Program-made: the position numbers and the translations under genes
Shown: positions 1-64,000 of the stretch, one piece after another
Layout: each line of letters begins with the position of its first letter
Position numbering within the stretch: the stretch's first letter is position 1
Assembly (NCBI GenBank): GCA_024663395.1
Contig: JANFAH010000044.1
Location: 310,001-374,000 of the forward strand
Reading direction: 5' to 3'
DNA: 64,000 nucleotides
Origin: Pisolithus tinctorius
Taxonomy: Eukaryota; Basidiomycota; Agaricomycetes; Boletales; Pisolithaceae
The notes under the pieces: generated by a model
What the model saw: only the letters and a program-made list of their open reading frames with translations
The model's database searches: none
Told to the model about the DNA's origin: nothing

Positions 1-550
1 CTTGAGACTTGCAGAGTATGATTGCTGGATACAATTTGAATAGCATTCTTTGGATGCCATGACTATTTCAAGCAATGATATGTATAGGACATTTGGAGCA
101 CAGCATTGAGTGAACCTGATTATGTCAGCAACTACTCATGCATATGGCTACACCCACTCAAATGCATTTATTCACTGCTCACTGCTCATCTGGTCACTGA
201 CTTTTCATCTCTGCACATATTTTTGGTACTGTTCTCTAGAAATTACACAGGGCTCAAAGGATATGAATCTTGTGTGAAGAATTATGCAATAATGGGCTCA
301 CAATCTTGGTTATATGTGTAATGGACATCTGCAAGGCAGACCTGTTTCTCATTGCCCTGATTCTGAATCTCCAAAAATCATGGTGATCTGACTTGAACTG
401 ATTGGTGCCATTGATTGAGCCTGTTATGTGACAATATATATCCCAATTGTGGGCAGAGGGCAATGTAAATGTCAGAGATACAGGGTAGGATGTTCAACAT
501 TTGCCTCTGTGGCATTTGTATAACATTTCATTGGTGTCCAGAGGGTGAGA
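1..550. other. No gene seen
   Basis: AT-rich, CpG-poor sequence without a convincing reading frame. It is probably decayed transposon or intergenic sequence flanking the hairpin cluster to its right. Confidence 0.5.
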
Positions 551-1133
551 TGGGATGTCCCAACATAGCCTGAGAGGCTGCTGTGGGACATCCCACTGGT
601 TTCTGGAAGGGGGGATGGGATGTCCCAACATAGCCTGAAAGGCTGTTGTGGGACATCCCACTGGCTGCTGGAGGGGGGGGGGGGGGGGGGGTGGGATGTC
701 CCAATGTAGCCTTATGATGGAAATGTGACCAGAGCTGGGATTGAAGGAACTTCTTAGGTGTTAACCAGATGCTCTGACTGCTCAGCTCTGTATATTGTCT
801 TGGTGATAGCATTAGTAGCATGGGGCATGGACCAGTGATGTGGGAACAAAACTATGTGGAGTGCAATGCACAGAATACACCATTGCCAACATGGTCCTTC
901 AATCTGGGAATTTTTGGAGTGCAACAAGGGTGCATGCCTCCTATGATCATGCAAATGGTCTGATAGCATTTTGGCCTTGTGTTATGTGGAGAGTGGTGTG
1001 GGACATCTGGCCAGACAGGGGGGTGGGACATCCCAACTTAGCCTTAGAGGCTGCTGTGGGACATCCCACTGCTGGCCAGATGGTGGGGAGGGATGTCCCA
1101 ATGTAGGCATAGGAGCTGTTGTGGGACATCCCA
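551..1133. repeat. Cluster of ~45-nt hairpin repeats
   Basis: At least four related imperfect palindromes lie at 551-595, 616-660, 1024-1068 and 1089-1133. Each starts near TGGGATGTCCCA and ends near TGGGACATCCCA. The arms are about 21 nt around a 3-nt loop, and each 12-nt end is itself close to palindromic. A half copy lies near 692-712. They are spaced like small foldback or MITE-type repeats. No protein is encoded and no target duplication was identified. Confidence 0.7.
673..691 (+). repeat. Homopolymer run of 19 G
   Basis: An uninterrupted G tract of 19 bases sits inside the hairpin cluster. It could form a G-quadruplex, or its length may be an assembly approximation. Confidence 0.85.
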
Positions 1134-2164
1134 CTGGTTGCCAGAGGGGGAGGACCAGTCCTAAGATTGAACCAGTGACCTCCTAGGTATTTACCAGGTG
1201 CTGCAACCACTGAGCCATATGGTCTGGGTACTAGTGTCAGTAGCTTAGGGGCTTAGACTAGCACTGTGGGAACATATCTCCATGAAGTTAATGCACAGAA
1301 TGCACCATCTCCAATGTGGTCCCTTCATCTGGCCACTTTTGGAGTGTAAAAACAGTGCACACCCCCTAGGGTCATGCAAATGGTCTGATTGCCTTTTGAC
1401 CTTGTGTCATGTGATGGATCAGGATTTACTGCTGTGTTTCCAGGAGGCCTTACTATCAGCCACCTTGTGTCCATGTAACTCACATGATCTGGACTTACTG
1501 TAGGCTTAGAGGCTGTTGTGGGACATCCCACTGCTTGGCAGAGGGAACAGTGGGATGTCCCATCCCAGCCTCAGAGGGCTATGATGGCACATCCTCCTAA
1601 GTTACCTTTGCAGACCAGCACAATGCCCCATGACAACCTCAGAGGCTCATCTGGGACATTCTGCCCTCTGCAGATGGTGTTGCAAAGGTGACCAACACCA
1701 TGTTCTATGCAGGGGACTTTGAGATATTGGCTGGTCACACAAGTGTTCAAAAACCATTCACTTCTTCCTTCATACAGTACAAAATTGCATGAGGTATAGA
1801 CACAAATTGATTGAATTTATTATTGCAATTTTCAAGGCAAATGTGGAGGCCAGGTGGGTCATCTCCCTGGCAACTAGTGAGATGTCCCAACACAGCAGAA
1901 TCACATTGCAAAGATGTACATGAAAAGTACTATTGTATACTACTATGCATGGTGGGATGGGAGGGGATGTATAGGTCAAAGGATACTTTGTGGATTAAAT
2001 CTGCCAGAGGAGCAAGGGGGCTAGGATTTCTGCAGCTATTTCAATGCTAATATAAGCTGCACTTTCAGGAGTAGGGACCCCAGTCACCCAAGGCAGTCTT
2101 GGGACATCCCAAATAATTGCATTTGAATGGATGGCTATGTGGGAAATCCCATCTGTCCCAGGGC
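1134..2164. other. Decayed repeat sequence, no gene
   Basis: Degenerate copies of the TGGGACATCCCA hairpin motif occur near 1519-1572, 1878 and 2098-2150. No reading frame with a recognisable product is seen. The left LTR and exon 1 of the antisense gene expected for element G1 are not recognisable here, so G1 looks truncated or replaced at this end. Confidence 0.5.
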
Positions 2165-2185
2165 CTAAAAATCTGCATAGCCCTG

Positions 2186-2878
2186 GGATATACCAGATGT
2201 CCCTGGGCAGACCTTTGTGAGCCAGGGCAGGGTAAGACCAGGGTCTGCATGCCCTGCCACAACAAAAAGAAGACATGCAGCTGGACATGGGAAGAGGCAG
2301 TGGCAGGGCCTTTGTAGAAGAGGGCAGGGACAGGGAGCTCCTGAGGGGAGAAGAAGAAGAAGCTGTGAGGGAAGGGGAAGGTGAGGGCAATGGAGATGGA
2401 GGAGGCAGATGACAAGTGGGAGGCAGGCAGAGAAGACAAGGAGGAGCCAGAAACACTGCACGAGGGACCCTCAGGAGCAGGGGTCTCCTCCTGGTGGGCA
2501 GAGTGGGAGTGGGAGCAGCTGCTGCAGGCTGCAGAGAGGTATGCAGAAGTGCATGAGAGGGCCATGACAGCCTTCAAGAGGATGGCAAGGGTGGCCAAGT
2601 GGATGGCAGAGGCCATGGAGCAGACAGCCAACAAGTGGGGGCTGTACCATGCCTGGGCAGAATGGGTGGAGATGAGGAGGGATGACATGCACAAGACCAG
2701 GATGGTGGAGTTCGAGCACACAGGAGGAGGATGGAAGAGGCCACAGTCAGAGGTGGCAGAGGACCAGAATGAGGAGGTGGATCAAGGTGTGGAGGGGGAT
2801 ATCAAGGAAGAAGTCAAAGGAGAACAGGAAGGTGGTGAAGGGCAGGAGGATCATGGAAAGCAGAGGATGGAAGAGTAG
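2186..2878 (+). pseudogene. Antisense zinc-cluster/coiled-coil gene of G1 (decayed)
   Basis: This lies on the strand opposite to G1 pol, convergent with its chromodomain. A cysteine cluster spans 2198-2278. The first Cys is changed to Tyr, and the rest reads C-x5-C-x9-C-x2-C-x6-C followed by Ser-Trp. The frame then contains stops (TAG and two TGA) before an open stretch at 2381-2878. That stretch is rich in Glu, Trp and Ala and predicted helical, ending in an acidic tail. It is clearly homologous to 38813-39310 in G4, and more distantly to the intact gene in G2. The upstream exon is not visible. It is probably a nuclear DNA- or chromatin-associated protein in origin, and its function is unknown. 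Confidence 0.7.
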
Positions 2879-3069
2879 ATTAGTTTTCTTTTTTTTTTTG
2901 TCTTTTGTTTTTAGTTTGTATATATTTTTGTACTACTATGAAATAGACTTGTGATTTTATTTGTGGTTCTGAGAAGTGAGATGGACAAGTGGAGGAAATT
3001 CTAAAGTACTTAAGGTAGTTTGGTAATGGGCAGAGTTGGCCTGAGGAGGAAGGTTATGTGGGTGGAGTA

Positions 3070-4325
3070 TTATGGTGGATGTTGGTACAGGCCAGGTTTG
3101 TGCAGATAGCACTCATGAAAAGTGGAGATGATGTTGGAGATGTGATCCAACTCAGTTGCAAGCAACCAAGAGGTTTCTTCATTGGTGTTCTTGTAACCAG
3201 CCCAGTGGACTAGGTACAGGAGTTGGCAGTAGCAGTGACAGTGGTCCACCTTAGAGTCAAGTATCTCTGACACTTCGTACTCAAGGTCACCATTGATATC
3301 CTATCCACTGGCAGAGGTGGAGGTTGTTGTCAGTTTGGTAAAGGGTTAGCTGCTGTGGCTTCCAGTTTTGAGACATGGAAGACTGGATGTACCAAGCACA
3401 TAGAGTCAGGGAGCTTAAGGGTGATGGAGTGCATACCTGGCCTGGCCAAGATGGTGAATGGACCTAAGTACTTTTCAGATAGTTTTTCCAAGGGACAAGT
3501 AGAGCAGAAGTACTTGGCTTTGACATAGGCCTGTTCTCCAACCTTGAACTCAGGTGGAGGTATGCATTTGGCATCTGCTGGACCCTGGAAGTGCTGCTGA
3601 GCAGTGGACATTTCAGAGTGGAGGAATTCATGGAGGGCAGAGAGCTCAATGACATAGTCATGAGCCCATGGAGAGGTGAAGTCCTGGTCAGGGACCACAG
3701 ACAGGTTTGGATGGCATCCCTTGTTAGCAAAGAAGGGAGAGACTCCAGTTGTTGCACTTGGTGCATTGTTAAAAGTGAACTCTGCTAGGGGTAAGAGCTC
3801 AGCCCAGTTGTCCTGTTGGTAGTTACAGTAGATGTGGAGGTACTGCTTGAGGGTCTGGTTTGTTTGCTTGGTCTGGCCATTGCCTTCTGGGTGGTAACCT
3901 GAAGTGAAGTGAAGATGCATGTCAAGGGCCTTTCCTAGAGAGTGGAAGAAGTGAGAGACAAACTCAGGACCTCTGTCAGAGGTGACATTAGCAGGTACCC
4001 CATGCTTGGAGAAGACATGGGTAAGGAGGAGCTTAGTGAGTTCAGTGAAGGTGATGGAGTCGTGAGTGGGGATGAACATGCTTGCTTTGAGAGGCAGTCC
4101 ACCACCACAAGGATGGCAGAGTAACCATCAGAGTTGGGGAGGTGTTTGATGAAGTCCATGGAGATGGAGTTCCAAGATCTCTCTGGGACAGGGAGTTGCT
4201 TCAGTAGACCATAGGGGTGGTGACACAGAGTTTTGCTCCATCCACAGGTGGTGCAGCACCTGACATATTCTTTCACATCAGAGCAGAGGTTAGGCCACAC
4301 ATAGTCTCTGTGGATGAGTTCTAGG
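3070..4325 (-). pseudogene. G1 integrase C-terminal half and chromodomain
   Basis: This is the continuation of G1 pol beyond the hAT insertion. From high to low coordinates it shows the zinc-finger cysteines of the integrase N-terminus (about 4250), the first catalytic Asp in SMDFIKHLP, the second in SDRGPEF, and the Glu region after YHPEGNGQT. A GPF-type module and a chromodomain (3070-3273, with LVHWAGY) follow. A frame break lies between integrase and chromodomain. The 8-bp target duplication of the hAT element occupies 4318-4325. Confidence 0.85.
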
Positions 4326-7131
4326 TAGTGCTGGGGGCAGAATTATTTTCAGTTGATATCTGCTGGCACAATGGTGCAGTGGCAGTTGGTGAAATGGCAC
4401 AAGGTGGCAGAATCAGTTTTTTTTTTTCCCTACTTACCATGCATACAACTATTGTAAATGAATACCAATTCTTAACTAGAGACCTTCTGACGATGTCAGT
4501 GAGCCAATATCCCAAGTTGTGCTGCCTTCAGATGCTTTCTTGAGTGCAGTAACCTCCTCCCTGAATCCTCTTGGAGCCAACCCCTTATCCACATGATCCA
4601 GTTCATCCCATGCATACAAACCTCCATCAAGAACTCTAGACAGTGCACCATCATCCAACTGATCAACATCACTCATGCATGCCTCTGCTTTCTCATGCTC
4701 AAGCTCCACAAAAGCTTCAACAAGTTCTTCATCTGTGATGGATTCAGGGCCAGCAAGATAGTCATCTGGGTCATGAGTGTTAGCTGCCAGTGGTGGGACC
4801 CATGAGAAAGTCCGTTCGAGGTCAGCTGCCAGTTCTGTATCAATTCCAGGTGTTGGCTGGGTGTGCATGTGGGCATGTTTCCAATGCATTGACTTCCCAG
4901 CTGCGTGATCCATTTTCCAAAGATGGTAAGAGTAGTGCACACATGCTTTGCTGAGCATTTGAAATGTTTCGACTGTAAGGCCACATCGCTTGTGAGACTG
5001 AACACCACCAAGGTCTGAAAAATAATGCTCAACATCAGCTGCATGAGGGACCATTGAATGGATTGTGATGGCCATTAGCTTTAATGGACATTTTTCTGCA
5101 CTGATAGGAAGTGACTCCCACCATGCGAGAGCATCTGCTTCTCCACCAGCAAAGACACCAGAGCACTTATAGTACTCTTTGAGATTGTGGACAACAGAGA
5201 TTGCAAGAGCCTCATTCCACCTCCATTGCTTCGCAATCTTGAGTGCAGCCTCAACCATAAATTGGAAGGAATGTCCACTTGCAACCTGGGAGATTGCAAG
5301 CTTCCAGCACATTGGATGAAGGAATAGTGCAAGCGAGTGGATGGTTGTGTTCATTGCATGGAAACAGCAATTGAACACAGTCTGTGCATGGGCCCAGAAG
5401 GAAGCATCATCCCCATCCTCAAGGCTAAGCTTGGACACCGTCCTTGCACAGTGTATGAGGGTAAGCATGCAGTCTGCAAGTGATGTGTCATGTGACTTGC
5501 AGTCCCCAATAGCATCAACAAGGGGTTGGGCAGTCTTGATTAGTTGTCCAATTGCATTCCAAAATTCTGCATCATGCAACACAGTTGTGATGACATCCTT
5601 TGCAACTGGGGTAAATCCACCAATTTGGCACTGTGCATCTGGGTGAACACAAACTAGGGTAAGTGCATTGCTAGCAACATTTACATTATGTCAGTAAAAT
5701 TATAGCTTAAATTAATATCACTAATAACAATACTTACCGATGCTTGTTGACACTGATTGCCTGAAGAATCAGTGCATACCATTGTGTTTTGCAATTTTGC
5801 TTCAGGGTTCGTCTGATGCCATCCTTCCTGGCTTGTTCCTTCAACTGACCTCCCCAGTAATGCGAATTATTGAAAAATGAGACAATACAAGTGGCCTGTG
5901 CAATGACCTGCTTCATCTGTGGGTGTGCACAAATCTTGCCAATGATATTATTAATCCCATGAAGAAAGCAAGGGAGTGACTGTAAGAGAGTCAATTAAGA
6001 GGCCTATACTATGATATGAAATACTGGGTTGGACATACTATGATCCAATAATATTTATCCTGGAATTTCTGCCAAAAAGCTTGCATAACAGTGGGATTAT
6101 CAGTCGTTACAGCAATGAAATTACGACCATCTTCCAATTCCATCATTTTCAGTGACTGCACTGCTGCCTCGAGTATCTTGTCTGCAGATGCATGGTGGCC
6201 AGTCAAGTCTGTAAGACTCAACACTACTGGGAACTGATAAATCTCTGCTGCAATTGTGCCATATAAGCTTCGCTTTAGCTTATCCTCCCAACCATCAATA
6301 AGGAAGGTAAGCCATTTCCTGTCCTTCAGCCTTGCAATATCATCAAGTTGAATCTGACACTCTTCACTAGCCAGAATAGAGTGCGAGAGCACATAACAAG
6401 AGGCAGGGGTATATGAAGGTCGGATCTTGTCAAGCCAGTTGAGAAAGAACCAATTTCCTGTGACGGAGAATGGTACATTGGCATGTACAAGGAATCTACA
6501 CCAACCAATAACTAGTGAGTCCATGCACTGAACTTAGAAACCTGTAGCGACACACCGGAACAGTTTGACATTCATGTGCTCTAGTTGGGCCTTAGTCATT
6601 GGGGAATCAACATAGCCCAGCAGTGAACCCTGGCATTTCACTGGCACAAGTGTTCCAGCTGTGCTTGTAGACAAAATCAGTGAAGTGCTAGATACCTCAG
6701 GCAGGGCCACCTCTGCATTCTTTGTGGCCAAGAAGGTTTGTGGTGCATTATGGACAGTTGGTGGTACATTTGGGCACCTGGCTGTATCAGTGAGGTGTCA
6801 GATGTGATTATTATCATGGCCCTCAATTTGAGAACCTGTCCCTGCTGATGTCATGCAGTGTATGCATTCATAGTACCAGCAATTAGACTTGTTGTTGACT
6901 TTCCCAAGCCACCGGAAATTGTCTGTTACAAGCTTTGGGGGCAGGCGGCCTTTCTGTGACATCATAGCATCAGAGTTGACCATTTGTGCTCATACAGTTT
7001 AAAATTTCCATAGCATATGTGACTGGACACTAATCTGACAGCTTGTTTATTCTGCCACCTTCTGCCAGACCCAGAACACTATGGCTGGCAATTGCCACTG
7101 GCAAAATGGCAAACTTCTGCCAACAGCACTA
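4326..7131 (-). mobile_element. hAT DNA transposon inserted in G1 integrase
   Basis: This 2806-bp element is bounded by terminal inverted repeats beginning TAGTGCTG, about 17 bp with two mismatches (TAGTGCTGGGGGCAGAA against TAGTGCTGTTGGCAGAA). The flanking 8-bp direct repeat GTTCTAGG lies at 4318-4325 and 7132-7139. An 8-bp duplication and a TAGNG terminus are diagnostic of hAT elements. The element interrupts G1 pol between the integrase HHCC region and its core, and it carries a degenerate transposase on the minus strand. Confidence 0.93.
4476..6983 (-). pseudogene. hAT transposase, spliced, two nonsense mutations
   Basis: Three exons are visible (about 6983-6039, 5979-5738, 5653-4476), separated by GT-AG introns at 5980-6038 and 5654-5737. 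The N-terminus has a CxxC and His-rich BED-like finger (about 6880). The first catalytic Asp lies in LIDGWED, the second in TTDNPTV. The C-terminus holds the hAT dimerisation region with WWESLP and VPHAADVEHYFS, where the acidic catalytic residue is expected. The first exon contains TGA at 6798-6800 and TAA at 6534-6536 in an otherwise single frame. This copy should not make full-length enzyme unless those stops are sequence errors. Confidence 0.85.
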
Positions 7132-7139
7132 GTTCTAGG

Positions 7140-8424
7140 GTGCAGTTTTGCCCAAAATGGCCTGCCAGAGGGTGGTCATGGTTGAACTGAAGCACTTGAA
7201 GGCAGAGATCATCAATATCGGGGACAAAGATGCATCTGTCAAGGCAGAGCAGACCATTGGAGTCCAGGGACCACCAAGGCTTAGTCAGAGTTGGGAGATG
7301 GCTGGAAGAGACAGGGTCAGATGGTAGGGTGGAGATGATGTTGGAGTGCAAGCACTCAACATCAAAGACCATGGCAGTGTGGAGCACAGGTGCCATGAGG
7401 GTAGTGGTATGGAGGGACAACATGAGTTGCTCCTGTGTAAACATAGGTTGGAGATTGTGATGATTTACCTGTGCATAGTCCCTATCCCCCCCTTTTGGGT
7501 AGACATCCCAACATCATGTAAGTGCATCAGGTTTGGCTCCCAGGCAGCCAGGTCAGAAGTGGATGGAAAGGTTGAACTGTGAAAGGTACTCCAACCAGTG
7601 GGCCTGTTGATGAGTGAGAACCTTAGAGGTGGCAAAGTACTCAAGGTTTTTGTGGTCTATCACCATGTCAACAGGTAAGGTGGAACCTTCTAGGTAATGC
7701 CACCAATGGCAGAAGGCCTCAAAGATAGCCAACAGCTCCTTGTCATGGGTATCATAGTTGAGTTCTGGTGCAGTCATGGTGCAGGAGTAGAAAGTGACTG
7801 GGCAGAGTTCATCATCAGAGCAGGTGAGCAACTAAATGCCAGCAATGGCATAGTCAGAGGCATTGGTTTCAACTGTAAGTGGAGCATTAGGAACCCAGTG
7901 AGTGAGAATAGGGGTGGAGCTGAAGGCATCCTTCAGGCAGAGGAAGGCAGAGTGGCACTCCTTGGAAAAGTTCCAAGGAGCACCCTTTCATGTGAGGCAG
8001 GTGAGCAGAATGACAATTTGTAGTTATTACATCAGTAAATCACTTTCACTGGCCAGAGCTGTCCAGAGCTGTCTAGCACTGGACAGATTCCCCAGGACTG
8101 CCAGCTCACAAAGTGGTTTACTGATGTAATGAATTGTCTGTAGAAGTTTGCAAAGTCAAGGAAGGACCAGATATCTCACACCTTCTGCCACTCAGGCCAG
8201 TCATGGACTGCCTGAACCTTCTTGGTGGACATGGTGAGACCAGAGGGAGAAAGAATGTAGCCAAGGTACTCAATGGAGTCGGAGTGGAACTTGCACTTCT
8301 CCAGCTTGGCATAGAGGCCATGCTTTCAAAGGTGGCAGAGTACCTCTTTTACATGTTCATGGTGCGACTCCATGCCCTGCAAATAAATCAGGATGTCATC
8401 AAGGTATACCATGATGTAGACATC
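7140..8424 (-). pseudogene. G1 pol: end of reverse transcriptase, RNase H, start of integrase
   Basis: This middle fragment of G1 pol lies between the young G2 insertion (right) and the hAT insertion (left). It encodes the end of RT, RNase H (with NYDTHDKELLAIFEAF and VIDHKNLEYF), and the integrase zinc finger (HDHPLAGHFGQN). The frame is broken several times, including by the 97-bp MITE at 8030-8126. The reading order matches the intact G2 protein and the G4 copy. Confidence 0.85.
8030..8126. mobile_element. 97-bp MITE with TA target duplication
   Basis: The left end reads CATCAGTAAATCACTTT and the right end is its inverse with one mismatch (complement CATCAGTAAACCACTTT). It is flanked by TA at 8028-8029 and 8127-8128. 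The homologous site in G4 (36640-36655 region) is uninterrupted, so this is a clean insertion. The TA duplication and short inverted repeats fit a Stowaway-like, Tc1/mariner-mobilised MITE. Confidence 0.85.
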
Positions 8425-8952
8425 TGTCAAGTACGAGGATTGTCCGGGTTGAGTCCGGACCGGAGACCGATGCGGGCACGAAGCCGAGGGGTCGGGGTCA
8501 GGGGTGAAGTCGAGGATGCAGATGTTTGGACTGTTTGGACTTAGCGACTGAGGATACAGCGCTATTCCCTTGCGTGGATCTCAGTCCGAGTCCGAGGCCA
8601 AGGCGGGGTTATCAGGAGATACTTAGTTGATTTCAGACTAAGGAGTACAGGCCGAGTAACTATGAGCTTATATACCAGAAGTAACTATAGTACGGAGACT
8701 GGTAATGCCGGTCTCGCAAAGATTGCTAAGCAGATTGGTAAGACGAGGATTACTAACGTATGACTAAGGTAACGGAGACCGGGACAGGCAGACCGGGGAC
8801 AGGACCGGGGACAGGACTTAACCGAAATGACAGACACTGCAAAGCAGTGTCTACCACGCTAGACCGACTGGAGATATGGGACTGGCGAGGCCAAGGCCGG
8901 ACTAAGTGAGTGCGAGGCCGAGTCCGACTGGGGTCGAGACATGACTATGACA
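8425..8952 (-). repeat. G2 3' LTR
   Basis: This 528-bp LTR, read on the minus strand, is the downstream copy. It differs from 15493-16020 by 14 transitions, all at CpG dinucleotides. It lies 137 bp upstream of the start of the plus-strand antisense gene, so it could also supply that gene's promoter. Confidence 0.95.
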
Positions 8953-9089
8953 GTATCCCCCTCTTAGGGGTCGAACCCATGAGACCCCTGCGAGAGTGGT
9001 AGGCTGAGTCCGAAAGTTGGCTGAGTTCGAAAAATTGATACTTGTGGCCCGCTAAGCCCTTTGCGTCTTTCTTTCACATCCTAACTATC

Positions 9090-10181
9090 ATGTCCAACTC
9101 AAGACTGATCGTCGCCGCTGACAACAACAACGAAGGCCGAGTCGTTGTTGATTGGGCCCAAGTCCCTGATGACGACATCAGGTACGACACTGATGACGAG
9201 GAGGAGGTGATGAGGGCGAAGGCGAAGGAGAGGAAGAGAAGAAAGGCGGCTGAACAAGCCCGGCGCGAAGAGCAGGTGCGGCTTGAGGCCGAAAGGGTGG
9301 CGAGGGAGCAGGCCGAAGCCGAGAGGGCAGCGCGGGAGAGGGCTGAGGCCGAGAGAGCAGAGAGGGAGGCTGAGGAGAAGAAGGCGCGCGAAGAGGAGGA
9401 GAGACGGGAGGCCGAGCGTAAGTGTAAGGCCGGGGCCGGCAAAGGTGATGAGGCCGGTACTAGTGGTGAGGCCGGGGGTGAAGTGAAGCGGGTGGTAATG
9501 GACCCCGGGTGAGTATCTTTTTGATCTGGTGTGCGTTTTTCTTTTAACCTTCTTTTCAGTTGTACTCGCTGCGCCCGGGCTCAAGTCGTCTGCGAGTTTG
9601 TCGTAGACGGCAACAAGAAGTGCGTCGCCTGCGTGCGATGCAATCATTCAAAAGGTAAATGCCGGTGGCCCAGGGATGGCAAGGATGCCGAGGCCGGTCC
9701 TAAGGCCGCTCTCAAAGCCGACAAGGGGAAAAAGAGGAAGGCGGACGACGAAACGCCTGAGCCCGGGCCTAGCAAGAAGAAGGCGAAGGCCGTTGAGAAG
9801 CCGCTGGAGGTGCTGGATGTCGATGAAGACGAGGCCGGTGGGAGCAGACTGAGGGGACCCGGTGCGACAGCGTTCTTGGGCTTGGAAGACAAGCTCGAGC
9901 GCTTGATCGACGTCGCGGGACTTATCGCAAACAACCTGGCAGGCCTCTTCGAGGCCCATGAGGCCATGGCCGAGAACTCTGGCAGGATCGCCGACGCGCT
10001 TGAGGCGATGCTCGACGAGTCCTACGGCTTCGGGATGGCAGTGTCTCCCTCGGACTCGGGCTCGTCTGAGCTCGACTCTGACGAGCTGCGCGAGGAGGCC
10101 GACTGGCTGAAGGCCCATGGCGAGGAAGAGGAGGAGTCCAAGGGGGAGGACGAAGGGGAGGACGAGACCATGGCTGAGTAG
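9090..10181 (+). CDS. Antisense Zn2Cys6-like/coiled-coil protein carried by G2
   Basis: The join is 9090-9508 and 9560-10181 with a 51-bp GT-AG intron, giving 346 aa. Residues about 45-125 are an Arg/Glu/Ala-rich helix, probably coiled coil. The cluster starts right after the intron: C141-x2-C144-x6-C151-x12-C164-x2-C167-x6-C174. This matches the spacing of fungal Zn2Cys6 binuclear DNA-binding clusters, with one extra Cys at 161. Lys-rich nuclear-localisation-like stretches, a helical domain (about 240-290) and an acidic tail follow. The gene runs opposite to gag-pol and converges on the chromodomain. It is not a gag, pol or env protein. A DNA-binding or regulatory role is inferred from the cluster only. 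Being antisense, its intron is not spliceable from the element's genomic RNA, which would let it survive retrotransposition. Confidence 0.8.
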
Positions 10182-10355
10182 CTTGTAGCGTAGGTCTTGT
10201 AGTTCCTTCCTCTGCGAATGTCAAGTGTCCGGTGTCCGGTCCTCTATAGTATAGTAAGAGAAGACAAGAAAGAGAAAACATAGTAAGTAGAGATCAAGAA
10301 AACTAGATACTGGTAGAAGACAGAACAGAAAACTGAGGCCGGTTGAGACCGGTGC
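10182..10355. other. Convergent 3' ends of antisense gene and pol
   Basis: A short gap lies between the stop of the antisense gene and the end of the chromodomain frame. The two transcripts converge here. No further gene is seen. Confidence 0.5.
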
Positions 10356-10637
10356 TCATTGGAAGGGGCCGGGTTTATTAGGATAGTGAGAATGGAACTC
10401 TTGCACGAGTTCAGAGGCATTGTCTAGCTCTGTAGCTAGTACCCAAGTGGTCTCTTCATCGGTCCCTTCATAGCCGGACCACCAGACTAAGTACTGTAAC
10501 CAACACTGGCGTCGTCGGTCGACCTTGGAGTCGAGGATTTCTGCCACCTCGAACTCTAGTTCGCCATCGACTTCGACCGGTGGGGGTGGTGGTTGAGTCT
10601 GGTTCGGGATGGTGTTAGGGACAGCCGGCTCGAGTTA
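10356..10637 (-). pseudogene. G2 chromodomain, cut off by a nonsense codon
   Basis: This is the C-terminal tail of G2 pol, in the same frame but after a TAA at 10635-10637. In G4 the codon at the same place (after HVS) is CAA, so one C-to-T change explains the stop. The chromodomain at 10356-10547 has the aromatic-rich core (LQYLVWWSGY, then TTWVLATEL). Chromodomains of this lineage recruit integrase to modified histones. Without read-through this copy's integrase would lack it. Confidence 0.88.
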
Positions 10638-13600
10638 GGAAACATGGAAGACCGGGTGCACTGCGCGCATTGAGTCCGGCAGGCGCAGTGTGAAAGAGTG
10701 GGTACCAGCCTGAGCTATGACCGGATATGGTCCAAGGTTCTTTTCCGAGAGCTTCTTGGAAGGCCGAGTAGACCGGAAGTATTTGGCTTTGACATATACC
10801 TGGTCACCGACCTTGAAGTCCGGAGCCGGCATGCGTTTGGCATCGGCCGGTCCTTGGTAACGCTGTTGTGCGAGGGTCATCTCCTCACGTAGGTATTGGT
10901 GCAGTGAGTCTAGGTCAACCGCATAGTCACGAGCCCGAGCGGAAGTGAGGTCGCACTCCGGGTACACCGAGATGTTGGGGTGGTACCCCTTATTAGCGAA
11001 GAAGGGGGAAACACCGGTAGTAGCGCTAGGGGCGTTATTGTAGGCGAACTCGGCCAAAGGTAGTAGGTCGGCCCAGTTGTCCTGCTGATAGTTGCAATAG
11101 ACTCGGAGGTATTGTTCGAGAGTCTGGTTAGTCTGCTCGGTCTGGCCATCACCTTCGGGGTGGTAGCCCGAGGTGAAATGTAAGCGCATGTCTAAGGCCT
11201 TACCGAGTGACCGGAAGAAGTGAGACACGAACTCCGAGCCTCGGTCTGAGGTTACATGGGCCGGCACTCCATGCTTAGAAAAGACATGGAGTAAGAAGAG
11301 TTTGGCGAGTTCTGGGGCCGTGATAGTGTCGTGGGTGGGGATGAATATGGCCTGCTTGGAAAGCCGGTCAACTACTACAAGGATGGCCGTGAAGCTGGTT
11401 GAGGCCGGGAGCTGCTTGATGAAATCCATAGAGATGGAATTCCACGGTTTCTCCGGCACCGGAAGCTGCTTGAGGAGGCCGTAAGGCCGATGGCGGGGAA
11501 CCTTAGCCCGAGCACAGGCCATGCAAGACCGGACATAGTCTTTGACGAATGTCCTGAGGCTGGGCCAGGTATACTCACGCCGGATAAGTTCTAAAGTGCG
11601 GTTTTGGCCGAAGTGGCCGGACAGAGGGTGGTCATGCTTGAGGCGCAAGACCCTAAGGTGGAGGTCATTTGAGTCCGGCATGTAGATCCTTCCATCAAGA
11701 CGAAGGAAGCCGGTGTCATCTACTGACCACCGGGGATCGGACATGTCGGAGAGACGGATTTGTGAGACCGGGTCGTCTGGCAGTGCGGTCAGGATATCAT
11801 TATGAAGTTTCTCTACATCCATCAGTGCGACTGCTCGTAAGACCGGGTACTCGAGGTATGTGGCGCGAAGGGAAACCGCTAGTTGCTCTTGGGTGAAGAC
11901 CGGTCTCAGATTTTGTGGGTTCACTCGGGCATAGCCACTATCCCCCTCTTTGGGGTAGACGTCCCATCGTCTAGTTAGGGCATCGGGCTTAGCCCCGAGC
12001 TTACCGGGCCTGAATCGAATGATCATATTGAACTGAGACAGGAACTCAGACCAGCGAGCTTGGCAGCGGGTGAGTACTTTAGAGGTAGAAAAGTACTCAA
12101 GGTTCTTGTGGTCGGTTACAACGTCGACCGGTGAGGCCGAGCCCTCAAGGTAGTGACGCCAGGTCCGGAATGCTTCAAAGATTGCAAGCAGTTCCTTATC
12201 ATGGGTGTCATAATTCAATTCTGGGGCCGTCAGAGTCCGGGAGTAGAATGCGACCGGATGAATCTGGCCGTCGCCGCAAGTAACAGACAGAATGCCGGCG
12301 ATGGCGTAGTCCGATGCGTCGGTCTCGACGGTGATAGGGACCCCGGGGATGAAATGAGTTAAGACCGGCGCGGTGGTGAAGGCGGCCTTGAGGTTGTTGA
12401 ATGACCGGCGGCACTCCTCGGAGAAGTTCCAAGGAGCCCCCTTGTGGGTAAGCCGAGTCAGCGGTATGACGATGTCCGAGTAATTAAAGATAAACCGGCA
12501 GTAAAAGTTGGCGAAGCCGAGGAAGGATTGTATGTCTTTGACCTTGCGAGGCTCGGGCCAATCGCAGATGGTCTGGACCTTTTCCTTCGACATCGTGAGG
12601 CTGGCAGGGGAAAGGTGGAATCCGAGGTATTCGACCGAGTCCGAGTGGAACTCGCATTTCTCCGGCTTCGCATAAAGGCCGTGAAGCCGAAGCCGGCGGA
12701 GGACCTCTCGGACATGCTGCTTGTGAGACTCCTTATCTCCAGAGTAGATTAAGATGTCATCTAAGTAGACGACTACGCAGACATCCAACATATCCGCGAA
12801 GATGGTATTCACGAAGCGTTGGAAGGCGGCTGGGGCATTGGTGAGGCCGAAGGGCATTACTAACCACTCATAGGATCCATACTGAGTCCAGAATGCGGTT
12901 TTCCATTCATCGCCCGGGGCAATCCGGACGAGATGGTAGGCATGCCGAAGATCAATTTTAGTATAGATCTTGGCTCGGCTTGGTGAATCCAAGAGGTCGG
13001 AGATAAGCGGGAGTGGGTAGCGGTCTTTCTTAGTGATTTTGTTGAGGCCGCGGAAATCTACACAGAGCCGGAGGGAGCCGTCCTTCTTCTTGACGAAGAG
13101 GACCGGTGCAGCATAAGGGGATGAAGTAGGCCGAATGAATCCGGTGGTGAGGTTTTCATCGATGAATGTCCGGAGAGCTTGGAGCTCAACCGGGGATAGC
13201 AAATAGATGGTGCCGAGAGGCGGGGTTGTTCCTTCTTCGAGCTCTATCTTCAGGTCATACTCCCAGTGTGGCGGGAGTGCCGAGGCCTTGGCCTTGCTGA
13301 ATACATCAGCGAAGTCATGGTACTCTTCCGGGACATTGGGTAAGGCCAGAGGAGGGGAAGCCGAGGCCGATCGGGCTTGAGCTGAGTCCGAGGGGTGGAG
13401 CTGAAGTTGGAATTGGACGGACCCTTCTAGTTTGCAGGCGCGCACAAAAGCGGCTGCATTGATTAGGGAAACCAGAGGGGCCTTCAGAGGGGGGCGAGCC
13501 GGGGAGTCAGAGACCGGTACAGATGGCGCAAGGCCGGGTTGGTTGCTAGGACCGGAGTCAGGGAGGCCGGTGGAAACCGGGCTTACAGGGGGTGTCGACG

Positions 13601-14081
13601 GGATTGGCATTCCTTGTGCAGGAGTCCGGAATGTTAGACTGCTCAGTACCCAGTCAATCAACGGATTGTAGCGGGTGAGCCAGTCATGTCCGAGAACTAT
13701 CTTACACTCGGAATCCAACGGGGCTAAAAACAGGGTTACTGGGGTGACATCGCCGGATGCGAAGCGAATGTTGACATCTACTGCTTGGGTTATGGTGAAG
13801 GTGGATGTTCCATCGAAAAGCCGGAGTCGGATTGGTGAGACCGAGTAAGGGGTAAATGAATGTTGATTAGCAAATTGATTATCTATGAAACAGTGCGTGG
13901 AACCGGAGTCCACTAAAGTATGAAGCCGAGGTAAATCTGGGTTTTCTAATGTGACATAGGGGGTTAAGGAGTTCGGACTGGAAAGAGTGGACGCATTGAG
14001 ACGAGCCTCCAAGTTTGCACAACCAGAGTCAACGCAGCTCCCAGATTGTGCGGAGTCCTGGGAGCTGCTACCTATTTTTTT
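10638..14081 (-). CDS. pol: G2 Pol polyprotein (PR-RT-RNase H-integrase)
   Basis: About 1125 residues are open from 14012, and the frame is open back to the gag stop region. Order: retropepsin-like protease (LVDSGSTHC near residue 35), RT ([20 protein letters not shown]; catalytic YLDD), RNase H (TVETDASDYA, NYDTHDKELLA, TDHKNLEYF), integrase with HHCC finger (HDHPLSGHFGQN, CMAC) and D-D-E core (SMDFIKQLP, SDRGSEF, GQTEQTNQTLEQ), then a GPY-type module. All catalytic motifs look intact. There is no usual ATG at the start. Expression is predicted by -1 frameshift at 14075-14081. The natural protein should extend into the chromodomain but stops at TAA 10635-10637. Confidence 0.93.
14034..14081 (-). 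promoter_or_regulatory. Predicted -1 ribosomal frameshift site, G2 gag-pol
   Basis: On the minus strand the gag stop TAG (14074-14072) directly follows a run of seven A (14081-14075), which fits the X-XXY-YYZ slippery heptamer. After a 6-nt spacer comes a perfect 11-bp stem (14068-14058 with 14044-14034) around a 13-nt loop. Slipping back one base opens the pol frame. The same arrangement occurs in G1 and G4 with a different but paired stem. Confidence 0.82.
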
Positions 14082-15454
14082 GTCTCGGGGGTAGAACCCG
14101 AGCCCGAGGCCGGTGCGGCCTCGGTGGTGGCTGCAGCGCGAGCTTTGGCCTTTCCGGCTTTCTTAGGGCATTTGTCAGCGAAGTGACCGGACCCTCCGCA
14201 GAACATGCAGAGGTTTCCGTCTAGGCGACGCTTGCGTTCTTCTGGGGTAAGCTTTCCATCTTTGCCGAGTTTGCTAGGCTCGGGCTTGGACAAATTGCTG
14301 TTACTATTGTTGCCCGGCTTCGATGAAGCCGGCTTAGGGGTAGAACCGGTGTTGTTGTTGTTGTTGCCGGTCTTGGTCTTCTCTTGACCGGTCTTGGACT
14401 GGTTATTGTTGCCGGAGCTGCCGGACTTGTTGTTACTAGAGTTGGACAAGCCTTGGTGCTTATTCGCCCGCTGGACTTCCTCCTTGCGCTCCCAATAGCG
14501 TGCATCTATCTCCTGGGCGAGGTGGCGGAGCTCGTGAAGTGTCCGGGGTTTGCCAACCTGGCAGACCTCATCTTTGATTCGGTCCGGGAGGCCGGAGTAG
14601 AAATGATGGCGCAGCGCACTGTCACCGTAGCCTCGGACTTGCGAGGCAAGCCGATTGAAGTCAACCACATATTTGTTGATGCGCTGACTGTCCTTCATAT
14701 GTAAATGGTCGAGTTGGCTTTTGGCGTCAGCGACCGGGTCGTGGGGGCCGAAGGTGGTTTGCAACTCCAGGACGAACTCCCGCCAGGAGTCCATCCAGAG
14801 AGGCTGGTCATCGGGGTCATCGAGCCCGAGTAAGTCCGGCTCGAACCACTCTAAGGCCATGCCTTTGAGGTACGACTGGGCGAAGATGACCTTGGCGCGG
14901 TCGGTCCTAAAAGCCCGGGGACGGTCTTGGAAATTGAGTTCGCACTGGATGAAGAAAGTGCGAAGTTTCTTTGGGTCGGTGCCGTCAAAGGTGTCGGGCT
15001 CGCGTAACTTGGTCCTGCTTGAGGACTCAGGACTAGTACGGGTATTGCGAGCCAACAGCTTGATGGCCTTCGCGAGACTGTCAAAGACCGCGACCGCAGG
15101 TTCGGTGTCCGGATCTGGGAAGTCTGGATCGTCTTCCGGATCATTATCTTCCGGGTTATCATCACTGGGACCATTATCACCGGGGTCATCATCGTCTGGG
15201 TTGTTGTCATCATCGTCGCCCGGCCCATCATCGCCGGGGTCACCCTCGGGGATGGGAGCAGTGGGACGACATGGGGTGGGGGTGTTAGATGTGCGGGCTG
15301 AGAAGCCCCTGAAAGGACTAACGGGACCTGGAGAGTGCCTAGTGGTGCCCAAAGCAGCTAGTGCTGTTTCGCGGCGAGCCCCACTGGCTGAAGCGGAGTC
15401 GGGATTAGTGGCAGAGCGGCCATGGGGGGGTTGGAAGCGAGTCTTGGTTGCCAT
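14072..15454 (-). CDS. gag: G2 Gag polyprotein with CCHC zinc knuckle
   Basis: This is 460 aa from an ATG at 15454. The N-terminus is rich in Ser and Pro, followed by a long Asp/Pro/Gly acidic repeat (about residues 75-115). A retrotransposon capsid-type domain follows, with KLRTFFIQCELNF and SYLKGMALEWFEP. Then comes a Ser/Asn-rich linker and a CCHC knuckle (CMFCGGSGHFADKCP, about residues 415-430). Gag forms the virus-like particle and binds RNA. The stop overlaps the predicted frameshift site to pol. Confidence 0.93.
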   Translation of the reverse strand: MATKTRFQPPHGRSATNPDSASASGARRETALAALGTTRHSPGPVSPFRGFSARTSNTPTPCRPTAPIPEGDPGDDGPGDDDDNNPDDDDPGDNGPSDDNPEDNDPEDDPDFPDPDTEPAVAVFDSLAKAIKLLARNTRTSPESSSRTKLREPDTFDGTDPKKLRTFFIQCELNFQDRPRAFRTDRAKVIFAQSYLKGMALEWFEPDLLGLDDPDDQPLWMDSWREFVLELQTTFGPHDPVADAKSQLDHLHMKDSQRINKYVVDFNRLASQVRGYGDSALRHHFYSGLPDRIKDEVCQVGKPRTLHELRHLAQEIDARYWERKEEVQRANKHQGLSNSSNNKSGSSGNNNQSKTGQEKTKTGNNNNNTGSTPKPASSKPGNNSNSNLSKPEPSKLGKDGKLTPEERKRRLDGNLCMFCGGSGHFADKCPKKAGKAKARAAATTEAAPASGSGSTPETKK

Positions 15455-15480
15455 GATGGTTTAGACCCACACAAGTGGCG

Positions 15481-15490
15481 AGTCTGAAAT
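15481..15490 (-). promoter_or_regulatory. G2 primer-binding position, complementary to LTR
   Basis: The 10 nt lie 2 nt inside the 5' LTR edge (15493). On the minus strand it reads ATTTCAGACT. It is the exact complement of the LTR segment AGTCTGAAAT (15707-15698), which sits about 35 nt downstream of a TATA box (15742-15736). This is the arrangement used by self-priming Tf1/sushi-type elements, whose mRNA 5' end acts as primer. Confidence 0.75.
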
Positions 15491-15492
15491 AC

Positions 15493-16020
15493 TGTCAAGT
15501 ACGAGGATTGTCCGGGTTGAGTCCGGACTGGAGACCGATGCGGGCGCGAAGCCGAGGGGTCGGGGTCAGGGGTGAAGTTGAGGATGCAGATGTTTGGACT
15601 GTTTGGACTTAGCGACTGAGGATACAGCGCTATTCCCTTGCGTGGATCTCAGTCCGAGTCCGAGGCCGAGGCGGGGTTATCAGGAGATACTTAGTTGATT
15701 TCAGACTAAGGAGTACAGGCCGAGTAACTATGAGCTTATATACCAGAAGTAACTATAGTACAGAGACCGGTAATGCCGGTCTCGCAAAGATTGCTAAGCA
15801 GATTGGTAAGATGAGGATTACTAACATATGACTAAGGTAACGGAGACCGGGACAGGCAGACCGGGGACAGGACCAGGGACAGGACTTAACCGAAATGACA
15901 GACACTGCAAAGCAGTGTCTACCGCGCTAGACCGACTGGAGATATGGGACTGGCGAGGCCGAGGCCGGACTAAGTGAGTGCGAGGCCGAGTCCGACCGGG
16001 GTTGAGACACGACTATGACA
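15493..16020 (-). repeat. G2 5' LTR with TATA box
   Basis: This 528-bp LTR is the upstream copy for the minus-strand element. On the minus strand a TATATAA box lies at 15742-15736. The predicted transcript start lies near 15707, where the self-primer segment begins. Confidence 0.93.
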
Positions 16021-17640
16021 ACATCAAGCAAGTCCACAAAGATGCTATTGACAAAATGCTGGAAAGCCACAGGTGCATTAGTCAGACCAAATGGCATTAC
16101 CTGCCACTCATAAGAACCATAACAAGTGCAGAAAGCCATTTTCCATTCATCTCCATCTGCAATGCAGACCAGATGATAGGCATGGTGGAGGTCAATCTTG
16201 GTGTAGACTTTAGCATGGCTTGGAGAGTTGAGTAAGTCAGAGATGAGTGGCAGCAGATAGTGATCTTTTTTTGTGATTTTATTGAGTCCTCAATAGTCTA
16301 TGTAGAGGTAGAGTGAACCATCCTTCTTCTTTACGGAGGACAGGGGCACTGTGAGTGGAGGTGGACTGCTTGATGAAGCCATAGCCTAGATGCTTGTCAA
16401 TGAAGGTGTGGAGAGCTTCAAGCTCTGGTGGAGACAGAGAGTAGATTGTGCTGATGGGCAGAGAAGCTCCTTCCTTGAGGTCAATCTTGAGATCAAATGA
16501 GCAGTGTGGTGGAAGTTCAGTAGCCTTGTCTTTACTAAAGACATTGGCAAACTCATGATACTCAGGAGGGACCAAGGAGAGGTCAGGAGGTGGAGAAGAA
16601 GCAGAGGACCCACAAAGCCTCACATCATCAGCAGAGAGCTGTAAGCAGAACTGTCTAGAACCAGGGAGAGCACAGGCTCTGACATACATGGCAGCATTGA
16701 TGAGTGAGATGAGTGGAGCAGAGCATGGCAAGTCTGTTGGAGTTGCAGTTGGAGCTGCAGACAGAGCAGAGGGTGTCAGATCTGGAGCAGAGGTTGCAGC
16801 AGAAGGTGATGAAGGCACCTGGGGTGTTGGCATTCCCTGTAATGGTGGTTTGAATGATATACTGCCCAATACCCAGTCAATCAACAGATTGAAGTGGGTG
16901 AGCCAGTTGTGTCCTAACACCAGCAAACATGAAGAATCCAACAGAGTAACATAAAATGAAACAGGGTTGACATTGCTGGCAGGAAAGCAGAGGGAAAGAT
17001 CTACTTCTTGGGAAATGACAGCATTTGTACTACCATCAAACAAGCAGAGTGGAATTGGTGGAGGAATGGAGGAAACAGGAATAGCATATTTTTTACTATG
17101 GATGGTGTAGGGAATGTAATTTCCCTACTAGAGCATTTGTTTTATTTTGTTTGTTTTATTTAGTTTTCATTTTAGGTGTTCTTCTGTTAGTGGTACTTAG
17201 ATTTTCGCTTTTTGGGTTGCTTAGTCAGCCCTACCTAGTACTTGCTGTACTTAGTTTTTTTTTTTACAACAATAGATGAGTCACCCCAAGACAAGAAGAG
17301 TTTGAAGTTGAGCCATAGACAGCCATAGAAGTCCCCAGATGTCACCTCCATCCCTTGGTCAGGCTATAGGAGCCCCTCTGGCCATACTCATTTCCTTCAG
17401 AATCTACTGCTCTTCCCCAACATCTCTCAAAATAATAATCCTTCAATAGGTCTACAAAACAGTGAGAAGAGCTGGAATCAATCAACACAGAAACATTATC
17501 AACAGAATAATCAAGAAGTGTTACAGACAGAAGTAAGGAATTGGGACTAGAGAGAGCAGATGTGTTGAGTTGGATGTCCTGTTGTGCACAGTTGGGGTCA
17601 ATGCTTCCTCCAGGCTGTGTGGACTCCCTGGAGGAGCAGA
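16021..17640 (-). pseudogene. G1 pol: protease and reverse transcriptase N-terminal part
   Basis: From 17640 down this holds the aspartic protease region (interrupted by an insert at about 17106-17444), the flap-side motif LVLGHNWLTHFN (about 16930), then the start of RT (IYSLSPPELEALHTFIDKHL; fingers) up to the break where G2 inserted. Frame breaks occur, for example just after APVLRKEEG. Joined to 8424-7140 it reads in the same order as the intact G2 Pol and the G4 copy. Confidence 0.87.
17106..17444. mobile_element. LTR-like insertion in G1 protease (tentative)
   Basis: Sequence absent from the matching site of G4 (about 35275) interrupts the protease. Its left end is a hairpin (17107-17130) with GTAGGGAA and TTCCCTAC arms, the type of palindromic LTR end seen at 37437 and, in variant form, at 44932. 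The possible flanking duplication is GATGG (17101-17105) against AATAG (17445-17449), two G-to-A changes apart. It may be a solo LTR or a TRIM-like fragment; the right boundary is uncertain. Confidence 0.5.
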
Positions 17641-17650
17641 CTAATTTTTT
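17606..17650 (-). promoter_or_regulatory. Relic of -1 frameshift site, G1 gag-pol
   Basis: On the minus strand A-AAA-AAT (17650-17644) precedes the TAG gag stop (17643-17641). A 9-bp stem follows (17635-17627 with 17614-17606). This is the same layout as in G4 and G2. Confidence 0.72.
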
Positions 17651-18871
17651 GGCTCTGCCTTCTCCACTGGCAGAGCAAGCAGAGTTCTAGCTGTAGCTGC
17701 ATGGGCCCTGGCTGCACAAGAGGTTGACTTAGGGCAGTCCTTAGTGGAATGGCCAACCTCACCACAGAAGAGGCAGAAGTTGTTTTTCATCCTATGCTGG
17801 TGTTCAGCAGAGGTGAGTTTGCCATCCTTGCCCAGAAGATGGGCAATATTGGACTTGGGCAGATCCTTCTGTTTGCCCTTGCCCTTGGCATCAGACTTTG
17901 GAGTGGGGATGGAGGACAACAATTTAGACTTGTTGTCAGAGTTGGAAGACTGTGACTTGTCAGTGGCAGACTTGGTGGTGCATGAAATCTCTGCTTTGCA
18001 TTCCTAGTAGCACACATTGATGGTGTGGGCAAGTTCATGGAGTTGCATGAGGGTAGAAGGTTTTCCAACATGAGCATCTTGTCTTTGATGCAGTCTGGAA
18101 GTCTGCTATAGAAGTGGTGGCAGAGTGCACTGACACCATAGTCCTTGACTGGTGAAGCCCAGTGACTGAACTCCATGATATACTTGGTAATTCAAGAACC
18201 ATCTTTCATAGTGAGGTTCTCAAGTTGTTGGATGGCATCTGCTATGGCATCATGCAGACCAAAATTAGTTGTGAGCTCATGCAAGAACTCAAGATAGCAT
18301 AGCCTTCAGGGTTTAGTAGGTCTGGCTCAAACCAAGCCAGAGCCATTCCCTTCAAGTAGGACTGAGCAAAGGTTACCTTTGCTCTGTCAGAGTGGGATGT
18401 GCAGGGGCAGTCTTGAAAGTTCAACTCACACTGCACAAGGAACTTGCAGAGTTTCTTTGGGTTGGAGCCATTGAAAGTGTCAGGCTCATGGACTTTGGTT
18501 TTTGGAGTGGATTCCCCAGTGCATGAACTAGACTGCACAAGTGGATAGACAGCTCTAGCAATAGCAACGAGGGGATCTTCTGGCAGCTCAGTATCCCCAT
18601 CACCACTGCCCCTGCCATCAGGATCACCATCAGGGTCATCAGGGTTGGGGTCAGGTCCATCATCTCAGTTATGAGGAGATGGAGTATGGAAGGTTGTTGG
18701 GTGGAGGTCGGAGTGACCAGCTTGTGAAGCACTTTCACCTTCAGTGCAAGAGTGGCATTGAGCAGAGAAGGATTGAGACTGTTTGATGACAGAAGGGAGT
18801 CAATGCAGGTTAGCCAGCACTACAGTGAGGTTCTCAGTGACCTCTCTTTGGGACTGAGCTTGAATTCTCAT
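17641..18871 (-). pseudogene. gag: G1 gag (decayed)
   Basis: The start is inferred at 18871 from alignment with G4 (Met-Arg then Gln-Ala-Gln-Ser-Gln). A TGA follows in a codon that is CGA in G4. Capsid-type motifs remain (KLCKFLVQCELNF, SYLKGMALAWFEP) and a CCHC knuckle (CLFCGEVGHSTKDCP near 17760). Several frameshifts separate these pieces, so no intact Gag can be made. Confidence 0.85.
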
Positions 18872-18932
18872 AATGGTGTAAGTTTTTCAGAGGACAGAAA
18901 ATGAGATTGTACAAGTGTGAGTACAAATATAT

Positions 18933-19664
18933 TGTCAAGTCCAGGCCTACTCTGACCAACTCCAATGCTAGACAAAGTCTGGGGAGAGGTTTGGAAGCAA
19001 GTCCAACACAAAGGATTGAATCAGACTGGCAGAGTGTTGGCAGGGATGAAGTCTGCCCAGACAGAGGCAGAGCAGAGTGAGGGCATTGGGTTTAGTTCAT
19101 GTGCTACCCCCTTGCACAATCTCAGCCCTCATATTTTGGAGGGAGAGAACAGATGGATAGTCAGAGGTAACTCTGACAGACAGAAGATGGAGAAGAGGGA
19201 GTAGGAACTAAGTTGATATTTGTACTGAAGAACAGCAGAGTACGGTACATGCTTTTGTACTACTGTAGAGGTACAGCAACCAGAATCAGAACTGACATAC
19301 AGAGACTCATAAAATTTCAAGTAAAAACTTCCTGGATGATGAATGAAGGGAAGATGGGGAACATATGATGGGTAACATAGAACATCCCAAAAAGGAAACA
19401 GTCCAGGTGCTGGACCATGTGGTGCATGCACTGCAGAGTACCTGACCATGTGCTGTCAAGGAGAAGTCTGAAAGGAGGTCACATGACCCCCCAGAGAATG
19501 GCCTGCACCGTCTGGTGGGAGACCAGTACAAGTCCAACAGCAGTCAGAGCAGAGATGGTTCACAAATGACAGAGGGTGGGCAGAGTTGGTGCAGAGTGAG
19601 TGAATGACTGGTGGAGAGGGGTGCAGAGTGAGTGAGGACCTAGGGTAACCACATGGTCTTGACA
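18933..19664 (-). repeat. G1 5' LTR
   Basis: This 732-bp LTR begins TGTCAAG on the plus strand and ends TTGACA. It is homologous throughout to the 735- and 726-bp LTRs of G4. The self-primer segment lies at 19216-19226 and its complement just inside the LTR at 18920-18930. A TATA-like box (TACAAAAG, minus strand) lies 33 nt upstream of the primer segment. Confidence 0.88.
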
Positions 19665-19805
19665 TGGAGTAGGGTTATCTGAGTGGGCACCAAGCCTTTT
19701 TTATGGCTCAGGATTATGTACATTACATAATCAGGCAAGATTGAAGCAAAACATCCTTCAGAAGTTGTCAAATCCTTATGTTATTTACTAAATAATGACT
19801 GACAA

Positions 19806-20023
19806 CATCATGCTCAAAAAAGTGTCCCAATGACATGTCATTTTAAAATGGTTATATCTCAGTGCCATGGCAACCAAACTACATGAACAAACCCTTGTTG
19901 TCAAGGCAACAGGTAGTGCTACTTTTGGACCTGCAGGAGTTTGAACTGATTCCTACTGGTTCTCTCATAAATCTCAAATCCATCCAAAATCACCAAACAT
20001 TGGGACACTCTTTTGAGCCACTG
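19806..20023. mobile_element. Tc1/mariner-like MITE, about 218 bp
   Basis: The right end is CAGTGGCTCAAAAGAGTG (read inward) next to a TA. The left end has a degenerate copy with CTCAAAAAAGTGTCCCAATG. Shared inverted termini of about 25 bp and no coding capacity suggest a MITE. The left boundary is approximate because its terminal bases are mutated. Confidence 0.6.
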
Positions 20024-20578
20024 TATGTGTGCAGGTGAAAGGTGGAGCTAGCAGGAAAGCAGAAGTGCAGAAGGGAAGAGCCTATGGGTATGAAGGACAA
20101 CTTGCAGAATTTGGGGTGACAGGGGCAACTGGAGTTTTTTAGAGACAATTGGCACAGATGACTGGTGATGTGGCTGGGTGGTGGCTAGGTTGCAGAATTT
20201 CAGATCAGCTTATCGAGGGCTGGGTGACAGGTTGAAGGTCAGGAGAAACTCCAAAGCTGAAAGGGGGTAGGATGAAACATGAGGCAATGAGTGGGAAGAA
20301 TTCCAAAGGCATAGAACAACAGGGGCCTACTACAGAGGCAGTGAGATTTACTAACAGTTGCCTGTGTCAGCCTCAGGGAGTATACAGCTCCCTTCACTGC
20401 TCATCCACTCCTACATAACTCATCAATGACTTGTGCCAGGAGCACCTGCCATTGAAATTCCCCCACCTTAGTTTTTTCTGCCCTCTAGGTTCTGCAGAGG
20501 TAAACAACCACTTGCTCATACTTGTCTTTGGTGTTGGTTTTGGTTGGTCTCTGCCACCTTTCCACACTTTGACTCACA
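20024..20578. other. No gene recognised
   Basis: This stretch is CpG-poor, without a coherent frame or repeat I can place. It may be decayed LTR or leader sequence of the element that contributed the G5 integrase fragment. Confidence 0.4.
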
Positions 20579-21054
20579 ATGCCCTTGCCAACTCCAGAAA
20601 CAACTCCCTCCCCTCATGATCCTTTAACAAGCCCTCCTCTCTTCTTCCCCATGGCAACCCCTACACCCAGTCCTTCATTCAAGCCCTCACCACCCCCTGC
20701 TAGCAAAGCTCAGCCAGCACTCCCCATTGATGAACCCCAGGTTGAGCTTGAAGCAGTTTCTGCAACTGCAACCAGCTTACTGAATGAACCCAGAGATGTT
20801 GAAATGCCAGGGCAATGTGACATTCCAGCAGTCACAGAAACCCCACAGGTTGCAATTCTGCATGAACAGCCTTTGGCAAGCTTCATCAAGCACCTACAAG
20901 TGCTGGAGGCCAGAGACAAGGACAAAGAATTCAAACTGAGCCAGATCCAACAGGTTCTTGAGCTATTGGAAAGGCATGTGGGGTGGCAGATCATGGCCAC
21001 TCAGGAGAGGTGAGAGGACCTGCAAAAGCTGAAGGGTGAACTCCAGGCCTTGTA
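20579..21054 (+). pseudogene. Pro-rich/coiled-coil ORF convergent with G5 integrase
   Basis: The start is the ATG after CTCACA. The first 55 residues are Pro/Ser/Thr-rich. Residues about 95-145 form a helical, probably coiled-coil, segment (LEARDKDKEFKLSQIQQVLE). A TGA at 21011 splits the frame, and seven or more coding codons continue to a TAA ending at 21054. TGA for CGA is the common decay here. It is oriented opposite to and convergent with the G5 integrase, the same layout as the antisense genes of G1, G2 and G4, but no zinc cluster is visible. It could instead be the N-terminal part of another Gag. Confidence 0.5.
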
Positions 21055-21428
21055 AATAGCACACTTGTGTCTGCAAAATTTTTGTACTTGTGCATAAGTT
21101 CCATAGGAAAAACAGAGTCCTCTCATGTATTGGTATTATTACTACAGTATGTGAAGGGTGATGGGATCTTTGAATCAAAGAATGTTATGGATCTTTTTTT
21201 TTGACATTTTCTGGTGAGTGGTAGGGCATTGTATGAGATAGGATGGGTATCTTTAATAGGAAGAACAGAAAGGAAAAGAAGGAAAGGAAAGAGAAGAATG
21301 TGCTACTCATCTGACTTGTCCAATGGGACACCCATGAGTGTGGGGTCTGAGAGTGAACTGTCTTTGAGGCAATCTAGGTCTTGTGTGGGAATGCCAGTCA
21401 GCTGGGTGACTTTGATGTGAGCATTATT

Positions 21429-22350
21429 CTATTGGAAGTAGGGGTACAGGCAAAAGGCAGTGAAGTGGAACTTCAAGACAGTGCCATCTAATTCCACAAG
21501 TATGGACAAGCCACTTTTAGTGCATTGGACAACAATCATAGGTCCTAGGTAGTGCAGTTTGGTTTTACAGTTGAGTTCTAGCTTGATGTGGGAATTCTGT
21601 ATGAGGATGAGTGACCCTGGTTCAAAGTCAAAGTCTTTGATGGTATGTGCAAAGCAAGCAATGAAATCCTTAGCTGATGTGGAATGAGATTTTAGGACTA
21701 GATTGTGGATGCAAGTGAGGCCTTCAGGGCATTTCTGGAGCTGGTGAGCATGGTGAGTGATAAGTTCTGTGGTCAAGTAAAATTCCACCTCAAAAGGGGC
21801 TAAGAACATTGCTTCAACAAGATCAAAAGGGAGTCTGGGTTTGACACCATGAGCCATATAGAATAGAGAAAACCCAGTTACCTTATGGACCATAACCCTC
21901 TCTGCCCACAATACCACAGGGGCAACTTCTGACCACTTCAGCACCTCCCCACCACAACTCTTTACCAGTGCCTCTCTCACATCAAAATGCTGCTGCTCTA
22001 CAATTCTGTTAGCCTGAAAGTTATAAGGGGAGATGTGTATGTGACAAATTCCAAAGGTCTTGGAGAGCCAGTTGAGGGCAAGAACATATGGTCCCCTATC
22101 TGTGACAAAATCTGCAGTGGCACCCCAGCAGCACAGGATCTGTTCAAAAATGAATTTCCCCATGGACTTGCCTCTCTTGGCACAAAGCATAGCCCATTCT
22201 GGATAGCTGGTGAGGGAGCACTAGGCTTGGGTGACATAGTGGAACCTGTTTGACTTCGGCATCAAGAACATGTCCATGTATGTATGCCTTGTAGAATAGG
22301 GGCTCAGGGATGGTGATGACTGGTGGAATATGTACACAATCCAAACACAC
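21429..22350 (-). pseudogene. Ty3/Gypsy integrase fragment G5
   Basis: The minus-strand frame from 22350 holds the end of an integrase zinc finger (CQERQVHGEIHF), the catalytic core around VTDRGPYV, and SPYNFQANRIVEQQHFDVREAL for the third acidic region. A C-terminal domain follows with LHYLGPMIVVQ. A frame change occurs near 22150-22190. The sequence belongs to a Gypsy lineage different from G1-G4. No chromodomain is seen. The upstream pol is cut by the foldback element at 22561. Confidence 0.75.
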
Positions 22351-22560
22351 CTTCTGCCATTCCTACCTGTCTCTGTTCCTCTCTACCCCATGATACCCCT
22401 TTCTGCAGCAGCAACAACCTCCACCCCCCTGCCACTTCCACTGCTACTGTCACTACACCTTCTGTGCTGACTGGGGACCATCAACATTTGAAGTCCCCTG
22501 CAGGGGAGACCCACATACCACTCACTTGATCCAATACCAAACACAGTTTGTTTCTCCTTA

Positions 22561-24135
22561 CAGTGAGGGACAAAAGTGTTGCAATGTTTGTGAGGTGTGA
22601 TTTGTTGCTGATGTAGCTCAGGCTATTCTGCACAGATCATCATGATACCTATACCAATGGAAAGGGGTGACTCTAAGCTTCCCAGAGCACTAAGGTTAGG
22701 CCAAAACGAAGCAATACATGCCAAGATACACCCCATTCTTTCTGAAAAGTGCATTGCAATGCTTCTGTCCCTGACTGGCAAAATAGTGAAAAGTGACCTT
22801 TTGATGGGATTGAGGGCATGAAGGATGGGAAAATATGATTACATAATAAACCACATGATCATCCAGATGATTTGTCAGCATGTAAACAATGACAAACATT
22901 GGACTTGTACCCATTAACCCTCCCTCTTTTACCACAACTCATGAAATCATCTCTCTAGCTCACATGGTCATTTTCTCAAGGAATTCTTATCAAATACTGG
23001 TGGCCACCACAGTGCCATCAGCATAACATGCTCTCAGAACCATCAGTCCCTTAAAAAACCTGCTGTCAGTCATTTCCTGGACTGTTTCCCTCCCCATGCC
23101 TGATGTGTTCTGGGACTAGTCAGTACTTGGAAGGTTGAAAATGTTATGGACGTCAATCTGGCACTTCAGAACATGATGTACAAACCAGTCCCCTCTCAAC
23201 CAATGCATTTCTGGCACAGGGACAGTGGTATGGAAGTTAGGGCAAGACAAAATCCTCTTTACCCCTGGGTGTCATCAGAAGGATATGCTACTGAACTGCC
23301 ATGGAGCAGAATCCTGTGCTTCCATCTGGCCCTGAATATTGCCTTTGGTCACATAAGACCAAATAATCCTTCCCCAGTCATCTACAGTTCAGATCAGAGC
23401 AAGATCTAGTGAACCCTCTTATGGTGCTCAGAGCACAAAGAGGTTTTGTCTCACCCCAACTTCCATACCAGTGTTCCTGTGCCAGAAATGCATTGGTTGA
23501 GAGGGGACTGGTTTGTACATCATGTTCTGAAGTGCCAGATTGATGTCCATAACATTTTCAGCCTTCCAAGTACTGATTAGTCCCAGAACACATCAGGCAT
23601 GGGGAGGGAAACAGTCCAGGAAATGACTGACAGCAGGTTTTTTAAGGGACTGATGGTTCTGAGAGCATGTTATGCTGATGGCACTGTGGTGGCCACCAGT
23701 ATTTGATAAGAATTCCTTGAGAAAATGACCATGTGAGCTAGAGAGATGATTTCATGAGTTGTGGTAAAAGAGGGAGGGTTAATGGGTACAAGTCCAATGT
23801 TTGTCATTGTTTACATGCTGACAAATCATCTGGATGATCATGTGGTTTATTATGTAATCATATTTTCCCATCCTTCATGCCCTCAATCCCATCAAAAGGT
23901 CACTTTTCACTATTTTGCCAGTCAGGGACAGAAGCATTGCAATGCACTTTTCAGAAAGAATGGGGTGTATCTTGGCATGTATTGCTTCGTTTTGGCCTAA
24001 CCTTAGTGCTCTGGGAAGCTTAGAGTCACCCCTTTCCATTGGTATAGGTATCATGATGATCTGTGCAGAATAGCCTGAGCTACATCAGCAACAAATCACA
24101 CCTCACAAACATTGCAATGCTTTTGTCCCTCACTG
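22561..24135. mobile_element. Foldback element, 1575 bp, ~700-bp inverted arms
   Basis: The left arm (22561 to about 23266) is repeated in inverse at about 23431-24135 with near identity. The unique spacer is roughly 165 bp. The ends read CAGTGAGGGACAAAAG on each side, flanked by TA at 22559-22560 and 24136-24137. Terminal CAGTG and TA duplication are typical of Tc1/mariner elements. The same 79-codon frame occurs in both arms (22696-22935 and 23761-24000), which is expected of a palindrome and is not evidence for a gene. No transposase is seen. Confidence 0.85.
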
Positions 24136-24137
24136 TA

Positions 24138-25302
24138 TCTGTTTTACCCCAGGTTTTGTCCAGAGACCCCTCTGTTCCACCCTGGTGTGGGGGGCAGGTA
24201 TCTGCTACCTAGGATGGGGTTGTGGGCTCCAGCCTAGGGATAGGCAATCTGAAGGGGTGAGTTTGACCCAAGGGGAGTTGTTCTAGAAGTAGGAGGGTGA
24301 TAGGGAGTGAATGTGACCAAACCACACAAGTCACTCAACCTGTAAATGCAAAGTGCGATGGATTAAGTCACAGACAGGCCTTGAGCCAGCCCAGGAAGTG
24401 AGCAAGTGCAGGTGGCCTGAAAGTGGTTGCAAGTGTCAGAACTTTGTAACAATGGCCAAGGGAGTCTCTAGAGTTCATGCGATGGCAGGGGAAGTGGGTT
24501 GACTGAAAAGGGTGGAGTATTGGGTGACCTGGAGCACAGAGGGTGTCAAAGATGCTTGGGAGTGGTTGTATTTGCATTGCTTTTATCACAGAGCCTATAG
24601 ACACTTAGTAGACCTCCAATTGACACTATACACACACTCCTAGTGTAGTGAGATCACTCTCCCCACACTGGGTTTTGTCTGGTGATTCTACTGATAGTTA
24701 GTCCTCACTCAAACAGCATAAAAACCACTAACAAAAAGTCCAAAACCATCCAGAAAAATAACAAAACTCCAATAAGTATATAACTAAAACACCATCTCTC
24801 CTGTTATTTCACTTACTAGTCTCACTGATGCCATCCTTGGCCACTGTATACCACAGATACTCACAACTACCCTGTGCATTTCTTCTTCAAACATGCAATC
24901 AGCATGCACCCTTTTCTCTTTTTTCCTTGCAATTCTTCTTCTGTCTTCTTACATTTGATACCCAAAGGCTATCCTAGTTACCCACTAAAACATCCTGTCA
25001 TTCTCACTTCAAGGAACCATCACATTCTACCATCAACACCATGCTACAAGGGCTTACTGCTGAGAGAAGTCAAAAGATGCACAAAGAAGACAAGTCAGGT
25101 GGTACCCCTCACACTCTACATTACCATGGCCAAACCAAGCTCAGTTTCCCACAGAGAGTAGTCAAGCACCCATGTCATTTCACATTGCAACCTCACACAC
25201 AAGGGAGAAAATCAGTATATTGCATGCTCTGCACTCTGAGATGCAGATACTGTAGGACAACATAGCAAATCTAAACTAAGGACAATCACTCCTATTCAAC
25301 CC
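24138..25302. other. No gene recognised
   Basis: AT-rich decayed sequence between the foldback element and the split zinc-cluster gene. No protein motif, tRNA or clean repeat was found. It may include the rest of the G5 element. Confidence 0.4.
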
Positions 25303-25762
25303 CTATTTTCTCCAGCACCTCAGTAAGCTGGTCAATGTGAACTTGAAGGCACAGTATATGGCCTGTGACTCTGCAGCCTCAGCCTGCAACAGGTCTGCTG
25401 TGACCTTACTGTTGAGCCCACCATGCACTGGGACCTTTCCCTTCATGTGTGAGTGGCTTTCAACCACTTCAACATTGACATTGACATCATCATTGGCCAC
25501 CTTCTTGGATGAGCCAGCCTTGGGAGCCCTTGAGGTCTGCACTACAAGCTGTTGGCCCTAGACCTGCTGAGACAACTGCAGTACTTACAACCAAAGCACC
25601 CACCTGTGCCTTCCTTCCAGCCTTTGTGGACTTCTCACAGCCCTGCTTGATGCATGTGCATCTGTGGCATGTCTGCCCTGCAAGTCTGATACATGGGGTC
25701 TTCTTTACCACACACCTCATGCAAGGCTCCTTGTGAAGGATGGACCCCAGCAGAACCATGAC
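25303..25762 (-). pseudogene. Zinc-cluster gene split by G3, downstream part
   Basis: This continues on the minus strand from 43996 across the whole of G3. The Zn2Cys6-like cluster lies at 25723-25637: C-x2-C-x6-C-x7-C-x2-C-x6-C. A Lys-rich stretch follows, then a frame change near 25500-25540 into a Val/Glu/Ala-rich tail ending at 25303. The intron position just before the cluster exon matches the antisense genes of G2 and G4, so this is a divergent member of the same family. Confidence 0.7.
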
Positions 25763-28735
25763 TGTTACATTTCACCCCTCTGTTTTCTTGCTCCTGCTGT
25801 ATGTCTACCTTGTGTTTGATCTGTTGGACTACTTTTCCTCTCTGAGCTGTCTTCTCTCTGATCCAATGGCTCCTTATGTCCACCACTAGCATAACTTTCT
25901 TGTTACATGCTTGGGATGTGTGTTGTTGTTGTTCAGCCAGTAGCATAATGACCTTGTTACATGCAGATGCCTCATGGTCCATCCTCTTGTAGTATTTAGA
26001 CTGCTGGCTCAAGTCCTGGAACCCCAGACTTGAGCCGCTCAATCATATGCAGTGTTTCTCCACCAGAGTCTGCTGACTTTGACCAAGCAATGTGGTAGTT
26101 ACCACAAAAGCAGTTACAGAATTCATGGCAACTACCACTTCCCAATATAGACAATGCCCCCTGAGTGACAACCTCTGTCAGTGTTTGAAAAAAATTCAGA
26201 TTGGAATGTTCCCATGGCAGGTTACCCTGTCACAAATATTGATAATTTGCACCTGTACTGTGGCTATACAGATGAGCATGTGACCAGTAGATGTGATGGT
26301 CACATGATGAGTGACATAAGCAGAGATGACCCTAGATCATGTGATTTTTACATAATTGATTATGTGATGTGATCCTCCAGAGTGTTCTGTTATGTAATTT
26401 ATCATGTGATCATGGGAAAATATGCATGTGACTTAATCAATGTCACATGACAAGGTACAATCATAGATCATCCAACCTATTACATAATGATCACATGTCA
26501 GTTTCTCCCCAGAACACTTGGTTATGTAATGGGTCACATGATTGTAAGACAATAGACATGTGACCACTCCTGCAGCATCACATGACAAGGTACAGTCATA
26601 GATCATGTGACCTTTTACATAATGGTCATGTGGCAATAACTCTCCGGACCATTGGCTTATGTAATAGGTCTCATGACTGTACTCATCATGTCATCTCACC
26701 TCTAGCACTCTGCATGTGACTCAATCCATATCACATGACCAGCAATCCCACCACTATTCACATGCTGGGCATTTGTGGCTGTGCTAAAAATGCGAATTGT
26801 GTCCCCACCCATTCAATTCTTGACATATGGATCTGAATTTTTGTGTGTAGAATAGGCTACCATGTTGTTACACATTGTCAAAGACACAGCTGGTCTTGTC
26901 CAGTAGTTGCTGAGATATAATGGAAATGAAAATGCCAACAAAACATCACACCATTCAACTTACACATCCTTCATGCCATATCTGACACTTCAGAAGGGTT
27001 GGGCACATGCATATCAATTCATAGACAAAGTTTGGTGTCACCCCACTCAGATCTGAGAGAGCAAGATGCAAAATAAAGATTCAAGAGTGTGGGAAAGTGG
27101 GAAAAAGTCCAAAAATAACATATGGAGATTTTGAAAACATATCAAAAATGCGGATTTGCACACATCACAGTGACCCTGCCAACCCCAGACTTTGGGTGAA
27201 GAATGCAACAATATGGCCTACCATGTTGGCACCATGTGCCTGATGAGATATCCACTTAAACATGTCAAAATTGCGAAAATGTGTGCAATGGGGTAGTGGT
27301 GTTGACCTTGCACTGGCATAAATCTCCCATTGTCTCAATGAGTCAAGTGTACCATTCCGCATTTTTGACCATTTGCAGTGAGTATCACATCAGGCACTTG
27401 TTACTAATATCTTCCACCATGTCCCAATATCCCTCACCTAAGTTCTGGTAGTGGTAGCTGCACTGTGGGATGTGCTGTGCTATGTTTTTGACATGTTTTC
27501 AAAATCTTCACTATTTTATTTTCTCTTTTTGAAGCTTTCCCACGCTTCTGGGATCAGTATTTGGCTTGCTGTTCACTCAATTCTAAATGGATAAACTTGA
27601 AACTTTGGAAATGCATTGAAGGAATCTTCTTCAACCCTCCTGAAGTTTCAGATGTGGCATGAAGGATGTGTAAGTTGAATGGTGTGATGTTTTGTTGGCA
27701 TTTTCATTTCCATTATATCTCAGCAACTACTGGACAAGACCAGCTGTGTCTTTGACAATGTGTAACAACATGGTAGCCTATTCTACACACAAAAATTCAG
27801 ATCCATATGTCAAGAATTGAATGGGTGGGGACACAATTCGCATTTTTAGCACAGCCACAAATGCCCAGCATGTGAATAGTGGTGGGATTGCTGGTCATGT
27901 GATATGGATTGAGTCACATGCAGAGTGCTAGAGGTGAGATGACATGATGAGTACAGTCATGAGACCTATTACATAAGCCAATGGTCCGGAGAGTTATTGC
28001 CACATGACCATTATGTAAAAGGTCACATGATCTATGACTGTACCTTGTCATGTGATGCTGCAGGAGTGGTCACATGTCTATTGTCTCACAATCATGTGAC
28101 CCATTACATAACCAAGTGTTCTGGGGAGAAACTGACATGTGATCATTATGTAATAGGTTGGATGATCTATGATTGTACCTTGTCATGTGACATTGATTAA
28201 GTCACATGCATATTTTCCCATGATCACATGATAAATTACATAACAGAACACTCTGGAGGATCACATCACATAATCAATTATGTAAAAATCACATGATCTA
28301 GGGTCATCTCTGCTTATGTCACTCATCATGTGACCATCACATCTACTGGTCACATGCTCATCTGTATAGCCACAGTACAGGTGCAAATTATCAATATTTG
28401 TGACAGGGTAACCTGCCATGGGAACATTCCAATCTGAATTTTTTTCAAACACTGACAGAGGTTGTCACTCAGGGGGCATTGTCTATATTGGGAAGTGGTA
28501 GTTGCCATGAATTCTGTAACTGCTTTTGTGGTAACTACCATGGTCATTTGGTCAAAATCAGCTGATATGGCTGGTTTCTCAGAACTTTGCCCTCAGTGTC
28601 CCTAACCTGGACCACTCTCACCAGCATTGACTAAATCCTTTGTCATTTACGAAGGTTACTGCAGCTGTTGCTCAGTAGAAACCAATTGTCTGCATTTGAG
28701 CCCTCCCTACATCTTGACTTCAGTTGAGCATAACA
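25763..28735 (+). repeat. G3 5' LTR, split by a 2.5-kb insertion
   Basis: The LTR parts 25763-26060 and 28574-28735 together match the 451-bp 3' LTR. A TATTTA box lies at 25993. The self-primer segment AGACTTGAGC is at 26026-26035, and its complement lies just inside the LTR at 28739-28748. Confidence 0.9.
26061..28573. mobile_element. Palindromic insertion, 2513 bp, ~1.1-kb inverted arms
   Basis: This is flanked by GTTTCTC (26054-26060 and 28574-28580), extendable to 9 bp with mismatches. The arms 26061 to about 27165 and about 27475-28573 are inverse copies, nearly identical over most of their length and more diverged at the centre and the extreme ends. Each arm contains a tandem array of about 95-110-bp units with TTATGTAAT and TCATGTGA motifs (26340-26700 and inverse). 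The arms mirror each other's frames, so those frames are not genes. A foldback or Mutator-like non-autonomous element is the likeliest identity. No transposase is seen. Confidence 0.8.
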
Positions 28736-28738
28736 AAA

Positions 28739-28748
28739 GCTCAAGTCT
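28739..28748 (+). promoter_or_regulatory. G3 primer-binding position, complementary to LTR
   Basis: GCTCAAGTCT, 3 nt inside the LTR, is the complement of AGACTTGAGC in the LTR (26026-26035), which lies 33 nt after TATTTA. The 3' LTR version (AGACTTGAGCT) extends the match to 11 nt. Confidence 0.7.
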
Positions 28749-28849
28749 ACCAGCCTTTGGCCAAATCCATCACTGTTTAGTGCACCACCACGAACCCCTG
28801 AAACAATCGATGTTGGGCGCTGTTGTGACCCACTTGTGAAGAATCATCA

Positions 28850-29938
28850 TCTGACAATGAACAGGAGAGCACTATCACTGATACCTCCTCCAACAAACCA
28901 GAACAACTGGATAGAGGATTCACCTCAGGTATCCTCTCAAACCTTTTTAACCAGTCCCTTGCCACACTTGGTACTCCCATCCCACCAGTACCTGCCACCA
29001 CCCTTCCCACACCCCCACCCCTACCACAGAATACAATGTCCAGTTCATCAACAAGGGCAACAACTGGCAATACCACTGTCAAAGCCACCAAATTGAAGAT
29101 TGGTGCTCCATCTGACTTCAATGGAGACCAGAAGAACACTATGAGTTGGCTGTACTCTGTACAGACCTATCTCCTAGTAAATGAAGAACTTTATGACACT
29201 GACACCAAAAAGGTTGTCTATGCTCTGTTGTATATGAAGAAAGGTGTCACTCACTCCTGGGCAGCCACCTTCCAGAAAATGTCTCTGGAAAAGACCCCTC
29301 CGAGTTTTGGCTCCTTTGCCAATTTTATGAAAGACTTCAAGAACTCTTTCACCTCCCCCAACACTGCTGGTACTGCAATTACCAAATTGTGAACCATGGA
29401 ACAGAAAGAATCGGTGGAACAATACATCACCAATTTCCAAACTGTCACCACCGACTCTACCATCACAGAAGACATTGCCTTGATCGAGTTCTTCTCACAT
29501 GGACTCAAACCCTTCTTTGTGAACCATATCCATATGATGGAAACCACTCCCACAAAAATTACTGAGTGGTATATGCAGGTGCAAAAATTTGATGCGAAAT
29601 GGAGGAAAGTAAACAAGTTCTCCAGAAAGAAAGAAAAGAGAACATTCTATCCCAAGAACAATCTCACTGAAGAAAAAGATCCAAATGCCATGGACATGGA
29701 TGGAGTGAGACTCTCCAAGGAAGAAAGAGACCATCACATCAAAGAAGGAAGATGTTTCAGTTGCAGAAAAAAAGGACACCTCTCTCAAGAATGTCCAGAC
29801 AAAGGGAAAACTCCCCAAAAGAAGGTTAAGAAAATCTGCAAAATTGTGGAAGTAGAAGAAAGCGACGATGAAGAAAGAGTTGCTGGTCCCTCCATTGCCT
29901 TGGTAAATATTGCTAGGGCACTCAGGAAGGATTTTTAG
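28850..29938 (+). pseudogene. gag: G3 gag with CCHC knuckle
   Basis: The frame is open from before 28850 to 29938 apart from TGA at 29390-29392, where CGA is expected. The N-terminus is Ser/Thr/Pro-rich. The capsid-type domain contains LKIGAPSDFNGDQ and WLYSVQTYLLVNEE. The CCHC knuckle CFSCRKKGHLSQECP lies near 29755-29800. A C-terminal acidic segment follows. The start codon is not certain. Confidence 0.85.
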
Positions 29939-29949
29939 AAGGGAACTCT

Positions 29950-32088
29950 GCATTGATGCCAGATGTTCCCAACACTAAGGACAGTTCTCCCTCTGTTGCA
30001 CCTGTACATGTATCTTCTACACCAGAACATACTATGCAGATCCCCATTTCCCTCTGTGCATCAGAAAGAACCACCAAAGTCATCAACACCACCACCCTAG
30101 TTGACTCTGGAGCAGAAATATCCTGCATTGAGTGGGGTTTCAAGCAAAAACACCAAATTCCCACTCAACGACTCACTGAACCCATTCTTACCAAAAACAC
30201 CAATGGAACCCAGAATTCCAAAGGAAGAATCCTCTTTTCCACCACCCTCTACTTCAAGGTGAAAGGGCTCGTCCATCAGTCCTTTTTCCATGTCATCAAT
30301 TGCAGAACAGAAAACATCATCCTAGGTCTCCCTTGGTTGCAAGAAAACAACCCAGTTGTTGATTGGAGAATGGGCATGCTATCCATTGACGAAAAGACCA
30401 ACAGGTCTAAAGAATTGAAATGCAACATCTCTTCTGTTGCAGTAGAAGAACCTGCCATGAACCTTGTAACTCCTGCTGAAAAGAAAGGGATAAATAAGTT
30501 TATGGACTATGAAGAACCCAAAGATGAAACCATCCACACACACTTCATGATGTCAGTTGGAAAACTTGTTGAAGAAGCCAAGAAGATTAATCCCAATAAT
30601 AGTCTTCTTAGACAAATCACCATGGCTACTGAATTTGCCCAAGAAGAACACAGAAAGAAACTGAAAGTGGTTCTCCCTGAAGAATACAAAGACCATGCCT
30701 TGATCTTCGAGAAACCCTCCAATGGAGTGCTACCTCCATTATGACCTTACAATCATGCTATTAACCTTGTTGAGGACTTTGTCCCCAAAGTGGCTAAAGT
30801 GTACCCACTCTCCCCCTCCAAGCACGAGTCTGCAGAAAAGTTTATTGAAGAAAACCTTTGTGAAGGAAAGATCTGTCCCTCAAAATCTCCCCAAGCAGCA
30901 CCCTTCTTCTTTGTAGGAAAGAAAGACGGCTCCCTCCATCCATGCCAAGATTACTGATATCTGAACAAAAACACGGTGAAGGATGGATACCCCCTTCCCC
31001 TTATTTCAGATCTCATTGATAAACTCAAGGGAGCATCTATCTTCACGAAGATGGATGTAAGATCAGGCTATAACAATGTCCATATCAAAGAAGGAGAGCA
31101 GTGGAAAGCCACATTTATTATGCATAAGGGACTTTTCGAACCCACTGTTATGTTCTTCAGACTATGCAACTCTCCCACCACCTTCCAGTGATTCATGAAC
31201 AACTCCTTCTGAGACATGATTGCAGAAGGATGGTTGGTCATCTATATGGATGACCTTCTCATATTCTCCACCAGCCCCAAAGAACATAAACAAAGAACCT
31301 GCTACATCCTTGAACAAATGAGGGAACTCTTGCTCCCTCTGAAACTGGAAAAATGCCACTTCAATCTAACCAAGGTTGAATATCTTGGAATGATCATCAA
31401 AGAAAACACCATCGCCATGGACCCTGTTAAGGTCCAAGGCATTGCAGAATGGCCAGTTCTGAAGAAGGTTAAGGACATGCAATCCTTCCTAGGATTTGCA
31501 AATTTCTACTGAAGATTCATCCTGTACTATTCTGGCATTGCTTGACCCCTCATTGACCTTACCAAGAAGACAACTACTTGGGAGTGGTCAAAAAAATGCC
31601 AGACTGCCTTTGAACTCCTGAAAAGGATCTTCATGGCACAACCAACCCTTCGAATGCCTGACACCTCTCAGCCATTTGCAATAACAACTGATGCATCAAA
31701 ATATGCAACTGGAGGTGTTCTCCTCCAAGAAGATTCTAACAGCCAATGGCAACCTTGTGCCTTCATCTCTCAGTCATTCAACCCTGCAGAAAGAAATTAT
31801 GACATCTACAACAGAGAACTACTGGGAGTCATCCAAGGCCTAAAATCTTGGAGATATTATCTCCATGGATCACCATTCCCAGTCAAGGTCTTCACTGACC
31901 ACAAGAATTTGACCTATTTCAAAGTGCCACAGAACTTGAACCATCACCAGGCTCACTGGCTTCTTGACCTCGCAGATTTCAATCTGCAACTTGAACATGT
32001 TCCAGGCAAAGACCTGGCTGCCCCAGATGCACTTTCCCACCGACCTGATCATGTTCCCGATGACAATGAGGATAACAAAGGAGTCACC
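29950..32088 (+). pseudogene. pol: G3 pol part 1: protease, RT, RNase H
   Basis: The protease has LVDSGAEISC near 30100. RT runs from about 30740 to 31500, with [16 protein letters not shown], the YMDD catalytic box near 31243 and FLGFANFY. RNase H has TTDASKYATGGVLLQ, DIYNRELLGVIQGLKSW and VFTDHKNLTYF. Six in-frame stops (30742, 30955, 31189, 31210, 31510, 31543) are all TGA at places where RT family members carry Arg. No frameshift is seen. G4 is inserted after 32088. Confidence 0.9.
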
Positions 32089-32823
32089 TGTCATAACCAT
32101 GTGTTCACTCTAGGTCTTTACTCACTCCACACCCTCTTCTGCTGGTCATTCATTCACTCCACACCAACTCCACCCAACTTCTGTCAGTTACAAACCATCT
32201 CTGCTCCGACTGCTGTCAGACATGTGTTGCTCTCCTACTGGACCGAGCGGACTGTTCTCTGAGGGGTCATGTGACTACCTTTGGACTTCTCCCTGACAGT
32301 GCACAGTCAGGTACTCCACAGTGCACACACCGCATGGTCCAGCATCTGGACTGTTTCCTTTTCTGGACATTCTATGTTACCCATTTGTATGCCCTCCATC
32401 TACCCTTCATTTGTTGTCTAGGAAGTTTTTACTTGAAAATTTCTGGTTCTCCATATGTCAGTTCTGATTCCAGTTACTGTACCTCCGTAGTGGTATAAAA
32501 GCATGTATCATACTCCACCATTCCTCAGTATGAATATCAGCTTAGTTCCTACTCCTTCTGTCTCTGACTTCTGCCTGTTGGAGTTATCTCTGACTCTCCA
32601 TCTGTACTCTCCCTCTGAAATATGAGGGCTGAGATCATGCAAGGGGGTAGTGCATGAGCTAAACCCAATGCCCTCACTCCACTCTGCCTTTGTCTCAGCA
32701 GTCTTCATCCCTGCCAACACTCCACTAGTCAGAGTTCTGTTCCTTTGTGTTGGACTTGCTTCCAGACCCTTCTCTAGACCTTATATAGCATCGGAGTTGG
32801 TCAGAGTAGGCCCAGACTTGACA
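32089..32823 (+). repeat. G4 5' LTR
   Basis: This 735-bp LTR has a TATAAAA box at 32494-32500 and the self-primer segment AGTATGAATAT at 32527-32537. Its complement lies at 32826-32836, two bases inside the LTR. It is homologous to the G1 LTR in inverse orientation. Confidence 0.92.
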
Positions 32824-32825
32824 GT

Positions 32826-32836
32826 ATATTCATACT
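32826..32836 (+). promoter_or_regulatory. G4 primer-binding position, complementary to LTR
   Basis: ATATTCATACT pairs perfectly over 11 nt with 32527-32537 of the LTR, 33 nt after the TATA box. In G1 both partners carry the variant ATATTTGTACT / AGTACAAATAT, so the pairing is conserved while the sequence changes. Confidence 0.8.
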
Positions 32837-32884
32837 CACACTTGTACAATCTCATTTTCTGTCCTCTGAAAAACTTACACCATT

Positions 32885-35069
32885 ATGAGAACTTGTGAAG
32901 TACGAGTTTACCCTCAGGTGACCAGGCTTCAAGACCAGGTGACAGGGGTTAAGTCCGAGTGGCCAAAGTCAAGGCCGAGAGACAGGGGCCAAGTCCGGTT
33001 GGACCGGAGTTGAGGCCGGAGGTTAGGGGCTAAGTCCGGAGGACCGGACTTAAGACCGGGAGCGCAGGAACAAGGCCGGTAGCATGGGAAACCGACCGGT
33101 GTTGGAGTGCGCACAAGGGGAAGCCGGTCTGGGGTTGGATCTACCTCCCTTGGTCTCAGCTTATGTGCTGTACCCTTATGCAAGCCAGGGAGAGGTCCAG
33201 GACAGGGGTCAGGGATAGCTTAAGGCTTGGCCTTAGCTATAGAGTAGTCTCGGGGTGTAGTACAGGAGTTGAGGGTAATACTTAATTGATATTCTGACTG
33301 GGGTGCTACGAAGTATGTACAGGGGTTAAATACAGGAGGCTGGTCCGGGATAATGAACATAGAGCCGGACTTGTGAATAAGCTATTAGTGAGATGATTAG
33401 CAAGACAAGGATAGCCACAGTAGCTATGCAGAGGCTAATAGCCAAAGTCCGGGTGACCGGCATAACCAGGGTCAGACACAGGATTGTACAGTAAGCAAAG
33501 TCTGATGAACAGGCTAGACTAAATATAGTACAAACAAAGGGAAACAGACCGGAGTTATGTCCAGGTCACCTGGACATAGACCTAGGAGGACCGGGGTGGA
33601 GCAGCGCAAGGCCAGGAGGCCGAAATGGACCGGAGATAGGGGTAAAACACCGGACTTGAGTTATGCAGGCCAGAGTTGAGTTATCTAGGGCCAGGATTGG
33701 GTTTTCTAGGCTGGACCAGGACTGGACTTGACCGGAGATAGGGGCTAGGGGTCCGGACTGGGCTGAGTCCGAGTCCGAGAGTCATGGATATGACAGAACT
33801 CAAGCTCAATCTCAAAGAGAGGTTGCTGAGAACCTCACTGTAGCACTAGCTAATCCGCATCGACTCCCTTCCATCATCAAACAGTTCCAATCCTTCTCCA
33901 CTCAACACCACTCTCATGCTGAAGGTGAAAGCACTTCGCAAGCTGGTTGCTCCAACCTCCACCCAACAACCTTCCACACTCCATCTCCTCATAATCGAGG
34001 TGATGGACCTGACCCCAACCCTGATTATCCTGATGGTGATCCCAATGGCAGGAGCAGCAGTGATGGGGATGTCCCTGAAGACCCAGCTGAGCTGCCAGAG
34101 GATCCCCTCATAGCTCTTGCTAGAGCTGTCCATGTGCTTGCACAGTCTAGTTCACACACTGGGGACTCTGCTCCAAAAACTAAAGTCCATGAGCCTGACA
34201 CTTTCAACAGCTCCAACCCTAAGAAACTCTGCGAGTTCCTCATACAATGCAAGTTGAACTTCCAGGACCGCTCCCATGCATTCTGCTCCGACAGAGCCAA
34301 GGTTACCTTTGCTCAGTCTTATCTTAAGGGTATGGCTCTGGCTTGGTTCAAGCCAGATCTACTAAACCCCAACAACTATGACCACCTGCTCTGGATGGAT
34401 GACTACCATGAGTTCTTACAAGAACTCACAACTAACTTTGGTCCACATGATGCCATAGCAGATGCTGTCCAACAACTCAAGAACCTCACCATGAAGGATG
34501 GTTCTCAAATTACCAAATACATCATGGAGTTCAATTGCTGGGCTTCACAGGTCAAGGACTATGGTGTCGGTGCACTCTGCCACTGCTTCTATAGTGGACT
34601 TCCAGACTGCATCAAGGATGAGATTGCTTGCATTGGAAAGCCTTCTACCCTCACACAACTCCATGAACTTGCTCAGACTATCGATGTGCACTACTGGGAA
34701 CATAAAGCAGAAATCTCACACACCACCAAGTCTGCCTCTGACAAGTCGCAGTCCTCCAACTCTGACAACAAAACTAAATCGTCATCCTCTGCCTCCGCTC
34801 CAAAGTCTGATGCCAAGGGCAAGGGTGAACAGAAAGATCCACCCAAGTCCAATGTGTCCAAATCTGACATTGCCCACCTTCTGGGTAAGGATGGCAAACT
34901 CACCTCCGCTGAACACCAGTGCAGGATGAAGCTCTGCCTCTTCTGTGGTGAGGCTGGCCATTCTGCCAAGGACTGTCCAAAGTCCACCTCTCCCACAGCC
35001 AAAGCCCATGCAGCTACAGCTGGAACTCTGCCTACTCCACCTGCAGAGCAGGCAGAGCCAAAAAATTAG
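32885..35069 (+). pseudogene. gag: G4 gag, disrupted after codon 3 by a solo LTR
   Basis: ATG at 32885 begins Met-Arg-Thr. The solo LTR 32894-33795 is inserted here, and the frame resumes at 33801 (Gln-Ala-Gln-Ser-Gln). From there it is open to the stop at 35067-35069. An Asp/Pro/Gly-rich acidic segment is followed by capsid-type motifs (KLCEFLIQCKLNF, SYLKGMALAWFKP), a Ser/Lys-rich linker and a CCHC knuckle (CLFCGEAGHSAKDCP, about 34933). Apart from the insertion it is unusually intact for a CpG-poor copy. Confidence 0.88.
32894..33795 (-). repeat. Solo LTR of a CpG-rich Gypsy family
   Basis: This 902-bp sequence begins TGTGAAGTACGAG and ends GGATATGACA. It is flanked by GAACT (32889-32893 and 33796-33800). 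Its CpG richness and wording (GACCGG, GTCCGAG) resemble the G2 LTR. On the minus strand it has AGTCAGAATATC in place of the G2 self-primer, suggesting a related family. It was left by LTR-LTR recombination of an element inserted in G4 gag. Confidence 0.88.
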
Positions 35070-35104
35070 TCTGCTCCTCCAGGGAGCTCGCACAGCCTGG
35101 AGGA
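35060..35104 (+). promoter_or_regulatory. -1 frameshift site, G4 gag-pol
   Basis: A-AAA-AAT (35060-35066) directly precedes the TAG gag stop (35067-35069). After 8 nt comes a perfect 9-bp stem (35075-35083 with 35096-35104). Moving back one base continues into the protease frame without a stop. Confidence 0.8.
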
Positions 35105-38100
35105 AGCATTGTACCCAACTGTGTGCAACCAGACATCCAACTCAACACATCTGCTCTTTCTAGTCCCAATTCTTTACTTCTGTCTGTAACTCTTCTTGAC
35201 TATTCTGATGATACTGTTTCTGCATTGATCAATTCTGGTTCTTCTCATTGTTTCATAGACCCATCTATAATCAAAAAATATGCCATTCCTGTTTCCTCCA
35301 TTTCTCCACCAATTCCACTCCACTTGTTTGATGGTAGTACAAATGCTGTCATTTCCCAAGAAGTAGATCTTTCCCTCTGCTTTCCTTCTGGTGATGTCAA
35401 CTCCATTTCACTTTATGCTACTCTGTTGGATTCTTCATGTTTGCTGGTGTTAGGACACAACTGGCTCACCCGCTTCAATCTGTCAATTGACTGGGTACTG
35501 GGCAGTATATTGTTCAAACCATCACTACAGGGAATGCTGACACCCCAGGCACCTTCGTCACCTTCCACTGCGACCTCCACTCCAGATCTGACACCCTCCA
35601 CTCCATTTGCAGCTCCAACTGCACCTCCAACAGACTCACCACGCTCTGCTCCGCTTGTCTCACTCATCAATGCTGCTGCATATGTCAGAGCCTGTGCTCT
35701 CCCTGGCTCTAGGCAGTTCTGCTTACAGCTCTCTGCTGATGATGTGAAGCTTTGTGTGTCCTCCACTTCTTCTCTGCCTCCTGACCTCTCTTCAGTTCCT
35801 CCTGAGTATCACAAGTTTGCTGACATCTTTAGTAAAGACAAGGCCACAGAACTTCTGCCACACTGCTCATTTGATCTCAAGATCGATCTTGAGGAAGGAG
35901 CTTCTCTGCCCATTGGTACAATCTACTCTCTTTCTCTGCCAGAGCTTGAGGCTCTCCACACCTTCATTGATGAGCATCTTGGCTATGGTTTCATCAAACA
36001 GTCCACCTCTGCTCATGGTGCCCCTGTCCTCTTCATAAAAAAGAAGGATGGTTCACTCCACCTCTGCATAGACTATCAAGGACTGAACAAAATCACAAAA
36101 AAAGACCACTATCCACTGCCACTCATCTCCAACCTACTTGACTCTCCAAGCCGCACTAAAGTCTACACCAAGATCAACCTCTGCCATGCCTATCATCTGG
36201 TCCACATCACAGATGGAGATGAATGGAAAACAGCATTCTGCACTTGTTATGTTCTTATGAGTGGCAGGTAATGCCATTCAGTCTGACTAATGTGCCTGTG
36301 GCCTTCCAGCAATTTGTTAATAGCATCTTTGCAGACATGCTTGATGTCTGCATCGTGGTATACCTCGATGACATCTTAATTTATTTGCAGGATGTGGAGT
36401 TGCACCATGAACATGTAAAAGAGGTACTCCACTGCCTTCGAAAGCATGGTCTTTATGCCAAGCCAGAGAAGTGCAAGTTTCACTCTGACTCTGTCAAGTA
36501 CCTCGGTTATGTTCTTTCTCCCTCTGGTCTCACCATGTCCACTGGGAAGGTTCAGGTGGTCTGTGGCTGGCCTGAGCCATGGAAGGTGTGAGACATCCAG
36601 TCCTTCCTTGGTTTTGCAAATTTCTTCAGATGATTCATTAATAACTACTCTGACATCATTGTTCCACTCACTTGCCTCATGCAAAAGGGTGCTCCTTGGA
36701 ACTTTTCCAAGGAGTGCCACTCTGCTTTCCTCTGCCTGAAGGATGCCTTCAGCTCTGCTCCTATTCTCACTCACTGGGTTCCTGATGCTCTGCTTACAGT
36801 TGAAACTGACACCTCTGGCTATGCCATTGCTGGCATTTTGTCGATCACCTGCTCTGACAGTGAACTCCACCCAGTTGCTTTCTACTCTCGCACCATGACT
36901 GTGCCAGAACTCAACTATGATACCCATGACAAGGAGCTGTTGGCTATCTTCAAGGCTTTCTGCCATTGGTGGCATTACCTAGAAGGTTCTGCCTTACCTG
37001 TCGATGTGGTGACAGACCACAAAAACCTTGAGTATTTTTCCACCTCTAAGGTCCTCACTTGTCAACAGGCCCACTGGTTGGAGTACCTTTCCCAGTTCAA
37101 TCTTTCCATCCACTTCTGACCTGGCCACCTTGGAGCCAAACCTGACACACTTACGCAACATTGGGATGTCTACCCAAAAGGGGGGGATAGGGACTATGCA
37201 CAGGTAAATCCTCACAATCTCCACCCTATGTTTACACAGGAGCAACTTGCATTGTCCCTCCATACCACCACCCTCATGGCACCTGTACTTCGCACCACCA
37301 TGGTCTTCGATGTTGAGTGCTTGCACTCCAACATCATCTCCACCCTACCATCCAACCCTGTCTCTGCCAGCCATCTTCCAACTCTGACTAAGCCTCGGTG
37401 GTCCCTGGACTCTGACAGTCTACTCTGCCTTGACGGTGTAGGGAATGTAATTTCCCTACTAGGGGAATTGTTTTATTTTGTTCATTTTGTTTGTCCCAGA
37501 GAGACCTTGGAACTCCATCTCCATGGACTTCATCGAACACCTCCCCAACTCCAATGGCTGCTCCGCCATACTTGTGGTAGTGGACCGCCTCTCAAAGCAA
37601 GCAGTGTTCATCCCCACTCATGACTCTGTCACCTCTGCTGAACTTGCTAAGCTCTTCCTAACCCATGTCTTCTCCAAGCATGGAGTTCCAGCTAATGTCA
37701 CCTCCGACAGAGGTCCTGAGTTCATCTCACACTTCTTCTGCTCTTTAGGAAAGGCCCTTGACATGCATCTTCACTTCACTTTGGGTTACCACCCAGAAGG
37801 TGATGGCCAGACTGAGCAAACAAACCAGACCCTCGAACAGTACCTTTGTGTCTACTGCAACTACCAACAAGACAACTGGGCTGAGCTGTTACCTCTAGCG
37901 GAGTTCACTTTCAACAATGCACCAAGTGCAACTACTGGAGTTTCTCCCTTCTTCACTAACAAGGGATACCATCCAAACCTGTCTGTGGTCCCTGACCAAG
38001 ACTTCACTTCTCCAAGGACTCATGACTATGTCATTGAGCTCTCCACCCTTCATGATTTCCTCCACTCCGAAATGTCTGCCACTCAGCAGCACTACCAGGG

Positions 38101-38608
38101 TCCAGCAGATACCAAGCACATACCTCTGCCTGAGTTTAAGGTTGGAGAACAGGCCTATGTCAAAGCCAAGTACTTCTGCTCCACTCGTCCTTCAGAAAAA
38201 CTCTCCAAAAAGTACTTAGGTCCATTCACCATCTTGGCCAGGCCAGGTATGCATTCTGTCACCCTTAAGCTCCCTGACTCTATGTGCTTGGTACATCTGG
38301 TCTTCCATGTCTCACAACTGGAAGCCACTGCAGCTAACCCTTTCCCAAACCAACATCAGCCTCTGCCTCCACCAGTGGATGTCACTGGTGACCTTGAGTA
38401 CAAAGTGTGGGAGATACTCAACTCTAAGGTGGACCGCCACCACTGCCACTGCCAACTCTTGTATCTAGTCCACTGGGCTGGTTACAAGAACACCAATGAA
38501 GAAACCTCTTGGTTACTTGCAACTGAGCTAGATCACACTTCAGACATAGTATCTGCTTTCCATGAACACTATCCACACAAACCTGGCCTGTACCAACCTC
38601 TGCCATAG
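35070..38608 (+). pseudogene. pol: G4 pol: protease to chromodomain, broken
   Basis: The protease has LINSGSSHCF, with Asn where the catalytic Asp is normal. RT starts near 35930 and is broken by a 1-bp deletion near 36250 relative to G1 (Tyr-Gly-Ser-Tyr lost). YLDD lies near 36361. TGA stops occur at 36589, about 36631 and 37117, at expected Arg positions. RNase H (TVETDTSGYA, NYDTHDKELLA) follows. The integrase lacks its zinc finger, deleted at 37437-37490. The core (SMDFIEHLP, SDRGPEF, GQTEQTNQTLEQ) and chromodomain (LVHWAGY, near 38460-38490) are open to TAG at 38606. Confidence 0.9.
37437..37490. other. Deletion scar with palindromic LTR-end fragment
   Basis: About 50 bp matching the left end of the 17106 insert, with the same GTAGGGAA / TTCCCTAC hairpin, replaces roughly 250 bp of integrase zinc-finger coding sequence present in G1 and G2. 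It is probably an insertion followed by deletion of its remainder plus flanking DNA. Confidence 0.65.
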
Positions 38609-38812
38609 TACTCCACCTACATAATCCTCCTCTGCAGGCCAACTCTGCCTCTTACTGAACTACCTTAAGTACTTTAGAATTTTCTCTGCTTATCCATTTC
38701 ACTTCTCAGAGCCACAAACAAGGTCACAAGTCTATCTCATAGTAGTACAAAAAATATACAAACTAAAGACAAAAAAAAAAAAAGAAAGAAAGAAAAAGAA
38801 AACAAAACTACT

Positions 38813-40021
38813 CTACTCTTCCATCACTTGTTCTCTGCCATCCTCCTGTTCTTCACTGCCTTCCTGCTCCCCTTTGACTTCCTCCTCATTATCCCCCTCC
38901 GCACCTTTGTCCACTTCCTTGTCCTTGTCCTCCACTGCCTCCAGCTGAGGCCTCTTCCATCCTCCTCCTGCATGCTTGAACTTGGCCATCTTGGCCTCAC
39001 ATGCATCCTCCCTCCTCCTCATCTCTGCCCATTCTGCCCACTCATGGTACAGCCCCCACTCATTGGCTGTCTGCTCCACAGCCTCCACCATCCACTCTGC
39101 TGCCCTTGCCATCCTCTTGAAGGCTGTCACAGCCTTCTCATGTGCCTCCACATACCTCTCCACAGCCTGCAGCTGCTGTTCCCACTCCCACTCTGCCCAC
39201 CAGGAGGAGACCCCCACTCCTGAGGGTCCCTCATGTGGTGTCTCTGGCTCCTCCTCATCTTCATCTCCACCCACCTCCTGCTCATCATCCACCTCTTCTG
39301 TCTCCATCACTCTCTCTTTCCCCTTCCCTCACAGCTTCTTCTTCTTCTCCCCTTGGGAACTCCCTGTCCCCACTCTCTTCCACAATGGCCCCACCACCAC
39401 ATCCTCCCTCGTCCAGCTACATACCTTCTTTTTCTTGTGGCAGGGCATGCAGGCCCTGGTCTTGCCTTGGCCTGGCTCGCACTGCCCCACAGTCAGGCTC
39501 ACTACACATCAAGTGCAGGGGGGCCACCTGGTCACAGTGACCACCACAGAGGCCCCAGGGACCTTCTGGGTGGTGTTGACATTGTACACCATGCTGCATA
39601 GTCTAAGAAAATAAAACTGTGAGTCAGCTCCACCTGACTCACAGTACTCCACCACTCACCTTTGTGCAGCCTTGTCCCACCTGGCCTGGGCCCTCTCTTC
39701 AGAGGCCCTCTGCCTCTGCCTCTCAGCCTCTTCCTCCGCCACCTTCTTCCTCTGCACCTCCTCTTCCTCTCTCTGCCTCTGCTCTGCCTCCAGTTGTGCC
39801 TCCTCCACCTTTCATTGCTTGGCCTCCTCTCATTTGGCCTTGTGCTCTCGCTCCCTCTTCTCTGCCTCTTCTCACCAACATGCCTTCTCTGCTGCCTTCT
39901 CACATTCTGTGTCTGTCGAGTCATCTGTAAGAATGACTAGGTCATTGTCAGCAACCTGGGAGTAGTCACAAGAGTGACCAGGGGTGGGCTGGGGGGTTTT
40001 AGTCTGACACTGAGAGGACAT
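38813..40021 (-). pseudogene. Antisense zinc-cluster/coiled-coil gene of G4
   Basis: Exon 1 (40021-39660) starts Met-Ser-Ser-Gln-Cys-Gln, has an acidic segment and a Glu/Arg/Lys-rich coiled-coil, and holds three TGA codons. A 57-bp GT-AG intron (39659-39603) follows. Exon 2 (39602-38813) has a cysteine cluster C-x2-C-x8-C-x9-C-x2-C-x6-C near 39510-39425, with TGA replacing an Arg inside it. A further TGA precedes the long open segment 39310-38813 (helical, Trp/Glu/Ala-rich). Orientation, intron position and cluster match the intact 346-aa gene of G2. All visible stops are TGA, consistent with CGA decay. Confidence 0.78.
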
Positions 40022-40216
40022 GATGATGGGGGGATGGGATACAAAGGTTCAGTACCCTAACACATGTTTTTAAGCAGTACTTTGAACTCCAACAGAGCTC
40101 TGCCACAGCTAAAGCCATTATCCTTGAGGCATCAAGACAATTTCAAATGATCAACTCGTGTTGATCTTGTCCCGTACATGTGGCCTTCAGGGGTTCAGGC
40201 CCTAAGGGGGGAGCAC
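40022..40216. other. Leader of antisense gene and polypurine tract
   Basis: This is untranslated sequence between the antisense gene start and the G4 3' LTR. The purine-rich tract at about 40203-40215 primes plus-strand DNA synthesis in such elements. Confidence 0.6.
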
Positions 40217-40942
40217 TGTCATAACCATGCATTCACTCTAGGTCTTTACTCACTCTGCACCCTCTTCTGCCGGTCATTTGCTCACTCCACACCAACTCTG
40301 CCCAACTTCTGTCAGTTACGAACCATTTCTGCTCCAACTGCTGTTGGACTTGTGTTGCTCTCCTACCAGACCAAGCAGACTTGGGTCATGTGACTACCTT
40401 CAGACTTCTCCCTGACAGCATGCAGTCAGGTACTCTGCAGCATGCACACCACATGGTCCAGCATCTGGACTGTTTGCTTTTCTGGACATTCTATGTTACC
40501 CATTTGTATGCCCTCCATCTACCCTTCATTTGTTGTCTAGGAAGTTTTTACTTGAAAATTTCTGGTTCTCCATATGTCAGTTCCAATTCTGGTTATTGTA
40601 CCTCCATAGTGGTATAAAAGCATGTATCATACTCCACCATTCCTCAGTACAAATATCAACTTAGTTCCTACTCCTTCTGTCTCTGACTTCTGCCTGTTGG
40701 AGTTATCTCTGACTCTCCATCTGTACTCTCCCTCTGAAATACAAGGGCTGAGATCATGCAAGTGGGTGGCACATGAGCTAAACCCAATGCCCTCACTCCA
40801 CTCTGCCTTTGTCTCAGTGGTCTTCATCCCTGCCAACACTCTGCTAGTCAGAGTTCTGTTCCTTTGTGTTGGACTTGCTTCCAGACCCTTCTCTAGACCT
40901 TATATAGCATCAGAGTTGGTCAGAGTAGGCCCAGACTTGACA
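40217..40942 (+). repeat. G4 3' LTR
   Basis: This 726-bp LTR is homologous to 32089-32823. The primer segment here reads AGTACAAATAT, like G1, whereas the 5' LTR has AGTATGAATAT. Confidence 0.92.
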
Positions 40943-43506
40943 TCACCCTCCTTCCACAAACCCTGTTTGTTAATCTCATTGACATGAACCTTACCCAGAA
41001 AGTCACATCATCCTCTATGAAAGACCCTGTGGTCCAAACAGCTCTTCGAGCCATAGAAAACGTCAATATGCCCCTACCATTCAAATCTCACCTCTCTGAC
41101 TGGAGATTTGATAATGGCATACTACTTTACAAAGACCAGGTGTATATCCCTGATGACCCTACCCTCCGATGGACAGTCATGTCCAACCACCATGACCACC
41201 CTTCCACAGGACACCCTGGTGTTCTAAAAACTTGACAGCTCGTCTCTTCTGAGTTTTGGTGGCCAGGACTGGCATCCTTTGTCTGGAAATACATTGATGG
41301 CTGCACTACATGCCAGCAAAACAAGGCAAATACCCACCTGACAACACCACCCCTTACACCCATCCCCTCGACCTCAACCCATCCCTTCCAACAGATCTCT
41401 TGTGATCTGGTAACTGATTTACCCCTTTCCAAGGGTTACAATTCCCTCTTGGTCGTGGTAGACCATGGGCTTACTAAGGGGGTAATTTTAACACCCATGA
41501 AGAAAACTGCCTCTGCTGCTGAAGTTGCAGCACTCTTTTTCAAGAAAGTCTACTCCCGCTTCAGGTTGTACAACAAGATCATATCAGACAGAGGTCCTCA
41601 GTTCACCTCTGCATTTGCAAAAGAACTTGCCTCCCTTTTGGGATACTCCCTTGCCCTGTCAACAGCTTATCACCCTCAGACTGATGGAGAAACAGAATGC
41701 ATAAACCAGGAGGTTGAAACATACCTTCACATCTTTTGCCAAAACGACCCTGCCTCATGGGTGGACAATCTCCCAATTGCTGAATTCACACATAATCACC
41801 ACCCTCATTCCATCACCCATCAGTCACTGTTCTACCTCATGTATGGGTATGAACTGAAACTGCTGCCATCCCTTGTTGCAGAAACCCACCTTCCCACCAC
41901 TGAATCTAGACTCAAAGAACTCTGAAAGGCTAGAGAAGAAGCCCTCATGGCACATGATCTAGCCTGAAAAACAATGAAAGACCACTTGTCATGACCCTTC
42001 ACCCCATTCCAAAAAGGTGATAAGGTGTGGCTAGAAGCATGGAACCTGAAGTGTTCCTACAAAAATAGAAAACTCACCCCAAAACAAGAAGGACCCTTCA
42101 CTGTCTCTGATATCCTATCTCTGATCACTTACTGCCTCATGATCCCCACACATTGGAAAATCCATAATGTCTTCCATGCTTCCCTTCTGTCACCCTATTG
42201 TGAAAATGACATTCATGGGCCAAACTTCCTGGCTCCACCACCTGACCTTGTCAATGAGGAGGAAGAGTATGAAGTGGAGGCAATAGTTGGCCATAAAAGG
42301 TCTGGCCACAGACATGCCTTCTTAATCAAATGGAAGGGCTACCCTTCTTCCAAAAACTTGTGGCCAAAAGAAGCCCACCTTGAACATGTGGATGACATGC
42401 TCTCTGCATATAAGAAATGGTTCCCAAGAGACTTCCCTCTCCAGAAAACCCCCACTCAACATTCCTCTTGTACCATCAGAAAGATCTCTGTTGAAATGCC
42501 TCCTTGTCACTACACCTACTCTCATGAACCCTCTCATCGCCACACCCCATTTGCTCATCAGCAATGACAGCCTGCTAGCAATCAGATGATTGCCTCTTAT
42601 TGTCTCTTCATTGCCAACCCCACCGTTGTTGGCACTGTTTACCATGAAGTCAATGAGAACTCTCCCCTCAACTTGACATATCACACTACCATCCAAGCCC
42701 TTCAGCTTGAGGAGTTATCCCACTATGTTAACCAATGGAACCCCATCTTGTCCCCTGCACACACCATTCTGAACAAGATTGCCACCCAGCAGGTTCCCCT
42801 GCTGCTTAAACTTTTTGATGTTCTTGGAGGTGCTGACCTCATCTACAATGTCCGTCAGTACCCAATGTTGATCACACCCCCCCCTCCCAGGTCTTGAAGA
42901 CCATCAACCGCAACCTCTCCTCCAGTTTCCTCCATGTCATCCTCTCCCCCGGCATTGTCACTGTTGTCCTCCCATTCCTCCCATTCATCTCGCTCTCTCA
43001 GAAGAGCCGATAGACCTCGTTCCTGTTGCTTGTCAGGCCCCAGTCCACAACCTTGTGAGTCTCATGACTCCCTGTCTGAAGTTGACCCAGAAACCACCTT
43101 TGGCATTACAAGAGCTGAACTTGACTGTACTTTGAACATCATTGAAACTCTCACACAGCTACCATCTTCTCCTGTGCTGAATACACTCACCGAGGCTGAT
43201 CACCCCCTAACCCCTTCTGACCCATGTTATTGTCAGGCATGCTACATTTGCCACTGCCTTGGACATGTTTGCATAAACTGTGGACTTTATGAATGTCCCC
43301 TCTGTCTCACCACCCATCCTGGACATACCCAGGCCCAATGTCCATCCTTACATCCCCATCACCCATTACAAGAAAGAATTGCCACCCCTGGTGTGGTAAA
43401 TGATCATACCCTCATTGGGAGTGAGGATGATGACTTATACAATAATGACTTTGACTTTGACAACTCTGCCATCAGCAACATGACCAGAGAACCTTATGGA
43501 GAATAG
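40943..43506 (+). pseudogene. pol: G3 pol part 2: integrase, chromodomain, Cys-rich C-terminus
   Basis: This is in the same frame as part 1. The integrase finger has HHDHPSTGHPG and CTTCQQNK. The D-D-E core has SCDLVTDLP, SDRGPQFTSAF and the Glu after YHPQTDGETECINQEV. The chromodomain near 42256-42420 has AFLIKWKGYPSSKNLW. The frame continues past it for over 300 codons into a Ser-rich region and a Cys/His-rich module (about 43228-43350) with several CxxC pairs. Stops at 41233, 41923, 41965, 41992, 42565 and 42895 are all TGA. The long Cys-rich extension is unusual for a Pol C-terminus, and its role is unknown. Confidence 0.87.
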
Positions 43507-43544
43507 GTTGAAGTCAGGGACTTCAATGCTTAGAAGGGGGGTAA

Positions 43545-43995
43545 TGTTACATTTCACCCCTGTTTTCTTGCTCCTGCTGTATGTCTACCTTGTGTTTGAT
43601 CCATTGGACTACTTTTCCTTTCTGAGCTGTCTTCTCTCTGATCCAATGGCTCCTTATTTCCACCACTAGTGTAACTTTCTTGTTACACACTTGGGATGTG
43701 TGTTGTTGTTGTTCAGCCAGTAGCATAATGACCTCATTACATGTGGATGCCTCATGGTCCATCCTCTTGTAGTATTTAGACTGCTGGCTCAAGTCCTGGA
43801 ACCCCAGACTTGAGCTGCTCAATCATATGCAGCATTTCTCAGAACTTTGCCCTCAGTGTCCCTAACCCAGACCACTCTCACCAGCATTGACTAAATCCTT
43901 CGTTGTTTATGAAGGTTACTGCAGCCATTGCTCAGTAGAAACCAATTGTCTGCATTTGAGCTCTCCCTACATCTTGACTTCAGTCGAGCATAACA
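43545..43995 (+). repeat. G3 3' LTR
   Basis: This uninterrupted 451-bp LTR begins TGTTACATTTC and ends GAGCATAACA. It matches the two parts of the 5' LTR. Confidence 0.93.
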
Positions 43996-44627
43996 ATGAC
44001 CTTGGGTGTCTCAGCCTCATCCTTGCTCTCCATGATCATCTGCCAAGACCACTAAGGGCCAAAGTGTTAGCCTCTGCCACACTGCATGAAGAACTTACTT
44101 ACCTTTTGTACAGGTTGGGACACCTCCACATGTGACATCTTCACTGTTGCAGCTGGAACATCTGTGCTCACTCCCTGCTTGCCAACCTCCTGCATGGCCT
44201 CCTCTCCCATTTGCACATTCTTGTTGACCCCTCCATGCACTTCCATGGCAACCTCCTCTGTGGCACACCTCTTGTAGGCCTCCTCAGCCTCTGCCATGAT
44301 TGACCCATCTACTGCATTGATCCTCATGTTGACCCCCAGTGCCTGACCATGTTCAACAATGAGAAAGCCCTCACCCTGGCCATGGTCAATGATGTGACCC
44401 ACAGAAGTGAGGCATGTGCTTACTGTTCTCTTCTCCCACCAGTGCATCCACAACACCTTTTCCTGCCACAGTTCCTCCTTGTCATCCAGGAGGCACCTAG
44501 CCTCAGTGACCAAAGCTGTAGAAGCAGTGACAAACTGCTCCCTCTGCATGGCCTTCTCCACTTCAACCAGGTCAGGGGTAGCCATGTGAATGAGCTGGGA
44601 AAGCCTGGGGAGATGGTTAGCAGACAT
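43996..44627 (-). pseudogene. Zinc-cluster gene split by G3, upstream part
   Basis: Exon 1 is 44627-44103 (175 codons: helical Glu/Ala/Lys-rich, starting Met-Ser-Ala-Asn-His). The intron is 44102-44040. Exon 2 runs 44039-43996 and then continues at 25762 after G3. The reading frame is exact across the 5-bp target duplication, which shows the gene was in frame when G3 landed. It lies about 300 bp left of an LTR-like sequence (44932), so it may be the antisense gene of a further, older element. Confidence 0.7.
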
Positions 44628-44931
44628 AGTACAAGTGTAAGAGGAGTTGATGGTGGGGGAAAGAATCAAACCAATGTGAAGGCCACACACTAACAAATAT
44701 ATACTTAATGGCCATGAGGCACTTATGTCATTTGGTCTGGATGCTTCTATGCAGCATTTGACAGTGTTCTTGGGTTCCTTGGCAACACACTTCCTTCACT
44801 TCTACACTGCATTCACTGGTGTTCTTGAACCCTCAGCACCACACCTTCTCCACTACCATGCAGCATCACTGTTTACATCCTCCACACCACATGGCTGACC
44901 AGGGATGGTCAGCATCTAAGTCCCCTGCAGG
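44628..44931. other. No gene seen
   Basis: This is the upstream region of the split zinc-cluster gene, adjoining an LTR-like sequence. It is CpG-poor, and no motif was recognised beyond a TCCCCTGCAGG stretch also present near 22494. Confidence 0.4.
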
Positions 44932-45747
44932 TGTAAGGAATCTGCATTCCCTAGACACATAAGCTCCTATCATTGACTGTTCCACAACTACCATTATGTC
45001 CCCAGACCACTCACACCCACTGCCATTCATGTGCTACCTTCCTGCCTTCCTTGCTACCTTCCCATGCCCTCACTCCTTCTCATACACTGCTATACCTGCA
45101 GCTGCTGTGTTCTGGTCACTTCCTTTCCTTTGGACTCTTTTCCTTTACCACAGTCCCTGTTCCCTTTATGCTAGTAGTATACCCTTGGCCCCTATTGCAG
45201 CCTTTCCTGTGTGCATGCACTGTCATGCAACTTTCTTTTACTTGTACCTTGTCCTACTTAGGTTCCAGCTTTGCCTGGACTATAAAGCCCTGTACCTAGG
45301 TAGAGAATGATACCTTTTGGCACTTGGAAGGTCACTATGAGTTTTCTTTTCACTTTGTCTACACTGCACACTTCACAAACTGCTGCACATGAACTACATA
45401 TACTGCTCACACCACTCTCATCACCAGTACAACACCATGGAAAATGCCATGCATGCCATGAAACACTACCACTAAAAATCACAGAGTCCCACCTTCTAGT
45501 CTCAGCAGTCCAGAATCCCTTGGGATGAGCAATTTGTTCCCTTCATTTTATTGTTGCTATCTAAACCATCTAGCTCATATTATACAGCTACTTGGACTTT
45601 CCTTACATTGTACTCTCATTGGCACTGAGACACAGGCAGTTATTTTGTCCCTAACCAAACCCATGCATCCAAGGAAGACAGCCATTCCTTCTTTGCCCAG
45701 GACCATAATCACCAGCTACTAAGCTATCAAATTAGTACACCCTAACA
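44932..45747 (+). repeat. LTR-like sequence with TATA box (tentative)
   Basis: It begins TGTAAGGAATCTGCATTCCC, a palindromic end like those at 17106 and 37437. It contains CTATAAAGCC near 45278, and CCTAACA near 45747 is a plausible end. No matching target duplication was found, so it is either the 3' LTR of an element whose antisense gene is the split gene to its left, or a truncated LTR. Confidence 0.5.
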
Positions 45748-46465
45748 CATCCTGATGTTATATTCCCCACAAGAGACTTCTTGTCATATTGCCAAGTTTT
45801 CATATAATTCCTGGTTAGCAAGTTGGATGAGCTGCAGCTTTTGTTACAATTGACACTTGTAAGCTGTACAGCCTTCATATTCATGTATGAAATGACAGCA
45901 GGCTGTTGTTGGACTTTGATGCCATTTCCTATGATAGTTGCTTGCTAGCTTGCTATGTTTGAGTTTGTGGTCCAGCTATGGGTGAGCACAGGTCTAAGAC
46001 TAGAAGTTATAATTTGTGAAGAAACTCACCCAGTCATCAACCAATTGATCAACTGGCCTAGTCCTTGTCATGTTCTATGTCTTGTTTCTAGTGTTTTGCT
46101 CAGCCCAACCTCAAGCCCCAGGCCAGAGGGAATAGTGCTGTATTCACAGTTGTTAAGTAGAGACAGTCCATACCTAAACCCCTGCCCACATCTGCCCCCT
46201 CCCAGCTGGCCTTGCAACAGGACTTGCCAGTGGAGATGAACCAGACTTGACACACATGCAGGACCAACATCTGGCAGGAACTGATTATTTAGGTTATTAT
46301 ATGCATGCATTGCTCAGTGGTTTGCCAATTTACTAGGAAGTAGGGCATTAAGTGAGAGGGCAGCTGTCACAATGGGGAGAAATTGGTTGGGTCAGTAGAG
46401 GGATGGTTAGATGGGAAATGTTCATTATAGCTGCTGAGTCACTTCTGCAGGGTTTGAATTACACT
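45748..46465. other. No gene recognised
   Basis: This is CpG-poor, AT-rich sequence without a coherent frame, probably decayed intergenic or repeat DNA. Confidence 0.4.
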
Positions 46466-47103
46466 TCAACATGAGTCATAAAGACAAAATAGAATGGCAT
46501 AGAACATAGGTAAAGTTTGAGTCTGGATAGCTGAGTGGCATGGCAAGTATATATACTGATTCAATCTATACAGAACAATTGCATCTTCCCCATATTTGCT
46601 GGTGTGGCAAATATGGGGTTTGTCAACATGAAGATTGGTGGCACATCCAATTACAAGGGCAGAGACAACTGCAGATTTTGCAAGCTCTCCCCACAATGAA
46701 GGATTCCAAAGGATCAGCATTGGTATCCTGAAAATAATATCTTCATTTTTCATATGCATGTCACACCAATGAAAAGTGGAGGGACTCACAGCAGGCCCAG
46801 TAACCACTTGAAAAATATCCCCTCCTATGTCATCTTTGCTAATCCAAATAGAGGTAAGAAAGAGATTGATTGGTATTGAGGGAATAGCATCTGACACATC
46901 TGATTGTCCCTTGCAATACCCACAAGGATGGGGGTTAAAACTTCAGCATCTTCACCATGATGCTGAAATGCTGCTGTGATATGTTTGACAACAGTAGCTT
47001 GGACACCTGATGTTTGATATGTTCTGACAGCCTGTTCAAGGTTTGCCTGCAAATCACCATTCACTTTCTTGGCCTGCAACAAGAAGTACAAATATTCAAA
47101 CAC
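46466..47103 (-). pseudogene. Unrecognised minus-strand coding remnant
   Basis: Two overlapping minus-strand frames (47103-46825 and 46897-46466) look protein-like. The first has a soluble helical stretch with VNGDLQANLEQAVRTY. I do not recognise a domain. They could be exons of one spliced gene or decayed pieces. Codon content is CpG-free like the surrounding repeats. Confidence 0.3.
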
Positions 47104-47646
47104 AAGTATAGCACCTGCAATTGGGAGTTATGGGTGTCAAATGGTGACAAGAGAGCAATTACCAATGCCATATGTTGCAACATATTGCATTGAATGTTGT
47201 TGTAAGATGGCGAAAGTAGGCATTTGGAGAGAAGAAGATTCATCAGTGATAGTAGGCTATAATGTTGTCAAGTGAGGTGACCTGTCAATGGCAAAAAAAA
47301 GAAATAAAACAGACCACCTTAGCAATATGTGATGGGAGCATATCAGGTAACATCAATGAGAAACTGGGCCACAAACCAACTCCAAAATTTATCAGTGATG
47401 ATCATACAAATTGAGAGAAAAATGAATGCACACTTTCTACAGCATATATTAGCATAGGAAAGAATCCTGAAAGATTATGACTTAACATGCTGATAGATGC
47501 AAGTAGAATATAAGGGTCAAATTGAGATGCCATGTAAATGTTGACCTACATCCTGAGATAATGTAAAATATGAATGTGGACTGGATACATCAATTGAGCT
47601 CACCATCTATTTACATAATATGGACAATATTTTCAAAAACCAGGGA
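47104..47646. other. No gene recognised
   Basis: AT-rich sequence precedes the minisatellite. No frame or repeat can be supported. Confidence 0.4.
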
Positions 47647-48291
47647 CAATGGTCAGAATGCTTCCACCACCTGCCACAGTTCCACTCACTTCCTATGAAT
47701 GCAAGTCCAAAAGGGTGGGAGTGAACATGGTCAGAATGCTTCCACCACCTGCCATGGCTCCACTCACAAACTATGAATGCAAGTCCAAAAGGGTGGGAGT
47801 GAACATGGTCAGAATGCTTCCACCACCTGCCATGGCTCCACTCACAAACTATGAATGCAAGTCCAAAAGGGTGGGAGTGAACATGGTCAGAATGCTTCCA
47901 CCACCTGCCATGGCTCCACTCACTCCCTATGAATGCAAGTCCAAAAGGGTGGGAGTGAACATGGTCAGAAGGCTTCCACTGCCTGCCATGGCTCCACTCA
48001 CTTCCTATGAATGCAAGTCCAAAAGGGTGGGAGTGAACATGGTCAGAATGCTTCCACCACCTGCCATGGCCCCACTCACAAACTATGAATGCAAGTCCAA
48101 AAGGGTGGGAGTGAACATGGTCAGAATGCTTCCACCACCTGCCATGGCTCCACTTACCCACTATGAATGCAAGTCCAAAAGGGTGGGAGTGAACATGGTC
48201 AGAATGCTTCCACCACCTGCCATGGCTCCACTCACTCTCTATGAATGCAAGTCCAAAAGGGTGGGTGTGAACATGGTCAGAATGCTTCCAG
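47647..48291. repeat. Minisatellite, 78-bp unit, about 8.2 copies
   Basis: Eight full units plus a partial one are near-identical head-to-tail copies. Because 78 is a multiple of three, frames on both strands stay open (plus 47649-48452; minus 48161-47607). Variation is concentrated at one position per unit (ACAAACTATG, ACTCCCTATG, ACTTCCTATG and similar). It contains no CpG. It lies immediately downstream of the GTPase gene. Confidence 0.93.
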
Positions 48292-48422
48292 AACCTCCAG
48301 CACCTGATCTACTCACATGCTATCCACCCAATGCCACAGCCACATTAGTATTTGTTATATCCTCTTTTTTACAATTTTACACACTCGCTGTTGAAAAATC
48401 AGTATCTCCTCCAATCCACTCA

Positions 48423-50175
48423 CTATCTCCTTACATATGGAAACCATCTTGAGAGGAAATATGCAAGACCTGCTGGTGTAATCTTGCCCACCATGCCATG
48501 CATGCAGTTCTTCAGTGTCCTTGCACATATTAGTACATTCTTATTCTTCAGCTGTCTCACCTACTTTGTTATTGCAAACTCCATACACAATCCTAGATTA
48601 GATTGCTGTGTTGATATGAGGAGCTGCTGCAGTCCTTCCTCATTTAATGCATTTGCTGTGCATGTCAGTAGGGTTGTACAATCAGCACCCTCTTCTTGCA
48701 TTCCTGCAGTCATTTCCCATCAAGGGTGTGCCATTCTCAGGTGATCATTAGGATACTCACCAGTGAGTGACAGATAGTCATGAGGTGGAAACCTTGACTT
48801 ATTCAACCAACCCTTGACCTTTATGAGACACTCCATCAACTTCCTTTTTTCTACCTCTGCAGCCCATTCTGTTGCATCATCTTCATTCAAACCATCATCA
48901 ACAAGTTCCATGAAGGCATCCAAGGCCAAGGTATCTGTTTTTGTTAGCAATACAATTACAGGAACTGTGACCAAAAAATTGAAATTTAAAACCATCAAAG
49001 TGAGTATGGTCAATATACATACCATGCCCTGTATCACACTTATCAAAAAACTTCTTTTCCGCAGCTGTGATCATCCTGTGGCTATCATGCAAAGGAATGC
49101 AAAACCTAAATCCATCACAGAAACCATGTCACTTTGCTTAGGGTGTCAGACGCAGAGTTCCTACCATATGGCATGGATTCTCTTGTCCAGCTGCGTTGTC
49201 TTGGCGCGATCCATCACGAATTCCTTCATCATGTCAAACTCCCCTTCACTTCCAGCCTCGAATCCACGTGAGTCATGGAATACAAAGCGTCGGTTACTCT
49301 TGAAAACCAGCTCATCCTCAATGTTGTGTTCGCCACGCTGGATGCATTCAACCATTCAGCGTACATTGCAGAGTATTCATGAAGTCACTTCACCTTTTGT
49401 GAACCCTGCACTAAAGTGACATCCACCTGAATATAGCCCGACACGTCGTTAATCTCGAGCAAATACCGTGAAACACACACACCTTCTCTCCTTTTCCATT
49501 AAAAATTTCTGGTTGATCCGTAGTATTACAGACCCTCTGCAGGATTGTCGTTTTACCTGCATTGGCTCTGCCCATGACCAGAATGCGAAAGCGATCGATG
49601 CGATCGATGTGCTCTCTAGCTTTCGCGGGATCTAAACTAATTGTAGGGGTTATAGCGGTTGACGCTGATGATCAAGGTTCTTAGACTTGTCCCGTGAGCA
49701 GCAAGTACAACGCTTACCCGCGGCTACTTCTTCAGTGTGCGCAGAAACAGGAGTATCCGCACTCTCTTCCGGAGAACATGAAACCGTGGGTTGCGCCTCG
49801 ATTGGTGCAGGAGCGAGAGCACCTGTACTGTTTGACGGAGAACCTGGCCAAGTAACTAAGTACGCTTAGGAACCACATAAAGAACACAGTGCAACCACCT
49901 TGAATAGAGGCAGGCACGGGAATGTTCGTGTCTCTAGGGCTAGGGCCCGGGGAACGTGGGCGAGTGTTCTCGACTGCCGTGTCAGCACGAACATCCCAAA
50001 TATTGGCCGAGGGAGAGCCAGAGGCTTCGACAGGAACTTCAGTCGGTGCAAGAGCGGGAATGTTTGTCCTGGCTGGAGGCTGAGCAGCCCCAACGGGAGC
50101 GGGAACTTGTGCGTCGTCACTCGGAGAAGGCGGTTGCTGAATACAACACAATGCCTTTAACCATCCAGGAGCCAT
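48423..50175 (-). CDS. P-loop GTPase (G-domain protein), nine exons
   Basis: The complement join is 48423-48519, 48565-48703, 48761-48964, 49023-49105, 49165-49337, 49394-49426, 49483-49664, 49718-49843 and 49899-50175. All introns are GT-AG of 45-59 bp with consistent phase, giving 437 aa. Residues 1-135 are a Pro/Ala/Ser-rich, probably disordered tail. The Walker A motif is GRANAGKT at about 166-173, the G3 motif DSRG at 228-231, and the G4-like TKTD at about 299-302. The C-terminal part is helical. It hydrolyses GTP by family, but its cellular role is unknown. I know similar proteins as expanded families in Agaricomycetes. The last four exons lie in CpG-free sequence yet remain open. Confidence 0.88.
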
Positions 50176-50759
50176 GAATAATTTCTTGGAATGTTGCAGG
50201 AGCAGTAAGCGTATGGTTCGAAATGAAGATGGACGAGTAGAGAGGGCGTGGGGCTGCGGACTGTTGTTGCTGACCGATATCAAGGCGCCTATCAATAACC
50301 AAGTACAATTGTGACTTGCTGGTGGTGGCTTTTTCCGACACGAGGAGTACACGTTCTGATTCAGACAATGGGCTGTCAGGTCGACACTACTATTACATTC
50401 TTCGATCTATACTGTTCGGGTGTCTGTCGTTATGATCGAGTGTACCGTGAGGAAAGTTAGAACTGAACATATTAGAGATTGCAAGAGATCATATGTAAGA
50501 GTTATACACGGCGAAAGAAAAAGAAAGAAATTAACATCGGATTTTGGAACCTAAACTAGATGTTCTGCTGAGCAATGCGTAAGAAACCACAATTAGAAGA
50601 GTCTAAGGAAATCAAAAGTCAACGGTATGGATGAGGGAATTTGGATACATCCCGTGTATCCGGTGTAAGCAAAGTGAATAGGATAGCTAGATAGAATACG
50701 AACAGTAAGAAACATTGTAGGGGGGGAAGACCATACCACGTCGCAAGGGGGATTTACAG
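50176..50759. other. Intergenic: GTPase promoter side
   Basis: This is normal-CpG sequence between the GTPase start and the 3' end of the next minus-strand gene. No further gene is seen, and promoter elements cannot be assigned. Confidence 0.5.
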
Positions 50760-52136
50760 TCAGGCAACGCCGATCTCGATAAAACTTCTCCACTTCCACG
50801 AAGACACGTGCTCTTCCGAATCGGCCTTCAGATCGATGAAACTACGCAGAGGAAACCATGATTCAAGCGTACTCCCTCGTTTGCGTCCGCGAGACATGGC
50901 CGTGGAGGCAGGTGAAGCTCCGACAACATTGCCTACAGGGGAAGATGCAGCTGGGGACGAGGTCGACGTGGCGGAAAGTGACGAACTGCTTGCCAACGCA
51001 GAAGGCTCAACGACGAGCGTCGTCCCGGATAAAAATAACGGCGCAGACCGTGCAGGTGAGGGCGAGAATCGTTTCCGGACGCGCAGATTATCGTCTAGTC
51101 CAAGCCGTACTTTGTTGCTCACGAAGAGACACGAAGAATTGGGAGGGCTCTGTCCTTCCTCAGCTCCTTCATCCTCGACGTCCCCCATCAAGCCTACGTC
51201 CTCAACACAAATGGTCGGCGCGAGCCGTATCTCCTCTCCCCGAGGGCGAGTAACAATTATATCCCGTCGGTTGCTCTCGCCGTCACCCTCTTCGTCCTCA
51301 CCGTCGCTCATACTCATGAAGTTACTCTCTCTGCGTCCATCTCCACGCCCACGGCCCCGCACTCCCAATCTTTCCCTACTAACGCACCCATTCTACTCCG
51401 CATTCTGGCCGATGAGGTGATACTTTCTGAGCGCGCAGGTGAAGACGCGCGACGCTGGTGATGAAGCTCATGTGTGTCCGCTCCACTGTCCGAGAACGCC
51501 GGTGAAGGAGGAGAGAAAGGTGGTGATGAGAGCAACGATGAATCGTACTCGACAAGAGGGACTGAGTGGGACGCGCGGCGATGTGAAGATCGGGGCGGAT
51601 GAGGTGCTGAGACGAGTACGTTCAGAGATGACGTATACCTGGATGTAGAGGGTGCAAGCGAAAGATACGGATGCGATGGTTGCACCGGTCAAGAATATGA
51701 AGGGCTCGGAGGTGCTGTCCTCGTTCCCTTCTGCATCGGCAAGGAGGAAGGCGGCTGCGACTCTGCACTCGGAGGGTTGTTGGGTAGTAAAGTCATACCT
51801 ACCGATGAGGACACTGCCGGAGGGTCTGGGAGTGACATCAATGCCACCGGCTTCGGAGAGGGTATATATCGCAATGACTCTCGCGAAGGTCGCCAGGACA
51901 CGATCGACACAGCAAGCTTAGGAGGGAGAGGAGGAACACATTTAGGGGTGAATGCGATATGCCTCTCCCGTCGGCTGTGCAGGTACGTCAGCAGGAGTAT
52001 GCAACATGGATCAAGAAGACACACGAATCGCTGTTCAGTTCTGAGGTACAGAATGTCCAACTGGTGGATCGCGACAACATGGAAGTTTTCCGCTTGTGAG
52101 AGGATAGTGTACCGGATCTTATTGACCCAGGGTCCT
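50760..52136 (-). CDS. Unrecognised S/P-rich protein, spliced, model uncertain
   Basis: The last exon is well supported (ending 50760). It encodes an acidic Ser/Asp/Glu-rich stretch, an Ala/Ser-rich stretch, a basic SRGRKRG and a C-terminal motif with two similar parts, LRSFIDLKAD and WRSFIEIGVA. Upstream, a frame at about 51920-51640 gives a hydrophobic, possibly membrane-spanning segment (FIFLTGATIASVSFACTLYI), and a Ser/Pro-rich frame covers 51600-51370. Exon joins between these were not resolved. No known domain was recognised. It is divergent from the zinc-finger gene at 52257. Confidence 0.5.
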
Positions 52137-52256
52137 TGTAGTTACTGAGACATGGAGCCCTTGCCCTGTGGCTGTGCTGTATTATGTTCCCACGCCCGTC
52201 ACAAAAATCTTTTGTTTTGTGTTCCTTTTTCCTTGCATCCACGCATTCTGACCCCG
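52137..52256. promoter_or_regulatory. Short divergent promoter region
   Basis: At most about 120 bp separate the presumed 5' end of the minus-strand S/P-rich gene from the ATG of the zinc-finger gene. The pyrimidine-rich stretch before the ATG (about 52205-52240) is typical of fungal promoters. Confidence 0.45.
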
Positions 52257-53716
52257 ATGGCAAAGAAAAAGAGCAAGCAAGTAAGTCAAAACCGACACCG
52301 ATCAACCCGATAATAAAACATCCTACTTAACGAAATACCCAGGTTCTTCGTCCTTGGTGTTGGTACTGCGAGCGTGAGTTTGAAGATGAAAAAGGTCAGC
52401 CTACTCGTCTGGCGTCTGCTGTGTGCCGCTCACTGACGCCTTCCAGTCCTCATGCAACATCAAAAGGCGAAACACTTCAAGTGTGGCATGTGTCCTCGCC
52501 GTCTGAATACCGCCGGTGGTCTTGCAGTTCACATTCAGCAAGTGCACAAACTCGAACCAGAAAAGTGCGCAGTCGTGTCCCTATCTATCCTTCCATCTTA
52601 CTGATCCGCCTCAGCCTCCCTCGAATCGAGAACGCATTGCCCGGTCGGGATGGCTATGAAGTGGAAATCTTTGGTATGGAAGGTATTCCTGCACCTGACG
52701 TCGCAGACTATAAACGCCGCAAGGAAATCGAACTTGGCCTCGCTGCGGGTTCCATTTCCCAACCCCAACCAAAGCGTCCCAAGATTGACAACCGACCTCT
52801 TTCGGAGGATGAGTTGCGTGCCCAGTTGGAAGCCCACAAGGCACTCATGGGTGCATCGAGCGATGCACCGGCTGCTGCTCCTGCTCCAGAGGCAACTGCT
52901 GCAGTTTACAATGCCGCTCCGACCGCATATGCTGTACCACCTGCTCCTACTCCTGGCATCACCCCTCTAGGTGCATCGCCGCCCCCTGGGCTTCCCGGCA
53001 TTTCTCCGCCACCTTTCATGCCCGGTGTTCTCCCTCCAGGACCTTTCCCAGGCGTCCCTCCAATGGCTTCCCCATTCCCCGGCATGCCCGGATTCCCTCC
53101 CGGGTATGTCTTGTCATGTGGCTTTTACTGTTGTTCATAGCTAATTCTACTTTCCAGTCCTCCACCCCCTGGCTTCCCTATGCCACCTCCTGGTCTGCTG
53201 CCGCCACCTGGAATGCTTCCCCCAGGTGTACCACCATTCCCTCCTGGCGTTTCCCGTCCGCCTCTTCCGCCGCCCACCTTCGTGCCTGCGAGCTCATCTT
53301 CGCCAGTCGCGCCTATGAATGGGACGCCTGCTTCAGCTCCACCTCCAGGGTTTGTGCCTCCCGCAGCTACAGCACCACAGCCACCGGCGGTGTCCCTCCC
53401 ACCGCCACTTGTACTTCCTAATCCTGCTCTCGAGCAGAAGTATGGACCTTTCAAGAAGAAGACCGACTTGAAATACGCAGATCCCAATTTCTCCCCTGTA
53501 TGTACTGCGTTTTTTCACTCTCACTTCGTCTGTTTTGGCCATGACTGCTCACGGGTCCACCCTTTTTTGTGCATACAGGAAGAGAAGCGTGGACGCACTG
53601 CGAAGTACTACTTCGCCAGCGATGCAACGAATACCACACCATCGCAAGATCAAATGGCCAGTGGCACAGAAGAATTTCGCGGGAAGAAACGTGCACGCGC
53701 GGAGGATTTCCTCTAA
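52257..53716 (+). CDS. BuGZ/ZNF207-type C2H2 zinc-finger protein
   Basis: The join is 52257-52280, 52343-52394, 52447-52564, 52615-53103, 53158-53497 and 53579-53716, giving 386 aa with all phases consistent. Two N-terminal C2H2 fingers have C14, C17, H30, H35 and C38, C41, H54, H59, in the contexts [10 protein letters not shown] and HQKAKHFKC that define this family. The conserved block [17 protein letters not shown] follows, then a basic PKRPK stretch. A long Pro/Gly/Met-rich low-complexity region (about 150-330) precedes a conserved C-terminus with [13 protein letters not shown] and KYYFASD motifs. In animals this family binds spindle microtubules and the checkpoint protein Bub3. In plants it acts in transcription (SUF4). 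A nuclear role is inferred. Confidence 0.92.
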
Positions 53717-55263
53717 CTGTGTACGTGCATACATACGCTTACCGACGAAAGTGGAGTGGGAGAGGTGGTGTTGGGTTAATCTTGTTTCGTTGTGATGGGT
53801 CACTTTGTGCGGGTCTCCTCGTTCTCTTTCGTTTTATCTTTCCAGCTAGGGTCGGTCTGTTGCAACGGGCGGTAATCGTGGGTGTCGGGAACGGTAACGG
53901 TATGGGAAAAAAGAGTCGGTCGGTGGAAGTTGGACGATGAATACCAGCGACGGTGGAGAAAGACTTATCAGTCCGTCCCATCCACCTACTTCTTCACCAC
54001 GCGAGCTTCCACACTCATGGTTTCTTTTCCTCTATCATATATTCCACCCGTCTCCCATCCCCTCGTGCTGTGCGAGACATCCAACGTACTTTGCGCTGGA
54101 AGTTGGTAAAGTGGCGGATGTTCTTGGAGATCGTGGTTCCCGGTGCGGTGCCTGTCTTTGTTTTGTTGTCTTGACCATACTCCCTTCTCCCTTCCCTTTC
54201 GTCATCCCCTACACAAACTCTCGCAACCCCCTCTCTCATCCTGCACTATCCCCCTGCGGTATCGTAACAGTTGTACGAACGGACAGATTGGAAAAAGGTT
54301 TGTCTACATGTACGGTCGGTCTTTTTTTCCCGTCCAATCACGCTTCCTACTTCACCTATATGTTTTTCTCTGCTTTTCCACTTTGAAATCGTAAGTTACG
54401 TGCAGATGGATGCGAACGAGGTAAAGGTTGGTGTGAATATATTTTTGTCGGTCTATGTATGTGCACTTGAGCTTGCGTTTGGGTGAGTGGAAGGGGTGTC
54501 CGTATGAAAACCCCCTTCTTACGAAAACACCAGCAATCTCTGGCATTTGGCACGTTCAAGCCTCTATAGTCGCCGTGGCATAAAGATTCAAGTGTAAGCG
54601 TTAGGCAGGGCCGGCCTAGAGGTATCGGGGTTTAGGTTTTTCCCCGCTCACAAGACATTTGTATGTGGCAGTGTGGAGGGAGTGAGTCGTATCTTGTCTA
54701 TCAATACATCAGTGCTCATCACAATTACTGGAATGAATAGACCTGAACAATGCGAATACTAGTAAGTGTCAGCACGACCCGGTGAATAGTGATTACACGT
54801 AGACCCCAACTCGGGCCTTGGCCAATCCTTCCAGGATTGACTGAAACGTAATCAGTAGTCGTTCTCGTATTTACAAGTGGGTCGGTTGTAGTGGAGAACA
54901 CTGTATGTATGCATACGTACCGCACAAGTAATATCTGCTGCGGGAGTATGCTACCGTTAGTAGGGCCCAGACTCTATTCGTGGGCCCGGGCCGAGCGGTG
55001 TTGGTGAGTCACCTACGCCCTTAACGTCTCCGCATCGATTCCCAAGATAAGGTGACTTGAAGAAATAGCTGCGGAGTGCGTTTCCAGACGTGTCTCCATT
55101 TACGTCCTGTAGCTATCAAGTGGTACTGGCATGAGATCTCTCCTCACGTAGGAGTGCTAGCATACACGGCTCTCGGAATTCGATACCGCTGTGGAAGTAG
55201 ATATATAGATGGAGGACCAGGTTATACAATACACACCACGCAGGTAGTAGTCATATCCTACAA
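53717..55263. other. Intergenic, no gene supported
   Basis: This includes the 3' untranslated region of the zinc-finger gene and about 1 kb of non-coding sequence. Frames here are short and lack motifs. A GGGCCCGGGCC-like GC-rich spot lies near 54963-54995. Confidence 0.5.
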
Positions 55264-56100
55264 CTATAGACTAAAAACTTCGCGTATAAACGGGGTGTAG
55301 TCAAGGCTTTCAGCTTCTTTGTCCCTATCGCCGAGGACAAGGCGTCGAGTGTTGTATCGCTGTGTCCGAGTACGATCCTTGCACGTGAATGTGAATTCTT
55401 CCACGACAATTTCTAGCCGAAGTTTCTCTCGCACTGAAGCCAACTTCAGCGCGTTTTCGAAACCGATACGACGCCCTTCTTCTATACTGATCGGGGCGGG
55501 TCTTTTGGCTAGCGCCAGAAAAGCGGGGAGTAGCCACTCTCTGATATTGTACTGCAAAGCGAGCACCACTTTGTCTATGGGGTCGACCAGCTCGGAAGGA
55601 ATATCCAAATGTTGAATAGCGGCATTACGCAACCCAACGAACTCCCACATCGTAGACAACTTGAGAACCGAGATCCATTGGTCGTGGTCCAAATCCGAAC
55701 CCCTATTTGTCCCATGTTTCCTGGTGCATGGCACGAACGTCAAGTACGGGTATAAACTACGTGACTGCACACACTGACCTGTACATGAGGGCTCGCAACA
55801 AACTTTCAAATTCCTTCTTAGAAATGCCTTGCAGAATCACGGGGCACGTATCACTCTGTCCTTCAACTGTCTCGGATTCACCTTGGGGGAGTAGAAACAT
55901 GTCCCTGAAGACAGTGGACTCGGCCTCTAACGGCTCCCTGGAAATCCGGAACAGCGAATCCTCTACCTAGTAGAAGGGCGTGTTAGGATATGAAAACAGA
56001 AGGCAGAAGCGAGACGTACGAGGAAGGTGATTGTGTGAGTGTAAAATTCCAAGTGTTTTGAGTAGCTACTAGCTGTAGTTGAAACGGTGCTGTCGGACAT
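55264..56100 (-). CDS. BTB/POZ domain protein, copy A
   Basis: The complement join is 55264-55720, 55779-55966 and 56020-56100, giving 241 aa. The N-terminal half is a BTB fold typical of small fungal BTB proteins: HLEFYTHTITFLVEDSLFR, then FRDMFLLPQ, then ISKKEFESLLRALMY. The second half is helical (STMWEFVGLRNAAIQ, EWLLPAFLALAKRPAPIS, ALKLASVREKLRLE). BTB domains mediate dimerisation and often adapt substrates to cullin-3 ligases, but the partner here is unknown. Two short introns occur at identical positions in copies A-D. Confidence 0.88.
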
Positions 56101-57208
56101 GAGAGAAACGACCAGGGTGTTGAACGTGCGAGTCCAGCGAGGCGTACAGACGGTATCGAGTGGTGGTCCACACGTGAACTGAACATCTTAAGATTGCGGC
56201 AGAAGACCACCACACGAGCTTACCATGCGCCGTGCATGGCTAATCATGTCAAGGCAAAATAGGGGCTTCGCGGGTCAGTGTCTTGTTCGAAGTCCGAGAT
56301 CCTACACTCATGCAAACCTTCCCATTGTCTTCTGTGTGACGCTCTACATAGATCCTTGAAGTTACGATCAGTCGTATGTTAGCACCTGATTTATGGACTG
56401 ACCACAATTCCGGATGTCGACCGAGTACGCCGCGACATTAGACATTTTTATGTAGACAACAAAAGGGTGAGCATTCCCCAGCTCGTTACGCTGAATATCA
56501 GCGTGTTTCCAGTGACTTACTGTAATCGCAAAATCCAGATCTCTTCTGCATTATGCAATGCTTCCACCGTGTTGCTCATCATGTTGAACAGATTTTCTGT
56601 GACTTGTCGCTTGCATCTTGGGCGAACAGTAGGCGAGCTTGCAGGCGACCGCAGGTCAGCAGTTGACCGCGAGTTCGCCTTACTGCACCGGTACCGATGT
56701 AATGCACAGAGCTAATGCTCGTAATTCCTGGTGATTGCAGTGGTGAACTCCTCGTAAGTGGGACGACGGTCTTGTAATACTTGTCAACGGCAATCGTGAT
56801 GCTTACTATACACTTGGCTGGATTTTTTTAGAGACGCTTCGTGCTAGTGAGGTTGACAAAATACACGGCATTATAATTAGCAAAACGAAAGCCACATACT
56901 CGGTATTCAATCTCCATATACATATAAGGCGGTTTAACAGCTGGAAAATAGACAATCTCACAAGTCTCTTTCCCCTACGATTAAGCAGCTGCATCCATAC
57001 TAAATTATGCACGATAGAAAGTTCCTCCCCAGGTTTCGCATAGAGTTTGCATCCTCAGTGCGTTCTAGTACCAAATTAGATAGATAGACGCTACTAGTGT
57101 TTTGCATACCTGGGCTCCTGGAATTCGATACCGCTGCCGGGAGATTTGATGCATAGATGAGGGACCACATTACGTACACACCAACAAGGCAGTAGTCGTA
57201 TCCAACGA
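56101..57208. other. Intergenic with a decayed copy of the duplicated block
   Basis: The segment about 56430-56720 resembles 58270-58560 and 61735-62040 (shared TATGTAGACmAmAAaGGGTGAG-type core and CTGAATATCAGC). No gene can be supported. Confidence 0.5.
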
Positions 57209-58033
57209 CTATAGGCCGAAAGCTTGGCGTATGAACAAGGTATAGTCAAGGTTTTCAGCTTTTTGGTCCCTGTCGCCGACGACAAGGTATTGAGTGTTAT
57301 ATTGATGGAGAGCCCCGGGGTAGTAGGTGCACGTGAATTTCTCCACAACCGTCTCCAGCCGAAGTTTCTCTCGCACTGAAGCCAACTTCAGTGCGTTTTC
57401 GAAGCCAATACGATGCCCTTCTTCTATGCTGATTGGAGCGGATCTTCGTGCGAGTACTAGCAGAGCAGGGAGTAACCACTCTTCGATATTGTATTGTAAA
57501 GCCAGCTCCACCTTGCTTATGGGGTCAAGAGGTCGTAGAGGATGATCCAAGTATCTGATTGCAGCATTACGCAGCCCCGTGAACTCCCACATCGTCGATA
57601 ACTTGAGGACTGAGACCCATTGGTCGTAGTCCAAATCTAAGCCCCTGTTTGTTCCATGTTGTCTGGTGTGAGGGAACAAGTGTTAAATATGGATGGAGAC
57701 TCGGCACCCACGCTGACCTGTGCATGAGGGCACGTAGTAAACTTTCAAATTCCTTCTTGGAAACGCCTCGCAGGACCACGGGACAGGTATCATTCTGCCC
57801 CTCGACTGTCCCAGATTCACCTTGCGGGAGTAGAAACATGTCCCTGAAGACAGTGGACTCAGCCTCTAATGGTTCCCTGGAAATCCGGAACAGACAGCCC
57901 TCCACCTAGTAGAGGGGTTTGTTAGAAGATGAGAACAGATGGCAGAAGCGAGGCGTACGAGGAAAGTGACTGTTTGAGTATAAAATTCCGGGTACTCTGA
58001 GTAACTACTATTGGAAATGGTACTCCCGGACAT
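57209..58033 (-). CDS. BTB/POZ domain protein, copy B
   Basis: The complement join is 57209-57662, 57718-57905 and 57959-58033, giving 238 aa. It has the same architecture and intron positions as copy A, and is nearest to it in sequence (VFRDMFLLPQGESGTVEGQ; STMWEFTGLRNAAIR; ISIEEGHRIGFENALKLASVREKLRLE). A and B arose by tandem duplication at an offset of about 1.95 kb, and their 3' flanks (55170 and 57116) are also similar. Confidence 0.88.
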
Positions 58034-58589
58034 GAGGGAAATGATTTGGGTGGTGGATGCGCAGGCAAAAGTGGGGGGCTTCGCCGGTGAGTAGTCAAGT
58101 TGTTCGAACTCTGGGATCCCGCATATATGCAAACCTCTCTGCTGTGCTCAACCCTCAACGCAGGCCTTGATTTAGGTACGTTCAGCCGCGTCTTGGTGCC
58201 TGATTTATCATCTGGCCGCAATACCAGGAATGAAGGTAGTTCATTGTGTCAACTCCCTGGGCGCATCGCGCCATCCTCCATTTCTATGTAGACCAGAAAG
58301 GGGTGAGTGTTTTCCCGGTCCATGACGTTGAATATCAGCCGCGTGTTCCGGGAACTTAGACGATCGCGGAAATCGTACATTCTCAAATTCAAATATCTTC
58401 CGTGTACAGTGCTTGTAATACCATCCTATAATGTTGCTAATCCTGTCGAACAGATGCGCTGTGACTTGTCCTTGCCTGCATGGTCTTGGGCGGACAGAAG
58501 CTACTGCCAGACGTGAACCTGAGGTGAGCTACGGTACCGACCTAACGTGGGGAGCTAACGCTCGTAAGCCTGGTGAACTCAGCAGTTCC

Positions 58590-59880
58590 TCATCGTACTC
58601 GATAAATATACAGGACGAAAATGTTGTTGCACTTACATAGGTATATCAGCACCAATATTGCGATGACCCTGTGTGGACTCGAAACCCCTGGGACTTGAGA
58701 GACAGTCTGGGTAGTAAGGTTGGAGTGGTCAAGTCGCAAGTATGTGTACATTAGCGAAAAGAAGGTCTTACGGGCGGTATAGCGACGGGTCAATAACATT
58801 CTCGGTCCTCCAGGTCACCTCCAGTCTCCCCTTCATTGATGCGATGTTCACGCTCGTGAGATCGTTGCCCGTGCACTCTCCAAGAAAGCGGACTATTTTG
58901 GACCTGATGTCATTCTTTTTGACGGTTCGCTCGACCACAAGAAGTTCGGTTCCATAGTATTCAATGGCGAGATAAACGGACGAAGCTGAACTGGACAATG
59001 CACCCTGATGTAACGCGCGTGATTCTATCGAATACACTTGGGCGTTGGAAGCGGTGAGAACGTATATGTATCGTTGACGTACCACTTCTCATTGAGGGCA
59101 ATCTCTGGAAATGGGTGGGTAGGTGCATCTTACATTTTCCCTACGTCTTCTGCATATTGGTGTTCAACTCCATCGTAGCAAATGCACAGTTTACAAACTC
59201 ACCCCGAGAACGCATGAGTTTCTCAGCCACCGATCGATAACGTCCAAAATCGCCTATGCAAATATCCTTTGGATCACGTTCCGAGCTGAAGGCGAGGTCC
59301 GACTATACTTGAAGCAGGCGCAGCACGCGGTCTATCGAACATTTAGTTTGAGTGGGTTCCCACAGTACTATTACTTATCAACAAATGCGGATAAGTAACG
59401 TAAGGTTGATACAACGATTTTGTGCATTCTTTTGCCACTACGTGAAGTGCTGTGGTGCACACTGCTATTGGTAACTTCATGGGTTCTAGACGGTCTCTGA
59501 ATACATAGGACGTTCGTTCCTCTCGACGAAATTTGGGTGAGTGATGCGATCTCTCCTCTCAGTGTAACGAGTCCTAAAATCATGCAGTAATCCACACAAC
59601 TTGGCCGGATCAGTAAGTTCGCGTCACTCATTGCCCCCAATGATATCCTGGAAATCATACATCACAGTTGCTGGCGCCTTGGAGTCTTGAAAAGTCATCA
59701 CGCTGCACGCCGCAACTTAACCCGTCCCGTTTGGAAGTCTAATTTGCGCACAACCCACTTCGGGTGTCTCCCAGAGTGCGCAAGGGAGAAATGGAAACGC
59801 TTAGCGGTCGCATTTGACCCCATGACTATCAATTCAAGTTGAAACTGAAGACATGTACCGCCCTCACACGCGTGGATCAT
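58590..59880 (-). CDS. Unrecognised minus-strand gene, duplicate 1
   Basis: Protein-like frames on the minus strand at about 59880-59698 and 59085-58768 are shared with the second duplication unit. The latter encodes 105 residues with YVLTASNAQVYSIESRAL and YYGTELLVVERTVKKNDI, followed by a GT donor at 58767. It looks like internal exons of a spliced gene. Mostly synonymous or conservative differences between copies suggest coding constraint. No domain was recognised, and the full exon structure was not resolved. Confidence 0.45.
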
Positions 59881-60034
59881 TTCAAGGGAGTTAAGGAGGA
59901 CAGGCAGGCGATTGAATCACATCGGGCTGTCAAGAAGCGCACGAGGGGTATACATATGTACTCGTGAAAAGAGTATCCATTCGAATTTATATCCAATGCG
60001 GTACGACTGCATTGGTGCACTCACCATCGATCCC

Positions 60035-60781
60035 ATGGCCAGCAGTACAATATTTACTCTCAAGTACTCCAAGCATCCAGAGCTTTACATCGACACGGTC
60101 ACATTCCTAGTACGCATCTCTTGCAGAGCCATTGTGTCATTTTCACCCTTCCGTTAGGTGGAAAATTGTTTGTTTAAAATTCCTCGGAAGCCATTAGAAG
60201 AGGAGTCAGCAGTCTTCAGAGACATGTTTCGCCTCCCGCAACCCAAAAATAAGATGATGGAGGGCCAGAACGATGCAAGACCACTGGTCTTGCACGGTGT
60301 TTCCAAGGATGATTTTGATGCCTGTTGAAAGCTCTATTATGCAGGTAGCTAGCTCCATGTCCGTTTTTCAGCTTGGTGTATGGCATGCTGACCATGAATC
60401 ACCCACGCCAGATTTGGGCAAAATAAGGGCCTGGCGCTTGACCTCACCAGCCATTGGATATCCGTTCTCAAGTTATCCACGATGTGGGAATTTACAAACC
60501 TTCGCACGACAGCCATGTCTTGGCTGGATACTGATGCGACTCTTGATCATGTTGAGAAGATTGTGCTCGCCGCGCAATATGGTACCGATGAATGGCTACT
60601 GCGTTCTCTCCTCGCATTGGCCAAGAAACCTGATCCGATTAGTGTTGAGGAAGGCAGGCGTCTAGGTCTTGAAGTTGCGTTGAAGTTGGCATCGGTGCGG
60701 GAGCAGCTGACGGCAGACAGAGTGTATGGGTATGACGCCAGGAGGGGTTATAAGCTGATACAGAAGGTCTTCGAGCTATAG
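60035..60781 (+). pseudogene. BTB/POZ gene copy C, frameshifted
   Basis: The exons 60035-60109, 60158-60344 and 60412-60781 match copy D and copies A/B in position. Exon 2 is 187 nt instead of 188: an A is missing in GATTTTG-ATGCC near 60320 (copy D has GATTTTGAATGCC). This puts a TGA a few codons later in the BTB domain. Exon 3 is intact and ends with KVFEL. Either the copy is dead or the base is a sequencing error. Confidence 0.82.
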
Positions 60782-61590
60782 TTGTAGGGCTTCGGTACAT
60801 GTGTGAAACAATATGTTCGAATGGTACACGGGGTGGTTGCCTTTTGCGACCGTCGGCCTTGTTCCAGTGGTAGCTGTATTCCCTGACCTTATGTAACCGT
60901 ACCCGTCCTCGTCGTGACATTATGCTATCTGATTCGCCGGCATCTCATTGGAAGAAGACGGAAACACCAATACTCTCTTCGATACATACACAGCAGATTT
61001 TTCTGAAAAGATCTGCACTCCAATCTACCGCACTCCTCTCCATTGTACCCAGCGTAATCACCTTATGCAACGTCACAAACTGTCTCTTTAGCCTCTGCAG
61101 CTCCGACAGCGATACATTATACGGGGGAAGGCTCATAGGGACTTTTCGCCGGAGGGGAGGGCGATGGTGATCATGCCGCCGGGAGACCCAGAGGTGGCCA
61201 GTTCAGAGATGAGGGCAGTGACAATCAAAGTGGTGATGTGTTCGAGCTTACACAGGACGTCAGTTGGAGGTTGGACCACCCGTAGTAAAGAAATATTTGA
61301 ATGGAGGCCTCCTCGTTACCGTGTCATGGACAGATGAGGACAGACCAGCAGACGGCATTTGGGGAGTGATAACTGAAGGCCCAACATGGGAACACAAGCT
61401 GCCGGTTTGTCACTATACTGTGCATCCTGCACAGTAGTTCCGTCAAACCATCGAAGAGGGATCCTTATAGCGCTGTACCAGATTCGCAAGGGTAGTGACG
61501 TGAAGTGAGCTTGTACATACCGTAACGTGGAAGAGGTCGATGGCGCATGTCTCGGGAGGCACGTGCATGTGCATTGCCATCCGTGCGTTC
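60782..61590. other. Intergenic, no gene supported
   Basis: This is the 3' flank of copy C up to the start of the second duplication unit. Short frames only, with no motif. Confidence 0.45.
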
Positions 61591-62234
61591 TGCAAACCTC
61601 TCTGCTGTGCTCGACCCGCAACACAAGCCTTGATATAGGTACGTTCAGCCGCGTCTTAGTGCCTGAGTTATCATCTGGCCGCAATACGAGGAATGAAGGT
61701 AGTACATGGTGTCAACTCCCTGGGCACACCGTGCCATCCTCCATTTCTATGTAGACCAGAAAGGGGTGAGTGTTTTCCCGGTCCATGACGTTGAATATCA
61801 GCCGCGTGTTTCGGGAACTTAGACGATCGTGGAACTCGTACATTCTCAAATTCAAATATCCTCCGTGTACAGTACTTGTAATACCATCCTATAATGTTGC
61901 TAATCCTGTCGAATAGATGCGCTATGACTTGTCCTTGCCTGTATGGTCTTGGGCGAACAGAAGCTACTGCCAGACGTGAACCTGAGGGTGAACTACGGTA
62001 CCGACCTGACGTGGGGAGCTAACGCTCGTAAGCCTGGTGAACTCATCAGCAATTCCTCATCGTACTTGATAAATATACAGGACGAAAATGTTGTTGCACT
62101 TACATAGGTATATCACCACCAATATTGCGACGACCCCGTGTGGACTCGAAACCCCTGGGATTTGGGAGACACTCCGGGTAGTAAAGTCGGAGTGGTCGAG
62201 TCGCAAGTATGTGTGCATTAGCGAATCGAAGGTC

Positions 62235-63250
62235 TTACGGGCGGTATGTCAACGGCTCAATGACATTCTCGGCCCTCCAGATCGCCTCTAGTCTCCCTTT
62301 CATTGATGCGAGGTTCACGCTCGTGAGATCGTTGCCCGTGCACTCTCCAAGATAGCGGACTATTTTGGAGCTGATGTCATTCTTCTTGACGGCTCGCTCG
62401 ACCACAAGAAGCTCGGTTCCATAGTATTCAATGGCGAGATAAACGGACGAAGCTGAACTGGACAATGCACTCTGATGTAACGCGCGCGTTTCTATCGAAT
62501 ACACTTGGGTGTTGGAAGCGGTGAGAACGTACATGTATCGTTGACGTTCCACTTCTCATTGAGGGCAATCTCTGGAAATGGGTGGGTAGGTGCATCATAC
62601 ATTTTCCCTACGTCTTTTGCATATTTGTGTTCAGCTCCATGTAGCAAATGCACAGTTTACAAGCTCACCCAGAGAACGCGTGAGCTCCTTAGCTACCGAT
62701 CGATAACGTCCAAAATCGCCTACGAAAATATCCTCTGGATCACATTCCGAGCTGGAAGATCAGGTCCGACCATACTTGAAGCGGTTGGAACACACGGACG
62801 GTCGAACACGGGTCATTAGTTGGTTCGAGTGGGCTTCATGGTATTACTTGCCAACAAATACGGATAAGTAACGCAAGGTTGATACAACGATTTTCGGGCA
62901 TTCTTTGGCACTTACAAGAAAGAGCTGTGACGCACTCTGCTTTCGGTTACTTCATGGGTTCTAGACAGTCTCCTACATAACACTTCGTTCCTCTCGGCGA
63001 AATTTGGGTCTTATGCAATCTCCTCCATAAAGAGTCCTAAAATCAAGTAGTGACCCACACAACCATCCAGAACTTGGCCAGGTCAGCAAGTTTGCGCCAC
63101 TTACTACCTCTAATGATATCCTGGAAACCATGCGGTGCAGTTGCTAGCGCGGTAGAGTCGAAAAGTCATCACGCCGCAATTTAGGCCGTCCCGTGTTTGT
63201 CTAATAATTTGCTCACGACCCACTTTTGGGTGCCTGTGTAGCTAATAGAC
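62235..63250 (-). CDS. Unrecognised minus-strand gene, duplicate 2
   Basis: This is the second copy of the gene at 58590-59880. The 105-residue exon 62552-62235 differs at about a dozen residues from its partner and stays open. Upstream exons are not resolved, and the 59880-59698 frame is not clearly intact here. Confidence 0.42.
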
Positions 63251-63455
63251 AGAAATGGAAACGCATAACGGTCGCATTTGCATGGATCATTTCAAGGAGG
63301 CTAGCAAGGCAGGCAGGCTGATTGAACCACATCAGACCGTCAGGAAGCGTGCAAGAAGCATTTGTACATGCTCAATATGTGTACGTGAAAAGAGTACCCA
63401 TTCAAGTCAATATCCGAAAGGGTACGTCTGCGATGGGCCACTCACCGTTAATCTC

Positions 63456-64000
63456 ATGGCCAGTAGAACAACATATGCTCCTAAGCCCTCCAAGCATCCA
63501 GAGCTTTACATGGACACGATCACGTTCCTAGTATGCGCCTCTCGTAGAGCCCTTGTGTCATTCTCACCCTTCAATTAGGCGGAAAATTGTTTGTTTAAGA
63601 TTCCTCGGAAGCCATTAGAAGAGGAATCGACAGTCTTCAGAGACATGTTTCTTCTCCCACAATCCGAAAATGAGATGATGGAGGGCCAGGATGATGCTGG
63701 ACCAGTAGTCTTGCACGGTGTTTCCAAGGATGATTTTGAATGCCTGTTGAAAGTTCTATTATGCAGGTAGCTAGCTCCATGTCCGGTTTTCAGCTTGGTG
63801 TATGGCATGCTGACCATGAATTATCCACACCAGAGCGTTTGGGCCAAATTTGGACCTACCACTTGGCCTCACCAGACAATGGATATCTGTCCTCAAGTTG
63901 TCCACGATGTGGGAATTTACAAACCTTCGCATGACAGCCATGTGTTGGCTGGATAACGATGCGACTCTTGACCACGTTGAAAAGATTGTGCTTGCCATGC
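63456..64000 (+). CDS. BTB/POZ domain protein, copy D (cut by window edge)
   Basis: Exons are 63456-63530, 63579-63766 and 63834 to beyond 64000. The BTB domain reads in one frame (HPELYMDTITFL; VFRDMFLLPQSENEMMEGQ; VSKDDFECLLKVLLC), and exon 3 continues with STMWEFTNLRMTAM. This is the intact counterpart of copy C, so the plus-strand lineage probably retains one functional gene. Confidence 0.85.

Follow-up and report, generated by a model that had tools for sequence, protein, structure and literature searches.

Our analysis showed that a Ty3/gypsy chromovirus of Pisolithus tinctorius carries, between pol and its 3' LTR and on the strand opposite to gag-pol, a gene of 346 codons that recurs in its relatives and is under purifying selection. 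The gene, its splice sites and its position were established computationally, as were its homologues in sister families, weak zinc-cluster-like fold matches of its product, an excess of diversity and mosaic exons. We are moderately confident that it is an accessory gene of one Boletales chromovirus clade, whose spliced antisense product would be a nuclear DNA-binding protein that regulates the sense transcription or the copy number of the element.

The element, G2, occupies positions 8424-16020 on the minus strand of the window (the whole 64,000-nt stretch of DNA that was analysed) and has the RT-RNase H-integrase order and the C-terminal chromodomain of a chromovirus. Its 3' LTR (8424-8952) and 5' LTR (15492-16020) are 97.4% identical and enclose gag with a Ty3-type capsid (14072-15454), pol with protease, RT, RNase H, integrase and SH3_Tf2-1 (10635-14012) and the chromodomain of pol (about 10386-10550; PF00385, E 1e-10), all on the minus strand. 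An in-frame stop at 10635-10637 cuts the G2 pol ORF off from its chromodomain; elsewhere in the genome, uninterrupted pol frames of 1254-1272 aa adjoin copies of the antisense gene. The latter runs in G2 from an ATG at 9090 to a TAG at 10181 on the plus strand. Exon 1 (9090-9508; 139 codons and two bases) forms a charged single helix in the predicted model, in line with the charged helical N-terminus of the original prediction, and is followed by a GT-AG intron of 51 nt (9509-9559; GTGAGT...CAG) and by exon 2, which includes the stop (9560-10181). Splicing yields 346 aa with no internal stop, and this translation, together with the LTR pair and the location of gag and pol on the minus strand, confirms the intact spliced antisense gene that had been predicted before the 3' LTR. 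An alignment of 14 proteins and the predicted models place a six-cysteine zinc cluster at 9561-9662 (+), spaced C-x2-C-x6-C-x12-C-x2-C-x6-C in G2, whose seventh Cys (C161) is absent from the other 13 aligned proteins, and a conserved C-terminal helix, possibly with a role in dimer formation, at 9879-10022 (+), followed by an acidic tail. The leader between the 3' LTR and the gene (8953-9089, +; aligned in 13 elements) has a purine-rich tract adjoining the LTR on the minus strand and a CT-rich stretch directly before the ATG on the plus strand, and is a putative antisense promoter or 5' UTR.

A search of the 92.5-Mb assembly with exon 2 gave 604 candidates, the best 150 of which were scored and all matched, so that the P. 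tinctorius genome holds at least 150 exon-2 copies; 129 of the 150 have no internal stop, a figure that favours intact copies because the list was ranked by score. In each of the 20 G2-type loci fetched from these 150 (ranks 2 to 38), pol or a piece of it lies downstream and on the opposite strand, at a distance of about 2.3 kb in L014, L025 and L026 and as a stretch of 43 residues in L018. LTR repeats that are 89.7-100% identical (over a 201-nt stretch only in L010) flank 14 of the 20. L025 also holds a second, diverged exon-2-like match (5479-6051; 35% identical), located some 1.2 kb away from the first. A listed SH3_Tf2-1 domain lies within 3 kb of 59 of the 150 exon-2 copies, downstream on the opposite strand in 58 cases, upstream on the opposite strand in one and on the same strand in none, and at 1046-1084 nt from the start of exon 2 in 56 of the 59; the remaining 91 copies are not counter-evidence, because just 150 of 1710 SH3_Tf2-1 candidates were scored. 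In every one of the 32 loci that were selected through the gene (20 G2-type, 12 G4-type), the end of pol is on the opposite strand, and the intron was found in 19 of the 19 copies with both exons detected, counts that uphold the original picture of a recurrent, spliced, antisense gene. GTRAGT and AG are kept at the ends of the intron, its length is 46-58 nt and its body is divergent (mean 29% in 14 elements). It is still present in L021, whose LTR pair is 100% identical. The earlier argument for its survival through retrotransposition is sound: the sense genomic RNA of the element carries its reverse complement, from which it is unremovable, and it thus outlasts each round.

The reading frame of the gene is constrained. 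Mean pairwise dN/dS (NG86) was computed for G2 and those 13 fetched loci whose LTR repeats are at least 94.8% identical; L028 (89.7%) and the six loci that lack an LTR pair were left out. The values are 0.16 and 0.14 for exons 1 and 2 (14 elements each), 0.12 for gag (13 elements) and 0.08 for pol (12 elements, four with 1-4 stops), bearing in mind that stop codons were skipped, that the pairs are not independent, that L010 and L011 are near-identical in the segments used and that several dS values are near or above 1. The proposed comparison across element copies thus revealed purifying selection. A six-frame control on the 14 elements picks plus frame 0 as the coding frame: its pN/pS is 0.23 in exon 1 and 0.21 in exon 2, its third positions take 54% and 60% of the changes, respectively, and 13 of 14 copies are stop-free in it in either exon. 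Minus frame 1, the mirror frame with which it has third positions in common, has a pN/pS of 0.41 in exon 1 and 0.29 in exon 2 and is stop-free in 14/14 and 0/14 copies, and the other four frames have values of at least 1.08. The low dN/dS, the third-position bias and the conserved cysteines and splice sites together show that selection acts on the protein.

We distinguished three types of the gene: A, the G2 type; B, that of G1 and G4; and C, a third, newly found family. The decayed relatives predicted in the window at the same place and strand in G1 and G4 were recovered by tblastn, a B-type one in G1 at 2201-2800 (+; queries P0121/P0122), opposite its pol (3369-4342, -), and one in G4 at 38888-40021 (-), opposite its pol (37493-38314, +). 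The G4-type intron, however, is not at the G2 point as had been thought, lying about 26-28 codons upstream of the cluster (three of four loci tried gave a splice), and the G4-type cluster is spaced C-x2-C-x8-C-x9-C-x2-C-x6-C. A further relative, supposedly split by G3, was not found, either in the frames of 42100-45200 or when the whole window was searched with seven relatives (tblastn, E 1e-4). Genome-wide, type B gave 394 candidates, the best 150 of which were scored. In each of 12 loci, which include G4 itself and some near-duplicates, the gene has the end of pol next to it on the opposite strand. Type C came from a probe of about 2.1 kb after other chromovirus pols at 15 loci, picked for long pol frames rather than at random: three loci have open exons whose cysteines are spaced as in G2, with an intron (49-50 nt) that matches that of G2 in position and phase, and 12 have no antisense ORF of at least 80 codons with the cysteine pattern, a filter by which a decayed copy could be missed.

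Profile comparisons relate the three types. The whole proteins match at E 3e-31 (A-C) and 3e-11 (A-B), and the zinc parts alone, with the charged helix removed, at 5e-16 and 2e-5, the zinc parts of C and B giving a weaker match than either (hhalign E 0.0022, probability 13%); the tails match between A and C (3e-9) and not between A and B (0.06), and eight reversed controls all had E values of at least 0.018. Between families, the carriers share 58-91% identity in their pol tails (with G4 alone standing for B), against 28-38% for the non-carriers (61% for L053, over 18 residues); between A and C, the pol tails are 88-91% identical and the antisense-gene products 32-38%. Since the tails of carriers are so much closer than those of the non-carriers, among which 12 of 12 probed loci showed no copy, the gene appears to be an inherited trait of one chromovirus clade. 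The earlier conclusion that distinct families share the gene as a module is therefore not supported as worded, and "recurrent cargo of basidiomycete chromoviruses" was too broad, with no antisense ORF of this cysteine pattern seen at 12 of the 15 probed loci and Melanogaster broomeanus as the one species outside Pisolithus among the matches listed. The best 120 of 174 matches in a protein search with the gene are all from P. tinctorius (Boletales). P. orientalis has P0182, which matches type B, and P0256, which matches type C, both without a zinc cluster as annotated. Two proteins of M. broomeanus (Boletales, Melanogastraceae), P0261 (E 6e-6) and P0262 (E 5e-3), known as proteins only, are 80% identical and have the full cysteine pattern, and the A-type profile matches P0261 at E 2e-16. 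No genus besides Pisolithus and Melanogaster is among the matches listed in three protein searches, though further species may be present among those of the 174 that fall outside the best 120, and none of 23 cysteine-pattern matches in viral contigs is a relative.

In several other chromovirus families, pol is directly followed by a sense frame of about 440-530 codons, at the site of the antisense gene of the carriers (L041, L042, L044-L047, L052 and L048-L049, interrupted in L049). That of L042 ends in a CCHC-like knuckle (19.8 bits vs. a Pfam cut-off of 20.8) and that of L048 has no Pfam match; a gag-like ORF after pol would be unusual. A sense Cys-rich ORF lies downstream of pol in a further element, at 42898-43503 of the window and in L054, and the copy in the window appears to be interrupted by G4 (pol pieces at 30679-32070 and 40969-42183). 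The window also contains a palindromic insertion (26093-28540) with arms of 909 nt (26093-27001 and 27632-28540) that are 100% complementary and separated by 630 nt, the whole lying within a repeat of which 43557-43996 is an unbroken relative; a second long inverted repeat (22559-24137) with arms of about 700 nt, 97-98% complementary and 131 nt apart; a tandem array of 78-nt units (47564-48409), largely within an open frame (47649-48452, +); and a direct repeat of about 2.4 kb (58128-60571 and 61591-63996), 84% identical, with starts about 3.46 kb apart.

The cluster had been described as a textbook Zn2Cys6 motif. The pattern of this family (PF00172) is C-x2-C-x6-C-x(5-12)-C-x2-C-x(6-8)-C, and it is present in 160 of 191 listed proteins (types A and C and M. 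broomeanus), all 160 with a linker of 12; the G4 type departs from it by the x8 of its first loop. The spacing thus fits in two of the three types, but the Pfam Zn_clus scores (13.9 and 10.6 bits) are below the curated cut-off of 21 bits, for which reason we do not file the cluster as a PF00172 member; P0001, P0096 and P0121 had no Zn_clus row in the Pfam search. The predicted models weakly resemble the zinc clusters of Gal4, Leu3 and Pho7, the Foldseek matches (Pho7, RING, BRPF1 and coiled coils) all having E values above 1, and 13 matches of the A4 profile to PDB sequences include no Zn2Cys6 protein (best E 0.021, Hsp70). It might conceivably be that Zn2Cys6 half-motifs occur here in swapped order. 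In a test of half order that was limited to proteins with the full pattern, which 31 of the 191 lack, and whose leave-one-out control misplaced 1 of 24 known halves, the first half was right-like in 52/52 and the second left-like in 39/52 family C proteins, and both halves fitted the swap in the two M. broomeanus proteins; in type A, the second half was left-like in 106/106 and the first right-like in just 19/106, the G2 copy scoring left-like in both. LEU3 matched both halves in swapped order, at 7.6 and 6.8 bits, and single halves gave no Pfam match in nine of nine cases. Specific CGG target sites in the LTR were considered and rejected, since the excess of CGG in the LTR (z 3.9) is accompanied by one in pol (z 3.0); exon 2 has none (z 0.1).

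The gene stands out from its surroundings in diversity. Mean p-distance is 0.167 in exon 1 and 0.162 in exon 2, compared to 0.076 in the leader, 0.120 in the stretch after the gene, 0.066-0.077 in pol, 0.089 in gag and 0.132 in the LTR (including L010, whose LTR was mis-set through a nested insertion). In 120-nt windows over 13 elements, the stretch of raised diversity runs from the ATG to near 10370; some raggedness is also seen along the outer edge of the LTR alignment. G2 differs from L021 by 2-6% at 9244-9344 and by 24-26% at 9705-9903, and from L009 by 14-21% and 3-7% over the same segments, while the divergence between L019 and L021 is 12-25% across exon 1 and 1-7% at 9605-10003, so that the histories of exon 1 and exon 2 switch near the intron. 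Read from these pairwise distances, the mosaic exons appear to be the product of recombination between elements acting on old alleles, for which template switching may have been the route. A more speculative and, in our opinion, unlikely reading is that of an allele-diversified self-regulator, with old alleles reshuffled near the intron within a young family and a zinc cluster that is maybe Zn2Cys6 with swapped halves. Many old alleles would then coexist because resident copies fail to repress an element whose allele is rare, and this, if true, would be a transposon analogue of immunity or of mating-type-like specificity. Coevolution of LTR and gene was rejected: in Mantel tests on 13 elements (L010 was left out, its nested insertion disturbing its LTR bounds), the LTR correlates with exon 2 (r 0.38, p 0.0003) less strongly than with polN (0.61), polC (0.49) or gag (0.48), which argues against a specific coupling.

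In the regulatory role that we favour, transcription would start from the 3' LTR or leader and run towards pol, and the transcript, which could be made while sense transcription is off, would be spliced once and translated into a nuclear protein with a long charged helix, a Zn2Cys6-like DNA-binding module, a helix (probably for dimer formation) and an acidic tail. With this anatomy the protein most plausibly acts on nuclear DNA, for which the element is a natural target; it would most likely bind in or near the element and regulate its copy number or its sense transcription, in the manner of deltaretroviral antisense factors. What we infer here is expression, nuclear entry, DNA binding, the target and the sign of regulation. 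The protein could instead work with the chromodomain integrase or the pre-integration complex and aid insertion targeting or nuclear entry rather than transcription; the carriers are chromodomain elements, the predicted module is of a DNA-binding type and some other clades have a sense ORF at the same place, one with a near-threshold CCHC knuckle, but an antisense transcript would be poorly suited to producing a partner of gag-pol, and we consider this rather improbable.

Less probable still is a protein that counters host silencing of the element; the gene diverges more than pol, and the A and C products are only 32-38% identical, but the dN/dS of 0.14-0.16 is not elevated. Zn2Cys6 factors are common in fungi and the host genome has 32 PF00172 exons (several in pairs of equal score on different contigs, perhaps haplotype duplicates), yet an origin from a host transcription-factor gene, through capture or a chance insertion, is the least probable of all: position and strand are fixed in 32 of 32 gene-picked loci, the carriers are one pol clade, and the 150 scored element copies face 32 host exons, none of which coincides with them when the match lists are compared by eye. 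Antisense transcripts could silence the element, as proposed for plant aORFs (PMC7264820), and it may be that the RNA itself (dsRNA or small RNA) matters, the reading frame being incidental; this is only slightly less improbable than a host origin, and is strongly disfavoured by the dN/dS of 0.14-0.16, the third-position bias and the kept cysteines and splice sites. The regulatory protein remains our preferred reading.

P. tinctorius can be grown, and the DNA-binding-type module, the intron, young insertions and many natural alleles together make the role of antisense accessory genes directly testable in this fungus. The conserved intron marks the antisense mRNA unambiguously, and the diversity hump and mosaic exons provide a population-genetic handle.

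Antisense accessory ORFs as such are already known: in plant LTR retrotransposons they are established between pol and the 3' LTR (aORF-3R), with functions described as unknown (PMC7264820, PMC11963269). What appears to be new here is a spliced antisense accessory gene whose DNA-binding-type module can be recognised; the literature searched, outside of which most subscription papers lie, yielded no report of an LTR element with a zinc-cluster gene in antisense. PMC5689174 counts Chromoviridae in P. tinctorius, its main text containing neither "antisense" nor "additional ORF", and an element scheme in PMC2864245 has an additional ORF of unknown function. Like Grande gene23, RIRE2 and the Retand TRP28 ORF, the gene is antisense to gag-pol, in 20/20 G2-type, 12/12 G4-type and the three family C loci (the last picked by pol), and it is conserved like other element proteins (dN/dS 0.14-0.16 vs. 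0.08-0.12). Plant aORF-3R are likewise said there to be present in most copies, conserved and possibly DNA-binding, and the Grande protein to be nuclear with its own promoter (PMC7264820, PMC11963269); unlike them as described, the G2 gene is spliced, zinc-cluster-like and found in fungal chromoviruses. Going by its description, brtn of Boty in Botrytis cinerea (Zhao et al., 2011) is similarly an antisense extra gene of a fungal LTR element. With Gal4, Leu3 and Pho7 the product shares six Cys, the spacing of types A and C and weak predicted-fold matches, but it scores below the Pfam cut-off, its halves may be swapped and it is borne by a retrotransposon. In its way of working it would resemble HTLV-1 HBZ and the APH proteins, regulators made from a spliced antisense transcript that starts in the 3' LTR (as outlined in PMC10186651); these have a bZIP or no bZIP and no zinc cluster, and the likeness would be one of function, with no homology claimed.
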